53,458 nt of DNA, from positions 1 to 53,458 of the IMG/VR virus record IMGVR_UViG_3300023174_000221, one strand, 5' to 3'. The notes under the pieces are model-generated. The model saw only the letters and a program-made list of their open reading frames with translations, had not been told where the DNA came from and did not search any database. A program made the position numbers and the translations under genes. The number at the start of each line of letters is the position of its first letter. Positions within the stretch are counted from its first letter, which is position 1. This document shows, in pieces, positions 1-53,458 of the stretch. The stretch is from a virus.

Positions 1-1862
1 GTACCACAACATCTACACGTATACTGAGCGCGCCCTACATGGTAGTTGTGGATAGTCTGTCATGCTTTCATGCGGCTTTGCATGATCCACGGTTACATAC
101 AACATCAGATACACTAAGTTCTGTAAAGATACAGTTCCAACACAATGGCGACACAAAAACAATCTTTACATATCAAACTAATGCATTAATTTATGAATAC
201 AGAGTCCCAAGAGATTATTTTGGTTTTGATAAACTAGACGGTATTACTGACTCCCCTGTTCTGTACAGTGACGTGGTGACAGTTAATAATGTAGTTCATT
301 ATCCTGGAGATGATACTGGTACAACAGATACAAGTGTGCATACAATAGATTTTAGTAAGACAACAATGTACAAGGTTGAGTATAGCTGGTACGGGGCAGT
401 TGGCGCTTTGTTTCTTGCTTACGTGCCAGTGGGTGTTGGTGATGCTAGATGGGTAAAAATACATCATTTACGCGGCTCCAATCAACTATCAATGCCCACA
501 TTGGGTAATCCTTATTTGCCAGTTTCATATTTTGTTTATAATTCTGCTAGCGATGTCACAGAAGCAGTAGAAAAATATGGTGCCTCATACTACATTGATG
601 GTGCAGAGAAAGGTAGTGTGAAAGTTTTCTCTGCATTTAATGTTACTCCTCGAACTGTTGGAACAGGTATAAAATTTCCTAGTCAAATACGATCGCTAAG
701 TGCAACAAATAGAAATTTATTTCTTGAAACATCAACTGCATCACCATACATTGTGTTGACCGGGCTACCGGATCAAATTTTTACTTCTTACTATCTTGGT
801 GCTTATGTAGATGGCACAATAACATACGTTGATGCTAGTAACGCTTACAGAACTGTTGATGTACCCAGTGGCAAGATTTATATTGCAGATGTAAAGATTC
901 AAAAGCCAAGCAATGGCGTCTACACAGGTACACAGGTCCTAACCAGCTATGCATTTTTAAATGCTGGTGTTCTACCTACCACTGAATGGTCTGCATTATC
1001 TGCTAACTTAAGGCTTTTTATTCCACGTGCAACCCCATTGACTAATTTACGAATGAAGCGCGAATTTGGTATAGCGAATGTTAGTAGCAAGGCAACTGTA
1101 TTTCCATCGCGATTGAATGTTGGTATAGATCTACCTGCTAACGTGGACAGTGGCATCGTTCGTGTAATAAAAAATGCAATTTTTCCAGATACAAGCCTTG
1201 CTTCCGAAGCATGGAACACGAGTGTTGGTAGCTTGCAATATCTATTCAATAGAAATACGTGTGTGAGCTTAAGTGCAGACGTAATCATACCAGCTCAGGT
1301 TTCTAGAATTAAGGTGCCTATAATTGAATCTAACTACATAAACGTTGGACAATTTGTAAGTGGTTATATTCAAGGGATAGCTGGTACACTCACAAGAACA
1401 GCAGATGCGTATTATTTTCAAAGAATTAGAGATGGGGCAGCTGCAATTTGCACTGGTCTAGCAACAGGCGCCATATCTGCTAGCCGCACAACGCGCGGCC
1501 CGGATCAATTTATGCTTGATCCAGGCTATACTCAACTTGGATTATACAGTGGTATAGTGGGCTCATATCAAACAAGTGATATATTTTCTGCAGTACAATA
1601 TAATGTTGATGAAGGCAGACTGCCTCTCTATGGCACAGGAAATGTTATTGCAAGTTTTGCGGTGCCTGCAGGTGGTTCAGATTTTGATTTATCAACATTT
1701 TTTGATTTTAATAGAGAATTTTTAGCTGGTGCTGGTCTTTCTACAGGAACAGTATTACAAGAGCAATTAACAGTGACTGGGCAACTTTTCTACCCAGATG
1801 AAACATTTGAGGGAGGATCAAGTGGAGATGCAGCTGCGTCTATTACCTGGGAGGAACAATAA
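1..1862 (+). CDS. Large virion structural protein, 5' end cut by window
   Basis: The frame is open from base 3 with no stop upstream, so the gene very probably begins outside the window; the first in-frame ATG is at 39. About 620 residues are visible. The visible N-terminal quarter carries a module also seen in the next gene and in the gene at 8835-11747: an FSKTTMYKVEYSWYGAVGA segment, then an aromatic strand, then a YGASYYIDG segment. This module is familiar from large structural proteins of T4-like cyanophages and pelagiphages. The rest looks like beta-rich Ser/Thr/Asn/Tyr fibre or baseplate sequence, without catalytic motifs or membrane segments. It is probably part of the baseplate or tail-fibre apparatus; the exact role is unknown. 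The gene ends two bases before the next start. Confidence 0.75.
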   Translation, partial: TTTSTRILSAPYMVVVDSLSCFHAALHDPRLHTTSDTLSSVKIQFQHNGDTKTIFTYQTNALIYEYRVPRDYFGFDKLDGITDSPVLYSDVVTVNNVVHYPGDDTGTTDTSVHTIDFSKTTMYKVEYSWYGAVGALFLAYVPVGVGDARWVKIHHLRGSNQLSMPTLGNPYLPVSYFVYNSASDVTEAVEKYGASYYIDGAEKGSVKVFSAFNVTPRTVGTGIKFPSQIRSLSATNRNLFLETSTASPYIVLTGLPDQIFTSYYLGAYVDGTITYVDASNAYRTVDVPSGKIYIADVKIQKPSNGVYTGTQVLTSYAFLNAGVLPTTEWSALSANLRLFIPRATPLTNLRMKREFGIANVSSKATVFPSRLNVGIDLPANVDSGIVRVIKNAIFPDTSLASEAWNTSVGSLQYLFNRNTCVSLSADVIIPAQVSRIKVPIIESNYINVGQFVSGYIQGIAGTLTRTADAYYFQRIRDGAAAICTGLATGAISASRTTRGPDQFMLDPGYTQLGLYSGIVGSYQTSDIFSAVQYNVDEGRLPLYGTGNVIASFAVPAGGSDFDLSTFFDFNREFLAGAGLSTGTVLQEQLTVTGQLFYPDETFEGGSSGDAAASITWEEQ

Positions 1863-1864
1863 CC

Positions 1865-4800
1865 TTGAGCACCACTGTCTCTGTAAGTGCAACAGTTGCT
1901 ATACCTGGAATACCTAAATTTTATAAATCTAATGTCCAGGGTACTAATAAAAGCATCTCAATCATACCAAATTTTTTAAATGGATTATATTTAGATCAAG
2001 ACGAAAATTCTGGTGAATCGCCTGTAGCCATAACACTCTTGGGAATACCTCGTGCAGAAGGAAGGAGTGTTTTGCTGGAAAATGTATTTCAATATGGAAT
2101 ACCAAACACAGGTTCAAATGCATGGTTTGGAGAATCTTCATTTCGTCCTAATTCAAATTTTAATTCTTATGGTTATTGCTCCATTCTGAATACATCTAAA
2201 ACTGTGCCTGCGGGCAGCAAGCAGTATTTAATTACAGACGTGAGATTGAGAGGTAATCAAATTTTCGCTGGAAGAGATATATACTTGAATGCCAACTGGA
2301 ATCCAGGCAATTTGTCAGCACCATTTCCTCAGTTAACAACATTTTATGAAAATTATATTCATCCTGTAATTTACCATAACAAAGACGAATCATGTGTAAC
2401 TCTTGAAGGCTGGCTTGAACCATATATTACACCATGGTGGAACAATTTTCTTGGTGATTACTGCCAAGCTTTTACCGAAACAACACCCTTTGATGCTACT
2501 TTATTATTTCAAACTCAACGTGCTTTTAGATATGAACCAGGTAAATCTATGACTTTCACCATGGGCATCAGGACTAACACTCAAAGTGGTACTGGTGCTT
2601 TTTTGGGTAGCACAGTTTATTCCAGAGCATCATGGGGATGTCGCAATGAAACTGATACATACCAATTTGTACTGGAAGGAGAGAATAATTTTTATGTAGA
2701 AAGAAAGACACCATGGGGAGAGACTTCATTGCGAGTGTATAGAAAAAATTTTATTGATCCTCTGGATGGCACTGGTAAGTCTGGTTTGAATATAGATTTT
2801 ACTAAAGTAACCATGTATTCTATTGAATTCTCTTGGTATGGTGCTGTTGGTGCAAACTTCTTTGTATATGCACCTGTTGGTATAGGTAGCTCCAAGTGGA
2901 TCAAGGTGGCAAGCTTGTTGTCATCAAACATATACACAAAACCGGCACTGAGTAACCCCAATATGAGATTATTTACGGAATTGTATATTCCCATGGGCTG
3001 TGGAAAACCGCAATTGTTGTCGTTGTATGGATCGAGCGTTTACATGGATGGACATTTTAGGGACACTTTAAAATTTTCAAATGTAGAGAGTATTAGCAAG
3101 AGAATAGAGCAAAGAGATAAGACTCAATTATCACTGCAGCTGCCAAACACTTTGCAAGGCCTTGCTGATAAACCTGTCAATGGCGCTGTTGTGTATCCAA
3201 CAAAACTCACCGGCATTGCTAGTCAGCCAGCCACAATAGACATATACGAAACCAATAATCAAGGTGGTATTGATGTTAATACTGCATATTACCTTGCAGG
3301 TACCACTCTCACCACTGCAACGACAGACACAGTGAAATTAGATACAGATATTAAACGCAATGGCACATCATTTACCATAGATACTGCACCATATACACAG
3401 CAACAAAAATTAAATTTAATGTCTCGGCTAGCAACTTCCACATTCATATATCGTAATCCAAGTGATAGATGGGACAGTTCTATTTGGAGCGGGGCAGGAA
3501 CTTCTAGATTGTCAGGTGCAATTTGCCATCATCCAGGTATAGTTGCTCAATTAAGCTCATCAAATGTTTCCTCAAAAATTAATATAATAGTTGAGCGAGC
3601 TGGTAGTAGTGGAATCCTTCCAGAATTTCTCTGTTATCAAAAAGCAACTTCTTATCCTGTGCCACCAGCTCCCGTCCTGGTACCAGCTATAGCAGATGGA
3701 GATACGCTATTTCCAGCAGGTTCAACATTTGATATAGGTACAAATATTGATAATAATAGCAGTTTTATTATGGTGGATACTGCGGTAAAGTCTGGTCAAA
3801 TAAGTGTTGATACAGATTTACTAGGATTTTATGGTGGTGGTGACAAAAGTAGAATGATGTCCACGGGATTTGGATTTATAGATGATGCCACATACAACAC
3901 ATTAAAAGCTCAGAATTATTTCAAAGACAATGTGATCACATTGAGTACAGGGGTGCAGATAGCATCAGCAAGCCCCAAGAGTGAGCTCATTGCAAACAGT
4001 CAGTTTGCTTATTACACATCATATGGAATGGGCGGAAGCTCCCCAACTGACAGGGATGGGTGGCCGAAACAACCACCTTTCTATGTTAATGGCAAATGGG
4101 TTATAGGCGGTGACGGCTTACCATTTACCAGAGGTTCTTTTGAACTGGATCAGGCTACAACAGTTAATCCATTTGCTAGAGATATAAGAAATAAGTTAGA
4201 TGTACTCACTAGATTTGAAACTACTAATTTTACTTTAAATGCAGATGTTCGACATCATAATTTTGTATTTGATTGTACGGGCGCAGCCGTACAAACCACA
4301 GATGCTACTCACACTTACATAAGAGCAAGCTTCACGCCTGCACAATTATTTTCCTATGCTGACGGTATTTTAACGAATAATCTCTATAATTTCAAATTAT
4401 TGATGTATGGTCATAATGCATTAATGAGAAATATGTTTTATAATAGAATAGCTAAACCTTACAATAGTAACTGGTCAAGTAATGTGAAGATAATGCCCTT
4501 TACTTTGGGTATTGGCACAGATTTTACATTAACAGATTCTGAAATTGATAGTTATGGCAGTTTAATAGCAACGTTAGGTTTTCCAACTTCTGCTACTGCA
4601 GCAATTGCAGCATTCATAGCTAAGCCTTCGTTTCAAATAGAATTTAAAACAATTTTTCTGCGTAACGTTCAGTATAGATCGGAGAGTACAAGTTGGTGGC
4701 AAGATAGAAATACAGGTCTTTTTCATGGTACTTTTTTCCTGGATACTATAGAGCCAGTGCATCTTTTTATTTTGATGGGTTCTAGAACTTCATATACTAA

Positions 4801-5983
4801 TACACCTGGTCAAACCATATTGAGAAGTACTAGCGCCATACCCAGACCAGTTGCAACTAATTTTCAAATTAATGGTGGTAGAGATAGAAATGATATACCT
4901 CTGGAAAATTTAAAGCTATCAACTTTTGGTGTTACACGAAATACACAATTGCAGAGTCAGGATTATGGTATTTTAACGAACTTGCCGGAAACTTCTTTTA
5001 CATTCCGTGAGATACCTGGAAGCAATACACAGTATGATCCAAATACAACAGAATTTTTGAATTTGCAGAATAAAATAAAACAATACTCTTTTAGAGTATT
5101 GGCAAATACACCTTTTGAATATGATTTATCGTCAATTTATAATGCAGATAGAAACATGCTAACTACTAGTGTTCCGAGTATTTTAAATAGAGATTACAAA
5201 CGATTTTTTGTTACTGCAAGAACAACTAAAAACGAATCATTCGGAAATTGGAATTTCACCAATCCTATTAAAAAATTTATTTTTGAAACTGTGGGACCAT
5301 TTGGCGAGCCTGATGGTACACTCTTTACAGTGGATTCAACTTCAGCAAACACTAGATATGTTTACTTGCAGCGCAGGTTACCAGACACAGCACTATCAGA
5401 TAGATATTACATTTCATCTGTTTATGCAAAACCAGGGGTACCAGCACTGAGTGCGGGCAGGTATGTGATTTTTTCCATGAATACAGGAGAATCAAACACT
5501 GATGCAAGAGGGGTTAATATATTCTTTGATATCATTGACAACAAAATAGGTTTTTTGGAGTGTCGTGGATCAGGAGCAACTTCGTGCCAATGGTTTAACA
5601 GATATAACAATCAAACAAGAACTAATTTGTATTGGCCATATATTGATAATACTCGATGGTTTGCTACTACAGGTTATGCAAATTTAAATAATAAGTTCGA
5701 TAGATATGTGGTTGCGGCTCACATACAAGAAGCTGCAGATGGTTGGAAGCGGTTGAGTACATGCATTTATTTCAAGAATAACCATCTGTATCAAACCATA
5801 TTCTTGGGAGATATTACAAACAATCGCATAACACAGGGTAATATATTTTTATATGGTGCTACTGAAGAGATGGTTTCAAGTGATACCACAGTAGATACGG
5901 CAAGTGGGTGGTTTCCTTCTGCATATGTACCAGCCCAAAAGGGTTATATTACAACAAACTTAACTATAGGGGAGCAGCAATAA
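1865..5983 (+). CDS. Very large virion structural protein (1372 aa), paralog of its upstream neighbour
   Basis: The predicted start is TTG at 1865, three bases after the upstream stop, preceded by a good GGAGG Shine-Dalgarno at about 1850, one of few clear ones in the window. The protein is beta-rich and low in Lys/Glu. Around residues 220-400 it has the shared module: FRYEPGKSMTFTMGIR, then FTKVTMYSIEFSWYGAVGA, then YGSSVYMDGHFRD. The same order occurs in the 970-residue protein at 8835-11747. No enzyme motif was seen. The family is known from T4-like marine phages as virion structural proteins; a baseplate or tail-fibre location is inferred from size, composition and neighbours. It overlaps the next start by one base (TAATG). 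Confidence 0.8.
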   Translation: MSTTVSVSATVAIPGIPKFYKSNVQGTNKSISIIPNFLNGLYLDQDENSGESPVAITLLGIPRAEGRSVLLENVFQYGIPNTGSNAWFGESSFRPNSNFNSYGYCSILNTSKTVPAGSKQYLITDVRLRGNQIFAGRDIYLNANWNPGNLSAPFPQLTTFYENYIHPVIYHNKDESCVTLEGWLEPYITPWWNNFLGDYCQAFTETTPFDATLLFQTQRAFRYEPGKSMTFTMGIRTNTQSGTGAFLGSTVYSRASWGCRNETDTYQFVLEGENNFYVERKTPWGETSLRVYRKNFIDPLDGTGKSGLNIDFTKVTMYSIEFSWYGAVGANFFVYAPVGIGSSKWIKVASLLSSNIYTKPALSNPNMRLFTELYIPMGCGKPQLLSLYGSSVYMDGHFRDTLKFSNVESISKRIEQRDKTQLSLQLPNTLQGLADKPVNGAVVYPTKLTGIASQPATIDIYETNNQGGIDVNTAYYLAGTTLTTATTDTVKLDTDIKRNGTSFTIDTAPYTQQQKLNLMSRLATSTFIYRNPSDRWDSSIWSGAGTSRLSGAICHHPGIVAQLSSSNVSSKINIIVERAGSSGILPEFLCYQKATSYPVPPAPVLVPAIADGDTLFPAGSTFDIGTNIDNNSSFIMVDTAVKSGQISVDTDLLGFYGGGDKSRMMSTGFGFIDDATYNTLKAQNYFKDNVITLSTGVQIASASPKSELIANSQFAYYTSYGMGGSSPTDRDGWPKQPPFYVNGKWVIGGDGLPFTRGSFELDQATTVNPFARDIRNKLDVLTRFETTNFTLNADVRHHNFVFDCTGAAVQTTDATHTYIRASFTPAQLFSYADGILTNNLYNFKLLMYGHNALMRNMFYNRIAKPYNSNWSSNVKIMPFTLGIGTDFTLTDSEIDSYGSLIATLGFPTSATAAIAAFIAKPSFQIEFKTIFLRNVQYRSESTSWWQDRNTGLFHGTFFLDTIEPVHLFILMGSRTSYTNTPGQTILRSTSAIPRPVATNFQINGGRDRNDIPLENLKLSTFGVTRNTQLQSQDYGILTNLPETSFTFREIPGSNTQYDPNTTEFLNLQNKIKQYSFRVLANTPFEYDLSSIYNADRNMLTTSVPSILNRDYKRFFVTARTTKNESFGNWNFTNPIKKFIFETVGPFGEPDGTLFTVDSTSANTRYVYLQRRLPDTALSDRYYISSVYAKPGVPALSAGRYVIFSMNTGESNTDARGVNIFFDIIDNKIGFLECRGSGATSCQWFNRYNNQTRTNLYWPYIDNTRWFATTGYANLNNKFDRYVVAAHIQEAADGWKRLSTCIYFKNNHLYQTIFLGDITNNRITQGNIFLYGATEEMVSSDTTVDTASGWFPSAYVPAQKGYITTNLTIGEQQ

Positions 5984-6246
5984 TGTCATTAAGCGCCATA
6001 TACTTTAACTTTACTGATTGCAGAAAACAAGCTCAATATCCAAATATTGTTTATTATGAAGGATGTTTGTACGGGTCAACCTCTGTTGCATCAACTACTA
6101 CAACAGGGCTGTTGTGTGCAGTGAAAACAAACCTGGGTGTGACTCCTAATTATACCACTGTGCCACCTGCAATATTAGAGAATACTGTTGAAAGAGTAGA
6201 ATTGCAAAAAATAAATACAACAATATACGCATATTATGATAATTAA
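5983..6246 (+). CDS. Small protein (87 aa) in the structural operon
   Basis: The ATG at 5983 shares its A with the upstream TAA and has a GGGGAG Shine-Dalgarno just upstream. A longer reading from 5908 would lie inside the upstream gene and is not favoured. The protein has several Tyr and Thr residues, three Cys and a short beta-rich pattern. I do not recognise the family. It sits between a giant structural protein and a serine protease, with an 11-base overlap into the protease gene, so it is probably a minor virion or assembly component. No signal peptide or membrane segment. Confidence 0.7.
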   Translation: MSLSAIYFNFTDCRKQAQYPNIVYYEGCLYGSTSVASTTTTGLLCAVKTNLGVTPNYTTVPPAILENTVERVELQKINTTIYAYYDN

Positions 6247-7759
6247 GAAACATTTTAATGAATTAAGAGAGATAGATCCTTGCAATATAACAGGCATATG
6301 TCTTGGTAAAAAGATAAAAAGAAATACTGTTGTTGACAAATGGTGCATTGTTTTTTATGTGAAACAAAAAAAGATTTTGCACGATTTAGCTGAAGCTAAT
6401 GTTATTCCAAAGACAGTAACAGTAAATCAAAGAAAATTTTATACAGATGTGCAAGTTGTAGATAAGATTGTATACGCTTCATGTGCACCAGGTGCCTATG
6501 ACATATATGATGTTGATCCGCTGAAACCGTATTCTAAGAACCGGGTCTCAGCAAGACCTCTATCTGGTGGCTGCAGTTTGGGCGGTTATTTGAATATGTA
6601 TGGTACATTAGGAGGCTTGTTTCGTGATACTACTGATGGTACAATAGTTGGCTTAACATGCAGACATGTTTGTGATAGAATGACTCCAATTGTAGTGACA
6701 GGACGTACAAATGAAATAACGCCTAGATTTTCCAATCGAACTCTCAATTATCTACCGGTGAGATTTACTTACATACCAGAAAGATATTCTGCTGCATATA
6801 ATATTAATGCAACTGTATTATATCGAGATGAATATTCAGATAATTTCAATAGAGAATATGCAGAAATATTATATGACAGTACCATTAATGACGTGACGTA
6901 CACCTTTACAACGCTCAACAGAACACTTTGTGCGCGGGCTGCTAATACAATTGACATGCCCATGTATCAACCAGGTTTTCCTTTGTTCCGAACATCCACC
7001 TATCAGCAGTTTATATCTGGAGGCACAGTGCCAAGTATTGCTAATTATGAAGAGCGGCCGTTACAGTATACCATAGGATTTGTTAAAAGAGCTGCTCCAT
7101 TGATAACAGATGAAAGATACAGCAATGTAATTGATAGTGCAGTTGTGGCCATCAAACCTAGTGAAACCAGGGATGTTATGCTGGATTCTGGTTCCTGCAA
7201 TTTCATAGGGTTTAACAATACAGGTGGTTCAGTTTTTGCCACAACAGAAGAAATCAACAATTTGAACAACACAACGCCAGTGTTTAGAACTGGTGCAGGC
7301 ATGGGAGCACTGGGCCAGAATACTACTAGTTGTGGGTTGTCTGTTGCAGGGTTTTATAGTTTTATTAACATTGATAATATCAACTACTCAGATGGCATCA
7401 TATTCAGTACAAACACAACACAGGAGCCGGCATCGGCATCCATAGGTGACAGTGGTAGCATGTTGTGGGCGCTGCTCAGTTCCAATAGCCCTGCTGCGTC
7501 AGCATGGAAGATTGTTGGTCAAATTTTTGCCAATTCAGCTGATGGCTTGTATGGCTATGCATGCAGAATAGACCATATTTCCAATTTATTAAAAATTGCA
7601 CCATGGCAAGGTGACAACATAAAGTATTCTGGCAATCCAAAATATTTTAATCTGGCAAGTAATGCCAATGTAAACTATACCAATTTGGACGCTTCAACAC
7701 AATTCAATCGCATATGTTATGCAGTTGGCACAAGCCTCACCACGCTTGTCACTTATTAA
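6236..7759 (+). CDS. Trypsin-like (PA clan, S1-type) serine protease, 507 aa
   Basis: A chymotrypsin-fold protease can be read directly. RPLSGGCSLGGY at residues 107-118 and YGTLGGLFRD at 122-131 lead into TCRHV with His144 as the general base. NVIDSAVVAI places a candidate Asp300, and ASIGDSGS carries the nucleophile Ser406 in the GDSG motif. This matches bacterial and archaeal S1-like peptidases with GG-S-(IV)-G, TLG, then (N/R)HV. About 100 residues precede the domain and 100 follow. No signal peptide is visible, so it acts in the host cytoplasm or in the virion. It overlaps the small upstream gene by 11 bases and follows two giant structural genes. It may process virion proteins or cleave host surface proteins; either is inference. 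It is unrelated to the T4 gp21 prohead protease. Confidence 0.85.
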   Translation: MIIKKHFNELREIDPCNITGICLGKKIKRNTVVDKWCIVFYVKQKKILHDLAEANVIPKTVTVNQRKFYTDVQVVDKIVYASCAPGAYDIYDVDPLKPYSKNRVSARPLSGGCSLGGYLNMYGTLGGLFRDTTDGTIVGLTCRHVCDRMTPIVVTGRTNEITPRFSNRTLNYLPVRFTYIPERYSAAYNINATVLYRDEYSDNFNREYAEILYDSTINDVTYTFTTLNRTLCARAANTIDMPMYQPGFPLFRTSTYQQFISGGTVPSIANYEERPLQYTIGFVKRAAPLITDERYSNVIDSAVVAIKPSETRDVMLDSGSCNFIGFNNTGGSVFATTEEINNLNNTTPVFRTGAGMGALGQNTTSCGLSVAGFYSFINIDNINYSDGIIFSTNTTQEPASASIGDSGSMLWALLSSNSPAASAWKIVGQIFANSADGLYGYACRIDHISNLLKIAPWQGDNIKYSGNPKYFNLASNANVNYTNLDASTQFNRICYAVGTSLTTLVTY

Positions 7760-7794
7760 TTAAGTATTGATTTTTATTGCAGGTAAGTTATCAT

Positions 7795-7944
7795 ATGTTT
7801 ATGGCAGGCAAAGGTGATAAACCACGTCCAATAAAAAAGAAGATGTATGATGCTAATTTTGATGGCATTGCTTGGTCGCCAGTAAATGCAGAAATTAGAA
7901 AATACACCGTTAAAAAAGGTAAAAAGATATACAAATACCCATGA
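7795..7944 (+). CDS. Small conserved phage protein of the KGDKPRP type (49 aa)
   Basis: A 49-residue frame starts at ATG 7795, with AGGT about 8 bases upstream; an alternative ATG is at 7801. The N-terminus MFMAGKGDKPRPIKKK followed by YDANFDGIAW resembles a widespread small phage protein family beginning MxxKGDKPRP with a later W/F motif. Function is unknown. It overlaps the next gene by four bases (ATGA), which supports it being real. It is basic and has no membrane segment. Confidence 0.65.
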   Translation: MFMAGKGDKPRPIKKKMYDANFDGIAWSPVNAEIRKYTVKKGKKIYKYP

Positions 7945-8222
7945 TGACGGTTGATGCATTGCTTGAGCAATTGGAGATTTTGAACAAAACCTATCTGTGG
8001 ACTGTCAAAGAGAGTGAAAAGATTTTAGCACAAATTGATGAAGCATGGGCTAGTGAAGACATGGAAGCAATAGAACGCATGCGCAATCGATTCATGGAAT
8101 TGCAGAACAGACACAATCTGGATAGAGTGCAATACAATCTATTGATCAACAGTTGCAAAGATTATTTTAACAAGAAATTTGGTATTGATTTGTTGTCTTT
8201 GTTTGAATTGGAAGATATTTGA
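7941..8222 (+). CDS. Small helical protein (93 aa), unknown function
   Basis: The ATG at 7941 overlaps the preceding stop in an ATGA arrangement. The sequence is rich in Leu, Glu, Arg and Gln with heptad-like spacing across residues 5-70, so it is probably an all-helical, coiled-coil protein. I do not recognise the family. It ends the plus-strand structural operon and meets a convergent minus-strand gene 9 bases later; no terminator hairpin is visible in that gap. Confidence 0.7.
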   Translation: MMTVDALLEQLEILNKTYLWTVKESEKILAQIDEAWASEDMEAIERMRNRFMELQNRHNLDRVQYNLLINSCKDYFNKKFGIDLLSLFELEDI

Positions 8223-8231
8223 ATCACGCTA

Positions 8232-8831
8232 CTATTTGCTCAAAGCACCAACTGCATATATCTGATCACCGGCTTTGTATGCTGTGCAAGAAGAATAAAG
8301 CCTAACACCGTTTTGTGATCCTGACAGGAAGACGCCAAAACAAATAAGATCTGTTGGTGTCGCGGTATATAGTTGCACATTGTTTAACGATTCATTCAAT
8401 ATTGTCATGTTAAATCCAGGTTGCAGTAGTTTTGGGGTTATGAAGTTTATGGTACAAAGAGCGGTTGTGTCTCGAATGTGCAAAATTCTACCATTGTATA
8501 TGTGCTCAAAGCCAGGTTGAATGAATAGTGCGGTTTGATTACTAGTGATAACCTGCACATTTGTGAAGTACAAATCTACTGCAGCATTGAGTTTGTTGAG
8601 AGTAATTGCTGAGGTAGCAACATGTCGGGTTTGAACACTGGAGTCTGTTATGTGTCTTGTCTCAATGCTGTTGGAACCTATGTTGTATCCGTTTACAGCG
8701 CTCAATACAAGATGACGATTTTCAATGGCACTGGATGATATGTTCAGAGACTGAACATTGTAAGCAGAAATTGAAGCAGTTGTAACTGCATTGTCTGCCA
8801 GCATTCCTTGTAGTATGGTTGTGAGTGCCAT
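8232..8831 (-). CDS. Tail-fibre-like structural protein (199 aa)
   Basis: The N-terminal 80 residues carry repeats of the form (S/A)(S/A)I(E/Q)xRH(L/I/V) and TSAITLNKL, the short repeats seen in phage fibre shafts and similar to the TTQKIA and NTRNIS repeats in the fibre at 11775-13700. The C-terminal 110 residues are beta-rich and could be a tip or attachment domain. It is read after the 970-residue structural protein, with a 3-base gap. No chaperone or enzyme motif is visible. A minor fibre component is likely; the receptor is unknown. Confidence 0.7.
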   Translation of the reverse strand: MALTTILQGMLADNAVTTASISAYNVQSLNISSSAIENRHLVLSAVNGYNIGSNSIETRHITDSSVQTRHVATSAITLNKLNAAVDLYFTNVQVITSNQTALFIQPGFEHIYNGRILHIRDTTALCTINFITPKLLQPGFNMTILNESLNNVQLYTATPTDLICFGVFLSGSQNGVRLYSSCTAYKAGDQIYAVGALSK

Positions 8832-8834
8832 ACA

Positions 8835-11747
8835 TTATGCTTGTGCTTCTGTCCAAGAGAGACGAGCATTAATAGTTGGGGTGCCAGTTACTGCACGCCC
8901 GGTGATGTACAAAATGTCCGGACCATCTGGATAAAGATTATTAAAAGTTTGTGGGAGAGCTTGGTTAGTGCCACCACCATTTATGCTGTTACCAAGCTCT
9001 CTTACAGAAGAAAGATCCTGTTGTGATACACCAGTACCGCAGAAAAATGAAAACACATTTTCGCCGCCGGTGAGGAAATTGCCAACTGCTCCTAGGTAAA
9101 CTTGAGCCAAACTTGATCCACCTATGTTAGTGAAGTTTAGCGCAGCACCTACCCGACCGTTGAGAAAACAGGAGACTCTAACGGTGCCGCTTGCAATGGC
9201 ATCTATGCTTCTCAGACGGAGAGACATTCGATTTATAATTTCGCGAACCCCTAGCAGTCCAATTCTCCCGTTATCCACACTTGGTCCCAACCGAATTGCC
9301 AGCAGCACTGTTTCGTTGCTAGCGTTGAGTGTGACAGCAGCGGGGTTGCCAGTGTTAAATACAAAATTAAAATCATCATCAAATCTACCATCCATGATAA
9401 CGCTTGATCCCCAGTGCGACAATGCAAAAGAGGGTGGAATATTTGAAGCACCAACTGCAGTGACCTGTCCAGCAAATTCTACTGGTGTTGGGGCAGTTGT
9501 AGAATATGCAAATGTCTGTGGTGTTGGATTGCCTCCAGGTTGACCGCGAAGCAGATTGGTCAATGTACTGTTGGCAGTATTTACGCCTGTGTAACGAATG
9601 TATTCCACTGGTGCACTGCTGGTATTACCAGGTGCCCTAACAACCACAATTCCTGAGGGCGCTGGAAACACTGAAACGTCTCTAACAGATAAACTTGTCG
9701 TTTCAGTGTTGGACAAGTTGAGAGCCAACAAGGAATACGGATTATAATTGGACTGTTCATACCGAGAAGGCAAATTGCCAGAGCGCATGTATGCCTCTTG
9801 ATTGTTGTTGTTGTTGAGCATTTTGTGGCAATAGTAAACATTTCCATTTTGTGCTCTGAATCCCCAGCGTATAAAACCGGCACCATACCAAGAGTAATCT
9901 ATGTAAAACATTTGCATTTTGGTTGGGTCAAACCTATAACCACTGGCGCCTCTGCCATTCATTGGATCAATATTCCATTGATCTTGACGAACACGGGTAT
10001 CAATGGTTTTGGATATGATAGTGTTGGTTGCATTCACCGTGGGTCTATAATCAGGTGTAATGAACATTCTTGTTTGGGATTCGATGCTAAGAACTTTGTA
10101 GCTCTGACCCTTGATGACCACCCAATCGTTAGGTTCCAGTTGTCTTGCAAATAATGTACCTACGCCATCAACTTGATTGCTATTTGATGCAACAGTAACA
10201 GTACCGGCTAACTGTGCTGTGCTGCTGCGTCTTACTGCGTATGTATACACACCGTCATGTTCAAAGAATATTCCGTTTTGCTGGTCAAACATTCCTAGGC
10301 GCGACACCACACCATAATTTTCACCAGGAGAAATGTTGATTGGAAAACCTGGTGCCTGGGTAACAGAAGGTGCTGATACTGTTCTATAAGTAAAAGTAAC
10401 ATCACTTGGGATAGTCTCCACAATAAAGTTGCCGTTGAATGCACTGTCATCTGAACCGGTGATTACAATTCTAGTACCAGGACGACAGCCATGAGGTACT
10501 TTGGTTGTAACTGTTACAATGGCACCAGGCGTTGTTGTAGCTGCAACAACAGTATTAATCTGAAAAGATGGTCTGAAGATGGATCCTGTGCTGAATTGAA
10601 TTCCTTTGCCAGATTGATATCTAAAATATTTGCGTGTCTGTCTTACTATGGAACAATTGGCACCTCCAACACCACAGCTAAACTGTATGCCTCCATCATA
10701 AGGTCTCTGTATTGAGAAACCGGATGGACGGCCATATAAAATTTCTCTACTTGCAGGATTAGTTATGAGAGCAGAAGGAGTACCATTGGGGTTTGTGAAT
10801 CTAAACTGTGTTGCATTTAACACATCAGTAATAACTTGACTGCCTGTGATGGTTGTTGCGAGCGTTGGTCCAGAGACATTTGCTGCGGCACTATTTGAAC
10901 CTGTGACATAAATTAAATTGCCTGGGTATAAGCCGTGTGCAGTTGAAGTGGTGCATGTTACAACACTGCCAGCAAAGGTAAATGCATTGGCCCCAATAGC
11001 AATACCAGCGCCTGTGTAGAATGTTGCTGGAAATAATAATGTTCTGTTGGTGTCAAGTACAGAACCTGCAGGTATGATGGCACCCTCATCTGTGTTGAAG
11101 GTGATAACACTGGTCCCAGTTGTGTTAACAACAAACCAACCATTTGTATTAGGGTTTAATGTATCCTGCAGAAAAATGGGTAATCCGGGTCTGAAAATAG
11201 CTGGTGTGGTACTACCAAATGTAATGGTTACAGTTCGCGTGCCATCACCAGCTATATTTGAAATGACAGGTGTAGATTGTGTGGTATCATATGGTTCGGA
11301 AGGTATAATAAACGCTGTTGGTTTATTGTTTGTTTGAAATAATGATTCCCATTTGGTTGGCTGCACACTGTATTCAAAATCTGTATCAATTAATGATTGT
11401 GGTGCGGAAATGCGTGATTTATTGACTGGATCATAATATTCCTCAGCTGGGGAAATGTGCATGGTAGGTGCATCATAAACCACTTGAATGGAGTCAGTTG
11501 CTGCATGCCCTGTGGTGTCTACACCCAAGGTCAGAATGTTTGTGTTTGGATTCCAATTTGACCAACCCAAATTTGGTTGGCCTTCGGCAAAAATAACTTT
11601 ATTTCTAGTTTGGTTAATAATTGCCATTAACCTGTTGATAGAGAACGGATATACGTTATAAACTTGAGAGAAATTGACTGTGCCGACACCCGCAGCACCT
11701 GGTATAAAAACTAATGTGGCAGAGGTTGTAGTAAGTACTGTCTTCAC
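8835..11747 (-). CDS. Large virion structural protein (970 aa), third SWYGA-module paralog
   Basis: The start is GTG at 11747, directly downstream of a TATAAATA late-promoter sequence with only four bases between. The middle contains FRYQSGKGIQFSTG, then FDPTKMQMFYIDYSWYGAG, then WGSSVIMDGRFDDD, the module shared with the two giant proteins at 1-5983. Internal repeats of the form AHGLYPGNLIYVTGS and PHGCRPGTRIVITGS resemble Ig-like or beta-sandwich insertions. This family is common in T4-like cyanophages and pelagiphages as a virion structural protein, probably baseplate or fibre associated. It is followed 3 bases later by the small fibre protein at 8232-8831. Confidence 0.8.
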   Translation of the reverse strand: MKTVLTTTSATLVFIPGAAGVGTVNFSQVYNVYPFSINRLMAIINQTRNKVIFAEGQPNLGWSNWNPNTNILTLGVDTTGHAATDSIQVVYDAPTMHISPAEEYYDPVNKSRISAPQSLIDTDFEYSVQPTKWESLFQTNNKPTAFIIPSEPYDTTQSTPVISNIAGDGTRTVTITFGSTTPAIFRPGLPIFLQDTLNPNTNGWFVVNTTGTSVITFNTDEGAIIPAGSVLDTNRTLLFPATFYTGAGIAIGANAFTFAGSVVTCTTSTAHGLYPGNLIYVTGSNSAAANVSGPTLATTITGSQVITDVLNATQFRFTNPNGTPSALITNPASREILYGRPSGFSIQRPYDGGIQFSCGVGGANCSIVRQTRKYFRYQSGKGIQFSTGSIFRPSFQINTVVAATTTPGAIVTVTTKVPHGCRPGTRIVITGSDDSAFNGNFIVETIPSDVTFTYRTVSAPSVTQAPGFPINISPGENYGVVSRLGMFDQQNGIFFEHDGVYTYAVRRSSTAQLAGTVTVASNSNQVDGVGTLFARQLEPNDWVVIKGQSYKVLSIESQTRMFITPDYRPTVNATNTIISKTIDTRVRQDQWNIDPMNGRGASGYRFDPTKMQMFYIDYSWYGAGFIRWGFRAQNGNVYYCHKMLNNNNNQEAYMRSGNLPSRYEQSNYNPYSLLALNLSNTETTSLSVRDVSVFPAPSGIVVVRAPGNTSSAPVEYIRYTGVNTANSTLTNLLRGQPGGNPTPQTFAYSTTAPTPVEFAGQVTAVGASNIPPSFALSHWGSSVIMDGRFDDDFNFVFNTGNPAAVTLNASNETVLLAIRLGPSVDNGRIGLLGVREIINRMSLRLRSIDAIASGTVRVSCFLNGRVGAALNFTNIGGSSLAQVYLGAVGNFLTGGENVFSFFCGTGVSQQDLSSVRELGNSINGGGTNQALPQTFNNLYPDGPDILYITGRAVTGTPTINARLSWTEAQA

Positions 11748-11751
11748 TCTT

Positions 11752-11759
11752 TATTTATA
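11752..11759 (-). promoter_or_regulatory. T4-type late promoter TATAAATA, 4 nt from the GTG start
   Basis: Reading the minus strand, TATAAATA is followed by AAGA and then the GTG start of the 970-residue structural gene. This is the T4 late-promoter consensus. Transcription starting 5-7 bases downstream would begin at the start codon, so the mRNA would have no leader. The string TATAAATAAAGAGTG recurs exactly at 26433-26447. Confidence 0.7.
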
Positions 11760-11774
11760 TTTATGTATAAGGTA

Positions 11775-13700
11775 TTAGCTAAAAATAAAGGTATTAGTTA
11801 CAATTGTTTCCAACAGAGATGTCGAAACTATATTGCCACTTGCGCTAATATTACCAACAACAGTTAATTCATTATTGGGGTTGTTTGTGTTGATACCTAC
11901 CTTGGATAGAGTGTTGCCAGGTGTGCTATTACCCACATATACAGTAATATCAGATGACGTGTTTATTACGCTGAGTGTACTTAATGTTGTTGTGTTTGTT
12001 CCTGTGAGATTGGTTATTGTTGGACCAGATAAAGTGCCTGTTGCATTTATTAATACAGGGGCATTAATTGCCGCACCAGTTACAATTTTATCACCAGTTA
12101 TGGCACCAGCGCTTATGTTTCGAGTATTGACTGCATTGCTTGCGATTTTTTCTGTTGTGACTGCATTATTACCAATACTAGAAGTGAGTACGCTGTTTTG
12201 CGAAGGATACATTGAAACTGCTGGAAACGGCCTGTGATAGATAACTTCAACAATATTGAGTCCCACCGGGGGCGTTTGAGTGACACTCAAGGTGTACTGA
12301 TCGGGTAAATTAAGAGTACCTTTGTTCTGATAAACTCCGGAAATATAGACACTAATATCATTAAGAGAGGCCACTGCACAAAGAAGACTAAATGTTGTCT
12401 GACCAGGTGCCACATCAAAGGTTTGATATGGAATAAAGGAATTAGTAAGAACATAATTGCCAGCAGAGAGTGTACCTACAACAGACAAGCTGCCAAAAAT
12501 TGTTAGGTTTTCTGCTAGTTTCGCTGTTGTAACAGATCTGTTGGCAATCTTTTGTGTTGTTATGCTTCCATCGGCAACTGTACCAATTTGCAGAGGATTG
12601 GCTTGCAGGTATACAATTTCAATATTGGGCTCTGCAACCATGTCTGGTGCAGGTGGGGCTTGTGTGAATGTAATTGTGGAGGGCGGTCCTTCAACAATGG
12701 TATAGGTTATTTTGTCTTGATATACACCACCAATGTACACAAGAAGATTGTTGGCACTGGCAACAATCTGTGTAAGATTGAAGATTTGTGTTACACCATC
12801 ACCGGTGAATGTATCAACAATATTATTTTGAAGTGTACCAAAGATTCTATCTGCACTCAACCCACCCTTGACACTTAATCCTGTTGTAACAGTTAAATTT
12901 TTAATTAAAACATTATTGGTGGAAAGATAGTTTGTTACTGTGGGTAAAATTTCAGCAGATTCTTCCCAACTATTAGAAAGAGACCTCACTGTGGAGTACA
13001 CAGTATCCCAATTTGCAGAAGTTGTTCTTGTGGAAACATATGTACTGGCAAATTGATCGCTATTGTAATTTTGTGTGTAGAAAATACTGTTGGTACTGAT
13101 GCTACCATTCACAGTTAATTCAGTATTTGGGTAACTTGTGTTGATTCCAATCTTGCCTCTGCCAGTGCCTGTGGCATCGTTGATGTAAAGAACGTCAACG
13201 TTGTAATCTGTGTCTCTAAATTTTGCAAGGTAAAAATTACCGCCAAAAGATCCAACAAACAGAGCAGGTTCATATCCAAGTGACTGTACACTCAGCGCTG
13301 TTAAGCCAGTTAATGTTGTAATGAAATATTGCGCGCTAACTGCCGACAAACCACCAGTAGCAAATATGCCACCCTTTACAAAAAGGTCGCCTTCTATTGT
13401 GCCTCCAGTTAATTTTAAATAGCGAGTATCAGCTGTTTGAATGGTGAGCCAACTAGCACTGTTTGCTTGCAGGGTAGTATATGAACTATCCCATAGAGTG
13501 GTTTTTAAAATGAATCGCTCACCAATGGAATTTGTTGCTAAAACAAAAGTATTGAAAGCGCTAGAAGCTGCAGGTGCAGGTACTCCGAAATTAGGTTCTG
13601 CGTTTTGTAAGTTTAGATACTGGTATCTAAGTGTGTCGGCGCTTAACGGTGGATTTACCATCACCCGTTGGCTTATAAAACTCGGGCGTGTTGTGTTCAT
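11775..13700 (-). CDS. Tail-fibre protein with repeated shaft modules (641 aa)
   Basis: The protein contains GKIGINTSYPNTELTVNGSIS and, near the C-terminus, a second VGINTNNPNNELTVVGNIS copy; the same module recurs in the giant fibre at 48065. Two copies of a segment around VYIGGVYQDK and VYISGVYQNK, followed by Pro-rich loops, form a second repeat. TTQKIANRSVTTAKLAENL and TTEKIASNAVNTRNISAG are typical trimeric fibre-shaft repeats. The composition is Ser/Thr/Asn-rich without catalytic motifs. It is probably a homotrimeric fibre for receptor contact. It follows the 117-residue gene with a one-base junction at 13700. Confidence 0.8.
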   Translation of the reverse strand: MNTTRPSFISQRVMVNPPLSADTLRYQYLNLQNAEPNFGVPAPAASSAFNTFVLATNSIGERFILKTTLWDSSYTTLQANSASWLTIQTADTRYLKLTGGTIEGDLFVKGGIFATGGLSAVSAQYFITTLTGLTALSVQSLGYEPALFVGSFGGNFYLAKFRDTDYNVDVLYINDATGTGRGKIGINTSYPNTELTVNGSISTNSIFYTQNYNSDQFASTYVSTRTTSANWDTVYSTVRSLSNSWEESAEILPTVTNYLSTNNVLIKNLTVTTGLSVKGGLSADRIFGTLQNNIVDTFTGDGVTQIFNLTQIVASANNLLVYIGGVYQDKITYTIVEGPPSTITFTQAPPAPDMVAEPNIEIVYLQANPLQIGTVADGSITTQKIANRSVTTAKLAENLTIFGSLSVVGTLSAGNYVLTNSFIPYQTFDVAPGQTTFSLLCAVASLNDISVYISGVYQNKGTLNLPDQYTLSVTQTPPVGLNIVEVIYHRPFPAVSMYPSQNSVLTSSIGNNAVTTEKIASNAVNTRNISAGAITGDKIVTGAAINAPVLINATGTLSGPTITNLTGTNTTTLSTLSVINTSSDITVYVGNSTPGNTLSKVGINTNNPNNELTVVGNISASGNIVSTSLLETIVTNTFIFS

Positions 13701-14053
13701 TATGCGGGTGTATTGATAGTTTCAAGAATAGAAAGAGTCAAGTGAACACTATCATTCCGACTGCAATACACAATAAGCTTATCACCCTCAGTTAATACAA
13801 TTTTTCCAAGAATGATGTTTGCAGCATCGTAAGGTGGTATGGCAAATCCGCTGACCAAGAAGGTTAACGAACTATAAGTTGTGCTTGATATTGAAGCTGT
13901 TACTGTTTGATAGCTATCAGTAATATTTGTGGTTTGAGCGGTCAGAATAATAGCAGCACGCTGTGATGGTGCAGTGTATAGACTGGGTACTGTCCCTATT
14001 GTAGATAAAGGGGTTACAAGGCTTCTGAAAAAATTAAGAGGTACTGTTGCCAT
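13700..14053 (-). CDS. Small structural protein (117 aa), fibre-cluster member
   Basis: The ATG at 14053 has ATAAATA four bases upstream on the minus strand. The sequence is Thr/Ser/Ile-rich and predicted beta, ending SRNDSVHLTLSILETINTPA. No family is recognised with confidence; similar small beta proteins accompany fibre genes in T4-like marine phages. Its position between a beta-helix protein and a fibre shaft suggests a virion connector or fibre-associated protein. Confidence 0.65.
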   Translation of the reverse strand: MATVPLNFFRSLVTPLSTIGTVPSLYTAPSQRAAIILTAQTTNITDSYQTVTASISSTTYSSLTFLVSGFAIPPYDAANIILGKIVLTEGDKLIVYCSRNDSVHLTLSILETINTPA

Positions 14054-14057
14054 ATTT

Positions 14058-14064
14058 TATTTAT
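14058..14064 (-). promoter_or_regulatory. Late-promoter-like ATAAATA, 4 nt from ATG
   Basis: On the minus strand GAATAAATA is followed by AAAT and the ATG of the gene at 13700-14053. It lies directly against the stop codon of the upstream beta-helix gene (ends 14065), so no room exists for a normal leader. Confidence 0.6.
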
Positions 14065-15507
14065 TCATTCAATAGCTAGTACGAAGGGTGTAACCAGTGA
14101 AAAGATGGATCTCTGGAAAGTCTGACCTTCAATAGTTCCAGTTGCTTGTTTGATAGTGAATTCAGTACCCACTCTAAAATCGCCACTCTGATTTGTAGCG
14201 GTAAAGAATACAGCACCTCCACCACTTGATACCACTTCATTGTCTGGGTTGGTTTGCCCGCCAAGAATGGGCAAAGCAGAAACAAGTGTTGTACCAGTGC
14301 CAACGTATTCAAATGTAATTGCACTGGCAAGAATGCTGCTTCTAATATAAAAATAAACTTTTCTACCATAGAAATTTTGTGCACCAATTGTTGTGGGTGG
14401 TTCAATATAAACATCAAATGTATTTGTTCCAACACGAGCAGCAGAAGAAACTATGTATTGTGTGCTTGAACTGTCTCCCTGTATTTCAAACAGCATTCCC
14501 AGTGAGGGTGTTGTTGCTAACAAAGCAGGAGAAACATTGTTTACTGTAATAACACCCTCACCACCGGAAAGATTGGTTGTCAGAGTACCAGTGAGAGCTG
14601 CAACAGGAGATTTACCAAAAGCTGCCAGGCCATAATTTCCAAAAGAACAATTGGATGTATTCACATCACAACTACCACCGTCAGTACAAAGCACACCATA
14701 GGTAGCGGCAATTGTGAAGATACTGACCAATTGCGCATAACCATTGTTGGTAATGTGTATACCAACTCCACCTTCATTAAATTGTGTATAAGAATCCATT
14801 ACCATGCTTCTGATATAACCACCCACAAGGTTTCCATCTATTCTGCAACCTGCACCAGCGTTTTCTGCCCCTGCAGGAGATGATTGTGTGATGGAGCTAC
14901 AACCTTGAATATAAGGGCTAGTTCTAATATAAAGCGGACTGGTGGGTATATTTTTGTTTGTGGGTGGTGTACTGGACAAGCTCGGATAATTGAAAGCAAT
15001 ATTGTATTGTGGTTGCAGAGGGTCTGTGTTTGGAAATGCTACAGCAGCACCAGGAGATCGGTGCCCTCTAAAAGTCATGCCCCACAAGTAATCACCATTT
15101 GTTACCCAAAAGATATCATATGCTGGATTAACAGGATAAACATTAACTCGTCTTAAATTGTCCCCAATAATGGAACAATTGGGTGGGACATAGATAGGAT
15201 TCTGTTCGTAATAATCGCCAGAGCGTACAAAAATAGTATATTTGTTTAATGGGTTTGCAGCTGCAACTTGACACCCTCTTTTGATTGTTCTGAATGGTTC
15301 ATTTTCACCAAGTCCACGAAACTCAAAATCATTGCCGCTTATGGTAACATATAGATTGTTTGGGGTTGTCGTCAACCCACCAGATATGATCTTGGAGATT
15401 GTGTAGAAATTTACCTTAAATTCACCAACTAGCGGCCTGAATCCAACAAGATAGTCTGTTGGTATAGGTTCAATTGGACTAAAGTCATTAAACGACCGAA
15501 ATGGCAT
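14065..15507 (-). CDS. Right-handed beta-helix tail spike or fibre protein (480 aa)
   Basis: After an N-terminal phage-type segment (residues 1-60), the sequence SGNDFEFRGLGENEPFRTIKRG, with YTIFVRSGDYYEQNPI and NCSIIGDN, is the start of a pectate-lyase-like parallel beta-helix. Short strand repeats follow (VGGYIRSMVMDSYT, GVGIHITNNGYAQLVSI, GSCDVNTSNCSFGNYGLAAFG). Proteins of this build occur in T4-like cyanophages and pelagiphages as structural proteins. No lyase or hydrolase active site can be assigned. It may bind or act on surface polysaccharide. The ATG at 15507 is preceded by CTAAATA and five bases, a degenerate late motif. Confidence 0.75.
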   Translation of the reverse strand: MPFRSFNDFSPIEPIPTDYLVGFRPLVGEFKVNFYTISKIISGGLTTTPNNLYVTISGNDFEFRGLGENEPFRTIKRGCQVAAANPLNKYTIFVRSGDYYEQNPIYVPPNCSIIGDNLRRVNVYPVNPAYDIFWVTNGDYLWGMTFRGHRSPGAAVAFPNTDPLQPQYNIAFNYPSLSSTPPTNKNIPTSPLYIRTSPYIQGCSSITQSSPAGAENAGAGCRIDGNLVGGYIRSMVMDSYTQFNEGGVGIHITNNGYAQLVSIFTIAATYGVLCTDGGSCDVNTSNCSFGNYGLAAFGKSPVAALTGTLTTNLSGGEGVITVNNVSPALLATTPSLGMLFEIQGDSSSTQYIVSSAARVGTNTFDVYIEPPTTIGAQNFYGRKVYFYIRSSILASAITFEYVGTGTTLVSALPILGGQTNPDNEVVSSGGGAVFFTATNQSGDFRVGTEFTIKQATGTIEGQTFQRSIFSLVTPFVLAIE

Positions 15508-15547
15508 AGGATTATTTAGTTCTATGCTCTACGGAATAAACAAGCAA

Positions 15548-15712
15548 TTAGGCTTTATTATCGGTCTTCTTTAATGCATCAGTCGAAACGATATCCACAC
15601 GGCTCATAACCCTGTCCCCACTAATAAGCGTTACTGGGACAAGTGCTGCCTGATATTCAGTGAGCAGTTGTTCAATTTTCGTTTTAACCTCGAGAAGCTT
15701 ATTTTCGTCCAT
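15548..15712 (-). CDS. Small protein (54 aa) of a two-member phage family
   Basis: The frame starts at ATG 15712 and ends TAA at 15548. The core (VKTKIEQLL, then ALVPVTLISGDRVMSRVDIVS) is clearly homologous to the core of the protein at 27792-28001 (IKDKIEKIL, then ALAPIVTISGDKVVSRIDVIS). The family therefore has a short helix and a conserved (I/L)SGD(R/K)VxSR(V/I)D(I/V) motif. Function is unknown. Upstream, CATATAAATTAACGTAT precedes ATG, almost the same spacing as the late motif at 24301. It lies between a structural gene and a beta-helix gene. Confidence 0.7.
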   Translation of the reverse strand: MDENKLLEVKTKIEQLLTEYQAALVPVTLISGDRVMSRVDIVSTDALKKTDNKA

Positions 15713-15749
15713 ATACGTTAATTTATATGGTTATTATTAAAATCAACTA

Positions 15750-16166
15750 CTAATGAAGAGTGGCCAGGAGTACTATCTGATTATTCCCAGGTGCTGGTGG
15801 TACTAAGCTTTCAGCAATTTGAATACATGAGAAACGTTTACCAGAGGATGCCAACTTGTAGCCTGCTGGGTTTGCATATATTATATCAAGCCGCTGCGGA
15901 TAGCTAAAGGCGGACAATCTGAAGCTCAATGTATTGTTTGTATGTACATTGAAATAATCCACAGGGTAGGCACTAAAGGGTGGGTTTGCCGCACTTACAC
16001 TTCTTGTATTGCTGTACAGGTTGAATAGCTTTTCATTTCCATTAAATTTATTGGAACTTAAGTAGAGTCCGTTGGCCGTTTGGTATTTGAACATGTTGCC
16101 CTCCAAAACGATTGTTACATCGTTGGTACTCACAGGTATTGTAAAGGATGGAATAATTTTACTCAT
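15750..16166 (-). CDS. Probable virion protein (138 aa) next to gp15
   Basis: The start is ATG 16166, eight bases inside the end of the gp15 gene; a longer reading to 16211 would overlap gp15 further and is not preferred. The protein is beta-rich with two halves: VTIVLEGNMFKYQTANGLYLSS, then a C-terminal part with YPQRLDIIYANPAGYKLASSGK. The pattern looks like Ig/IPT-like or small beta-sandwich domains of phage neck or decoration proteins. I cannot name the family. Location directly after the sheath terminator suggests a tail or neck component. Confidence 0.65.
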   Translation of the reverse strand: MSKIIPSFTIPVSTNDVTIVLEGNMFKYQTANGLYLSSNKFNGNEKLFNLYSNTRSVSAANPPFSAYPVDYFNVHTNNTLSFRLSAFSYPQRLDIIYANPAGYKLASSGKRFSCIQIAESLVPPAPGNNQIVLLATLH

Positions 16167-17001
16167 TAGGTGCGTTGTAGGGATTTGCTGGTGTGGTGTA
16201 CAACTGCACACCGGTTATGACGGGTCGACCTGAAACAGAGAATGTATCTGTATTATAGAAAGCTGAGAGTGAGTCTTGATCTGTAATAACCTGGGATTTT
16301 AAAGTATTATATGCACCATATTCGAGCGGTGTACCAGCACTCACAGCTGTCATGCTCACATCAATGCGGAATATATTATTAACAGGATCTTGAGGATCCG
16401 GGAATAAGAAGCCTTTGATAGTAAAGCCTGTGTTTGCAATAATTTGAGCTTTTTGTTGTCCGTTTATGTCTGTTGGGTATTCGAGATTAATATTACCACT
16501 CCAGGCAACTTCAGTCCTGATTTCTTGAGTGTATGGAAGATTAAATTCTTTGGGTATAGTCCAGCTAAGAATAATGTAGGGATTATTAAAAGGTACGAAA
16601 TTACTGAGAATTTGATCCATGTCAGATTGATATCGAGCAATAATGCTCATGGAAATATCGATGTTAACTGGAACAGGGGCTTTATAGTAGTATGATTGAC
16701 CACCGGGGGCGCGTTCAGTTGGAGTACCATGGGCATAGAAGCCAGCATTTTTATTGAAAACACGATTATTATCGCGGGAGATACTATTAATAGTAATGCT
16801 GATACAAGGAAGAGTTACATTTTGCGCTGGGTTAACAAGATCAAAGAGAACACGTTGTTTTGGTGCATAAACATATCTTACTTGTTGTGTTGTAAGTGGA
16901 TTACGATTTTTATCGTATCTTTTAATTACTACATTATCAAAAGCAGCAAGAAATTGAAGGACGAGATCCTTAACTTCGAAATAATAGCTATACTGCTTCA
17001 C
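16159..17001 (-). CDS. 15: T4 gp15-like tail sheath terminator / completion protein (280 aa)
   Basis: The start is GTG at 17001, four bases after CATAAATA on the minus strand. T4 gp15 (272 aa) caps the contracted-tail sheath and joins tail to head. Shared features are an N-terminal FDNVVIKRYDKNRNP segment, VRYVYAPKQRVLFDL, a central LPCISITINSISRD, and PVNIDISMSIIARYQSDMDQI followed by PFNNPYI, equivalent to the T4 pattern P(I)x(Y)ELSIFTRYEDDMxQIVEQILPYF. The length fits. Residues 240-280 form a variable C-terminal tail. It heads the structural operon running to 15548 and below. Confidence 0.8.
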   Translation of the reverse strand: MKQYSYYFEVKDLVLQFLAAFDNVVIKRYDKNRNPLTTQQVRYVYAPKQRVLFDLVNPAQNVTLPCISITINSISRDNNRVFNKNAGFYAHGTPTERAPGGQSYYYKAPVPVNIDISMSIIARYQSDMDQILSNFVPFNNPYIILSWTIPKEFNLPYTQEIRTEVAWSGNINLEYPTDINGQQKAQIIANTGFTIKGFLFPDPQDPVNNIFRIDVSMTAVSAGTPLEYGAYNTLKSQVITDQDSLSAFYNTDTFSVSGRPVITGVQLYTTPANPYNAPNE

Positions 17002-17005
17002 TCTT

Positions 17006-17013
17006 TATTTATG
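17006..17013 (-). promoter_or_regulatory. Late promoter CATAAATA, 4 nt from the GTG start of gp15
   Basis: Minus-strand CATAAATA is followed by AAGA and GTG. The 15-base context differs by one base from the motifs at 11752 and 26433. A late promoter fits the structural role of gp15, and again leaves almost no leader. Confidence 0.65.
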
Positions 17014-17034
17014 TATAAAGAGGTATCCGGACGA

Positions 17035-17238
17035 TCAATAATACTTCCACTTTGCGGCAGATATTTCCCTAGAAAGTCTCTTTCGTTTGGAGGGTTTCAT
17101 GTAGTATCGGTGAAGCTTGAGGACCTCAATGACACCACTTCGCTTGAATTCGTTTGAAAACTGCTTGAGCTTTTTGTCAAAATAAAGCTTATTTGAAGCT
17201 TTGCTCTTCTCTAGCTTTACCTCGCAATTAATTCCCAT
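17035..17238 (-). CDS. rpsU: Phage-encoded ribosomal protein bS21
   Basis: The 67-residue basic protein contains the bS21 core: F-x-x-x-(F/L)KRSGVIEVLKLHRYYMKPS at residues 27-50 and KRKRLSREISAAKWK after it, equivalent to the bacterial (A)GILxExRRREFYEKP(S/T)xxRKR segment. bS21 sits on the 30S platform near the 3' end of 16S rRNA and affects mRNA binding. Phage bS21 homologs are known in pelagiphages and large phages. It has a longer N-terminus than host bS21. A GTAAATA element lies four bases before the ATG on the minus strand. The adjoining genes (GroES-like, gp62) are also host-takeover or replication functions. Confidence 0.8.
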   Translation of the reverse strand: MGINCEVKLEKSKASNKLYFDKKLKQFSNEFKRSGVIEVLKLHRYYMKPSKRKRLSREISAAKWKYY

Positions 17239-17253
17239 AATCTATTTACTTTC

Positions 17254-17601
17254 TCAAGCCCCATCTTCTACTGTAATAATTTCAGCATATGAATTAAAAT
17301 ACTTGTTGGGTTTCTTGGGTGTCAAGAGCTTCACATAGCTATCTATGCTTTGCATGTTTGATGAAAAGGATTTCAATGTATAGTCCAGGGTAATCCCTTT
17401 GTCCTTGATTGTGAAATTATAAGGGTAGGGAATTTCAAATATTTTCTTGGAATGAGCAATGCTGAGAGTGAACACCAGGTAAAAGTCTTTGATGCAAAAA
17501 AGAATTAGCTTACCTGTCTTCACAGTTTTGTTGTTGATGTTGATGGAGATCTTCTGTTGAAGAAAGTGATTGATCTCTTTTTCTAGTCTTTCAGCTTTCA
17601 T
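17254..17601 (-). CDS. Hypothetical protein (115 aa)
   Basis: A basic alpha/beta protein with an N-terminal helix (MKAERLEKEINHFLQQK), alternating strands (KLILFCIKDFYLVFTLSI) and YPYNFTIKDKGITLDYTLKS. I do not recognise a family. The start at 17601 abuts the stop of the SH3-like gene (shared base), and bS21 follows 15 bases downstream, so it is co-transcribed with them. No signal peptide. Confidence 0.65.
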   Translation of the reverse strand: MKAERLEKEINHFLQQKISININNKTVKTGKLILFCIKDFYLVFTLSIAHSKKIFEIPYPYNFTIKDKGITLDYTLKSFSSNMQSIDSYVKLLTPKKPNKYFNSYAEIITVEDGA

Positions 17602-17978
17602 TATGAATCCATGAACATGGTTTTCTGTGAAGACGAGAGCTTCATTAGATTGTCTTTGAAATATTTCCAGAATGCTTCACCTGCAGGTATGGTGGTTATC
17701 AATTCACAGCTATTGCAATTCACACAGCGATAATCTTGCATAAGAATGTCCCACACTATGGCAAGATTTTTTTGGTTGGGGTCATATTTGGGGGTGCCTT
17801 TGGATGGTCTGTAGTTTAATGTGATTCTACCATCGATGCTGTTGAGAATAGTGTTGGAATTTGTGCACAACATTCTTCTGAATGCAGGACGCCCCAACAC
17901 CGGTCTGCGGCGTGGGAACTTGATCTCACAAGCGGCGTTTTGAAGTATTGGCTTTAGGCTGGTCAGGGATACTATCAT
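17601..17978 (-). CDS. SH3 beta-barrel-like small phage protein (125 aa), tentative
   Basis: An N-terminal helix (SLTSLKPILQNAACEIKF) is followed by RRMLCTNSN, NLAIVWDILMQDYRCVNCNSC and an aromatic C-terminus. The order helix, CE(I/V)xF, R-x-M-x-CT, (V)WD, R-x-x-N resembles a small SH3-like family common in T4-like marine phages. Cys residues at about 95 and 98 (CVNCNSC) could bind metal. The start at 17978 lies 53 bases inside the GroES-like gene in another frame. No good alternative start exists before the conserved CEIKF, so the overlap seems real. Confidence 0.55.
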   Translation of the reverse strand: MIVSLTSLKPILQNAACEIKFPRRRPVLGRPAFRRMLCTNSNTILNSIDGRITLNYRPSKGTPKYDPNQKNLAIVWDILMQDYRCVNCNSCELITTIPAGEAFWKYFKDNLMKLSSSQKTMFMDS

Positions 17979-18384
17979 TATGCTCCCGGGGCTTCACCAC
18001 CCCGAATATTCTTTGTTCATTCAAAAAGATGCCATATCGAACTGTTCCATGTCCAACCACTTCAATGTTAGAAATGGGCACCCCCATGTTGTTAGGAAAC
18101 ATGACATGATCACCTTGCTTCACAAGCTTGCAACTGCTTCCTTGCAAGATCACCTTGCCAATGCGCCATGCATTAGTTTCAGCATTCACTGGAACAACAA
18201 TGCCACCTCTCACAATGGTGTTGGATGAACCACCATCATCCACAAACTCCACCAACATCACATCATCAAGCAAATCACATAAATCATATCCTATGAAAAC
18301 ACTGTTGAAAGTGTTCTTTGAATGCGAACTCAAATCAATGTGACTCTTCTTGGTTGCTAATTGATCAATGGCAGGTCTGCTCAT
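17926..18384 (-). CDS. GroES-like (Cpn10) co-chaperonin, 152 aa
   Basis: Residues about 38-131 follow the Cpn10 barrel: DDVMLVEFVDDGG, the mobile-loop region, RGGIVVPVNAETNAW, IGKVILQGSSCKLVKQGDHVMFPNNMGVPI and YGIFLNEQRIFGVVK. GroES homologs share G-x-(V/I)-(V/L)-x-x-G then GDxV(L/M)F and end with a ILxExDI(L)AV-like strand. T4 gp31 is the functional analogue, which replaces host GroES so the large capsid protein folds. N- and C-terminal extensions (about 35 and 20 residues) are unlike bacterial GroES. A TATAAG element lies seven bases before the ATG with TTGATT 15 bases further upstream. The 3' end overlaps the next gene by 53 bases. Confidence 0.75.
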   Translation of the reverse strand: MSRPAIDQLATKKSHIDLSSHSKNTFNSVFIGYDLCDLLDDVMLVEFVDDGGSSNTIVRGGIVVPVNAETNAWRIGKVILQGSSCKLVKQGDHVMFPNNMGVPISNIEVVGHGTVRYGIFLNEQRIFGVVKPREHNDSIPDQPKANTSKRRL

Positions 18385-18414
18385 AATGACACTTATAATG
18401 GTAATGCTTGGAAA

Positions 18415-18687
18415 TCAAGCATCCGTCTTGGGTTTCTTGATGTAATTGATTCTCTGTCGCTTGTACTGTGGCAGAACATTGACAAGAAACTTGTATTGTT
18501 CTGCAGGTGTGAAGACCTGTCCAAATCGATTCAACGTCTCATTGACGATTCTGGCTGCAGAACCATCAAGCATGGACAGCCATCTGTTCACAAGATATGG
18601 TGCATATGCCTTCTCATCTTCCGTTTGACCCAGAAGATTGGCCTTCTTGTCAAAAGCCACACCATTGATGATATCAAATATGTTCAA
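18415..18687 (-). CDS. 62: gp62-like clamp-loader small subunit (90 aa)
   Basis: The start is TTG at 18687, overlapping the DUF366 stop (TTGA). The protein reads IFDIINGVAFDKK, then YAPYLVNRWLSML, then PAEQYKFLVNVLPQYKRQRI near the end. This is the Phage_clamp_A pattern, in which a (F/Y)xVNRxLS motif and a final (Q/H)xxFL(L/V)NxxPxxKR motif are conserved. T4 gp62 (187 aa) forms the clamp loader with gp44; marine homologs are shorter, as here. No gp44 homolog lies within this window, so the pair is split or encoded elsewhere. Confidence 0.75.
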   Translation of the reverse strand: MNIFDIINGVAFDKKANLLGQTEDEKAYAPYLVNRWLSMLDGSAARIVNETLNRFGQVFTPAEQYKFLVNVLPQYKRQRINYIKKPKTDA

Positions 18688-19277
18688 TGACTAATGATCT
18701 TTGTTGTGGCAATGAAGATATCATCATTAATTTGGTAGAAGGAATTGATGACATCACTCATGAAGTTGTGCACATCAGGAACTGACAGTTGTGTACTAAA
18801 AGCAAATGCAGGGGCTTTCTTGCCAGCCTGAATGTTGATGCCAGTATGACCCAGCGCAGCATTGTCCTTGACATGTACAATACTCACACTGCACTTGCCC
18901 TTTTGTTGTGTGATACCACCTTGAGTAAATTCCTTATGCACCATGAGATCGTCACCATCCACCTCAATGGGTGCTTTGAGATACTTGGAGCTGAGAATAT
19001 TTGCTATATTGGTATTGAACAGCCTCTGAAAGCAAATGGCGCCAAATGCTTCTGTGATTAAAGGAATTTCATATAGAAAATGAATCATATCTTCACTGTA
19101 GATGAAGTCTTGACTCAATGCATCTTCCTGATCAATGAGACCTTCTGTCTCCACTTTGGCAGGAGCTCTGAAAGCAATTATGTTGCCAATGGGCAAGCAT
19201 TTCTTACGAAAGTATTTGTAAGCAAAGCGATGATGCAAAAGGGTTCCGTCATAACAAGAGATATTTTCTAGAATCAT
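18684..19277 (-). CDS. DUF366 family protein (197 aa)
   Basis: The ATG at 19277 begins the homologous region (MILENISCYDG); a TTG at 19307 is possible but lies inside the promoter. Family features visible are YDGTLLHHRFAYKYF, IGNIIAFRAPAKV, LIDQEDAL, (E)DMIHFLYEI, VDGDDLMV, CSVSIVHV and HTGINI, matching the archaeal DUF366 proteins in order and length. The biochemical role is unknown. It leads the minus-strand group with gp62, GroES-like protein and bS21, under a strong early-type promoter, which suggests an early host-takeover or nucleotide function. Confidence 0.7.
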   Translation of the reverse strand: MILENISCYDGTLLHHRFAYKYFRKKCLPIGNIIAFRAPAKVETEGLIDQEDALSQDFIYSEDMIHFLYEIPLITEAFGAICFQRLFNTNIANILSSKYLKAPIEVDGDDLMVHKEFTQGGITQQKGKCSVSIVHVKDNAALGHTGINIQAGKKAPAFAFSTQLSVPDVHNFMSDVINSFYQINDDIFIATTKIISH

Positions 19278-19286
19278 ATATAAAGC

Positions 19287-19314
19287 ATTATACAGTGAAA
19301 AAACCAAGTATCAA
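19287..19314 (-). promoter_or_regulatory. Early-type sigma70 promoter, TTGATA-16-TATAAT, 9 nt from ATG
   Basis: On the minus strand TTGATA (19309-19314) and TATAAT (19287-19292) are separated by 16 bases. The ATG of the DUF366 gene lies nine bases after the -10 box, so transcription would start about two bases before or at the start codon. Confidence 0.75.
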
Positions 19315-19464
19315 GTAAAAAAACCCTTCGAGCAAAATTCCTTTCCTCCTATTATCCATGTTTATAAGGAACCGTCTTTATCAACCACAATTTATTATAA
19401 TCGAATTTTATAAAAAATCAACTATGTTTACCGCATTATTTTCAATTGAACCTTAGTTTTTTCT

Positions 19465-19472
19465 CATAAATA
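19465..19472 (+). promoter_or_regulatory. Late promoter CATAAATA, 6 nt from the portal ATG
   Basis: CATAAATA is followed by ACTGAT and ATG of the gp20 gene. A late promoter fits a head gene. The preceding 140 bases (19315-19460) hold nothing else that I can support. Confidence 0.65.
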
Positions 19473-19478
19473 ACTGAT

Positions 19479-21281
19479 ATGGCTGATAATGCTGATACAG
19501 GACGTGGTAATACAGTTGGTCGTTCTTTAATGAATTATGTTAACTCCAAGTTACCATATCAGAGCTACACTGTCATAGATACTCTCAACAAGCTTAATCC
19601 CAAATATAAAGTCTTCCAAGATACAGGAAGCAAGCGAACTGAAGCACTGTCTCGTCAAAGTATTAGCTCCAATACAGATTTCAATAGTATTGATCCTGCT
19701 GGTATTGTGGGTTTGGACAACAATTTCACACAATACATGTATGCAAACATACAACATGATAAGATCACCCGTTTACGTGATTACAGAGTCATGGCTGCTT
19801 TCTCTGAAGTTGCAGATGCTATTGATGAAATTTGTGATGAAGCAATCAACAAAGATAAAAATGGCAAGGTAGTCTATCTCAGAACACCAGATGTGGATCT
19901 GGAGATTGACGATCAAGAGACTCTGGAGAAAGAATTTCAAAAATATGTTAACTACTTTGATCTGCAGAACAGAGGGTGGGATTACTTCAGAAGTTTGTTA
20001 ACTGATGGTGAAGTGTATTTTGAACACATTGTTCATAAGCAATATGAAGAAGAGGGTATTCTTGGTGTAGTTACTATTCCAACAGAATTTATTGATCCTA
20101 TTTTTGGCAATGTACAGAACATGATGGTTAAAGGCTTCTTATTACGTAAACCTGTATTCGATAAGACGAACCCATCGAAGATACTGGACTATGAACTGGT
20201 ACCCTTGGATAAAAACCAAGTTACATATATTAACTCTGGTATATGGAACGAAAACAAGACAATCAGATTGCCCTTCATTGAGAATGCTCGTCGTGCATAC
20301 AGACAATTGAGTTTAATTGAAGATGCTATTGTTATATACAGATTAGCTCGAGCACCAGAGAGACTCGTATTTAACGTGGACGTAGGCAATATGCCCCCAC
20401 CCAAGGCTGAGGCGTATCTCAAGAAACTAATGAACCAGTATTGGTCTTCAAAAACATATGACAATACTCAAGGTAGTAGCGCTGTTAAGAAATTTAACCC
20501 TCAAAGCATTCTTGATAATTTCTGGTTTGCAAAAAGAGCCGGTAGTGAAGGAACAAAGATTGATAGACTCGCTGGAGGTGAAAATCTTGGAAAATTAGAA
20601 GATCTAGAATATTTCTTAAAGAAGCTTTATAAGAGTTTGAAGGTTCCTGTGTCGCGTCTTAATTCTGATGATGGGTACAAGGATGATATGAACATTCTCC
20701 GTGAAGAACTAAAATTTGCAAAATTCATTGTTCGCATGCAGCAACAATTCTCCGAAGGACTTAAGAATGGCTTCATTACCCATCTCAAGCTTCGACAGAT
20801 ATGGGACAAGCTTGATCTAAAGGAAAATAATATTGACATTGAATTCAATGTGCCTGTTAATTTCTTTGAAATGCGTGAAGCACAGAAACAGGAGCTAAAG
20901 ACAACATCTTTCAACAACATCACACAATCTGATGCAGTCAGCAAGACCTATGCATTGAAAAAATATATGGGTTGGAGCGATATTGAGGTGCTTGCTAACA
21001 GGGAATTCATGCGCAAGGATATAGGCTTCTTGTGGGAGCTAGAGCAAATTAAATCAGGTGGCCCTAATTGGAGAGACAACATGCAAGCTGCTGCACCAGC
21101 TGCAGGTGGTGAATTAACTGCCGGCGGCGGCGGTGGAGGGGCACCTGCAGGAACACCTCCAGCCTTTGGACCTGCACCAGCGGCAGGCGGTGAAGCACCT
21201 GCTCCAGCTCCTGGACCTGAGGCCGCACCTGGTGCTGCAGCGCCATCACCCGAAGTACCCCCTGTTACTCCAGCCGCTTGA
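19479..21281 (+). CDS. 20: Portal vertex protein, T4 gp20-like (600 aa)
   Basis: The sequence matches T4-like portals throughout: YRVMAAFSEVADAIDEICDEAI near residue 105, a WDYFRSLLTDGEVYFEHI region, the GFLLRKPVFD and VPLDKNQVTYINSG regions, AIVIYRLARAPERLVFNVDVGNMP near 285, KIDRLAGGENLGKLEDLEYF near 365 and VPVSRLNSDDGY. Portals form the dodecameric DNA channel at one capsid vertex and start prohead assembly. The C-terminal 65 residues are almost only Pro, Ala and Gly, an unusual disordered tail. Its end overlaps the convergent HEXXH gene by 17 bases. Transcription begins at a late motif six bases upstream. Confidence 0.95.
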   Translation: MADNADTGRGNTVGRSLMNYVNSKLPYQSYTVIDTLNKLNPKYKVFQDTGSKRTEALSRQSISSNTDFNSIDPAGIVGLDNNFTQYMYANIQHDKITRLRDYRVMAAFSEVADAIDEICDEAINKDKNGKVVYLRTPDVDLEIDDQETLEKEFQKYVNYFDLQNRGWDYFRSLLTDGEVYFEHIVHKQYEEEGILGVVTIPTEFIDPIFGNVQNMMVKGFLLRKPVFDKTNPSKILDYELVPLDKNQVTYINSGIWNENKTIRLPFIENARRAYRQLSLIEDAIVIYRLARAPERLVFNVDVGNMPPPKAEAYLKKLMNQYWSSKTYDNTQGSSAVKKFNPQSILDNFWFAKRAGSEGTKIDRLAGGENLGKLEDLEYFLKKLYKSLKVPVSRLNSDDGYKDDMNILREELKFAKFIVRMQQQFSEGLKNGFITHLKLRQIWDKLDLKENNIDIEFNVPVNFFEMREAQKQELKTTSFNNITQSDAVSKTYALKKYMGWSDIEVLANREFMRKDIGFLWELEQIKSGGPNWRDNMQAAAPAAGGELTAGGGGGGAPAGTPPAFGPAPAAGGEAPAPAPGPEAAPGAAAPSPEVPPVTPAA

Positions 21282-21705
21282 TAGCTTTATAGGTTGAATT
21301 TAACTTCTGTCTCTCGTATTTGCGTGCATCTATTTCATCTGGATCATTCCAGTAGCGAGAGTTGTTTAATGCTGCATCACGGTAAGTGTAGGTGAGTGCA
21401 AAAGGTTTGTTCTGTATTCGAAATTGAATGAAGTGACGAAGTTCATGCAACAAATTGCGCAACATTCTCTTGATCTTCAGATATCTTGGATCAGAGCTTT
21501 TTGATTGCACCGCAACATTGAGAGTGTTCGTGTAGTAATCATAATTGCTGTCTATGGCTCTTGGCATAATATGAACACGCAGTCTCTTGACTCTGGTGCG
21601 TCCCTCTTTCTTGCAAAGTTTATGAATAATTGTATCCATGGATTTTGAGGATAATCTATTTTTACCCAGCCATCTTAATGATTGTCTACTGAAATTTATC
21701 TTCAT
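21265..21705 (-). CDS. Putative HEXXH zinc metallopeptidase-like protein (146 aa)
   Basis: LLHELRHFIQ at residues 85-94 contains HELRH, the HEXXH zinc-binding motif, within a helix. Downstream NDPDEIDARKYE (120-131) could provide the third ligand, as in SprT-like or gluzincin folds. The N-terminal 50 residues are very basic. No signal peptide. It may be a phage peptidase or a DNA-bound protease; no substrate can be proposed. The start overlaps the reductase stop in an ATGA junction and its 3' end overlaps gp20 by 17 bases tail-to-tail. Confidence 0.65.
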   Translation of the reverse strand: MKINFSRQSLRWLGKNRLSSKSMDTIIHKLCKKEGRTRVKRLRVHIMPRAIDSNYDYYTNTLNVAVQSKSSDPRYLKIKRMLRNLLHELRHFIQFRIQNKPFALTYTYRDAALNNSRYWNDPDEIDARKYERQKLNSTYKAIKRLE

Positions 21706-22304
21706 TTAAGCCAAACAGTTGTTGGATCGAACACCGTAGTATTTAGGAAGTTCCACACACGATACTCCGGCTTGGATTCAATACCTGCTGCTTTAATTAA
21801 ATTATGTAGAAGTGTTTCAAGATCTTCAATATGCCAAACATCATCTAGCAATCTTTTGCTTGATGTTCTAGATTTGTGTGCAACGTGATCTGCATATGAA
21901 TATGCAAAACCTGCAAATGGAGGTATCATGCAACCAAGGCTAACAAGATTACCCAGAATCCTAGAACACACTTCTTTACCACCCACAGAGTGCATTGTTA
22001 CAATTGCACATGCTGGTTTCCCCAGAAGATAATCTGACCCTTCAAGAATTGTCATTTTTTCAAAAAGCTGTTGCATTGGTGAGCCCCAACTATCCCAATA
22101 AGTTCCAGTTGAAAATATCAAACAATCTGCCTTCTTAATGTTGCGCTTAACACTATTCCAACAAAACGTAGGATACAATTGTATGATCCTCACCCTCACG
22201 CTATCATGTTGCTTGAGAATAGTCTTCTTGATCTTCTTAAGCAGCATGGAAGTATTACCGGTGCGGCCGCCAATAGCACCATTGATAATTAAGACATTCT
22301 TCAC
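21702..22304 (-). CDS. NADPH-dependent FMN reductase / flavodoxin-like protein (200 aa)
   Basis: The start is GTG 22304. VLIINGAIGGRTGNTSMLLKKI is the flavodoxin-fold phosphate loop (G-x-x-x-x-(G)NTS). ADCLIFSTGTYWDSWGSPMQQLFEKM is the second FMN-contact loop, and KPACAIVTMHSVGGKEV the third, as in NAD(P)H-dependent FMN reductases. The enzyme would transfer electrons from NAD(P)H to bound FMN; the acceptor is unknown. The C-terminus (60 residues) is not typical. It is driven by a TATACT element seven bases upstream and is translationally coupled to the HEXXH gene. Confidence 0.75.
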   Translation of the reverse strand: MKNVLIINGAIGGRTGNTSMLLKKIKKTILKQHDSVRVRIIQLYPTFCWNSVKRNIKKADCLIFSTGTYWDSWGSPMQQLFEKMTILEGSDYLLGKPACAIVTMHSVGGKEVCSRILGNLVSLGCMIPPFAGFAYSYADHVAHKSRTSSKRLLDDVWHIEDLETLLHNLIKAAGIESKPEYRVWNFLNTTVFDPTTVWLK

Positions 22305-22311
22305 TTATATG

Positions 22312-22340
22312 AGTATACATGATAAGTACAATCAAATCAA
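22312..22340 (-). promoter_or_regulatory. Early-type promoter, TTGATT-17-TATACT, 7 nt from GTG
   Basis: On the minus strand TTGATT (22335-22340) and TATACT (22312-22317) are 17 bases apart, with seven bases to the GTG of the flavodoxin-like gene. It is divergent from the promoter at 22377. Confidence 0.5.
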
Positions 22341-22376
22341 ATTATTATTTTTCTTTGTCGACTTAAAAAAAATATC

Positions 22377-22404
22377 TTGACTTAGCACAACTATCAATTA
22401 TTAT
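22377..22404 (+). promoter_or_regulatory. Early-type promoter, TTGACT-16-TATTAT, 6 nt from ATG
   Basis: TTGACT at 22377-22382, 16 bases, then TATTAT at 22399-22404 and only six bases to the ATG at 22411. This would give a leaderless transcript for the small gene cluster that follows. Confidence 0.65.
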
Positions 22405-22410
22405 AGATAA

Positions 22411-22614
22411 ATGGAAACGTTCACAGTAGTAATAAAAAGTGTTCATAACGCTGATAGAACCCGTACCGTAAAAATTAAAGCGGAAGATACATGGCTTGCC
22501 CATAAAGAGGCTCTTTCTAAATATAATGAATTTCGTGAAATTATTGCCACCATCAAAGATAGTAAGGGCAATGAAGTCTTTAACCTGGAAAAAGGCTTCC
22601 TCTTTGAATCTTAA
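22411..22614 (+). CDS. Small protein (67 aa), unknown function
   Basis: An alpha/beta protein: strand (FTVVIKSV), then WLAHKEALSKY helix, then strands (EIIATIKDSKGNEVFNLE). I do not recognise the family. A strong promoter directly in front supports it being real. It is the first of three small plus-strand genes before the nuclease. Confidence 0.65.
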   Translation: METFTVVIKSVHNADRTRTVKIKAEDTWLAHKEALSKYNEFREIIATIKDSKGNEVFNLEKGFLFES

Positions 22615-22656
22615 TACCAGATACTATCATCAGAGCAAATAAATAATCGACACATC

Positions 22657-22680
22657 ATGCAACAATCTCTCGTTCGATGA
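22657..22680 (+). CDS. Possible seven-residue leader peptide
   Basis: ATAAATA at 22639-22645 is followed eleven bases later by ATG and the codons for MQQSLVR, then TGA. That TGA overlaps the ATG of the next gene (ATGA at 22677-22680). Such coupling suggests re-initiation of ribosomes at the next gene. It could also be chance, because the reading frame is only eight codons long. Confidence 0.3.
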   Translation: MQQSLVR

Positions 22681-22892
22681 ATAGTATTTCCCTGATAGTT
22701 ACAGATCAGTCAGGAAGTGGGTCGTATCACGTGAAGATGGTTGTTGATGAAAAAGAATCTGGCATACTTTATTTGACACCCGAGCAGTTTGCTTTTATCT
22801 CCAAGTCACTCTGGAGGTCTTGCACCCAAGATGGTATCACCTTTAATGCCGAAAACCCTTTTGACTGTGAAGATTTAGAAGACGACGAGTAG
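22677..22892 (+). CDS. Small acidic protein (71 aa), unknown function
   Basis: A beta-rich start (SISLIVTDQSGSGSYHVKMVV) leads to YLTPEQFAFISKSLWRSC and an acidic tail (CEDLEDDE). I do not recognise the family. No Shine-Dalgarno is present; translation may depend on the overlapping mini-frame upstream. The acidic C-terminus is a common trait of small phage host-interaction proteins, but no target can be named. Confidence 0.6.
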   Translation: MNSISLIVTDQSGSGSYHVKMVVDEKESGILYLTPEQFAFISKSLWRSCTQDGITFNAENPFDCEDLEDDE

Positions 22893-22897
22893 CGAGA

Positions 22898-22904
22898 ATA
22901 AATA
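22898..22904 (+). promoter_or_regulatory. Late-promoter-like ATAAATA, 5 nt from GTG
   Basis: GAATAAATA is followed by TTTGA and GTG (22910). The element lies in the 17-base gap between two small genes. Confidence 0.5.
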
Positions 22905-22909
22905 TTTGA

Positions 22910-23116
22910 GTGAAATACACTCAGTCAGTTGGGAAATTCTTCTGCGAAGAATTCAGCTCACACGTCTACGAAGACAGTAGACGGCACAGTATTCTTGTTA
23001 ATATTGATCATGAGTGGTTCAGTCAGCTTGTAACTGGTATGGAGAAGCGAAGATACAAGCTTGTGCATGTGACGGAAATGCCAAAAACCATTACATGTGT
23101 GTTCACAAAGCCTTGA
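22910..23116 (+). CDS. Small protein (68 aa), unknown function
   Basis: The start is GTG at 22910, five bases after ATAAATA. The protein has the order KFFCEEFSSHVYE, then HSILVNIDHEWFSQLV, then RYKLVHVTEMPKTITCVF, an alpha/beta pattern. No family recognised. Its stop at 23114-23116 overlaps the -35 box of the nuclease promoter. Confidence 0.6.
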   Translation: MKYTQSVGKFFCEEFSSHVYEDSRRHSILVNIDHEWFSQLVTGMEKRRYKLVHVTEMPKTITCVFTKP

Positions 23117-23140
23117 CTTTTTATTTTTTTCCGTTATAAT
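23113..23140 (+). promoter_or_regulatory. Strong early promoter, TTGACT-16-TATAAT, 9 nt from ATG
   Basis: TTGACT (23113-23118), 16 bases, TATAAT (23135-23140), then nine bases to the ATG at 23150. The layout is the same as at 19287-19314 on the other strand, including the nine-base gap. Confidence 0.75.
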
Positions 23141-23149
23141 TACGTAATA

Positions 23150-23872
23150 ATGCCTAAGGATAAAGTGCCTATCTTTGATAGTCCGTCTCATACATATACG
23201 GACCCAGATGATAATTTTAAATATACCAGTGTAACCAGGTTTCTGGATAGATTTAAACCTCATTTTGATGAACAGACGATGGCCAAGAGAATTGCACAGC
23301 GTGAGGGAATATCTGTTGAGTGTATTCTTGAAATGTGGGAAGAGAAGAGGGAGAAGAGCAAAGTGTTTGGCACACGTGTGCATAAAATTCTTGAACTGTA
23401 TCATACAACAGGAAAAAATTCCGATAAAGAATATGCAACCATATTAAACAAATTCAAAGAGCTTGATATAAAGCTCGACAAGAAAAATACTTTTTTTGAG
23501 AAACTTGTATACAATCGCAAATTTGGTATTGCAGGAATGTCAGATGTGATCATGCATAATGCAGATAAGAAAACGTTTAATGTGTATGATTTTAAGACTA
23601 ATAAAAAACTTCGATACCACTCCCCATTCAATGACCAGCTACTAGGACCAGTATCAAAATTTCCTTGTTCAGAATATTTTAGTTATTCCCTGCAGCTTAG
23701 CATGTATGCATACCTGTACAAGCTTATGACTGGATTAGAGCCTCTGCGTTTAAAGATTTTTTGGTATTCTCGTGAAAAACCTGAAGATTACACCAATTTA
23801 AATGGCGAATGGCAAACCATTGGTGTGCCATATCTAGAAGAAGATGTTATAAAGTGCTTGCAGCATGAGTAG
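23150..23872 (+). CDS. PD-(D/E)XK nuclease of the RecB-like / Cas4-like type (240 aa)
   Basis: Catalytic landmarks are in order: GTRVHKILE with His78 in the alpha-helix that precedes the core, then GIAGMSDVI with Asp132, then NVYDFKTNK with Asp147 and Lys149, then LQLSMYAYLY with Gln182 and Tyr186. This is the H, D, DxK, QxxxY signature of RecB-type exonucleases. It would cut DNA in a Mg-dependent way and may act in recombination or in degrading host DNA. Residues 1-70 form a variable N-terminal part typical of phage versions. It shares its promoter with the dCMP deaminase, whose start overlaps by eight bases. Confidence 0.85.
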   Translation: MPKDKVPIFDSPSHTYTDPDDNFKYTSVTRFLDRFKPHFDEQTMAKRIAQREGISVECILEMWEEKREKSKVFGTRVHKILELYHTTGKNSDKEYATILNKFKELDIKLDKKNTFFEKLVYNRKFGIAGMSDVIMHNADKKTFNVYDFKTNKKLRYHSPFNDQLLGPVSKFPCSEYFSYSLQLSMYAYLYKLMTGLEPLRLKIFWYSREKPEDYTNLNGEWQTIGVPYLEEDVIKCLQHE

Positions 23873-24278
23873 AAGAAGCTGGGAGCAACACGCGTTAGCA
23901 CTTGCAGTGGAAGCTTCAAAGAGAAGTGAAGATCCCTACATTAAAGTAGGTGCATGCGCACTTGACTATAGTAATCGAGTACTTGGTGTTGCATACAATG
24001 GATTGGCCAGCGGTAAAGTTGTCAATACTAATTTCTGGAAGAACAGAGACAAAAGAAGACCTTACATGATTCATGCAGAGCAGAATCTACTAAGTTTGTT
24101 TGGCAGAGGTGAAGCTAGACTTGTTGCATGCACTTTATTGCCATGTTCAGATTGTGCCCGTCTAATAGGCTGCTGGGGTATCCCCATGGTTTGCTATCTT
24201 GATGATTATAAACGCGATTATGGAGCCATGGATATCTTTAAATTCTACGGAATTCAGCTTAAAAAAATTAAAATGTAA
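23865..24278 (+). CDS. dCMP/cytidine deaminase family enzyme (137 aa)
   Basis: Zinc ligands and the catalytic Glu are visible: HAEQN at residues 70-74 (His70, Glu72) and LPCSDCA at 92-98 (Cys94, Cys97). VGACALDYSNRVLGVAYNG is the strand region typical of dCMP deaminases. The reaction is dCMP to dUMP, feeding thymidylate synthesis, as with T4 cd. The length is shorter than T4 cd (193 aa) and closer to compact CDA-fold proteins. Substrate is inferred. Coupling to a nuclease gene suggests recycling of host nucleotides. Confidence 0.8.
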   Translation: MSRRSWEQHALALAVEASKRSEDPYIKVGACALDYSNRVLGVAYNGLASGKVVNTNFWKNRDKRRPYMIHAEQNLLSLFGRGEARLVACTLLPCSDCARLIGCWGIPMVCYLDDYKRDYGAMDIFKFYGIQLKKIKM

Positions 24279-24300
24279 TACAGAATTATAACAGACTGGC

Positions 24301-24307
24301 ATAAATA
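24301..24307 (+). promoter_or_regulatory. Late promoter ATAAATA, 6 nt from ATG
   Basis: GGCATAAATA is followed by ACGTAT and the ATG at 24314 of a fibre gene. A close variant, GCATAAATT then six bases, precedes the next gene at 25034. Confidence 0.65.
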
Positions 24308-24313
24308 ACGTAT

Positions 24314-25018
24314 ATGGCCGTAGCTACAATTTCCGTTAATTTTGCCAGCCTTGCTGAAATCCAAGCTGGCACAAGCCCTGTACAGAGCATTAGCCCTTTG
24401 AATCTCAAAAATGCACTAACCAGCGGCACTAGTTTGTATGGCTTAAATGTCAATGGTGCCACATTCAACAATAACGTTACAATTGCTGCCGGTAATCTCA
24501 GTGTTGCCGGTAGTATTACTGCCATTGGTGCAGGATCCAGTTTTAATGGAATCAGTTCTTCTGCAGGCTTAACTGTTACTACAGGTGTTGCCACACTGCA
24601 AGCTGGTCTCACAGTAACTGCTGGTGCAGTCAACCTGCAATCAGGCATAGTATCTTCAGGATATACAACAGGTGCATTGGTTGTCACAGGTGGTGTGGGC
24701 ATCAGTGGCGATGTTAACACTGGACCCGGTGGTGATATAGTTGCCGGTGGTATTGTTATGTCGGCACTCGATGGCGTGCTGAGGAACATGGCTTCCTTTG
24801 CCGCACCGCGTATTAATGTTGGCACAGGTATTCCACTGTTTAGAACTACACACACCATACAGCTGACAACTTCTATAAACGGCTTAGGGAGCATTGTGCT
24901 TAATGTACCTACCACCGCCGGTACCATCATAACTGGTGGTACACTTGTGACTATGACTGTTCCAGGTCCTACAGCGCCAACAAATGTTTGCATTTCCTTT
25001 GGATATAAGTACACTTAA
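24314..25018 (+). CDS. Tail-fibre-like protein (234 aa)
   Basis: It begins with a fibre attachment repeat (NFASLAEIQAGTSPVQSISPLNLKNAL; similar to AT-x-AEVxAGTxxxxxVTPxxL of many phage fibres). A shaft of short repeats follows (GLTVTTGVATLQAGLTVTAGAVNLQSG). The C-terminal 50 residues include IVLNVPTTAGTI, also found in the next protein as EIVLNVPTTAGQT. This shared piece suggests duplication or a common docking segment. It is probably a short fibre component; its late promoter fits. Confidence 0.75.
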   Translation: MAVATISVNFASLAEIQAGTSPVQSISPLNLKNALTSGTSLYGLNVNGATFNNNVTIAAGNLSVAGSITAIGAGSSFNGISSSAGLTVTTGVATLQAGLTVTAGAVNLQSGIVSSGYTTGALVVTGGVGISGDVNTGPGGDIVAGGIVMSALDGVLRNMASFAAPRINVGTGIPLFRTTHTIQLTTSINGLGSIVLNVPTTAGTIITGGTLVTMTVPGPTAPTNVCISFGYKYT

Positions 25019-25033
25019 GCATAAATTAATTAT

Positions 25034-25744
25034 ATGCTCGGCGGATTAATAGGAGAAGGCGAATTCAGAGTAAATTTTGGTTCTTCAGGCAATTGGCTCA
25101 CATCAGTTAATTTGAAGGATATTTTTACTGCTGCATTCCCTGGTGTTACTGGGCCTGTTAGAGTTGTATTTACGCAAGCCGGAAATGTAGGGTCAAATCG
25201 TAGCATAGGATATGCCCTTACCACTGGTACTTGGGACGCAGGATCAGAAATTGTGTTAAATGTACCGACAACAGCTGGCCAAACTGAAGGAGCGACAGAT
25301 GGTTTAATTCTGGGTCAAGGTGGTGGTGCCAATGGCAATGCACCTGGTGCAGCAATAAGCTTGGGTTACAATCTTACCTTGGTTAATGCTGGAATCATTG
25401 GTGGTGGTGGTGGCAATGGAGCCGATCGAGGCGGCCCCCGGGGCAATGGTGGTGGTGGTGGCGGGTTTCCTTCTGGTGGACCTTCAGAAGGATCTGGCCC
25501 GGGCTCACTCTTTAGTGGTGGTGGTGGATCTGGTGGTTCTGGATTCGGAGGTGGTCTAGGCAAATTAGGCGGCTGTGCCTCATATTGTCCTAGCGCAGTT
25601 GCACCTGCAATTTATAGAAACGGTTGGACGTATACCTTTGATCCAGCCAGTATCAACCCTTGGTTTGCAGGTAATCCCGGTGAGAGAAGTTCCGCTTGCG
25701 ATCCCATAAACGTGGCTGGTGATCGCAACGGTGGTGTTAGTTAA
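25034..25744 (+). CDS. Glycine-rich receptor-binding adhesin candidate (236 aa)
   Basis: Residues 1-110 resemble a fibre-docking domain with VLNVPTTAGQT shared with the upstream gene. Residues 118-185 are dominated by Gly runs (GGGGGNGADRGG, GNGGGGGGFPSGG, GGGGSGGSGFGGGLG) with loops between them. Gly-run blocks separated by variable loops are the hallmark of T-even gp38-type adhesins, which form polyglycine-II lattices at the fibre tip. Overall homology to gp38 is not evident, so this is an analogy. The C-terminal 50 residues contain three Cys. The upstream motif ATAAATT lies six bases before ATG. Confidence 0.6.
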   Translation: MLGGLIGEGEFRVNFGSSGNWLTSVNLKDIFTAAFPGVTGPVRVVFTQAGNVGSNRSIGYALTTGTWDAGSEIVLNVPTTAGQTEGATDGLILGQGGGANGNAPGAAISLGYNLTLVNAGIIGGGGGNGADRGGPRGNGGGGGGFPSGGPSEGSGPGSLFSGGGGSGGSGFGGGLGKLGGCASYCPSAVAPAIYRNGWTYTFDPASINPWFAGNPGERSSACDPINVAGDRNGGVS

Positions 25745-25747
25745 TAA

Positions 25748-26374
25748 CTATTTTAAAATCAATCCAGTGGTAGGGTGGCGATTAATTATGCCGCGCAAGT
25801 ATGTATTGAACGCAAGAGATATTCTTGTAATATTTGATTCATTTGGCTCAACCTTATGAACAACATGTGAGGGAAACAGGTATAACTCATAGGGTTTAGG
25901 TGTAAACTTCCATGCATTTGAATTGAATATATTATAGTCCTTTTTTTCATATTCTAAAGGAGTGTATCTATTATCTGAACACACAAATTGACCAGTCCTG
26001 TTGTCAGCTTGATAGTAGAATGTGCCACTTACAAAAGAATTTGGATGTGTATGACCATGATGAAAATCACCTGGATCGTTTCTATTTAACCATGATTGAG
26101 TAATATAGATCTCGATGTCATCAGAGGCCATCAAAATATTATGAAAATAAATGTTAAGATGCTTTTTGATGGTCTTTGCCAACACACTCTCTTCATATCT
26201 CTTTAAGAAATATTGCTCTACTGTATGCCTGTTACCAGTATTAATCTCTAATTTTTCTTTTTGATTGATATCTGACTCATTCATCATTGCCACTAATTCT
26301 GCCATATTCAACTCTGATTCAATATTAGTATGATATATTGCGCAGCCAAATAACGGGGTAATCTCAGTACTCAT
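25748..26374 (-). CDS. 2OG-Fe(II) oxygenase, PF13759-like (208 aa)
   Basis: The start is ATG 26374, six bases after TATAAT on the minus strand; a longer reading to 26530 would cross this promoter. HHGHTHPNSFVSGTFYY (105-121) carries His108 and His110, and LFPSHVVHKVEPNESNITRISLAFN gives His173 and Arg184, the metal and 2-oxoglutarate ligands of the double-stranded beta-helix dioxygenases. They couple 2OG decarboxylation to hydroxylation of an unknown substrate. It is one of five such enzymes within 7.4 kb and lies divergent from the sulfotransferase-like gene. Confidence 0.85.
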   Translation of the reverse strand: MSTEITPLFGCAIYHTNIESELNMAELVAMMNESDINQKEKLEINTGNRHTVEQYFLKRYEESVLAKTIKKHLNIYFHNILMASDDIEIYITQSWLNRNDPGDFHHGHTHPNSFVSGTFYYQADNRTGQFVCSDNRYTPLEYEKKDYNIFNSNAWKFTPKPYELYLFPSHVVHKVEPNESNITRISLAFNTYLRGIINRHPTTGLILK

Positions 26375-26380
26375 GTTAAT

Positions 26381-26408
26381 ATTATAATACACATTTATGA
26401 TAAAACAA
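26381..26408 (-). promoter_or_regulatory. Early-type promoter, TTGTTT-16-TATAAT, 6 nt from ATG
   Basis: On the minus strand TTGTTT (26403-26408), 16 bases, TATAAT (26381-26386), then six bases to the oxygenase ATG. It confirms 26374 as the start. Confidence 0.7.
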
Positions 26409-26432
26409 GCATTGATTAAAACCAATGTAAAA

Positions 26433-26440
26433 TATAAATA
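26433..26440 (+). promoter_or_regulatory. Late promoter TATAAATA, 4 nt from GTG
   Basis: TATAAATA is followed by AAGA and GTG (26445). The 15-base string is the same as the one in front of the 970-residue structural gene. Confidence 0.65.
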
Positions 26441-26444
26441 AAGA

Positions 26445-27203
26445 GTGATTACATATTGGCAATTGCCCACAAATAAGTCGTACGTCCGCATTGATCGTAA
26501 TGGCCTCAACACAGCTATCGGTGAAGCCATCTTGAAATCGTTCTACCGTGGCAATCTCATGGATTACAACAAGCCGGCTGAAGACAGAGATAATTTCAAA
26601 GCCATAGAGAAACAGACTGGCAAGAAATTAGTCAAAGGTACACCACCGGGTGGCCACTTTGATATTATAAGACCAGAACTTGAATATTATAATGTTGAAG
26701 GGACTAATATTTGGCATCCTTTTAACAAGAGACAATCACCGCATAGGTTCATCCCACTTGCAACAGAAGAAAACAAAGGCACAGTGCATGCATTAATACG
26801 ACACCCTGTGCAGCGGTTTGTTAGTTTTATAAACAGATACACACCACAGCTGCATACATACGACGAGGGGTTTGATATCACCAAGTGTGTGGATGATGCT
26901 GTGTTGCAGCTTGAAAATACCCCTCAAACAGAGATATTCCTATACAATAACAAGCAGCTAATACCACAAGCAATATTTTTGGATAATAATTTTAAAGATA
27001 TTAAGTTTTATCAATATCCAAACCACATAAGCGAGTTAATTGCTGATTTGGAATTGAGTAAGCCACCCCAAAAAGAGCAATCTACTCTTCTGCAATCAAT
27101 CACTCTCACAAAAGCGCACGAGGATATTATAACGGACAAGTTTAAAGCAGACTTAGAATTATTTGACCGCATTAAAACACCAGGTATCATGCTGGAAGGA
27201 TGA
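26445..27203 (+). CDS. Sulfotransferase-like protein (252 aa)
   Basis: The start is GTG 26445. ALIRHPVQRFVSFINRY, near residues 117-133, fits the 3'-phosphate binding motif of PAPS-dependent sulfotransferases (RxPxxRxxSxY/F). An N-terminal 5'-phosphosulfate loop is weak: TGKKLVKGTPPGGH is the only candidate. The C-terminus has LELFDRIKTPG, seen in marine phage and bacterial sulfotransferase-like proteins. If active it would move a sulfate from PAPS to a carbohydrate or protein. Function is inferred. It overlaps the next oxygenase gene by four bases, implying a joint pathway. Confidence 0.6.
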   Translation: MITYWQLPTNKSYVRIDRNGLNTAIGEAILKSFYRGNLMDYNKPAEDRDNFKAIEKQTGKKLVKGTPPGGHFDIIRPELEYYNVEGTNIWHPFNKRQSPHRFIPLATEENKGTVHALIRHPVQRFVSFINRYTPQLHTYDEGFDITKCVDDAVLQLENTPQTEIFLYNNKQLIPQAIFLDNNFKDIKFYQYPNHISELIADLELSKPPQKEQSTLLQSITLTKAHEDIITDKFKADLELFDRIKTPGIMLEG

Positions 27204-27805
27204 TGTCTTTTTTAGAAAATAAATATTGTGTAGTCAAGAAGGCTCTTTCAGAAGAAACTTGCACTATAGCAACAAAGTATGCTCTACTCAAGAAACAGGT
27301 AGAGTTCGCTCCAGAAAATATTGAAAATAGAGAGAAGACACACGCAGTTTATAGCGACAGTCTCATGGAAAGTATTCTGTGGGCTCTTCATCCCAAGATA
27401 GAGTCAGTGACAAATTTAACTCTGTTTCCCACATATTCTTTTTATCGAGTCTATAATCCAGGTGACAGTCTGGAGATACACACAGATAGACAAGAATGTG
27501 AAATTAGCGCAACACTGTGCGTTGGGGCAAAATATATTACACAAACACCTGATTATAATTGGAGCATGTATGTAAAATCTCCTGCGGGGCAGATAGAGCA
27601 ACCACGGTGTTTACCTGGTGATATGGTTGTTTATAGAGGCATAGACATAGAGCATTGGAGAGAGCCGTTTGTTGCTGAGGAAGGATCATACCAAGTGCAA
27701 GTGTTCTTGCACTATGTTGATGCAAACGGCAGTCTCAAGCATCTTAAATATGATCGCAGACCTGGCTTAGGACTACCCATTACAAGCAGAATTAACCCAC
27801 AGTAG
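27200..27805 (+). CDS. 2OG-Fe(II) oxygenase-like protein (201 aa)
   Basis: SFYRVYNPGDSLEIHTDRQECEISATLCV gives the HxD pair His94 and Asp96; CLPGDMVVYRGIDIEHWREPF gives His152; a C-terminal strand VQVFLHYVD follows. This is the prolyl-4-hydroxylase-like fold. The usual Arg that binds 2OG is not obvious (Gln165/Gln167 occupy the region), so activity needs testing. The start overlaps the sulfotransferase stop (ATGATG at 27200). Its 3' end overlaps the convergent small gene by 14 bases. Confidence 0.75.
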   Translation: MMSFLENKYCVVKKALSEETCTIATKYALLKKQVEFAPENIENREKTHAVYSDSLMESILWALHPKIESVTNLTLFPTYSFYRVYNPGDSLEIHTDRQECEISATLCVGAKYITQTPDYNWSMYVKSPAGQIEQPRCLPGDMVVYRGIDIEHWREPFVAEEGSYQVQVFLHYVDANGSLKHLKYDRRPGLGLPITSRINPQ

Positions 27806-28001
27806 GCTTATCATCCAAGCTTATAACATCAATTCTACTGACTACCTTATCACCAGATATAGTTACAATTGGTGCAAGCGCCATTCGATTTTCTACTAGA
27901 ATTTTTTCTATCTTATCCTTGATCTCACGAACCTTTTCTACTGCCGATGGTGATGTTGCATAGGGTTGCGGTGTCTTAGTTTTCTTACGCTTTGTTGCCA
28001 T
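27792..28001 (-). CDS. Small protein (69 aa), paralog of the protein at 15548-15712
   Basis: After a basic N-terminus (ATKRKKTKTPQ), the core IKDKIEKILVENRMALAPI and TISGDKVVSRIDVIS aligns without gaps with the 54-residue protein. Conserved points are KIE, L, AL-x-P, ISGD, V-x-SR and D-(I/V)-x-S. Function unknown. A TATAAT element lies eight bases upstream. Confidence 0.7.
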   Translation of the reverse strand: MATKRKKTKTPQPYATSPSAVEKVREIKDKIEKILVENRMALAPIVTISGDKVVSRIDVISLDDKPTVG

Positions 28002-28009
28002 ATTGAAAT

Positions 28010-28037
28010 ATTATATTATAATTATACTAAAAGGCAA
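28010..28037 (-). promoter_or_regulatory. Early-type promoter, TTGCCT-16-TATAAT, 8 nt from ATG
   Basis: On the minus strand TTGCCT (28032-28037), 16 bases, TATAAT (28010-28015), then eight bases to the ATG at 28001. It is divergent from the oxygenase gene at 28041, which has an AAAGG ribosome-binding sequence six bases before its ATG. Confidence 0.6.
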
Positions 28038-28040
28038 TAC

Positions 28041-28604
28041 ATGAAAGATAAATTACCACTTTATATTTGTTCGAGCAGATATGATATATCGATAAAAAAA
28101 GATGTGATTGATCATATCATTAATCAATACAAAACCATTGATTTTGAAAATAAAGAAAGCAATTTTCCGTTAATGGATACTCCAAATTACGACTTGCTGC
28201 ATCTATATGAAGATTTTGTCTACCAGGCGCAACAGTTGTTTGGACCGTTTACGATACTACCGGAAAACTCTACACAATGCTGGGGCGTGGTCACAGACGA
28301 TACAAGCACCGATTTTAGATCTATACACAGCCATAAAAAGACTTCAACAATTAATAGCGTTTATTATGCAAACATCCCAACAACACCATCTTATGAAGAT
28401 GGTTCTATTAGTTTTTACTGGCCAGATGCTGATATAGCCAATCCACATGATGTTTTTTGCTACAAACCTAGAAACAACGATCTTATTATAATGCCTAATT
28501 ACTTAAAGCATGATAGAAACTACTGCAGTTCTAATGAATACAGAATAGCCATTAACATGGAAATAAAGTGTGATAAGGATTGGCCGGAGAGCATATTCAA
28601 ATAA
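28041..28604 (+). CDS. 2OG-Fe(II) oxygenase-like protein (187 aa)
   Basis: The ATG at 28041 has a Shine-Dalgarno-like AAAAGG six bases upstream; a longer reading from 27966 lies over the divergent gene and promoter. SIHSHKKTSTINSVYYANI gives His96 and His98; GSISFYWPD, NNDLIIMPNYLKHDRNY and YRIAINMEI give His157 and Arg168. The pattern is the same as in the oxygenases at 25748 and 29060. Substrate unknown. The next gene starts two bases after its stop. Confidence 0.8.
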   Translation: MKDKLPLYICSSRYDISIKKDVIDHIINQYKTIDFENKESNFPLMDTPNYDLLHLYEDFVYQAQQLFGPFTILPENSTQCWGVVTDDTSTDFRSIHSHKKTSTINSVYYANIPTTPSYEDGSISFYWPDADIANPHDVFCYKPRNNDLIIMPNYLKHDRNYCSSNEYRIAINMEIKCDKDWPESIFK

Positions 28605-28605
28605 T

Positions 28606-29028
28606 ATGCTTCCCAATCCAAAGATAACTTACGGTAGTTATGACTGGACACGAAAGGGATATAGTGATGGTGTGGGGCCTCTTGTTCGCCATGGATTTAT
28701 GGGTGCAATGTCTGGTGAGGATATTCATGGCCAGTGGTTCTGCGACATTACCCAAGCCACGCACGGGGATATCGGGCACACAGCATCCAGTGTGCGGTTC
28801 AGATATTTACCGTACTATAAAAATGGTACTATAGTGTGGACAGACAAAGATGATGCTGTAGGGAAAAATGTAATTAACGTTTCTGCATTTATTAATGGTC
28901 GAGGATGGCCCTTGGAAGGTGGGGTTTATGAAGAAGTTAGGGTTGTTGATGAACTAATTCTCGAAAAATATGGAATACAACCAAAATATAGTCATGGTGA
29001 CATTCCAAATATTCCGAAAAGAGCCTAG
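28606..29028 (+). CDS. Hypothetical protein (140 aa) between two oxygenases
   Basis: The ATG at 28606 follows the upstream TAA by one base. The sequence starts MLPNPKITYGSYDWTRKGY and has a Gly/Trp-rich middle (GQWFCDITQATHGDIGH) and a short alpha/beta end. I do not recognise the family. Co-transcription with two oxygenases suggests a shared pathway. Its TAG overlaps the -35 box of the next promoter. Confidence 0.6.
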   Translation: MLPNPKITYGSYDWTRKGYSDGVGPLVRHGFMGAMSGEDIHGQWFCDITQATHGDIGHTASSVRFRYLPYYKNGTIVWTDKDDAVGKNVINVSAFINGRGWPLEGGVYEEVRVVDELILEKYGIQPKYSHGDIPNIPKRA

Positions 29029-29053
29029 ATTTACGCCATAGTTAGTTTAATAT
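29026..29053 (+). promoter_or_regulatory. Possible early promoter, TAGATT-16-TAATAT, 6 nt from ATG
   Basis: TAGATT (29026-29031), 16 bases, TAATAT (29048-29053), then six bases to ATG 29060. Each box has one mismatch to the pattern TTGATT/TATAAT-like used elsewhere, so it is weaker than the others. Confidence 0.45.
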
Positions 29054-29059
29054 TACATT

Positions 29060-29692
29060 ATGGGTGAGTTTAATTTAATGTTTTCTCCTTTTTACTGGAA
29101 AGCATATGTTGAAGAAACACCTCAAATCATTGACAAGTGTCTTGGTAGAATAGAAAAAAATGTCGATCAAGCCCCTGTAGCTATACCACCAGGCTGGGAG
29201 TGCGTACTACACAGTAGCTATCAGAGCAATAACCCAGACATGATTTTAGATTCCAAATATCTGCATTCCATATACTCAAATTATGTTGTCTCTTTTTTAA
29301 CAGAATACAGATTAAAACCTGGTCAATATAATATTCATGATCCCTGGTACAATGTTTTCTCGAAAAGCCATTTTCAAGAATTTCATTCACATTTACCATG
29401 TGATTTCTCTGTTGTACACTATGCAGTATTTGATGAAGAGGTCCACAATGCAACAACATTTATAAATCCCAATATCTTATTAGCCCAAGCCACAAAAGCT
29501 TATCGTCCAAGCTTATCCAATAAACTCGACGGCAAGCTATTAGAGCATTCCTGTTTTATGGAGTACTATACACCGCAAAAAATTAAACAGGGTGATCTTA
29601 TTATTTTTCCTTCCTATTTAAATCACTTCGTTAAACCAAATTCTTCAGATAAGAAGCGAATCACAATTACCTTCAATATTGAGATGATATAG
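29060..29692 (+). CDS. 2OG-Fe(II) oxygenase-like protein (210 aa)
   Basis: FQEFHSHLPCDFSVVHYAVF gives His109 and His111; TTFINP, KQGDLIIFPSYLNHFVKPN and KKRITITFNIEM give His189 and Arg200. All key positions of the PF13759-like fold are present. The first 90 residues differ from the other members. Substrate unknown. This gene and the two at 27200 and 28041 are similar in fold but far diverged in sequence, so they probably have different substrates. Confidence 0.8.
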   Translation: MGEFNLMFSPFYWKAYVEETPQIIDKCLGRIEKNVDQAPVAIPPGWECVLHSSYQSNNPDMILDSKYLHSIYSNYVVSFLTEYRLKPGQYNIHDPWYNVFSKSHFQEFHSHLPCDFSVVHYAVFDEEVHNATTFINPNILLAQATKAYRPSLSNKLDGKLLEHSCFMEYYTPQKIKQGDLIIFPSYLNHFVKPNSSDKKRITITFNIEMI

Positions 29693-29693
29693 A

Positions 29694-29700
29694 ATAAATA
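29694..29700 (+). promoter_or_regulatory. Late-promoter-like ATAAATA, 4 nt from GTG
   Basis: GAATAAATA overlaps the end of the oxygenase gene region and is followed by ATAG and GTG 29705. Confidence 0.5.
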
Positions 29701-29704
29701 ATAG

Positions 29705-30073
29705 GTGAAGTTCGGCTGGCAACCACCTATTGATCAATGGATTCCTGAGAGTTATGCAGGAAATACTGAGCGCATGCAGCAACCATATGATTATGCCCCA
29801 CCCATTAGTGATTATGTAGGCACTACAAGCTATGCACCCGGTGAAGGTGAAGAAATGAAAATGAATATCACTGGATTCGGACATATGACCACAAAGCAAG
29901 CAAAAGAGAAAATTTTAGATATTTTAAAAGACATAACCATTGCCGCAGAGAGCGACAATATATCCAGCATCGAACAATTGGAGCACAAGCTTTTCTCTTC
30001 ACCTGAGCTTAATAATCTTGTCAAAGAATACGTTAAGAATATTAAATTGTTGAGAGCAAAAGCTTCAAATTGA
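29705..30073 (+). CDS. Hypothetical protein (122 aa)
   Basis: The start is GTG 29705. The first 55 residues are rich in Pro, Tyr, Gly and Gln and look disordered (WQPPIDQWIPESYAGN). Residues 60-120 are helical (KQAKEKILDILKDI, then EQLEHKLFSSPELNNLVKEYVKNIKLL). I do not recognise the family. A late promoter would fit a virion or scaffold role, but nothing more can be said. Confidence 0.6.
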   Translation: MKFGWQPPIDQWIPESYAGNTERMQQPYDYAPPISDYVGTTSYAPGEGEEMKMNITGFGHMTTKQAKEKILDILKDITIAAESDNISSIEQLEHKLFSSPELNNLVKEYVKNIKLLRAKASN

Positions 30074-30097
30074 TTTACCGCTTAAGTGGTATATAAT
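30070..30097 (+). promoter_or_regulatory. Early promoter, TTGATT-16-TATAAT, 7 nt from ATG
   Basis: TTGATT (30070-30075) overlaps the preceding TGA stop; 16 bases later TATAAT (30092-30097) is followed by seven bases and the ATG at 30105. Confidence 0.7.
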
Positions 30098-30104
30098 ATT
30101 CGAT

Positions 30105-30287
30105 ATGACGGGGAAAGCAAAGCAAAAAATCACCGCAGACTACGTTCTCGATGTCTATGCGGAAAGTAAAAAGAAAAAGGGCAAAGAAGCCACAATTCTT
30201 TTGAATGCAGCAAAAGAATTAAGCAAACACCTCAACGAATGGCTTGTTGTGCCTGAAGAAATTGCCAAATTAAAAAAGAAATCTTGA
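30105..30287 (+). CDS. Small basic protein (60 aa), unknown function
   Basis: A Lys-rich helical protein (AKQKITADYVLDVYAESKKKKGKEATILLNAAKEL), ending KLKKKS. It may bind nucleic acid, from charge alone. A dedicated promoter with a consensus -10 box supports it being real. Its stop overlaps the next promoter's -35 box. Confidence 0.6.
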   Translation: MTGKAKQKITADYVLDVYAESKKKKGKEATILLNAAKELSKHLNEWLVVPEEIAKLKKKS

Positions 30288-30311
30288 TATAAAGCAAAAA
30301 GCATTTATATT
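30284..30311 (+). promoter_or_regulatory. Early promoter, TTGATA-16-TATATT, 7 nt from ATG
   Basis: TTGATA (30284-30289) overlaps the TGA of the 60-residue gene; 16 bases, then TATATT (30306-30311), and seven bases to the ATG at 30319. The layout is the same as the promoter about 200 bases upstream. Confidence 0.65.
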
Positions 30312-30318
30312 AAGAACA

Positions 30319-30774
30319 ATGGTAATTGACAAAATTCACTTTGATTGGAACACAGTTAAGAGTCTTGTTTCCGAAATTCATGAAAAGACTTCTTCTTACG
30401 ATACAGGCAATATCGGCATCATTGGTATAAGTCGAGGCGGCCTGGTACCTGCGGTTCTCTTATCACACTACAAAGAAAACTCACACTTTTTCACCGTTGG
30501 TGTAAAAAGCTATTCTGGTCAAAATCGGGGCAAAGAATCTATCTACCAAGTACCTTCGATAGACGTACTCACAGATCTAGACACAATTTATCTTGTTGAT
30601 GATATTTGTGATACTGGCATGACGTTTAAACAATTAATTAATAAAACTTTTAATGGCTTAAAAGTACACACCATCTCTTTAACCTACAGATCGAACAGTT
30701 TATATCAACCCGATTTCTATGGCAAAGAAATTGTTGACGACTCTTGGGTTGTTTTTCCATGGGAAAAAGAATAA
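30319..30774 (+). CDS. Phosphoribosyltransferase (151 aa)
   Basis: The PRPP-binding motif is plain: TIYLVDDICDTGMTFKQL, with Asp94, Asp95 and the phosphate loop DTGMT at 98-102. GISRGGLVPAVLLSHY (37-50) is the first conserved loop of type I phosphoribosyltransferases, and the C-terminal (D)SWVVFPWEKE matches xanthine-guanine type enzymes. It would attach a purine base to PRPP, making a nucleoside monophosphate. The base is not certain. Phage copies may support salvage or modified nucleotide supply; its own early promoter suggests early expression. Confidence 0.8.
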   Translation: MVIDKIHFDWNTVKSLVSEIHEKTSSYDTGNIGIIGISRGGLVPAVLLSHYKENSHFFTVGVKSYSGQNRGKESIYQVPSIDVLTDLDTIYLVDDICDTGMTFKQLINKTFNGLKVHTISLTYRSNSLYQPDFYGKEIVDDSWVVFPWEKE

Positions 30775-30846
30775 ATATATATGAGCAATTCGTCAAAAAC
30801 AGGCTCACTTTTTAATAGCTAAACTAGCTATCTTTTCTTCTCTTTT
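30771..30846 (+). promoter_or_regulatory. Leader of the lysis gene pair: ATAAATA, 13-codon frame and hairpin
   Basis: ATAAATA at 30771-30777 is three bases before an ATG (30781) that opens a 13-codon frame ending at 30822. A perfect 7-bp hairpin (arms 30815-30821 and 30825-30831, loop AAC) straddles that stop and is followed by a pyrimidine-rich stretch up to the ATG at 30847. The hairpin with the T/C-rich run could be a terminator or an attenuator controlling the lysis genes. The mini-frame may be a leader peptide or chance. Confidence 0.45.
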
Positions 30847-31416
30847 ATGAAAACAAACAAAAAAATACACAAGCTAATTGGTTTGATCGCAGTGCTTGCA
30901 GTATCTACTGCACCTCTATGTTGCAACGATCATACCCTTAAAAAGGAAAAAAATATCAAGGATTTAAAAGCTGATCTTACAACTACACGCCCCACAGAAG
31001 AAAAGCAGATAGCCAAAAACATTGCCATTAAGAATGATGGTATCAAGTATAACGAAACATTTATACCTAAGACTAATGATAGTGGATTCCGCGTTTTAAC
31101 TGTTAGACTCACTGTATATTGGGCTAAAGGTGGAGATACAGATGCAGATAGTAGAAGACTACGTAGCTCTACTGGATATACTCTCAAACAAGGGGATTCT
31201 ATTGCTGTAGACCCAAGAATTATACCCTACGAGAAAGAAGTAATCATACCTAATATTGGTCTTGTAAGAGCTGTTGATACTGGTACAGCAGTACGCGAGA
31301 AGACAGCTTCTAACGGTAAACTACCAGTAATTGATGTCTTTTTTACATACAAAAAAGATGCTATAGCATTTGCTAATGCATATCCGAAGATAGTCAAAGT
31401 AGCCGTTTTAAACTAA
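30847..31416 (+). CDS. Secreted 3D-domain protein (MltA/DPBB-like), lysis candidate (189 aa)
   Basis: Residues 1-26 form a signal peptide (MKTNKKIHKLIGLIAVLAVS then TAPLCC). The Cys pair could be a lipobox but does not fit the consensus strictly. Residues about 83-189 form the 3D domain named for three aspartates: TVYWAKGGDTDADS (Asp97, Asp99), IAVDPRIIPY and VRAVDTGTAV, ending PVIDVFFTYKKDA. This double-psi barrel is found in MltA-type lytic transglycosylases and related murein enzymes. Residues 27-80 form a charged linker. It is followed seven bases later by a SleB-like hydrolase, so the two form a lysis cassette. A virion-type paralog is at 43129-44205. Confidence 0.75.
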   Translation: MKTNKKIHKLIGLIAVLAVSTAPLCCNDHTLKKEKNIKDLKADLTTTRPTEEKQIAKNIAIKNDGIKYNETFIPKTNDSGFRVLTVRLTVYWAKGGDTDADSRRLRSSTGYTLKQGDSIAVDPRIIPYEKEVIIPNIGLVRAVDTGTAVREKTASNGKLPVIDVFFTYKKDAIAFANAYPKIVKVAVLN

Positions 31417-31423
31417 ATACTAA

Positions 31424-31927
31424 ATGAGGTTCAATAACCTTGTTGAGAGTATTCTTGAGGCTGTAACTATGCCACCACCGCCACCTGCTTATGTGCAGCA
31501 GGTAGATATTTCTGAGCGGGATAAGGATATTCTTGCCACTCTCCTTGTAAAAGAAGCTGGTGGTGAGGCAGATTATATTGCCGGTATGGCTGCAGTCATG
31601 AATGTAATTGCAAATAGAGCAAAAAATAATCCAAGAATGTTTGTTAAAGAAGCCATTCGAAAATATCAATTCAGCGCTTTCAATGGCATTAAAACACCTC
31701 AACAAATGAGTCAGCTAATAGCTGCAACCAAGCAGCACAAGGCTTACAATGCAGCAAAATCCATAGTTCAAAGTGCTGCTCAAGGCAAGCTTACTGATAT
31801 CACAGGCAAAGCGACCCATTATTACGCAGCATCTGGACCAGGCAAAATAGCTCCGCCAAAATGGGCTGCACCAACCAAAACTACAAATAAAATTGGGCAT
31901 CACCAGTATTATACTGGTATTAAATAG
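31424..31927 (+). CDS. SleB-like cell-wall hydrolase, endolysin candidate (167 aa)
   Basis: Residues 35-167 follow the Hydrolase_2 (SleB) family: ILATLLVKEAGGEADYIAGMAAVMNVIANRA with the catalytic Glu in KEAGGEAD, then FSAFNG, then DITGKATHYYA and APPKWA, then KIGHHQYYTG. The family cuts peptidoglycan. The N-terminus MRFNNLVESILEAV has no signal peptide and is followed by PPPPPA. It resembles N-terminal peptides of T4-type head-targeted proteins (see findings). A CTAAATA element lies four bases before the ATG. Its end overlaps the convergent gene by eight bases. Confidence 0.75.
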   Translation: MRFNNLVESILEAVTMPPPPPAYVQQVDISERDKDILATLLVKEAGGEADYIAGMAAVMNVIANRAKNNPRMFVKEAIRKYQFSAFNGIKTPQQMSQLIAATKQHKAYNAAKSIVQSAAQGKLTDITGKATHYYAASGPGKIAPPKWAAPTKTTNKIGHHQYYTGIK

Positions 31928-32141
31928 TTTTTTTCTTTTTTTTCTTTTTAGATAGCTTGAGCAAAACCATCTCTTGTTGACCAGGTGCTATACCTGGCAA
32001 TCCCGCACCTTTGAATCCAGCTGGTAATGAACCCTGAGGAGTCATATCCTTACCTATAAAAGTATTAGGTCCTTTTGCCCTAGGAAAAACGTTAAAATCT
32101 TCTAAAAGTCTCGATACTAAACTGTCGAAATTAGAATTCAT
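31920..32141 (-). CDS. Small protein (73 aa) with poly-Lys tail
   Basis: The N-terminus NFDSLVSRLLEDFNVF resembles the start of the SleB-like protein next door. A Gly/Pro-rich middle (GKDMTPQGSLPAGFKGAGLPGIAPGQQ) leads to LLKLSKKKKKKKTI. Function unknown; the poly-Lys end could bind DNA. The start overlaps the preceding gene by 11 bases. Confidence 0.6.
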   Translation of the reverse strand: MNSNFDSLVSRLLEDFNVFPRAKGPNTFIGKDMTPQGSLPAGFKGAGLPGIAPGQQEMVLLKLSKKKKKKKTI

Positions 32142-32592
32142 AACGCTTTTTAACTAATTCTTTATCGTGCTCCTCAGAATAATATGCAAATGCTTTGCTA
32201 TTTTTATATGATTCCATCTGCAGGTTGGCCCTCTCACGCATGGGTCTCAAGATGTCAAGCATCTGATTAAATTCTGACGTTTTCTCGATATTAGATTTTT
32301 CAAGCATATCGATAATAATATTGAGTTGCTTATGATAGGGATAGTGCCCCAGAATATCTGCAGAAGCATAGAAACGAATATCCTTCTCACTAATATAAGG
32401 TTTCTCATCCGTACTAACAACCTGACCTGTTGCATAGTCTCCAAAATAATATTCGTTTGCACCCATTTCAACAGCTTTAGTGCAGAACTTATCCTTATCA
32501 ATAGTAGCTAAATCAAGATTAGGGTCGATCTTACCAATTAGTGTGCCGTTCTTCCTGTTAAAGAGGAGTATGTATTTGATCTTAGTACTCAT
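32131..32592 (-). CDS. Hypothetical protein (153 aa)
   Basis: The ATG at 32592 is preceded by ATAAATA and four bases on the minus strand. Residues 1-60 are alpha/beta (TKIKYILLFNRKNGTLIGKIDP); residues 85-150 are helical and charged. I do not recognise it. It is coupled to the poly-Lys protein, and the 2OG oxygenase gene ends 13 bases upstream of it. Confidence 0.65.
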   Translation of the reverse strand: MSTKIKYILLFNRKNGTLIGKIDPNLDLATIDKDKFCTKAVEMGANEYYFGDYATGQVVSTDEKPYISEKDIRFYASADILGHYPYHKQLNIIIDMLEKSNIEKTSEFNQMLDILRPMRERANLQMESYKNSKAFAYYSEEHDKELVKKRYEF

Positions 32593-32596
32593 ATGT

Positions 32597-32603
32597 TATT
32601 TAT
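32597..32603 (-). promoter_or_regulatory. Late-promoter-like ATAAATA, 4 nt from ATG
   Basis: Minus-strand GGATAAATA, then ACAT and ATG 32592. It occupies the 12-base gap after the oxygenase gene. Confidence 0.55.
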
Positions 32604-32604
32604 C

Positions 32605-33105
32605 CTATCGCATTCCCCATGCCATGACTAGACTATACTTAGGTTTTTCATCGTGTCCAATTTCTGTTACTTCGTGCATAATATCTATAGGCATTACAGC
32701 CAACGCTCCTGGTTTTTCTTCGATAAGCCATTCTGTACCATCCTCTTCAAAAACCTTTAAATGTGGTTTGTCACAAGTCAGAAAAATTAAATGAAACTTC
32801 CAGTAAGAACCTGCTGAATCTCTATGCTTGGGCAGATAGGCACCTGGTAGATATTTGTTTATTGTAAAACTACTCGGTGGAAGCGTCATGTCTTTCTTGG
32901 GTATAGTTTTAAAAATAGCTTCTTTGAGCTGCTCACTCATCTTAAAATCAAATAAACTATGCATGTTACTCTCACCGTGTATGTTCTTAAATTCATACTC
33001 TTCACCTGATTTACGTGACACAAAACTACTATCCTCTTTGTAGATAAGATCTAAGATCTCGTCTACATTTGTAATATAATTTTCTCTTAATGTCACTGGG
33101 CACAT
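32605..33105 (-). CDS. 2OG-Fe(II) oxygenase-like protein (166 aa)
   Basis: FTINKYLPGAYLPKHRDSAGSYWKFHLIFLT gives His94 and Asp96 (HRD); EKPGALAVMPIDIMHEVTEIG gives His144. A basic residue (Lys156) precedes the last strand where Arg binds 2OG in homologs. The Asp-containing pair differs from the His-x-His oxygenases at 25748, 28041 and 29060, and is closer to the gene at 27200. Substrate unknown. ATAAACA lies close to the ATG, a poor late motif. Confidence 0.75.
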   Translation of the reverse strand: MCPVTLRENYITNVDEILDLIYKEDSSFVSRKSGEEYEFKNIHGESNMHSLFDFKMSEQLKEAIFKTIPKKDMTLPPSSFTINKYLPGAYLPKHRDSAGSYWKFHLIFLTCDKPHLKVFEEDGTEWLIEEKPGALAVMPIDIMHEVTEIGHDEKPKYSLVMAWGMR

Positions 33106-33114
33106 ATGTGTTGT

Positions 33115-34209
33115 TTATCCAGATACATATTCCCACGAGGTGCGAGCTGTATTTACACGGTAGCGTAGGTTATTATTTCTTGTTGGGTCAGCCAACCCCT
33201 CAGGTGTCACTAGTACAGTAACAGTTCGGCTGATCTGACGATAACTTGTATATACTGCAGGTTGGTAGTTTTGTACTGTGGACGCTATGTGCGCTTCAAG
33301 ACCTGCGGGAAAATTTCCCGGGGGCGCAAGTTCATTGAGTAGTGCAGCAACTGTACCGGAACCAGATCCAGTTGTATTTAATCCGCGCACATCAAGTGAG
33401 AAGTAAAGATCTTGGTATTTTAGAATTGACGCAATCGGAATATCTTCTGGTGTACCAGCTGTGGTCAACCTACCCTTTACAGTGGCACCAGCCATGGATG
33501 CCAACTTTGCATTTGTAATACCAGCATCCTTAACTTGTAATACACCGCCAACTTTTTGGATGGTAATGTCATCAACAGGCACAACTTGATCAAGGGTTAT
33601 ATCTTGAGGTGTACCAGCAATTGAGAGTACCCCTTTAACAGTATTTGGCGGCATGACTGCAAGCTTAGCGTTAGTAACCCCTGCCGGTGTAATTTGCAGT
33701 GAGCCTAGGGCAGTAAAACTTAATTCTGCTTGTGGAGCAATCACTTGCACAGTCTGACTACTATTGATTCTCTCTAGACCTCTTCCTATTGCTGTGGATG
33801 TTAGGTATGTGCAATCTAGCGATTCACGCCTGACTGAAAGTGATATGCCTGTTTTTTCAATTGTAACATTATCACCCTGTATATTAATTCCAATGGGGCG
33901 ATAATTCTGTACCAAAGAATAATCTGCAGCTGTAAGAGCATACAAGATGTTAGAAGTATTATCAAAAACTATATCATTTACTGCAGGTGCATTGGTTGCT
34001 GGTACATTAGACGCAATTGCACCAAACGCTATAAACCCTAAGAACTTCGTCCCAATCGGAATACCACCATAAGTTGTGCCATCACCAATATAGAGTCTTT
34101 TGGAATCTACTGCAAAACCTGGCTCACTCTGCAACAATAGAACCCCAGATCTCTCTGTTTCGGTACCTCTTCTAATTATGATTCGCGTAATAGGTTCTGG
34201 TGTGGGCAT
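33115..34209 (-). CDS. Tail-fibre or structural protein with Mtd-like N-terminus (364 aa)
   Basis: TRIIIRRGTETERSGVLLL then QSEPGFAVDSKRLYIGDG (residues 8-45) is the phage RRGT...EPGxxxDxxRxxIGDG attachment domain found at the N-terminus of major tropism determinants and many fibres. Residues 170-260 contain two copies of a module, TNAKLAxM then VKGxLxxAGTPxDI. The C-terminal 60 residues are a variable beta domain (LRYRVNTARTSWEYVSG). A receptor-binding fibre is probable. ATAAATA lies nine bases before the ATG. Confidence 0.75.
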   Translation of the reverse strand: MPTPEPITRIIIRRGTETERSGVLLLQSEPGFAVDSKRLYIGDGTTYGGIPIGTKFLGFIAFGAIASNVPATNAPAVNDIVFDNTSNILYALTAADYSLVQNYRPIGINIQGDNVTIEKTGISLSVRRESLDCTYLTSTAIGRGLERINSSQTVQVIAPQAELSFTALGSLQITPAGVTNAKLAVMPPNTVKGVLSIAGTPQDITLDQVVPVDDITIQKVGGVLQVKDAGITNAKLASMAGATVKGRLTTAGTPEDIPIASILKYQDLYFSLDVRGLNTTGSGSGTVAALLNELAPPGNFPAGLEAHIASTVQNYQPAVYTSYRQISRTVTVLVTPEGLADPTRNNNLRYRVNTARTSWEYVSG

Positions 34210-34218
34210 ATTGTTATA

Positions 34219-34225
34219 TATTTAT
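34219..34225 (-). promoter_or_regulatory. Late-promoter-like ATAAATA, 9 nt from ATG
   Basis: Minus-strand CAATAAATA, nine bases, ATG 34209. Late timing fits a fibre gene. Confidence 0.55.
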
Positions 34226-34230
34226 TGAAT

Positions 34231-34258
34231 TTGATTTATTTAGATGTGTATTTATAAT
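34231..34258 (+). promoter_or_regulatory. Early promoter, TTGATT-16-TATAAT, 11 nt from ATG
   Basis: TTGATT (34231-34236), 16 bases, TATAAT (34253-34258), then 11 bases to ATG 34270. It lies back-to-back with a late promoter on the other strand. Confidence 0.7.
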
Positions 34259-34269
34259 AGCAATAATAT

Positions 34270-34800
34270 ATGAAAGGTTTTAACGTATCTTGTATTGTTA
34301 CAGGTGAAGAGAAGTACATAGGCGGGGCTAGTCTGCAGAATAGGTTGAAGAAATTTGGCACACAAGAGATATTTGAAAAATACTATGTTTCACGGCCTGC
34401 AGCTAAATTGCTCAAGACGGGGTTATCTGTTGATGAAGTTCGGCAGAAATTAGGCAGTAAGCTCACAAAAAGTGTTGATTATGAAGTTCTCTTCAAGCTA
34501 AAATTACTTAAAAAGAAGAAATCTCGCGGTAAGATTCTCTCCAAGGAAGAGCGTATTAAAGCAGAAGCAGAGAGTCAGGCCAATCAACATCGCTATGAAT
34601 CACATGTTGAATTGATCAAATCAGATAAAAAAGCATATGTTGAATGGGCCACAGGCGGTCCAAACAAGTGCCAAGTGCCTTACGGTGGAACATGCATTCG
34701 ACCTGACATATACTATAACAACGAATATAATAAAGCAGGCAGATGCAGCACTTGCCCCTATAGCGAGCATTGTCTTTGCACAAGCAAAGAGGTAGTATGA
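34270..34800 (+). CDS. Cys-containing protein (176 aa), tandem paralog of the next gene
   Basis: The first 80 residues (VSCIVTGEEKYIGGASLQNRL, FEKYYVSRPAAKLL, LSVDEVRQKLGS) align with the first 75 residues of the next protein. The C-terminal half is unique: a basic helix (KKKKSRGKILSKEERI), then a Cys cluster (CQVPYGGTC, CSTCPYSEHCLC). The Cys pattern suggests a zinc or iron-sulfur site. Function unknown. It overlaps the next gene by four bases (ATGA). Confidence 0.65.
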   Translation: MKGFNVSCIVTGEEKYIGGASLQNRLKKFGTQEIFEKYYVSRPAAKLLKTGLSVDEVRQKLGSKLTKSVDYEVLFKLKLLKKKKSRGKILSKEERIKAEAESQANQHRYESHVELIKSDKKAYVEWATGGPNKCQVPYGGTCIRPDIYYNNEYNKAGRCSTCPYSEHCLCTSKEVV

Positions 34801-35138
34801 AGACACGCAAGTTAAAATGCATTATTACAGGACGGGTATTAACAGCAACTGCTGATTACTACAGCAAAAAACTGGAAAAAGCTGGCTCCGAAGAAGAGTT
34901 ACACAGAACATATATTTGCAAAGAGGCCAAAGATCTGCTTGTTAAAGGGTTTAATATTGAACAAATACAGAAAGAATTGGGTACTGAAGGTACTTTGGCT
35001 ACTGTACCAACGGATGTCATTGACAAAATTACACTGAATGAGTATGGATTGAAGAGAAATACAATGTTTACTGAATTAACATCTTTCACACATCAAGAAA
35101 CGGATCCAGAGGTGCGCGCTTTCATAAATAACCTGTGA
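34797..35138 (+). CDS. Small protein (113 aa), tandem paralog of the previous gene
   Basis: The ATG at 34797 overlaps the upstream TGA; AGAGG five bases before it may be a ribosome-binding site. LKCIITGRVLTATADYYSKKL, then RTYICKEAKDLL, then FNIEQIQKELG mirrors the preceding protein; the Cys cluster is missing. Function unknown. A GTGA overlap couples it to the next gene. Confidence 0.65.
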   Translation: MKTRKLKCIITGRVLTATADYYSKKLEKAGSEEELHRTYICKEAKDLLVKGFNIEQIQKELGTEGTLATVPTDVIDKITLNEYGLKRNTMFTELTSFTHQETDPEVRAFINNL

Positions 35139-35365
35139 TACCAGTACAGAAGAATTACACAGTAACTAGCACTAATAATTCCCTCCGATGCATTGACGCT
35201 AATACCGGGACTCAATACAATGAGTATCGCTTCACCGGTATGCTTGTTTCTGGTCCTATTGTCACAGGGGATCGTGCAACAATCGTGGTTCGTCGCGGCA
35301 ACACCAATTTCGGTATAGTACTCAAGCTGCCCTCCTTCGTTCTCACATCAACTTTCCGTGGTTAA
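35135..35365 (+). CDS. Small protein (76 aa), unknown function
   Basis: The start is GTG 35135, overlapping the previous TGA. It is a beta-rich protein (NYTVTSTNNSLRCIDANTG, then VTGDRATIVVRRGNTNF) with SH3/OB-like strand spacing. I do not recognise it. It completes a three-gene operon under the promoter at 34231. Confidence 0.6.
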   Translation: MIPVQKNYTVTSTNNSLRCIDANTGTQYNEYRFTGMLVSGPIVTGDRATIVVRRGNTNFGIVLKLPSFVLTSTFRG

Positions 35366-35370
35366 ACTAC

Positions 35371-35398
35371 TTGCATTACATGATTTACATCTTATCAT
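35371..35398 (+). promoter_or_regulatory. Early promoter, TTGCAT-16-TATCAT, 6 nt from ATG
   Basis: TTGCAT (35371-35376), 16 bases, TATCAT (35393-35398), then six bases to ATG 35405. This favours ATG 35405 over an in-frame GTG at 35399. Confidence 0.55.
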
Positions 35399-35404
35399 GT
35401 GTGC

Positions 35405-35896
35405 ATGGAAACGTTAATTGATCACCAGCTTGTTGAACAAGCACCTACAAAGAGCTACAATCTTCTTGGGGAAGATTTTGAAAGTGGTTATTTTGCAGGT
35501 TATATTATTAAAAATCATTATGACGAGCAACGTTTTTCCATAAACAAAAAATATAACCCTGAGAGAATTTGTTTTAAAACTAACAACAGCACATACAACT
35601 TGTATGGGGTCTTAAAACAATCAGAAATTACCGATTTGTTTATCAACCACTTAACGGTGACACCCCCGGAAAATATTGGCGAGTACTGTTCTGCTCTTAC
35701 CCTTAACGGCATGTCTTGCTATACTTGCTTTCTGCATTTCAGCCCCGGTGTGTATCCTATTGATTCAAACTATATGAAAAGAATTTTTCCAAGCTTAGAA
35801 ATAGAAGATTTTAATACGAAAAAAAATATTCCAACCTTTCAACGGATTGGTCATATTTATCTTTTTGCTCTTGTAAATCATGTCTATTCTTCTTAA
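35405..35896 (+). CDS. Hypothetical protein (163 aa)
   Basis: The start ATG 35405 is chosen by its distance from the promoter. The protein has mixed alpha/beta composition with three Cys and several Phe/Tyr; segments YGVLKQSEITDLFINHL and TLNGMSCYTCFLHFSPGVYPI stand out. I do not recognise a family. Its stop lies inside the direct repeat upstream of nrdA. Confidence 0.6.
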   Translation: METLIDHQLVEQAPTKSYNLLGEDFESGYFAGYIIKNHYDEQRFSINKKYNPERICFKTNNSTYNLYGVLKQSEITDLFINHLTVTPPENIGEYCSALTLNGMSCYTCFLHFSPGVYPIDSNYMKRIFPSLEIEDFNTKKNIPTFQRIGHIYLFALVNHVYSS

Positions 35897-35921
35897 AAAG
35901 AAATATATTTCTTAAAAAGAA
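35890..35921 (+). repeat. Paired 13-bp direct repeats with a 16-bp palindrome upstream of nrdA
   Basis: TTCTTAAAAAGAA occurs at 35890-35902 and 35909-35921. The bases between and around form a perfect palindrome AAGAAATATATTTCTT at 35898-35913. It may be an operator for the nrd operon or a hairpin ending the upstream transcript; no T-run follows on the plus strand. An ATAAATA element lies downstream at 35942-35948, 27 bases before the nrdA ATG. Confidence 0.5.
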
Positions 35922-35975
35922 TAAACTAGGATTTATTATTCATAAATATAAAATAATTTTCACAAATTAAGCTTA

Positions 35976-38231
35976 ATGAGCACGCAAATTTTAGTTAAAA
36001 AAAGAGGTGGGGATTTAGAAAAATTTAATATAGATAAGATCCACAAAGTCATCTCTTGGGCAATTGAAGGCTTTGACGGAGTAAGTTTATCTGATATTGA
36101 GATAAACGCTAAATTAAACATGGTTGAAAATATTACAACCAGAGAAATTCATCAGAGTATTATTGAGGCAGCAGCAAATTTAATTTCAATTGAGAATCCA
36201 AACTATCAACATGTTGCAGGTCGCCTGTTAAACTATCAATTGCGCAAGGATGTGTGGGGTGGTAAACATCCACCGCGCCTAATTGACATGGTTAAAAACG
36301 GAATTCAAAAAAAGATTTATGACGCCACGCTTTTAGAGCAATACTCTGATGATGAACTCAATAAGCTTGGGGAATTTATTGACCATGAGAGAGATTTTTT
36401 ATTCACATACGCAGGCATAAAGCAGCTTTGTGACAAATATCTAATCAAAAATCGCATCAGCGGCATCATTTATGAGACGCCACAGTTTGCTTATATTTTG
36501 ATTGCCGCATATGCCTTTGCCAACTATTCCAAGGACATCAGATTGAATTATGTTAGACGCTTTTATGATGCCATTTCAAAGCATAAGATCAATCTACCCA
36601 CACCCATCATGGCTGGGGTACGTACACTGTCTCGTGGTTATGCTAGCTGCTGTTTGATTGGTGTTGATGATACCAAAGAGTCTATCACTGCTTCAGGTAC
36701 TGCTGTGTCACTTGCTACTGCTAGTCGTTGCGGCATTGGGATTGATGTGTCCAGAATACGTGCAATTGGTGCTGCAGTAAATGGTGGGTCTGTTGTACAC
36801 ACAGGAGTTATTCCGTTTCTGAAAATATATGAAGCATCTGTAAAAGCATGGCAACAAAATTCAATTCGTGGTGGTTCGGCCACAGTCAATGTTCAATGGT
36901 GGCATTATGAGATAGAAGATATTGTTGTTCTTAAAAACAATGCAGGGACCGATGATAATAGAGTGAGAAAACTTGATTATACTGTGGGTATGTCGAAGCT
37001 ATTCTATGATAGAGTACTAAAAAATGAGAACATTACATTATTTTCACCTCATGAAGTCCCGCAGCTGTGGGAAGCTTGGGGCACATCAAGATTTGACAAA
37101 ATGTATGAGGAGTGCGAAGGTGACAGGAAGATTAAATTTAAGAAGAAAATTTCTGCTCGAAAGTTATTCTCCCTCATTGTAAAAGAGCGCGTGGAGACAG
37201 GTCGAATCTATATTCTCAATGTGGACAGTGCTAATGAGCACGGTGCTTGGCTTGACCAGGTTACAATGTCAAATCTTTGCACAGAAATCATACACCCCTA
37301 CATACCACTGAAAGATTTCCACGACCCAGAAGCTGAGATTGGCATGTGCATTCTCTCTGCTGTCAACATGCTTGAGGTGAAGAATTGGTCCGATCTTGAA
37401 AAAGTATGTGACCTCATCGTTAGATTTTTGGATGAAATTGTAGACATTCAAGACTACTTCAACAAAGCAGCAGAAAATTTTGCTAAAAAACGTAGAAGCT
37501 TGGGTATCGGCATCACCAACCTCGCTGCATTCCTGGCCAAGCACGAATTGAGTTATTCTTCTCCAAAGACACTTCCTGTTGTTGATGAATGGATGGAGCA
37601 CTTTCAATACTATCTCCTCAAATCAAGTGTTCAGCTGGCCAAAGAAAAAGGAAAGTGTGAAAAATTTAACAGAACAAAATATTCCAAAGGGATACTTCCA
37701 ATTGACACATACAAAAAGAAAGTCAATGAGCTTGTGAAGCGTAAATTATCACTAGATTGGGAAGCACTACGCGAAGAAATTAAGGAGCACGGCATGAGAC
37801 ACAGCACAATGTCTGCAATTATGCCTTGTGAATCGAGTTCTGTGATACAAAACTCTACAAATGGTGTTGAACCAATCAGATCCCTCATAACCTACAAGAT
37901 GTCCAAAATGGGTAAGCTGCCAGTTCTTGTGCCTGGCATTGGCAAGTATCATGAAAATTATGAACTCGCTTTTAATCTTGCCGATAATACAGGGTTAATC
38001 AATGTCAATGCAGTGTTGCAGAAGTATATCGACATGGCGATTTCAACGAACATATATTACAATTACAATCATTACCCCAACCATGTTCTACCTGATGCCA
38101 AGGTAATGAAAGAACTCATGTATGCTTACAGCACAGGTTTAATTAGTTTGTATTACAATAATACCGATGATGGTGATAAGGAACAGTCTATGAAAGAAGA
38201 TTCATGTAGCAGTGGAGCCTGCAAGCTGTAA
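35976..38231 (+). CDS. nrdA: Ribonucleoside-diphosphate reductase large subunit, class Ia (751 aa)
   Basis: Full-length NrdA. The N-terminal ATP-cone region (1-95) is present. Active-site residues are visible: the Cys in GYASCC at 225/226, NLCTE with Asn433, Cys435 and Glu437, GMC with Cys458, and the Tyr pair of ISLYYNN near the C-terminus for radical transfer. The C-terminal shuttle CSSGAC is intact. It makes dNDPs from NDPs with NrdB. The leader (27 bases after ATAAATA at 35942) is longer than for most genes here. It is followed 20 bases later by nrdB. Confidence 0.97.
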   Translation: MSTQILVKKRGGDLEKFNIDKIHKVISWAIEGFDGVSLSDIEINAKLNMVENITTREIHQSIIEAAANLISIENPNYQHVAGRLLNYQLRKDVWGGKHPPRLIDMVKNGIQKKIYDATLLEQYSDDELNKLGEFIDHERDFLFTYAGIKQLCDKYLIKNRISGIIYETPQFAYILIAAYAFANYSKDIRLNYVRRFYDAISKHKINLPTPIMAGVRTLSRGYASCCLIGVDDTKESITASGTAVSLATASRCGIGIDVSRIRAIGAAVNGGSVVHTGVIPFLKIYEASVKAWQQNSIRGGSATVNVQWWHYEIEDIVVLKNNAGTDDNRVRKLDYTVGMSKLFYDRVLKNENITLFSPHEVPQLWEAWGTSRFDKMYEECEGDRKIKFKKKISARKLFSLIVKERVETGRIYILNVDSANEHGAWLDQVTMSNLCTEIIHPYIPLKDFHDPEAEIGMCILSAVNMLEVKNWSDLEKVCDLIVRFLDEIVDIQDYFNKAAENFAKKRRSLGIGITNLAAFLAKHELSYSSPKTLPVVDEWMEHFQYYLLKSSVQLAKEKGKCEKFNRTKYSKGILPIDTYKKKVNELVKRKLSLDWEALREEIKEHGMRHSTMSAIMPCESSSVIQNSTNGVEPIRSLITYKMSKMGKLPVLVPGIGKYHENYELAFNLADNTGLINVNAVLQKYIDMAISTNIYYNYNHYPNHVLPDAKVMKELMYAYSTGLISLYYNNTDDGDKEQSMKEDSCSSGACKL

Positions 38232-38238
38232 CGTTATA

Positions 38239-38245
38239 ATAAATA
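38239..38245 (+). promoter_or_regulatory. Late-promoter-like ATAAATA, 6 nt from the nrdB ATG
   Basis: TATAATAAATA is followed by ATACAC and ATG 38252. A TATAAT box overlaps it (38235-38240). It could let nrdB be made separately from nrdA. Confidence 0.45.
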
Positions 38246-38251
38246 ATACAC

Positions 38252-39316
38252 ATGAAGTCTGTTTTAAATATAAAGAATATTGATCATACCAAACAACCAT
38301 TGTTTTTTGGTGAAGATTTAAATTTGCAGCGTTATGATAAGTTCAAGTACCCTGTGTTTTTCGAGTTATTCAAAAAACAGGAAGAGTTCTTCTGGTGGCC
38401 CCATGAAATATCTCTGCAAAAAGATAGGCACGATTATCGTGGGTTAAAAGGTGAAGAACGGTTTGTGTTTGATAATAATTTAAAATTTCAAACTCTAGGA
38501 GACAGCATGCTGTCTCGTTCAATCCATTCTCTCAAGGACTATGTCTCTAATCCAGAACTGGAAATATGCATGAATACATGGCAGCGGTTTGAAGGCATTC
38601 ACAGCTACAGCTATTCTTATCTTCTTAACAATGTGCACCCACATGCTTCAGCATTTTTTGATAGCATCATGGAAGATGAAGAAATTGTTAGCAGGGCCAA
38701 TCTCATTCGCAATAACTTCGATAAAATCTTAGGTGATGATTCCAAGAAAGATATTAAAGAGAAAATCTTAGATTGTGTGTTAGCTGTCAATGTCATGGAG
38801 GGCCTAGTATTCTATGTCAGCTTTGCATGTTCCTTTTATTTTGGATACCGTGGAAAAATGGAAGGCAATGCAAAAATTATTAAATTTATTCAGCGTGATG
38901 AATCTCAACATTATGCAATTACTCAGAATCTTTTAAAGATCATGCGCGATGAGGACTGTGAGGGCTTCACACAAGTGGTAAAAAAGAATGAAGATAAGAT
39001 ATATGCTTATTATGAGCAAGCTGCCAAGAATGAGATCGAGTGGGCACAGTATCTCTTTAGCAAAGGTTCTCTGCTGGGATTAAATGCTGAGGTACTTGGT
39101 GGTTACACCAAGTGGCTGTGTGATAATCGGTTGCGCTCCCTAGGTTATAAAAAGATCTTTAATCAAAAAGGTAATCCCATATCTGGCTGGCTAGATAGTT
39201 ACTTGGATAGTAGCAAGGTACAAGTTGCGCCACAAGAAGCTGAAATAGGTGCATACAAGATAGCCGCCAGAGACACGACAATCTCAGAAGAATCATTTGC
39301 TGACATCAAATTGTAA
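38252..39316 (+). CDS. nrdB: Ribonucleoside-diphosphate reductase small subunit, class Ia (354 aa)
   Basis: All metal ligands and the radical Tyr are present: Asp84 in LGDS, Glu114 and His117 in RFEGIHSYSY, Tyr121, Glu183 in VMEGLVFY, Glu217 and His220 in RDESQH. The order and spacing match E. coli R2 (D84, E115, H118, Y122, E204, E238, H241). The protein holds the diferric-tyrosyl cofactor and feeds radicals to NrdA. The C-terminus EESFADIKL is the peptide that docks to NrdA. Forty bases before its end there is an in-frame-free overlap with nothing; the next gene starts 16 bases later. Confidence 0.97.
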   Translation: MKSVLNIKNIDHTKQPLFFGEDLNLQRYDKFKYPVFFELFKKQEEFFWWPHEISLQKDRHDYRGLKGEERFVFDNNLKFQTLGDSMLSRSIHSLKDYVSNPELEICMNTWQRFEGIHSYSYSYLLNNVHPHASAFFDSIMEDEEIVSRANLIRNNFDKILGDDSKKDIKEKILDCVLAVNVMEGLVFYVSFACSFYFGYRGKMEGNAKIIKFIQRDESQHYAITQNLLKIMRDEDCEGFTQVVKKNEDKIYAYYEQAAKNEIEWAQYLFSKGSLLGLNAEVLGGYTKWLCDNRLRSLGYKKIFNQKGNPISGWLDSYLDSSKVQVAPQEAEIGAYKIAARDTTISEESFADIKL

Positions 39317-39332
39317 TAAATATACTATTACA

Positions 39333-40538
39333 ATGATACCTGTACTCGACACAAAGAGGTTGGCGGCCAACCATTTATACCCTACTTTATTTGGTTTTTC
39401 AACCAAAAATAAAGTACCAGCCCAACTTTTAAACTACGTTTATGGTGTTGTGATGGTTGTGGCCATGGCTTTTGCATATCATGCTCTTGGATTAATTCTT
39501 TCGGACTGGAATAAGCTCTTTGTTTTTCTGGCCAGCTTATCTGTTGTTGGTCTTCCATATTGTATTAAGATAGTATTGTTCGGTAATGAAAGGTTTGAAG
39601 CTAAACATGCCTATCTTTGCTTGGCTATTAGTATTCTCCCAGCTATTTTTGACTTTGTTGGATTTTATAGTGAGACAAGCATCAAGCAAACATTAACACA
39701 AACAAAATTTCAAATTGTAGAAAAAATTAGTTACTTCAATACTGAAGCTAGAGAGAAGCTTGAGACAGAGAAGATAGATATTATTAAAAAGCGTGACAAT
39801 GAAATATCTAAGCTAAAAGCTGACGCCGCGCAAAGAACCTCCAATCTTGAAAATGCATTAACTGATGTGAAGCAGGTTTATATTGATGAGACCGAAGGGG
39901 TGCGCAGTCAGAGTACTTCAGGCAAACCTGGTTCTGGCCCGCGGGCTAAAGAATATCAAGCCGAGATCCGCAAGACCCAAGCAAAGAATGACTTGGAAGT
40001 TAGAAAAATCAATCAAGAGCAACAGATTGAAGAAGAAAGAATAAAGAATCAATATCAACAAACAATTGATCAATGTGATGCTGGGTTAAAGGAGATTGAT
40101 ACCCTTGTTTCAAGTGATGCAAAAGCAAAAGGTCTACTATTTCAAGTAAACAACGCGCAAAACTTCTCTGAATTATCAAAGATTGTAATCATTGTGAACA
40201 ACAGCATTTCAACTATCAGCTCAAAGATGAGCCTGGAGCCAAAGTTTGTGTCTTACACAACAGACGACGTCATACAGCTTTCCTTTAGCGCTCTACTGAG
40301 AGGCGAAATAACTGCGCTCATTTGCTGTCTCTTGGCATTCTTGCTTGAGATGGTGGATATTATTATAGTATACATGATTAGAGGAACCAAGAAGCAAGAC
40401 GATGATGAAGATAATAAAAAAGACAAAGAAAAAGAAAAGATTTTCTTCAAAAAATACGATACAAATATCATGCCTGAGAAGAACCAAGAGATGATAGACA
40501 GCTTCTTTTATCCATATAAAAATTACACAAAAAATTAA
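39333..40538 (+). CDS. Membrane protein with long coiled coil, DUF4407-like build (401 aa)
   Basis: The ATG at 39333 lies ten bases after ATAAATA; an in-frame TTG/GTG reading from 39297 would overlap nrdB. Hydrophobic helices occur at about 33-56, 62-80 and 93-113, then a charged coiled coil (about 120-290, rich in Lys, Glu, Gln), then a fourth hydrophobic helix (about 330-348, CCLLAFLLEMVDIIIVYMI) and a Lys/Asp/Glu-rich tail. This order is like DUF4407 proteins. Its role is unknown; superinfection exclusion, lysis control or host membrane rearrangement are possible. It sits right after nrdB, far from the lysis pair. Confidence 0.65.
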   Translation: MIPVLDTKRLAANHLYPTLFGFSTKNKVPAQLLNYVYGVVMVVAMAFAYHALGLILSDWNKLFVFLASLSVVGLPYCIKIVLFGNERFEAKHAYLCLAISILPAIFDFVGFYSETSIKQTLTQTKFQIVEKISYFNTEAREKLETEKIDIIKKRDNEISKLKADAAQRTSNLENALTDVKQVYIDETEGVRSQSTSGKPGSGPRAKEYQAEIRKTQAKNDLEVRKINQEQQIEEERIKNQYQQTIDQCDAGLKEIDTLVSSDAKAKGLLFQVNNAQNFSELSKIVIIVNNSISTISSKMSLEPKFVSYTTDDVIQLSFSALLRGEITALICCLLAFLLEMVDIIIVYMIRGTKKQDDDEDNKKDKEKEKIFFKKYDTNIMPEKNQEMIDSFFYPYKNYTKN

Positions 40539-40568
40539 CTCCTTGCGAACTAAGTAAGTATGAAGGTG

Positions 40569-40623
40569 TATTCAAATAGGGGTGGGAGGTGGGCTCGAAA
40601 GTGTTTTCGAGACTATTTGAATA
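40569..40623 (+). other. Intergenic double hairpin with G-rich strand
   Basis: TATTCAAATAG (40569-40579) pairs perfectly with CTATTTGAATA (40613-40623), an 11-bp outer stem. Inside, CTCGAAA (40594-40600) and TTTCGAG (40605-40611) form a 7-bp stem with a GTGT loop. The 13 bases between the left arms (GGGTGGGAGGTGGG with the last base of the outer arm) have four G-tracts that could form a G-quadruplex. The outer right arm overlaps the ATAAATA at 40621. No T-run follows, so a simple terminator is unlikely. Confidence 0.65.
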
Positions 40624-40627
40624 AATA
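40621..40627 (+). promoter_or_regulatory. Late-promoter-like ATAAATA, 5 nt from ATG
   Basis: GAATAAATA, then TTACT and ATG 40633. It is partly inside the hairpin at 40569-40623, so the structure could affect promoter opening or the nascent RNA of upstream transcripts. Confidence 0.5.
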
Positions 40628-40632
40628 TTACT

Positions 40633-40830
40633 ATGGTCAGCGCAGAAGTGCCATCACTTTCTACTACCGATCTCTACAGGTATTTTACAGCAATGAGAGA
40701 AGAGATTTTGAAACACAAGTGGTATGAAAGCGAGAGAGCTGGCAAGGATGTGGGGTTTGAATACGCGCTAGTTAACTGGACAATGAGATTTCGCAATGCT
40801 TGGCAACCCAAAACTAAGGCCCCTTCTTAG
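40633..40830 (+). CDS. Small conserved phage protein (65 aa)
   Basis: The sequence EEILKHKWYESERAGKDVGFEYALVNWTMRFRNAW resembles a small family common in T4-like phages with a KWxESExAGxDxGxxxA(L)xxW pattern. Function unknown. The 3' end overlaps the convergent gp5-like gene by 17 bases. Confidence 0.65.
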   Translation: MVSAEVPSLSTTDLYRYFTAMREEILKHKWYESERAGKDVGFEYALVNWTMRFRNAWQPKTKAPS

Positions 40831-43132
40831 CATTATTTTGTGATGTTGCCACGTTACGCTCCACCCCGTTAGTGCCAGCAGCAGCATCTCTTACATCAGA
40901 ATTGCTTGCAACAAGCGTTAAGGGTAGATTGCGGAAATGATGACTGTGTGGATATGTAAACAAGCAATTGGGTGAAGGTCTGCCGTTTCCACTTGGTGTG
41001 CGTGCATATACACGAAGCCAATTGCCACATGAATCACTCACATAGTCGCCCGGGCATGCGGTCACATATCCAATCACTGGATATTCAGAAAGTGAAAACA
41101 CCTCATCATTAGTTTGACCATATATCTTGGTGTCTTCGGTTTCCTGAATCTCAACTGGAGCAGTAATATGATTAATGGTGAGTTCACCTTCTATATGTGC
41201 CCCGCCGCCAACAATTAGATTTCTACTAACACCCAGACTGCTGTCCACCAGCACTTGTTTCATTTGTCTCTGCTTAAACACCATTATATCTGCTGTTACA
41301 GTCAAGCGCTTGCCACCATCAATATTAGTTTCACTGCTACTGGCTAAATTCATTTGCTCACCGCTCATGTTAATAACTGTTCCACCAATCTGTACAGGTC
41401 CAAAGGACTTCATGCTTATGCCACCTGCTCCAACTTGCACAGTATATCTATTGCATACATTTAGTGTATAGTTACCACCAGGAAGATCATCCACATGAAC
41501 ATATTCAATAAGAGGGCTAGCTTCTTGGTTTTCAAATACACCAAGGGTACCAATTGTAACAGCAGAATTATAAATTTTTCCCTGACTATCAACACGAATA
41601 CTACCAAAATCATTCATTATTGTTCCAATAGTCTCAATCTTATGCTTGGTGATATCCACAATCTCATGTCCGCCAAGACCTAAATCTGCTTCTGCTTTGG
41701 CTATACTAGATATCTTTGAATTGAGCAATGCCTGCAATTGCTGCTTCGCAGGATCAGGCGACCATTCACCGCCCATGCTACTAACACTCTTGCCTGTGCC
41801 ACCACAACTTGGACATTTTCCTGTGGGTGGAAAGGTCAGATCCTGAGGCTTACCAGGTTGCTGCAGTCCAATTGCATCCACAGTATCATACAGACTCACA
41901 CCGTCTCTGGCTTGATAACCGCCACCACCTGCAGTAATACTTGGAATTCCAACAGCCGCAAAAGGATTGTTTTTGAGCGTACTATATTTTCTATTCTGCT
42001 GGCACACAGGGCACTTACCGTAACTACCTGATTGCTTTTGTTCTACACTATTAAATAACTCTTTATTCTTTACTCGCTGTGTTTCAAATCGCTGTTTAAC
42101 ATCAGCTACTCCTTGCATGATGTCTTTCCACTTCTGAACAGCACCAGAATCAAGACTACCAATTTTGCGATACACATCTCCACGAATTGTTATATCTTTG
42201 TCACCATCCACATAGAAGTTATCTGATCCTCTCACTGTTTCAAACTTATCTCCCTGTATCAAATGCTGTTCATTTGCTGTGGCTAAGTATATTGTTGTTG
42301 GATTGGTAAAAATAATGGAACTGCCACTGTAGTGACTAAGTTTCAAAGCCTCTTTGTTATCTGTGTTTGTAAATTCTAACGTTCCACCCTTCTGATTAAT
42401 GAGATATTTGTTGCGATATATCTCCACATTATGATCTGTTTCGCCACCAGGCTTTTTGTTTTCATAAGAATCTGGATAATCTGTAAACTCATACACACCT
42501 TGCCACTCTTCTGCACCATGACTAGCAGCAAAGTAAATTGGATACATAGGATTACCATCAGTAAAGAACACCCACAAATGTGACCCTACAGGTGGTATTG
42601 AGAAAGATCCTTTTGCTTTATTACTATAGGAAGCTGGGCGATAGCTCTGACCATATACATTAGCTTTATTTGTACCGGAGGCGCCTGACGATACAAATGC
42701 ATCTTTTAAAGCAAAATCCCCTTTCTCGAGAATATTAGCCGGCTTTTCACCTGTACCATCAGGGTTTTGACTATATTTGGTTGGTTGAAAATTATCCTTA
42801 GGCACAGAAGAATCATAGTCATTGCTATCACTAATTGTAGATTTGCGATTGGAACTATTATACCTGCCTGAAGAAACCTCGCCTGCTAGGGGCGAAGCAC
42901 AGTCTGCCCATGGTAGAACATCCTTCAATTCATCCACAACATCATCTATTGGACTATCTATATTCTTACCTAAAAATTTAAATTTCTTATCTTTAAATGT
43001 GGCATTCCAATTTTTATATACACTGGGTGACAAATGTGGTATAAAGATCTTTACACGCCCTTTCTTTAGCGGATCATTATTCGCTACAACTATGCCAAGG
43101 TAATTTCCGTAAAGTTTGTTTTGATCTGTCAT
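40814..43132 (-). CDS. 5: gp5-like baseplate central spike protein (772 aa)
   Basis: The N-terminal OB fold is visible (LYGNYLGIVVANNDPLKKGRVKIFIPHL), with its second half FSIPPVGSHLWVFFTDGNPMYPIYF near residue 185. Repeats of short beta strands (GTLEFTNTDNKEALKLSHYSGS, then IYLATANEQHLIQGDKFETVRGSDNFYVDGDK, then the TVQVGAGGISMKSFGPVQIGG part) fit the triple-stranded spike. There is no T4-type lysozyme domain. Two CxxC pairs (CPVC near 373, CPSC near 439) resemble a zinc ribbon inserted in the middle. The C-terminal HSHHF could bind metal at the spike tip. The next gene starts in an ATGA overlap and encodes a 3D-domain enzyme. Confidence 0.8.
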   Translation of the reverse strand: MTDQNKLYGNYLGIVVANNDPLKKGRVKIFIPHLSPSVYKNWNATFKDKKFKFLGKNIDSPIDDVVDELKDVLPWADCASPLAGEVSSGRYNSSNRKSTISDSNDYDSSVPKDNFQPTKYSQNPDGTGEKPANILEKGDFALKDAFVSSGASGTNKANVYGQSYRPASYSNKAKGSFSIPPVGSHLWVFFTDGNPMYPIYFAASHGAEEWQGVYEFTDYPDSYENKKPGGETDHNVEIYRNKYLINQKGGTLEFTNTDNKEALKLSHYSGSSIIFTNPTTIYLATANEQHLIQGDKFETVRGSDNFYVDGDKDITIRGDVYRKIGSLDSGAVQKWKDIMQGVADVKQRFETQRVKNKELFNSVEQKQSGSYGKCPVCQQNRKYSTLKNNPFAAVGIPSITAGGGGYQARDGVSLYDTVDAIGLQQPGKPQDLTFPPTGKCPSCGGTGKSVSSMGGEWSPDPAKQQLQALLNSKISSIAKAEADLGLGGHEIVDITKHKIETIGTIMNDFGSIRVDSQGKIYNSAVTIGTLGVFENQEASPLIEYVHVDDLPGGNYTLNVCNRYTVQVGAGGISMKSFGPVQIGGTVINMSGEQMNLASSSETNIDGGKRLTVTADIMVFKQRQMKQVLVDSSLGVSRNLIVGGGAHIEGELTINHITAPVEIQETEDTKIYGQTNDEVFSLSEYPVIGYVTACPGDYVSDSCGNWLRVYARTPSGNGRPSPNCLFTYPHSHHFRNLPLTLVASNSDVRDAAAGTNGVERNVATSQNNAKKGP

Positions 43133-44205
43133 GCTATACCATATAGTGGGGGAGTATTTTTAGCGTATTTATACTTGCTTGTTGGAGGATAAACTCTTAC
43201 TGTTACTTCCGATTTTAGTCTGTCTGCTGCAGCAAGAGCAGCTTCTTTCTTTTCATAATACACATCAATAATTGGTCGCCGGCCACCACTTGCCGTTCTG
43301 GCCTTGACTGCACCACCAGTGTCTGTTGCAAATCTAGTTCCAACGCCAGGTATATCGATTCGACTCAAGTAAGGTATAATATTTGGATCAACAGCAACAC
43401 TCACACCTTCTGCTAATTGACGTCCTGTTGAACTACGCTTTGCAGCGGAATCGGCATCAGTACCAGATCCTTGTGACCAATATACAGTCAGCCGCACAGC
43501 AAGATCGAACCCATTTTTGTTATCACCACTAAATTTTGGTGAACTAAGTTGCTGCAACGGAGCTTGACCTGTTTGACCAAATACAGGGTTATTTGCTTCA
43601 CTTGAAGCCATTTGCGTAGATATTTTTGAAACGTTCTGTGTTGAATTATTCACTGCGCCACCAACAGCTTGATTGAATTTATCTGGATACTTCAAATCTC
43701 TGATGCCTTTTGGTGTAAGATTTGAAGCTTTATCTATGCCACTTTGCACAGCTTGACTAATATTACCAAATTGACTGCCTTGCGATTCATTCTGAAATAC
43801 ACCCAGCATCTGTTGTGCAGATTGAGTGGAAAAACTATCTGCTGCTTTCTGCAATTGTGATGTCAGGCTTTGAAAACCACCACCTGATACAAGGTTATTA
43901 ACACCGGGAAAAGATTTACCAGCCAGCGCCTCTAGCTGCGATGTGGCTTGATCTGTGATTGACGGCAATACATTATTTAACCCTTTTGTCAATTGATTTT
44001 TAAACCCTGTAGGATTCAGCAGACTGCGCACCCCATCTGGTGCTGTATTGATAAAATTACCTGGCAATAGACCTGCCGCTTGATCGCTAAACTGATCAAA
44101 CCCTGGGATGGATACTAAACTCTGCAGATCTTGCTGTGTGATACCGTTGAGCTTATCTTCTAAAGTCTGCACCGAATTTACTATATCTGGAGCGTTGTAA
44201 TACAC
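43129..44205 (-). CDS. Baseplate-associated protein with C-terminal 3D domain (358 aa)
   Basis: This gene is read first and overlaps the gp5-like start by four bases. The start is GTG 44205. The N-terminal 220 residues are Gln/Ser/Gly-rich with amphipathic helices. Residues about 238-345 form the 3D double-psi barrel: VRLTVYWSQGSGTDADS, VAVDPNIIPY, FATDTGGAVK, PIIDVYYEKKEAA. This is the same domain as in the secreted protein at 30847-31416, and the end TASGGRRPIIDVYY parallels TASNGKLPVIDVFF. I infer that it supplies murein-cutting activity during entry, in place of the lysozyme in T4 gp5. TTAAATA lies five bases before its GTG on the minus strand. Confidence 0.75.
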   Translation of the reverse strand: MYYNAPDIVNSVQTLEDKLNGITQQDLQSLVSIPGFDQFSDQAAGLLPGNFINTAPDGVRSLLNPTGFKNQLTKGLNNVLPSITDQATSQLEALAGKSFPGVNNLVSGGGFQSLTSQLQKAADSFSTQSAQQMLGVFQNESQGSQFGNISQAVQSGIDKASNLTPKGIRDLKYPDKFNQAVGGAVNNSTQNVSKISTQMASSEANNPVFGQTGQAPLQQLSSPKFSGDNKNGFDLAVRLTVYWSQGSGTDADSAAKRSSTGRQLAEGVSVAVDPNIIPYLSRIDIPGVGTRFATDTGGAVKARTASGGRRPIIDVYYEKKEAALAAADRLKSEVTVRVYPPTSKYKYAKNTPPLYGIA

Positions 44206-44226
44206 ATTATTATTTAAGAAATATCC

Positions 44227-44254
44227 TTGATTTGAAAGGGGGTTATTATATCAT
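44227..44254 (+). promoter_or_regulatory. Early-type promoter, TTGATT-16-TATCAT, 7 nt from ATG; drives the modification island
   Basis: TTGATT (44227-44232), 16 bases, TATCAT (44249-44254), then seven bases to ATG 44262. The spacing equals that at 35371-35398, where the -10 box is also TATCAT. The choice of ATG 44262 over an upstream in-frame ATG at 44232 follows from it. Confidence 0.55.
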
Positions 44255-44261
44255 AAACTGT

Positions 44262-45068
44262 ATGAAGGTATCACATGAGTCTCCCATTTCTATCTTAGAC
44301 TCATCCAGAAAATACAACGATTTTGACTACTGTCTGGTACATCTTCTGGATCAATACCCTACATATAATGATTTCTTTAAATTTGCCAGAATTACTTACA
44401 ATAGAGAAGTATTACTTGACAATTCTATTTTTGAACTGGGCAAAGCTTTTGATAGTCACAAGTTCTGGGTAAAGGTTAAAGAAATTAAACCCAACATGTT
44501 TATTGTACCGGATGTACTTGAAGATACTCAAGATACAATACAAAGCTTTAAAGCATTTGAAAATTACACACTTAATATTAAGGAGAGCTTTTTAACAAAA
44601 GCTATAGGCGCTGTGCAGGGTAAAAATTGGCATGAATTAAAGGAGTGTTACAAATTTATGTCTGACAACGCAGATATGATTGCAATAAGTTTTGATTTTA
44701 GTTATTATCAAGCTATCGGTGAAGGTAAAACCTATCTTGAAAAGTGGTGCACTGGTCGCCAGCGCTTTATAACCGATTTAATAAGTAATGGGATATGGAA
44801 TTGGAGCAAACCTCATCATTTACTTGGTTGTTCTTTGGCTAAGGAGTTTAGATTTTATGTTGATAGAAATATTCACAATATTGTTAGTTGCGATACCAGC
44901 AATCCCGTTGTTGCTGCTATACATGGATTAAAATACGATGCGGATTACGGCTTACAAAGCAAGCCGAATACTAAGTTAGCAGATCTAATAGAGTATGAAT
45001 TTACTAACGATCAACTAGATCTTGTGGATTATAATACTTCTATGTTTAAGAAAATCATACGCAGATGA
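44262..45068 (+). CDS. TGT-superfamily base transglycosylase, DpdA-like (268 aa)
   Basis: The protein looks like a compact relative of tRNA-guanine transglycosylases and phage DpdA. VLLDNSIFELG (50-60, Asp53) fits the (T/L)DSGGFQ base-binding loop; IVPDVLEDTQDTI (81-93) resembles the TGT D-x-P segment; HHLLGCSLAKEF (185-196) fits the (L)G(V/G) loop; IVSCDTSNPVVAAIHG (207-222) fits the FDCVLPTR...HG region, with Asp211 as the likely nucleophile. The zinc site CxCxxC...H of tRNA enzymes is absent. DpdA homologs swap guanine in DNA for a 7-deazaguanine. Assignment is from motifs only. It overlaps the formyltransferase gene by four bases. Confidence 0.7.
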   Translation: MKVSHESPISILDSSRKYNDFDYCLVHLLDQYPTYNDFFKFARITYNREVLLDNSIFELGKAFDSHKFWVKVKEIKPNMFIVPDVLEDTQDTIQSFKAFENYTLNIKESFLTKAIGAVQGKNWHELKECYKFMSDNADMIAISFDFSYYQAIGEGKTYLEKWCTGRQRFITDLISNGIWNWSKPHHLLGCSLAKEFRFYVDRNIHNIVSCDTSNPVVAAIHGLKYDADYGLQSKPNTKLADLIEYEFTNDQLDLVDYNTSMFKKIIRR

Positions 45069-45640
45069 GACCTTGGATTACTTTTTTTTCGCAAACAGGA
45101 ACTGAAATACATAACCTATCCAATGGACTGGGTATATATCCAGATTTGATAGTAACAAATAAATCAGATTTAAAGGGTATTAATGAGGGATTACTACACA
45201 CAACACAATTTAGGGAACAAAAACTGAATAAAACTATCTTAACATTTCTGCCAAGTAAACCCGTTACTGGTAACTACATAAAGATTTTAAACAATTTTAA
45301 AAACCCTCTGATAACACTGCATGGTTATCTGAGAATTATTCCAAAAGAAATATGTGAACGATATGAAATATACAATCTGCATCCAGGTCTAATCAACAAA
45401 TATCCCAGCTTAAAAGGGTTCAATCCACAGGAACGTGCATTTACAAGTGGCCACAAGGATGCAGGGTGTGTTATACATAAAGTAACCCCAGGCGTTGACG
45501 AAGGAGAGATTGTTGCTTCAGGTGAAATTAGTATTGAGGATCTTACCCTAGCAGAAGTATACACCGAGCTTCATGGTTGTGCATTTAATGTGTGGAAAAA
45601 CTTCCTAACAGAGTATAATATAATTCAAAGTGAATCCTGA
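45065..45640 (+). CDS. PurN-like formyltransferase (191 aa)
   Basis: PLITLHGYLRIIPKEICERYEIYNLHPGLINKYPSLKG carries the GART-type signature: Asn104 and His106 in YNLHPGL, and Asp145 in GVDEGEIV, equal to E. coli PurN Asn106, His108 and Asp144. LHGYLRI corresponds to the LAGFMRI folate-contact loop. The family moves a formyl group from 10-formyl-THF to a primary amine. The N-terminal 75 residues deviate strongly from PurN; the phosphoribosyl-binding (G-S-N-L) loop near the N-terminus is not seen. Because it is coupled to a DpdA-like gene and followed by queF, its substrate may not be GAR. It overlaps the next gene by 11 bases. Confidence 0.8.
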   Translation: MRPWITFFSQTGTEIHNLSNGLGIYPDLIVTNKSDLKGINEGLLHTTQFREQKLNKTILTFLPSKPVTGNYIKILNNFKNPLITLHGYLRIIPKEICERYEIYNLHPGLINKYPSLKGFNPQERAFTSGHKDAGCVIHKVTPGVDEGEIVASGEISIEDLTLAEVYTELHGCAFNVWKNFLTEYNIIQSES

Positions 45641-45977
45641 AGAACTCATCAAGCTAGTTGAAGCCACGTATCCTGAAACGTGCAGAGAATTTAAGAAAAT
45701 TCAGAGTGAACAATACAATACTTTCTGTAAAAAACAAAATGATTACGGGCCGCACAATATTAGCCTAGGATCTGACCTACATAGAGAAGAGGATATTGTT
45801 GCATCCATTTCTGCTATCGTAGTGCGACTCAATGATAAGATTCAGAGATTAATCAACATGGTATTGAGAAAGAAGACGTTTGAAACGGCCAATGAACCTA
45901 TTTTTGATGCTTTTAGCGACACTGCAGTGTACTGTATTATTGCCGAAATAGTCAAGAGAAAGAAATGGTGCAAATGA
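45630..45977 (+). CDS. DUF1599/Nmad1-like protein (115 aa)
   Basis: The start is GTG 45630, inside the end of the formyltransferase gene. QYNTFCKKQNDYGPHNISLG, then REEDIVASISAIVVRLNDKIQRLINMVL, then FDAFSDTAVYCIIAEIVKRKKW match the DUF1599 (nucleotide modification associated domain 1) pattern: KxxDYGxxN, a helix with R-x-xDKxxRL, and a (D)T-x-Y-x-x-I helix. The family is associated by genomic context with phage base modification. It overlaps the next frame by four bases (ATGA). Confidence 0.75.
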   Translation: MNPEELIKLVEATYPETCREFKKIQSEQYNTFCKKQNDYGPHNISLGSDLHREEDIVASISAIVVRLNDKIQRLINMVLRKKTFETANEPIFDAFSDTAVYCIIAEIVKRKKWCK

Positions 45978-46117
45978 AGCAACTCCGCACCAAGCATACC
46001 TGGGTAGATGATGACAATCATCCGCTCAAGGGATATCCTATTGATGAGCTAGACTTTATCGAAGAGACCTGGCTACAGATTATCAAGAGAAAAATTAGTG
46101 AGATTTTTAGAAAATAG
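45974..46117 (+). CDS. Small protein (47 aa) in the modification island
   Basis: ATG 45974 overlaps the stop of the Nmad1-like gene; the stop is TAG at 46115-46117. The sequence starts MKQLRTKHTWVDDDNHPLKG and ends with a basic helix (LQIIKRKISEIFRK). I do not recognise the family. Coupled translation supports it being real. Confidence 0.55.
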   Translation: MKQLRTKHTWVDDDNHPLKGYPIDELDFIEETWLQIIKRKISEIFRK

Positions 46118-46118
46118 C

Positions 46119-46146
46119 TTTACTTCTTTAATTTGTCCAGTATAAT
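46119..46146 (+). promoter_or_regulatory. Early promoter, TTTACT-16-TATAAT, 6 nt from ATG
   Basis: TTTACT (46119-46124), 16 bases, TATAAT (46141-46146), then six bases to ATG 46153. It gives the kinase and queF a second promoter inside the island. Confidence 0.65.
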
Positions 46147-46152
46147 TGTGTT

Positions 46153-46731
46153 ATGATTTTTACTTTTACAGGTCCTCAGTGTTCGGGTAAGACTACTCTT
46201 TTAAAGAAGTGCAAGGAGTATTATGGTTCTAAGCTATGCTATATTGATGAAGTAACTAGGCTAATTAAACGTTGGCATAATTGTGATATAAATGAAGAAG
46301 GTGCTAATGATGTAACGCAGACATTAATTTTAAATAAAGAGTTTGAGAATTTATTTTACAATTATAAAGGATTTAATTTTCAAGGCATATTGCATGATCG
46401 CTGCTTGATGGATGGAATGGTTTATACAAGTTATTTTGCCGGTAGTAGACTAAATGATTTTCCTGTATCTAATAGTTTAGGTTTGTTATACTATACAAAT
46501 TATATTAAAAAGTATGATCATATCTTTTATCCGAGTCCTCATGATGTTCCGCTGGTTGATGATGGTGAGAGAAGTATTAATAAAGAATTTAGAGATGCAA
46601 TTATTGATAAATATGAGAATTTTTGGTTGTCAGATGAAAGGTTAAAAGGAAAGGTAACTATTTTAAAAGGAACAGTGGAAGAACGCATGGAAGCAATTAA
46701 AATAAAACTTAATGAATACGGAATTAGATAA
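46153..46731 (+). CDS. P-loop kinase, AAA_28/nucleotide-kinase-like (192 aa)
   Basis: The Walker A motif is GPQCSGKTTLL (7-17). CYIDEVTRLI (29-38) and LHDRCLMDGMVYTSYF (80-95) match the DR-containing second motif of NadR/Ttd14-type and nucleotide kinases. IFYPSPHDVPLVDDGERS (about 123-140) matches the (P)-x-x-x-P-(L/F)-x-x-D-G-x-R segment of phage AAA_28 kinases. It would phosphorylate a nucleoside, nucleotide or modified base; the substrate is unknown. Its 3' end overlaps queF by 20 bases, so both are probably made together. Confidence 0.75.
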   Translation: MIFTFTGPQCSGKTTLLKKCKEYYGSKLCYIDEVTRLIKRWHNCDINEEGANDVTQTLILNKEFENLFYNYKGFNFQGILHDRCLMDGMVYTSYFAGSRLNDFPVSNSLGLLYYTNYIKKYDHIFYPSPHDVPLVDDGERSINKEFRDAIIDKYENFWLSDERLKGKVTILKGTVEERMEAIKIKLNEYGIR

Positions 46732-47632
46732 TAGTAATATATCAAAGCATCTTGGTAAAATAACCGGGTATAAGTGCACCTATGACCCCTCACTCTTAGT
46801 TCGTGAGCCTAGAGCTAATAACAGGAAGCATCTAGGTATTAGTGATGAGAATCCTCCTTTTTGTGGTTATGATGTTTGGAATGCTTACGAGGTATCATGC
46901 CTAACAAGTGAGGGGATGCCAATTGCGGCTATAGCCAAAGTTGTCTACCCTGCTACAAACAAATATATTGTTGAGTCCAAGTCCATCAAGCTCTACATGA
47001 ATTCGTTCAATATGGAGAAATATCAAGGCAATATTATTAATATATTACAACAGCTTGAGGCCGTGATGGAGAATGATCTTTCTAAATTGCTTGAAACAGA
47101 TGTTAAGGTATGTGTCAGGCTTACAAAAGCAATTGACGATGCCATGCATTACCCGCCCCTATTTCCTACCGCGCTATATCCCACGCTTGAAAATAATATT
47201 GATGTAACGACTATTAAGTCCCGCGGCTACAAAGAGGATCCTAAGCTACTTGGCTGGTTGGAAGGTGACTCGAATAAAGTACAGCGCTTTCATTCAGCGC
47301 TATTAAAGAGTAATTGCAGGGTCACATCTCAACCGGATTGGGGGGATGTTTATATTCATTACAAAGGACCTTACGAACTCAATCAAACCTCTTTATTGCA
47401 GTACATTGTTTCGTTCAGAGATGAATGTCACTTCCATGAGGAGATTTGCGAGACAATTTATAAGCGGCTGTATGATCTGGTCAAGCCAAAAGAATTGATG
47501 GTATCGTGTCTGTATGTGAGACGCGGTGGCATTGATATTAACCCTATCAGAGCCAATAGCCCAGAACTCTTGAAGCAGAACGGTGCCATGTGGGATAAGT
47601 GGAAGTATTTTACTAAGACTGTTAGGCAGTAA
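46712..47632 (+). CDS. queF: QueF, NADPH-dependent preQ0 reductase, long (E. coli-type) form (306 aa)
   Basis: The whole sequence follows QueF. TYDPSLLVREPR (23-34) and GYDVWNAYEVSCL (52-64) open the N-terminal half; IVESKSIKLYMNSFN (86-100) holds the substrate-binding ESKS; LLKSNCRVTSQPDWGDV carries the catalytic Cys202 and Asp209; FHEE (241-244) and YVRRGGIDINPIRAN (268-282) close it. Cys202 forms the thioimide with preQ0; NADPH reduces it to preQ1. No other queuosine gene lies in this window. The context is a DpdA-like gene and Nmad1. It uses the first in-frame ATG and ends next to a convergent gene. Confidence 0.92.
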   Translation: MNTELDNSNISKHLGKITGYKCTYDPSLLVREPRANNRKHLGISDENPPFCGYDVWNAYEVSCLTSEGMPIAAIAKVVYPATNKYIVESKSIKLYMNSFNMEKYQGNIINILQQLEAVMENDLSKLLETDVKVCVRLTKAIDDAMHYPPLFPTALYPTLENNIDVTTIKSRGYKEDPKLLGWLEGDSNKVQRFHSALLKSNCRVTSQPDWGDVYIHYKGPYELNQTSLLQYIVSFRDECHFHEEICETIYKRLYDLVKPKELMVSCLYVRRGGIDINPIRANSPELLKQNGAMWDKWKYFTKTVRQ

Positions 47633-47998
47633 TTAAGATAATCTTAACAAGTAACAGGTTTGGTTCAACAAACCAAGCATTTCATCACGTATATTGAGCA
47701 AATCAGAATCAATCTCTGCATTGAGCTTGTGGTTGATATCCGAGAGAAACGCTTTATAAGTGTCAAAAGCAGTACAAACTTCAAGCTCTTTAATATCAAA
47801 AAGCTTTATATCGATATTGCCATTAGAAAAGCAAGCCTCTTTTCTTCCAAGAGCTGTCTCCACGAAAGTATCAATAAGACCATCCAACCCCTCATATGCT
47901 TTGCCAAGAGCTTTGTGAGCAGCATAACTCTTTGTTTGCCAATGAAAAATTCTTAATTGATTCTGCATTTGCAGCATATCTCTGACCACATCGTGCAT
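47633..47998 (-). CDS. Ferritin-like DUF5856-type small protein (121 aa)
   Basis: QLRIFHWQTKSYAAHKALGKAYEGLDGLIDTFVET (residues 14-48) is the start of the DUF5856 pattern, a helical bundle family with a conserved HWQTxSYxxHxAL motif that resembles Dps/ferritin-like helices. Whether it binds metal is unknown. TATAAATA lies five bases before its ATG on the minus strand. It is convergent with queF, with no bases between the two stops. Confidence 0.65.
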   Translation of the reverse strand: MHDVVRDMLQMQNQLRIFHWQTKSYAAHKALGKAYEGLDGLIDTFVETALGRKEACFSNGNIDIKLFDIKELEVCTAFDTYKAFLSDINHKLNAEIDSDLLNIRDEMLGLLNQTCYLLRLS

Positions 47999-48003
47999 AC
48001 TGT

Positions 48004-48011
48004 TATTTATA
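48004..48011 (-). promoter_or_regulatory. Late promoter TATAAATA, 5 nt from ATG
   Basis: Minus-strand TATAAATA, then ACAGT and ATG 47998. The divergent giant fibre gene starts 54 bases away, with its own TTAAATA at 48054-48060 four bases before GTG 48065. Confidence 0.6.
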
Positions 48012-48064
48012 TGTACTATATCAAGTTATTCGTGGATCCGTTATTACTTTCAATTAAATAACAT

Positions 48065-51000
48065 GTGAATCTATACAATGTGCTTCTAAACAATAGAATT
48101 CCTTTTGTTTTGCATGAAAGCAGTGATTCAGAGAATGTTATATATTGTAAGTCATTTTCTGATTATCTGTTCAATGTGGGTACGTTTACCACCAGAACCA
48201 AAGAAGTTATACTTGAATATGTTGTAGATAATGCTGAAAAATATGTAGTTGCTGATGTAACTTTTGACAATGGTGAGTGTTACAAGGATGTAAGATTCAA
48301 AGTGGTTGTTAATGAAAATACTGAAACACCATACTCCACCATCAACTTAAATCTTCTTAGCAACAAGACACAGGTAGCTGCACCCCAACAATCACAGCAA
48401 ATAGTTGAAGATGTTGAGGAGATAGTTGAAGAGCCCGTATCTACTCATATATCAGCTCCCATTATTGAAACTCCAGATTATACGGAAACCATTAATGAGA
48501 CTTTAAAACTACAAAAGAAACTTAATGTAGAGAAAGAAGAAATTAGAAAACAGAAAATTATTCTAGAAAAACAAGATCTTTTAAATAAAAAATTACAAGA
48601 ATATAAGCAAGAACTATTAGAAGAATATGTAACTGCTGTTGATAAGCAAAAGCAGCTGCTTGGTGCACATTTAAAGGAAACCTTGACAATAGCCGAACAC
48701 GATCTTAGTGAACGCATAACCAACACATTTAATGAATATAGCAATCAACTAGAAACTTATCAAAACAAGTCTAAAGTAGATCAACTTGAATTTATTATTG
48801 AAAAAATTAACGATTCTATTGTTGATATTAAAGTTGATCTGAACAGCTTGGTATCAAATAAATTTAATCAAGAGCAAGACATCTTACTAGAAGCGCTACA
48901 TGCAAAGTCTCAACTGTTACAAGAAAAATATGAGCAAAAATTATTATTGGAGCTTGAGAAATACAAAGAAACATTATTTGAAGAATTTCGCTTGTCATCA
49001 CAAGAAGCTATATTACAAACTCTAGCTCAAAAGAAAGATTTAACTGAACAGCAAATTATTATAGCTTTTGATAATAAAGAAAAAGAATTTAATTCGCACT
49101 TTGAAACAAGACTTAAAAATACTACCTTGGAGCTGGACAGCATTGTACAAGAATTTTCAAATAAGCTTCCAGCCATCAGCGATGATATGTCTTTATTGGA
49201 AGCCAAGCTTAAAGACCTACTGGAAGAAAGAAAGAAATCTGATGAAACAGGTAAGTTTAATACCTCGCAGCAGAAATATATTGCTGATACCGCACAATAT
49301 TGGGCTCGACGCATACTAGATTTGGGTGGTGGTGGAGGATCTGTTGCAGTTCAATATGCCAATGGTGGTACTATGAATGGTAATTTGAATGTAAATGGTA
49401 GCTACTTGTCTGGTGGTGTTGATTTGTTAAATATATTTAGCGGTGGCGGTCTGACGGATAGATTAATCAATGGTTCTTATCAAGTGGTACTGAGTAGCAA
49501 CAGTACGCTAATTTTCCCTGGCAGCGGTACCTTAACAGATACCGCTTCAGTTGCTCAAGTAGGTTTTGAAATTAACGGTTTATTTAATTATGCAGGGCAA
49601 ACTTCAGTTGGTCTTAATACTTTTAATGCAGGATTAGGCAACCCTGCCTGGGGACCAGCAATCCAGGCAAACCCCACAGACTATGAAATTGTATTCAATG
49701 GTGGTTTGGTCGCCACTATTGCCAGTGCGGCAGGCACAGCTTCTCCTGGGGCACGATGGGATTTTACAGGCTCTTGGCCTGCAAATCCCACTGGAGCTCC
49801 AGTCACCATTCGTGCAAAAAATTATACCCCTGGTGTGCAAGGAACAGATGGCATAAGACTTGCCTCAAATAATAATTCTTGGACATTTGGCACAGATGGC
49901 AATCTAACATTTCCAACTGGTAGTAAAATATCCAAAGGCTATCCAGGACAGACTCAAGATGGCAGCAGTTGGTTTGTAGCACCTGCAGGGGATTGGGGAG
50001 GACTTGCCAGCGCAGATGGTGAACAGTATGTACAGATAGGCAATAACAGTCCTATCCTTATTGGTACAAATTGGCCGGATAGTGCTCATGAATGGACATT
50101 TGGCACAGATGGTACCACATTATTTCCAAATCAGGCCATTGATGGCGGCACAGCACCAATTGAATTAAAGAGTCGTAGTTGGAGTCAACTGACATATAAC
50201 AATAACGATATGACCCCAGCACCCAACAAAAATCACAGCACTACATTTTTTGTAGAAGGTGGTGATGCGTTGTTGGAAATATTCCGTTGGGATAATGATG
50301 GTGTTCTGCAGCATCGTCAATGGACATTCTCAAGTGATGGTAGTTTAACATTCCCAGACAACACCATACAAGCAACAGCATTCACAGGCATACCGGCTAA
50401 CATTGCTTATACCAACCAAGACACTATATTTGAAAAAAATGTAACCATACAAGGCAATCTAACAGCATTAGGTACCAGCACATTTCAGAATACTATCTTC
50501 ACAACCACCAGTGCGTTGAGTGTTTATAATACAGGACCAGGACCTGCGTTATATGTATTTCAGGCTGCTGGTCCCTATGATGTAGCCAGCTTTTATGATG
50601 GTGACGGTGTCGAGGTATTGCATGTGGGCAATGCACAGGGTGGAGGCAATCCCTTAGGTCAAGTAGGTATAAACACAAGCTTCCCATCAGCTGAATTAAC
50701 TGTAAATGGTGCCATTAGTAGTAATGGTAATATAAAAGCTGGTGGGCAATTTTCATTCCAGAATGGTGATTATGTCTCATCAACTGATGGGACTGGTAAT
50801 TTTGTAGACTTAAGGAATGCTAATTACTATCAACTTAATTTTGTTAATACAGGTGTAAATGGCGCAGGTGATTGGCATGTGGGTAATTATCTTCCATTTG
50901 GAGCGTTCGGTTGGTATAATACTTATTTAGGTAGAAGCATGATGGATTTAATAGATGGCACCCAGGGAGGTCATGACAAGGGTGTGTATTTTTATGATAA

Positions 51001-53458
51001 TGTTAGTATTGGTGCAGGTTCGCTCACAGTTGATGGTGCCATTAATAGCAATAGTACAATTGCCGCTGAAGGTGGCAACAGCAATAATTGGAATAGTAAT
51101 TATACCACTACACAATCAAACAGTGCCAATTGGATATTGGATGGTGGCAATGCCAAGGGTGCAAATTTGACAATCGGGACTAATGATAATAATAGCTTAA
51201 TACTTAAAGCTAGTAACATACCTCTTGTTAATATTACACCAGAAAACAATGTAGGCATAGGGTATACAAGCAGCTCCCCTGCAGTTAATCTTGTGGGATA
51301 TAATTTTAATAATGCAAGAAGCACAATCACCACCACAGTTAGCGTTTATTCACAGTACCCAGGTGTGAGTGCAGGTAGCATGGATGCTGCAACTGGTATA
51401 GCGGGAGTAGCTAATTATACTCTGGGTTGGGGCACCTCATCTTACTCACCTGCTGCTACAACCCCTGCTTTGGCCATAGCTGCAAATGAATATATAAGAA
51501 TTCCTATATATCCTCTGGCTAGCGGTGATTATAATATCGCTATAAATGGTGTATCTGCTCCTTTCTTCGTTAATAGATCTGCTAGTGGTGCACAAAGATT
51601 TGCTTTATTATACAGCACTCTGCCCACACCAGTGTCTTACACAACAATCCTAGATACTGCTATACCTGCTACTGCAACCGACCTAGCGCCAGCGATCAAT
51701 GCTGTATTAAATGCATCCAACATTACAATTACATCTGCTACAACAGGATATTTTTATCTAGTACCCTACAATGCAACATCAACTGGGGGTCAATTTCGCT
51801 TACCAAACACCAGTGCAGTTAGTCGAGACATTCAGTTTACAGGGTATGTGGAAATACCTGAACCTGTTATTCCTAGTGAGAGGCTCACTGTTGTTGGCAA
51901 TATAAGCAGCAGCAATATTGTTTATGGTTCCAGATTATCAGTCAGCGGTCCATTTGCAAATGGTGCTGTGTATGTTGCAAATTCGAACTTACAAATTGGA
52001 ACTAATGATGCATTTAATTTAAATTTAGAAACAAATAATACCAACAGAATTACTATATTGAGTTCAGGTGAAATAACTTTAAACCCAGTAACTATCACAC
52101 CTGCATTGAGCTCCATGCAAAATGTTCTGAATGTGAGAGGCACAGCAGTGGTATGCAGCGACATATCCACCCTTATTAGCACACCAGCACTGGACCCATC
52201 CAGTCCAGGTCAATTCTCTGCAGGAGGCATGCTCATGGGTCAAAATGAAGGAGGTGCATACATGGGCCGGATAGGAGTAAGAGAGAGCAGCTGGCAGGTG
52301 ATATCAGGCACAGAAGGAACAAATTGGGTTGATAGAACAGGATCAGGCAGTAGAAATTGGATCAGTGTGGCCATGTCTTCTGATGGTAGAATACAGACGG
52401 CTGTTGCAGGTTATGGCTTTATCTACACATCTTATGATTATGGTGTGACCTGGACTGAAAGAACAGGAGCAGGCGGTAACAATTGGTTTAGAGTGGCCAT
52501 GTCTTCGGATGGCAGAATACAGACGGCTGTTGCAGGACCAGCTGACTTCATCTACACATCTTATGATTATGGTGCAACCTGGACTGCAAGGACACAAGCA
52601 GGCAGCAGACCGTGGATTAATGTGGCTATGTCTTCTGATGGCGAAATACAGACCGCTGTCACAAATGGAGGCTTTATATACACATCTTATGATTATGGTG
52701 TGACCTGGACGGAAAGAACAGGGGCAGGCAGTAAAAATTGGTTTGGAGTGGCCATGTCTTCAGATGGCAGAATACAGACAGCTGCAGGACCCACACCAGG
52801 CAACATCTACACCTCTTATGATTATGGTGCAACCTGGATTGTTAGAGATACCAGCAGACCGTGGTACCATATAGCCATGTCTTCAGATGGCAGAATACAA
52901 ACAGCTGTTACGACAGGTTACATATATAGTTCTTATGATTATGGTGCAACCTGGACTGCAAGGACACAAGCAGGCAGCAGAGTATGGTCCGCAGTGGCCA
53001 TGTCTTCAGATGGCAGAGTACAAACAGCTGCTGAAGGAGGAGGTTACATATACACTTCCTATGATTATGGCATAACGTGGTTTATAGGAACATCAAATTT
53101 TATTAGTTGCAAAGATGTGGCCATGTCTTCTGATGGCAGAATACAGACAGCTGCCGGTACGTCGGGGTCTTATATTCGCACCTCTTATGCAACCATAGTA
53201 ACACCTGGTCCTGTTACAGTATTAAACTCTATTAGTTCTACTGGGGCAATATATGCATTAAACGGAAACAGCAACAATTGGTCTAGTGTTTACAATTCTT
53301 ATAACAGCATTAGTAGCAGATACACTACATTAGATTACCTGTCCTCTAATTTTATACGTCTTGGTGGGTTGTATGCAGGTCCTAATCCTGGCAGCATAAC
53401 TGCTACAACGCCTGTATCTGCTATGTATGGCATATATGTTGAACCAGTATCTGGGTAT
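48065..53458 (+). CDS. Giant tail-fibre protein with coiled coil and Asp-box propeller, 3' end cut by window
   Basis: The frame is open from GTG 48065 to the window end (1798 codons seen). Residues 1-110 are a beta-rich head. Residues about 135-420 form a long coiled coil rich in Lys, Glu, Gln and Leu, ending YWARRILDLGGGGGS. Then come fibre modules: two to three WTF-x-(T/S)DG-x-LTFP repeats, LTVNGAIS units like those of the fibre at 11775 (VGINTSFPSAELTVNG), and ENNVGIGYTSS. Residues 1430-1710 hold seven propeller repeats, each with AMSSDGxIQTA; six have the Asp-box SYDYGxTW. After this the fibre shaft resumes (YALNGNSNNW). It is probably a host-recognition fibre. TTAAATA lies four bases before the GTG. 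Confidence 0.85.
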   Translation, partial: MNLYNVLLNNRIPFVLHESSDSENVIYCKSFSDYLFNVGTFTTRTKEVILEYVVDNAEKYVVADVTFDNGECYKDVRFKVVVNENTETPYSTINLNLLSNKTQVAAPQQSQQIVEDVEEIVEEPVSTHISAPIIETPDYTETINETLKLQKKLNVEKEEIRKQKIILEKQDLLNKKLQEYKQELLEEYVTAVDKQKQLLGAHLKETLTIAEHDLSERITNTFNEYSNQLETYQNKSKVDQLEFIIEKINDSIVDIKVDLNSLVSNKFNQEQDILLEALHAKSQLLQEKYEQKLLLELEKYKETLFEEFRLSSQEAILQTLAQKKDLTEQQIIIAFDNKEKEFNSHFETRLKNTTLELDSIVQEFSNKLPAISDDMSLLEAKLKDLLEERKKSDETGKFNTSQQKYIADTAQYWARRILDLGGGGGSVAVQYANGGTMNGNLNVNGSYLSGGVDLLNIFSGGGLTDRLINGSYQVVLSSNSTLIFPGSGTLTDTASVAQVGFEINGLFNYAGQTSVGLNTFNAGLGNPAWGPAIQANPTDYEIVFNGGLVATIASAAGTASPGARWDFTGSWPANPTGAPVTIRAKNYTPGVQGTDGIRLASNNNSWTFGTDGNLTFPTGSKISKGYPGQTQDGSSWFVAPAGDWGGLASADGEQYVQIGNNSPILIGTNWPDSAHEWTFGTDGTTLFPNQAIDGGTAPIELKSRSWSQLTYNNNDMTPAPNKNHSTTFFVEGGDALLEIFRWDNDGVLQHRQWTFSSDGSLTFPDNTIQATAFTGIPANIAYTNQDTIFEKNVTIQGNLTALGTSTFQNTIFTTTSALSVYNTGPGPALYVFQAAGPYDVASFYDGDGVEVLHVGNAQGGGNPLGQVGINTSFPSAELTVNGAISSNGNIKAGGQFSFQNGDYVSSTDGTGNFVDLRNANYYQLNFVNTGVNGAGDWHVGNYLPFGAFGWYNTYLGRSMMDLIDGTQGGHDKGVYFYDNVSIGAGSLTVDGAINSNSTIAAEGGNSNNWNSNYTTTQSNSANWILDGGNAKGANLTIGTNDNNSLILKASNIPLVNITPENNVGIGYTSSSPAVNLVGYNFNNARSTITTTVSVYSQYPGVSAGSMDAATGIAGVANYTLGWGTSSYSPAATTPALAIAANEYIRIPIYPLASGDYNIAINGVSAPFFVNRSASGAQRFALLYSTLPTPVSYTTILDTAIPATATDLAPAINAVLNASNITITSATTGYFYLVPYNATSTGGQFRLPNTSAVSRDIQFTGYVEIPEPVIPSERLTVVGNISSSNIVYGSRLSVSGPFANGAVYVANSNLQIGTNDAFNLNLETNNTNRITILSSGEITLNPVTITPALSSMQNVLNVRGTAVVCSDISTLISTPALDPSSPGQFSAGGMLMGQNEGGAYMGRIGVRESSWQVISGTEGTNWVDRTGSGSRNWISVAMSSDGRIQTAVAGYGFIYTSYDYGVTWTERTGAGGNNWFRVAMSSDGRIQTAVAGPADFIYTSYDYGATWTARTQAGSRPWINVAMSSDGEIQTAVTNGGFIYTSYDYGVTWTERTGAGSKNWFGVAMSSDGRIQTAAGPTPGNIYTSYDYGATWIVRDTSRPWYHIAMSSDGRIQTAVTTGYIYSSYDYGATWTARTQAGSRVWSAVAMSSDGRVQTAAEGGGYIYTSYDYGITWFIGTSNFISCKDVAMSSDGRIQTAAGTSGSYIRTSYATIVTPGPVTVLNSISSTGAIYALNGNSNNWSSVYNSYNSISSRYTTLDYLSSNFIRLGGLYAGPNPGSITATTPVSAMYGIYVEPVSGY
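52361..53190 (+). repeat. Seven tandem repeats of 123-129 bp encoding Asp-box (BNR-like) units
   Basis: The repeat unit is marked by ATGTCTTC(T/G/A)GATGG, whose ATG lies at 52373, 52499, 52628, 52754, 52877, 53000 and 53123 (steps of 126, 129, 126, 123, 123, 123). The units remain close at DNA level. Each encodes AMSSDG(R/E)(I/V)QTA, a Gly loop, IYTSYDYGxTW and a short variable loop. The last unit has lost the Asp-box (TSYATIVTPG). Seven units fit a seven-bladed beta-propeller. Confidence 0.8.

Follow-up and report, generated by a model that had tools for sequence, protein, structure and literature searches.

A candidate 7-deazaguanine DNA-modification island with a DpdA3-type transglycosylase homolog in a T4-like virus

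Six clustered genes of a T4-like virus, known from environmental DNA, had been annotated as a possible DNA-modification island. Does this island make a 7-deazaguanine base and install it into phage DNA, and, if so, would every genomic guanine be replaced on finished DNA or in the nucleotide pool? The latter question becomes testable with a few purified proteins. Here, we analyzed the whole available stretch of 53,458 nucleotides (the window) together with related phage loci.

Gene order of the island and its recurrence

The ORF coordinates and overlaps bear out the six coupled plus-strand genes proposed by the first-pass annotation at positions 44262-47632 (Table 1). Neighboring ORFs overlap by 4 to 20 bases, with a 35-base gap as the single exception. 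In a gene-context search for this set, the order recurred colinearly and on a single strand in 70 of 73 loci, which argues against a chance grouping. At the DNA level, no relatives of the island were found among 50,697 phage records, and family searches returned no match for the 50-aa ORF.

Table 1. Features of the island and of its genomic context in the window
Feature	Coordinates	Strand	Matches
DpdA3-type DNA-guanine transglycosylase homolog, candidate (268 aa)	44262..45068	+	phrog_19058 E=4e-57
Formyltransferase, candidate DpdN (preQ1/dPreQ1 N-formyltransferase)	45065..45640	+	Formyl_trans_N E=1.6e-17
All-helical small protein with a weak likeness to DUF1599/Nmad1, possibly an NTP pyrophosphohydrolase	45630..45977	+	phrog_1485 E=1.5e-13
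50-aa ORF, found in closest relatives only (L005, L010, L016, L019)	45965..46117	+	
P-loop nucleotide kinase, thymidylate-kinase-like	46153..46731	+	AAA_28 E=1.6e-12; phrog_2107 E=2e-21
Two-domain preQ0 nitrile reductase QueF (306 aa)	46712..47632	+	QueF_N E=8e-34; QueF E=3e-23
Phosphoribosyltransferase of the purine type, a candidate for salvaging freed guanine	30319..30774	+	Pribosyltran E=7e-11; phrog_8995
Ribonucleotide reductase, large and small subunits (context)	35976..39316	+	Ribonuc_red_lgC E=5e-125; Ribonuc_red_sm E=3e-52

The island had been put forward as a candidate new one, with an unfamiliar combination of formyltransferase and kinase. Neither point holds: Flavobacterium phage vB_FspM_immuto (MW353176) carries dpdA, formyltransferase, thymidylate-kinase-like and queF genes in the same order (29 to 48% identity per gene), annotated as DpdA/QueF, and a dPreQ1 formyltransferase has been proposed in print. 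The two phages differ in that immuto has queD, queE, a phosphoribosyltransferase gene, folE and a PRA-PH type NTP-PPase gene directly upstream, whereas in the window the DUF1599-like gene and the 50-aa ORF lie within the island and the phosphoribosyltransferase gene about 13 kb away. With this island, a DNA-modification system already known from phages reaches a large group of T4-like phages that are uncultivated. What is new, and of wider value, is the context, that is, the near-constant pairing of DpdA3 with the kinase and the recurring GMP reductase, phosphoribosyltransferase and dGTP-pyrophosphohydrolase-type genes nearby.

The transglycosylase homolog, QueF and the formyltransferase

The first gene had been described as TGT-like and devoid of the zinc site of the tRNA enzyme, and both observations hold. 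Its product was predicted by AlphaFold (pLDDT 94, pTM 0.90) to form a TGT-type barrel, as anticipated, which aligned with TGT 2z1x over 231 residues (Z 18.4, rmsd 2.9) and matched TGT in Foldseek at E=2.8e-9. Residues D53, D84, Q119-G120 and D211 are invariant across 37 relatives, and the stretch GAVQGK aligns with GIIQGS of TGT (the VQG motif). D53, D84 and D211 probably include the catalytic aspartates, with the nucleophile assigned from its position. The CxCxxC...H zinc motif was present in 0 of the 37 members, which therefore argues that the protein is not a tRNA TGT. Sequence profiles found no PDB relative, and the predicted fold alone gave one. Since the hhalign match between the DpdA profile and E. 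coli TGT was weak (probability 5%, E=0.008, with insecure active-site numbering), kinship with TGT rests on the predicted fold and the motif positions. Together, fold and motifs support a DpdA-like barrel enzyme of the TGT superfamily. The protein is 44 to 47% identical to homologs in Firehammervirus CP220 (Campylobacter phage; 44.7% over 97% of the protein) and in immuto, and we take the CP220-type class to be the one named DpdA3. Net charge or isoelectric point, taken as a possible sign of nucleic acid binding, was uninformative (median pI of 5.76 for DpdA3 versus 5.97 for E. coli TGT).

QueF proved to be complete, as first noted: both domains match, and Cys202, Asp209 and E88-S89-K90-S91 (ESKS) are invariant in 24 relatives. 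It is nevertheless a divergent member of its family, scoring 261.4 bits against the NCBIfam equivalog cutoff of 293.45 (TIGR03138). Phage QueF and QueF-L are hard to separate by sequence (PMC6884629), and the sequence is compatible with either a reductase or an amidino type here. A phage-encoded preQ0 pathway elsewhere in the genome, suspected from the start, was seen in relatives, which hold queC (19/19), queD (17/19) and folE (16/19); the absence of these genes from the 53-kb fragment carries no weight.

The formyltransferase assignment likewise stands (Table 1). Its Asn-His-Asp triad (N104, H106 and D145) is invariant in 28 relatives, and the protein is 47.8% identical to that of immuto. 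Given that it belongs to Formyl_trans_N, that the best structural matches of its profile are PurN proteins (E=2.6e-17) and that purN is an auxiliary gene in cyanophages, it could be a metabolic GAR transformylase of the PurN type that boosts purine synthesis and is unconnected to the modified base. We consider this highly improbable: the protein missed the PurN equivalog cutoff (TIGR00639) with 55.9 versus 150.1 bits, so that we file it as a formyltransferase rather than as PurN, and all 54 formyltransferase-anchored loci with enough flanking sequence also contain DpdA, the kinase and QueF. From this gene company we infer that preQ1 or dPreQ1 is the formyl acceptor; loci with the formyltransferase but no QueF are very rare, as expected if the enzyme acts on the amine that QueF makes. 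In 2023, Cui et al. reportedly described the DpdA3 class and the occurrence of N-formyl-preQ1 in the DNA of phages, and predicted a formyltransferase, DpdN, which, as in the window, lies within a DpdA3/QueF phage island.

Predicted product and its alternatives

Gene order and co-occurrence, together with the protein families and their active-site residues, fit a route by which the island would make a 7-deazaguanine base and install it into phage DNA, with preQ1 swapped for guanine and N-formylated. We assign this reading a probability of roughly two in three. In the proposed route, preQ0 would come from phage enzymes encoded elsewhere in the genome (FolE, QueD and QueC in relatives) or from the host, and QueF would reduce it to preQ1. 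The DpdA3-type barrel would then exchange guanine for preQ1. Either before or after this insertion, the formyltransferase would transfer a formyl group from 10-formyl-THF to the aminomethyl nitrogen, yielding N-formyl-preQ1. Each swap would free one guanine, which the phosphoribosyltransferase could recycle together with the GMP reductase that relatives encode, perhaps with help from the kinase. The earlier proposal that preQ1 enters the DNA and is then modified further is supported, as are the DpdA-like enzyme and the complete QueF.

In the genus Firehammervirus, dG is fully replaced by 7-deazaguanine derivatives (PMC10273834), and by analogy replacement might be complete here as well. However, since CP220 has neither QueF nor the formyltransferase near its dpdA, which is followed by a kinase gene in this dADG system, full replacement need not transfer to the island. 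The modified nucleoside dPreQ1 occurs in Streptococcus phage Dp-1 and in HVTV-1, both of which have QueF-type genes (PMC6884629). Like the window, the DpdA/DpdA2 systems of 9g, nt-1 and Dp-1 combine a TGT-superfamily transglycosylase with preQ0-pathway genes. They have another DpdA sequence class, replacement in them is partial, and the passages cited mention neither kinase nor formyltransferase (PMC6884629).

Alternatively, the end product could be unformylated dPreQ1 or, with QueF acting as QueF-L, deoxyarchaeosine, the formyltransferase having another acceptor. The ambiguity between QueF and QueF-L (PMC6884629) would allow this, as would related marine-type loci that hold DpdA3, the kinase and QueF without the formyltransferase. 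Against it, the formyltransferase keeps synteny with DpdA and is hardly ever found without QueF, which makes this product improbable. It is scarcely credible that the island only raises host tRNA queuosine and leaves phage DNA unmodified. QueF also functions in queuosine synthesis, and some phages have preQ0 genes without DpdA (PMC6884629); yet the transglycosylase has no TGT-type zinc site, and its nearest relatives are proteins of phages whose DNA is fully substituted (PMC10273834).

The kinase, purine genes and the timing of the swap

The P-loop kinase, which the first-pass annotation had also recognized, has a P-loop, a DR motif and a matching kinase profile; phrog_2107 is a thymidylate kinase family, and the best PDB match of the profile is TMK 2pbr (E=4.6e-6). 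It was present at 79 of 80 distinct DpdA3 loci, of which 69 hold formyltransferase, kinase and QueF, 8 kinase and QueF, 2 the kinase only and 1 the formyltransferase without QueF. The kinase is kept even in CP220, L078 and L079, which have no formyltransferase or QueF gene near dpdA. In a tblastn search of the phage collection, every kinase match lay in a DpdA3 phage or in a second contig of one; we do not claim exclusivity, because phrog_2107 may well be broader.

This constancy makes it tempting to speculate that guanine is exchanged before replication. A pyrophosphohydrolase would convert dGTP to dGMP, DpdA3 would act on this dGMP and exchange its base, the dedicated kinase would raise the modified monophosphate to the diphosphate, and host NDK and polymerase would finish, while freed guanine would pass to GMP (phosphoribosyltransferase) and IMP (GMP reductase). 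Such a route is possible, if rather unlikely. In line with it, MazZ of Z phages converts dGTP to dGMP (PMC8342488), a TMK homolog of RB69 is presumed to serve arabinosyl-hmdCMP synthesis (PMC8056088), and complete replacement differs from the 0.02 to 1.7% of G given for Dp-1 and nt-1 (PMC6884629). Some DpdA3 contigs also encode MazZ-like PF18909 proteins (L049, L073 and the record of L060) or PRA-PH type NTP-PPases (immuto, L075, L077, L207 and L210). DpdA3 itself would then be a nucleotide-level transglycosylase that takes dGMP, or some other free nucleotide, and exchanges its guanine for a 7-deazaguanine, with the kinase and dGTP/GMP-clearing partners supplying the modified nucleotide to the polymerase. 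We regard this activity as doubtful; if real, it would explain complete dG replacement.

To our knowledge, however, all characterized TGT and DpdA enzymes work on polynucleotides, and Crippen et al. are said to have found, in 2019, no dADG phosphates in infected cells. The literature likewise places DpdA action at the nucleic acid level (PMC12783734). GMP reductase (NF003966, E=5e-101) lies inside or near the cluster in 28 of the 80 loci, and the phosphoribosyltransferase recurs in 12 of 19 related records. We had counted both toward the nucleotide-level swap and downgraded them, because guanine is freed with either timing; the DpdA3-kinase context thus suits guanine recycling as well as a nucleotide-level swap. 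Moreover, GMP reductase alone is not diagnostic, since its matches, in 73 phage records, fall mostly in phages without DpdA3.

If true, a nucleotide-level swap would be the G counterpart of the Z-genome route, against the accepted post-replicative model. With the Z-genome cluster (purZ, mazZ and datZ), the island shares only a logic, namely, dGTP/dGMP-managing genes beside a modifying enzyme, and a MazZ-like family in a few DpdA3 contigs. The Z system differs in modifying A, not G; no PurZ was seen in the island, and the likeness is one of logic rather than of shown homology.

The remaining candidate for the pyrophosphohydrolase step is the small all-helical protein. Its DUF1599/Nmad1 assignment in the first-pass annotation turned out to be weak, with a sub-threshold Pfam match (E=0.09; 13.6 bits versus a cutoff of 25). 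Foldseek returned nothing below E 2.5 for its AlphaFold model (pLDDT 88), and the low-Z PDB matches from VIA-align (AF_0060 best at Z 7.6, then helical bundles, and DCTPP1 at Z 5.6) leave an NTP-PPase fold not established, which weighs against the nucleotide-level swap. The VIA-align list does include all-alpha pyrophosphatases, and distant phage relatives of the protein are annotated as DUF1599.

The transglycosylase and its neighbours

The six plus-strand ORFs of the island were recovered at the positions reported in the first-pass annotation, overlapping by 4 to 20 bases with the sole exception of a 35-base gap 5' of the kinase. Gene 1, whose start (ATG 44262) is shared by its homologues, gave nothing above the cut-off in a Pfam search, and its sole strong family match is a PHROG of unknown function. 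Among isolates, relatives occur in Firehammervirus Campylobacter phages (43-45% identity) and in Flavobacterium phage vB_FspM_immuto (immuto), whose homologue is annotated as a DNA guanine transglycosylase; Campylobacter phage CC_R7 carries a distant copy (27%). An AlphaFold model built with 37 relatives as input (pLDDT 94) was compared with known structures by VIA-align, where all 50 matches listed were tRNA-guanine transglycosylases (TGTs; Z 18.0-18.4, rmsd about 3, about 231 residues aligned), and Foldseek agreed. The predicted fold is that of a TGT barrel, as the earlier assignment required. By motif and order, and with weak hhalign support, the invariant residues D53 (LDNSIFE), D84 (VPD), Q119-G120 (VQG), and D211 (DTSNP) may correspond to the DSGGFQ, FDE, IQG, and DCVMPT motifs of TGT, while the TGT zinc motif was found in none of 37 family members. 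A weak match to the transglycosylase of Campylobacter phage CP220 (27-28% over 72%, E about 1e-4) was also seen in Bacillus phages BSTP5, BSTP8, BSTP10, BSTP12, and BSP7 (H148-H152), possibly representing a further DpdA class.

The formyltransferase resembles PurN structures in the PDB, scores far under the PurN equivalog cut-off, and keeps Asn104, His106, and Asp145 in 28 of 28 aligned relatives. For the third ORF, the proposed likeness to DUF1599 holds as a weak similarity. Its four-helix model has AF_0060 as top neighbor (Z 7.6), with the all-alpha dNTP pyrophosphatase DCTPP1 further down; since such a Z score is not evidence for a helical protein, a role as NTP-pyrophosphohydrolase is a guess. 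The 50-aa ORF occurs in near relatives only. The kinase is thymidylate-kinase-like; profile comparison placed it closest to TMK, a deoxynucleoside kinase, and NadR (ribosylnicotinamide kinase domain). In QueF, both domains are present and the catalytic residues are intact.

Although this gene combination had been put forward as new, immuto already carries the island in the same order, and the island belongs to a known type. Cui et al. 2023 (NAR) reportedly described N-formyl-preQ1, DpdA3 with complete replacement, and DpdN. That study (doi 10.1093/nar/gkad657) is cited by PMC11515303 and PMC12783734. Our literature search found no discussion of a kinase or GMP reductase beside DpdA3; key DpdA3 papers lay outside it, and hence we claim no priority.

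Composition of DpdA3 loci

IMG/VR scans with DpdA, kinase, and formyltransferase yielded 116 distinct DpdA3 loci, 80 of them with at least 6 kb downstream. These 80 hold the kinase (79), QueF (77), formyltransferase (70), and DUF1599-like gene (49), as well as GMP reductase in at least 28 and a phosphoribosyltransferase (PRTase) in at least 16, both minima because flanks are limited. Scans anchored on the kinase or formyltransferase favor loci holding those genes; the DpdA-anchored scan alone gave kinase in 60, QueF in 57, and formyltransferase in 47 of 61. Formyltransferase, kinase, and QueF occur together in 69 of the 80 loci, kinase and QueF in 8, kinase only in 2, and formyltransferase only in 1. 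This nesting of formyltransferase within QueF presence is expected if the acceptor is the aminomethyl group arising from QueF. The genes are colinear on one strand in 70/73 loci, with only GMP reductase shifting in the other three. The kinase is present in 26/27 whole records searched, and its matches in the phage collection are confined to Campylobacter phages and Flavobacterium immuto phages. Bacterial genomes are almost devoid of DpdA3 (five MAG or assembly contigs, 84,980 species searched), and three of these five contigs share the kinase and QueF neighbors.

The only one of the 80 loci without a kinase, L073, is without QueF too. It has a longer DpdA, of 309 aa, and the gene after its formyltransferase encodes a MazZ-like dGTP diphosphohydrolase. 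In L019, two ORFs (425 and 525 aa) are inserted between dpdA and formyltransferase. A radical-SAM-like gene (CxxxCxxC, about 440 aa, one cluster) occurs in eight loci (L009, L028, L031, L037, L038, L045, L046, and L074), lying between kinase and QueF in L009, L028, and L031.

Proposed pathway and role of the kinase

In the best-supported pathway, QueF would reduce preQ0 to preQ1 and DpdA3 would carry out the guanine exchange, with N-formylation as a further step. Genes for preQ0 synthesis occur in relatives (queC 19/19, queD 17/19, and folE 16/19 related records); folE, queD, and queC are absent from the 53,458-base window, which is itself a fragment. Radical_SAM matches, from a general rather than QueE-specific model, adjoin queD in immuto and the L075 and L077 records; at the same threshold, several other relatives gave none.

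Each base swap would set free one guanine. A 160-kb genome at 39% G+C contains about 62,000 guanines; replacing all of them in 100 progeny would release some 6 million, a load in the 10-mM range for a cell of 1 fL. With such release, PRTase (12/19 related records, window not counted) and GMP reductase would be sensible means of disposing of guanine for a swap at either level, DNA or nucleotide. GMP reductase (NF003966, E=5e-101) is flanked in many close relatives by formyltransferase and the DUF1599-like gene, and sometimes lies elsewhere, as in the record of L019. L049 has a relative of LOG-type nucleotide nucleosidase. The kinase may act in this recycling by phosphorylating GMP or dGMP.

Alternatively, and rather improbably, the kinase might phosphorylate a modified dNMP, which would require DpdA3 to work at the nucleotide level. 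A study of Campylobacter phage infections reportedly did not find dADG phosphate, which speaks against this. Yet the kinase is near-constant, and neighbors of dGTP-hydrolase type occur: L049 and L073 have a MazZ-like dATP/dGTP diphosphohydrolase domain (PF18909) within their islands, as does the record of L060, and in immuto and L075-L077 the gene directly upstream of dpdA encodes a PRA-PH type NTP-PPase. Moreover, dG is completely replaced in Firehammervirus (PMC10273834), and nucleotide-level modifications elsewhere are accompanied by such enzymes, namely MazZ (PMC8342488) and a TMK-like gene presumed to serve arabinosyl-hmdCMP synthesis (PMC8056088). However, every known TGT/DpdA enzyme acts on polynucleotides, and DpdA is described as acting at the nucleic-acid level (PMC12783734).

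GMP reductase/IMPDH matches in the records of L030 (G005) and L079 (G013) contain in-frame stops or are split in two, possibly through insertion or gene decay. Microcystis phage Mel-JY01 (L311), without a DpdA3 match, has a homologue of the DUF1599-like gene and, about 3.5 kb away, a GMP reductase/IMPDH gene; S-adenosylmethionine synthase and two glycosyltransferases are encoded in the same region. These genes perhaps serve another kind of DNA hypermodification, one that likewise involves management of guanine nucleotides.

The window and its virus

The window is one complete IMG/VR record of 53,458 bases, and no contig extends past either end. Matches to a portal (E=2e-102) and a tail sheath stabilizer mark the virus as T4-like; its portal is only about 32% identical to those of known phages, with cyanophages prominent among top matches too distant to name a host.

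Coordinates of features in the window and in related loci
Sequence	Positions	Feature
Window	27200-29692	small-gene run
Window	30319-30774	PRTase
Window	35976-39316	ribonucleotide reductase
Window	40814-43132	baseplate OB-domain protein
Window	44262-47632	island
Window	48065-53458	long open frame
L009	13440-14759	radical-SAM-like gene
L031	12560-13885	radical-SAM-like gene
L019	2662-5574	two inserted ORFs
L073	5870-7746	locus without kinase
L311	6782-11920	DUF1599-like and GMP reductase/IMPDH region
G005:C1	35381-36379	broken GMP reductase/IMPDH match
G013:C1	57190-59814	broken GMP reductase/IMPDH match

The small-gene run includes PHROG matches to a 2OG-Fe(II) oxygenase-like family (phrog_81) and to one named "ferrochelatase." The 772-aa baseplate protein (gp5/VgrG-like) contains two CPxC zinc-ribbon-like pairs (GKCPVCQQN and GKCPSCGGTG), unusual in a baseplate protein. 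The long open frame, which has no PHROG match, continues past the contig end and so encodes 1,798 aa or more; its relatives come after the island in L016, L068, and L072.
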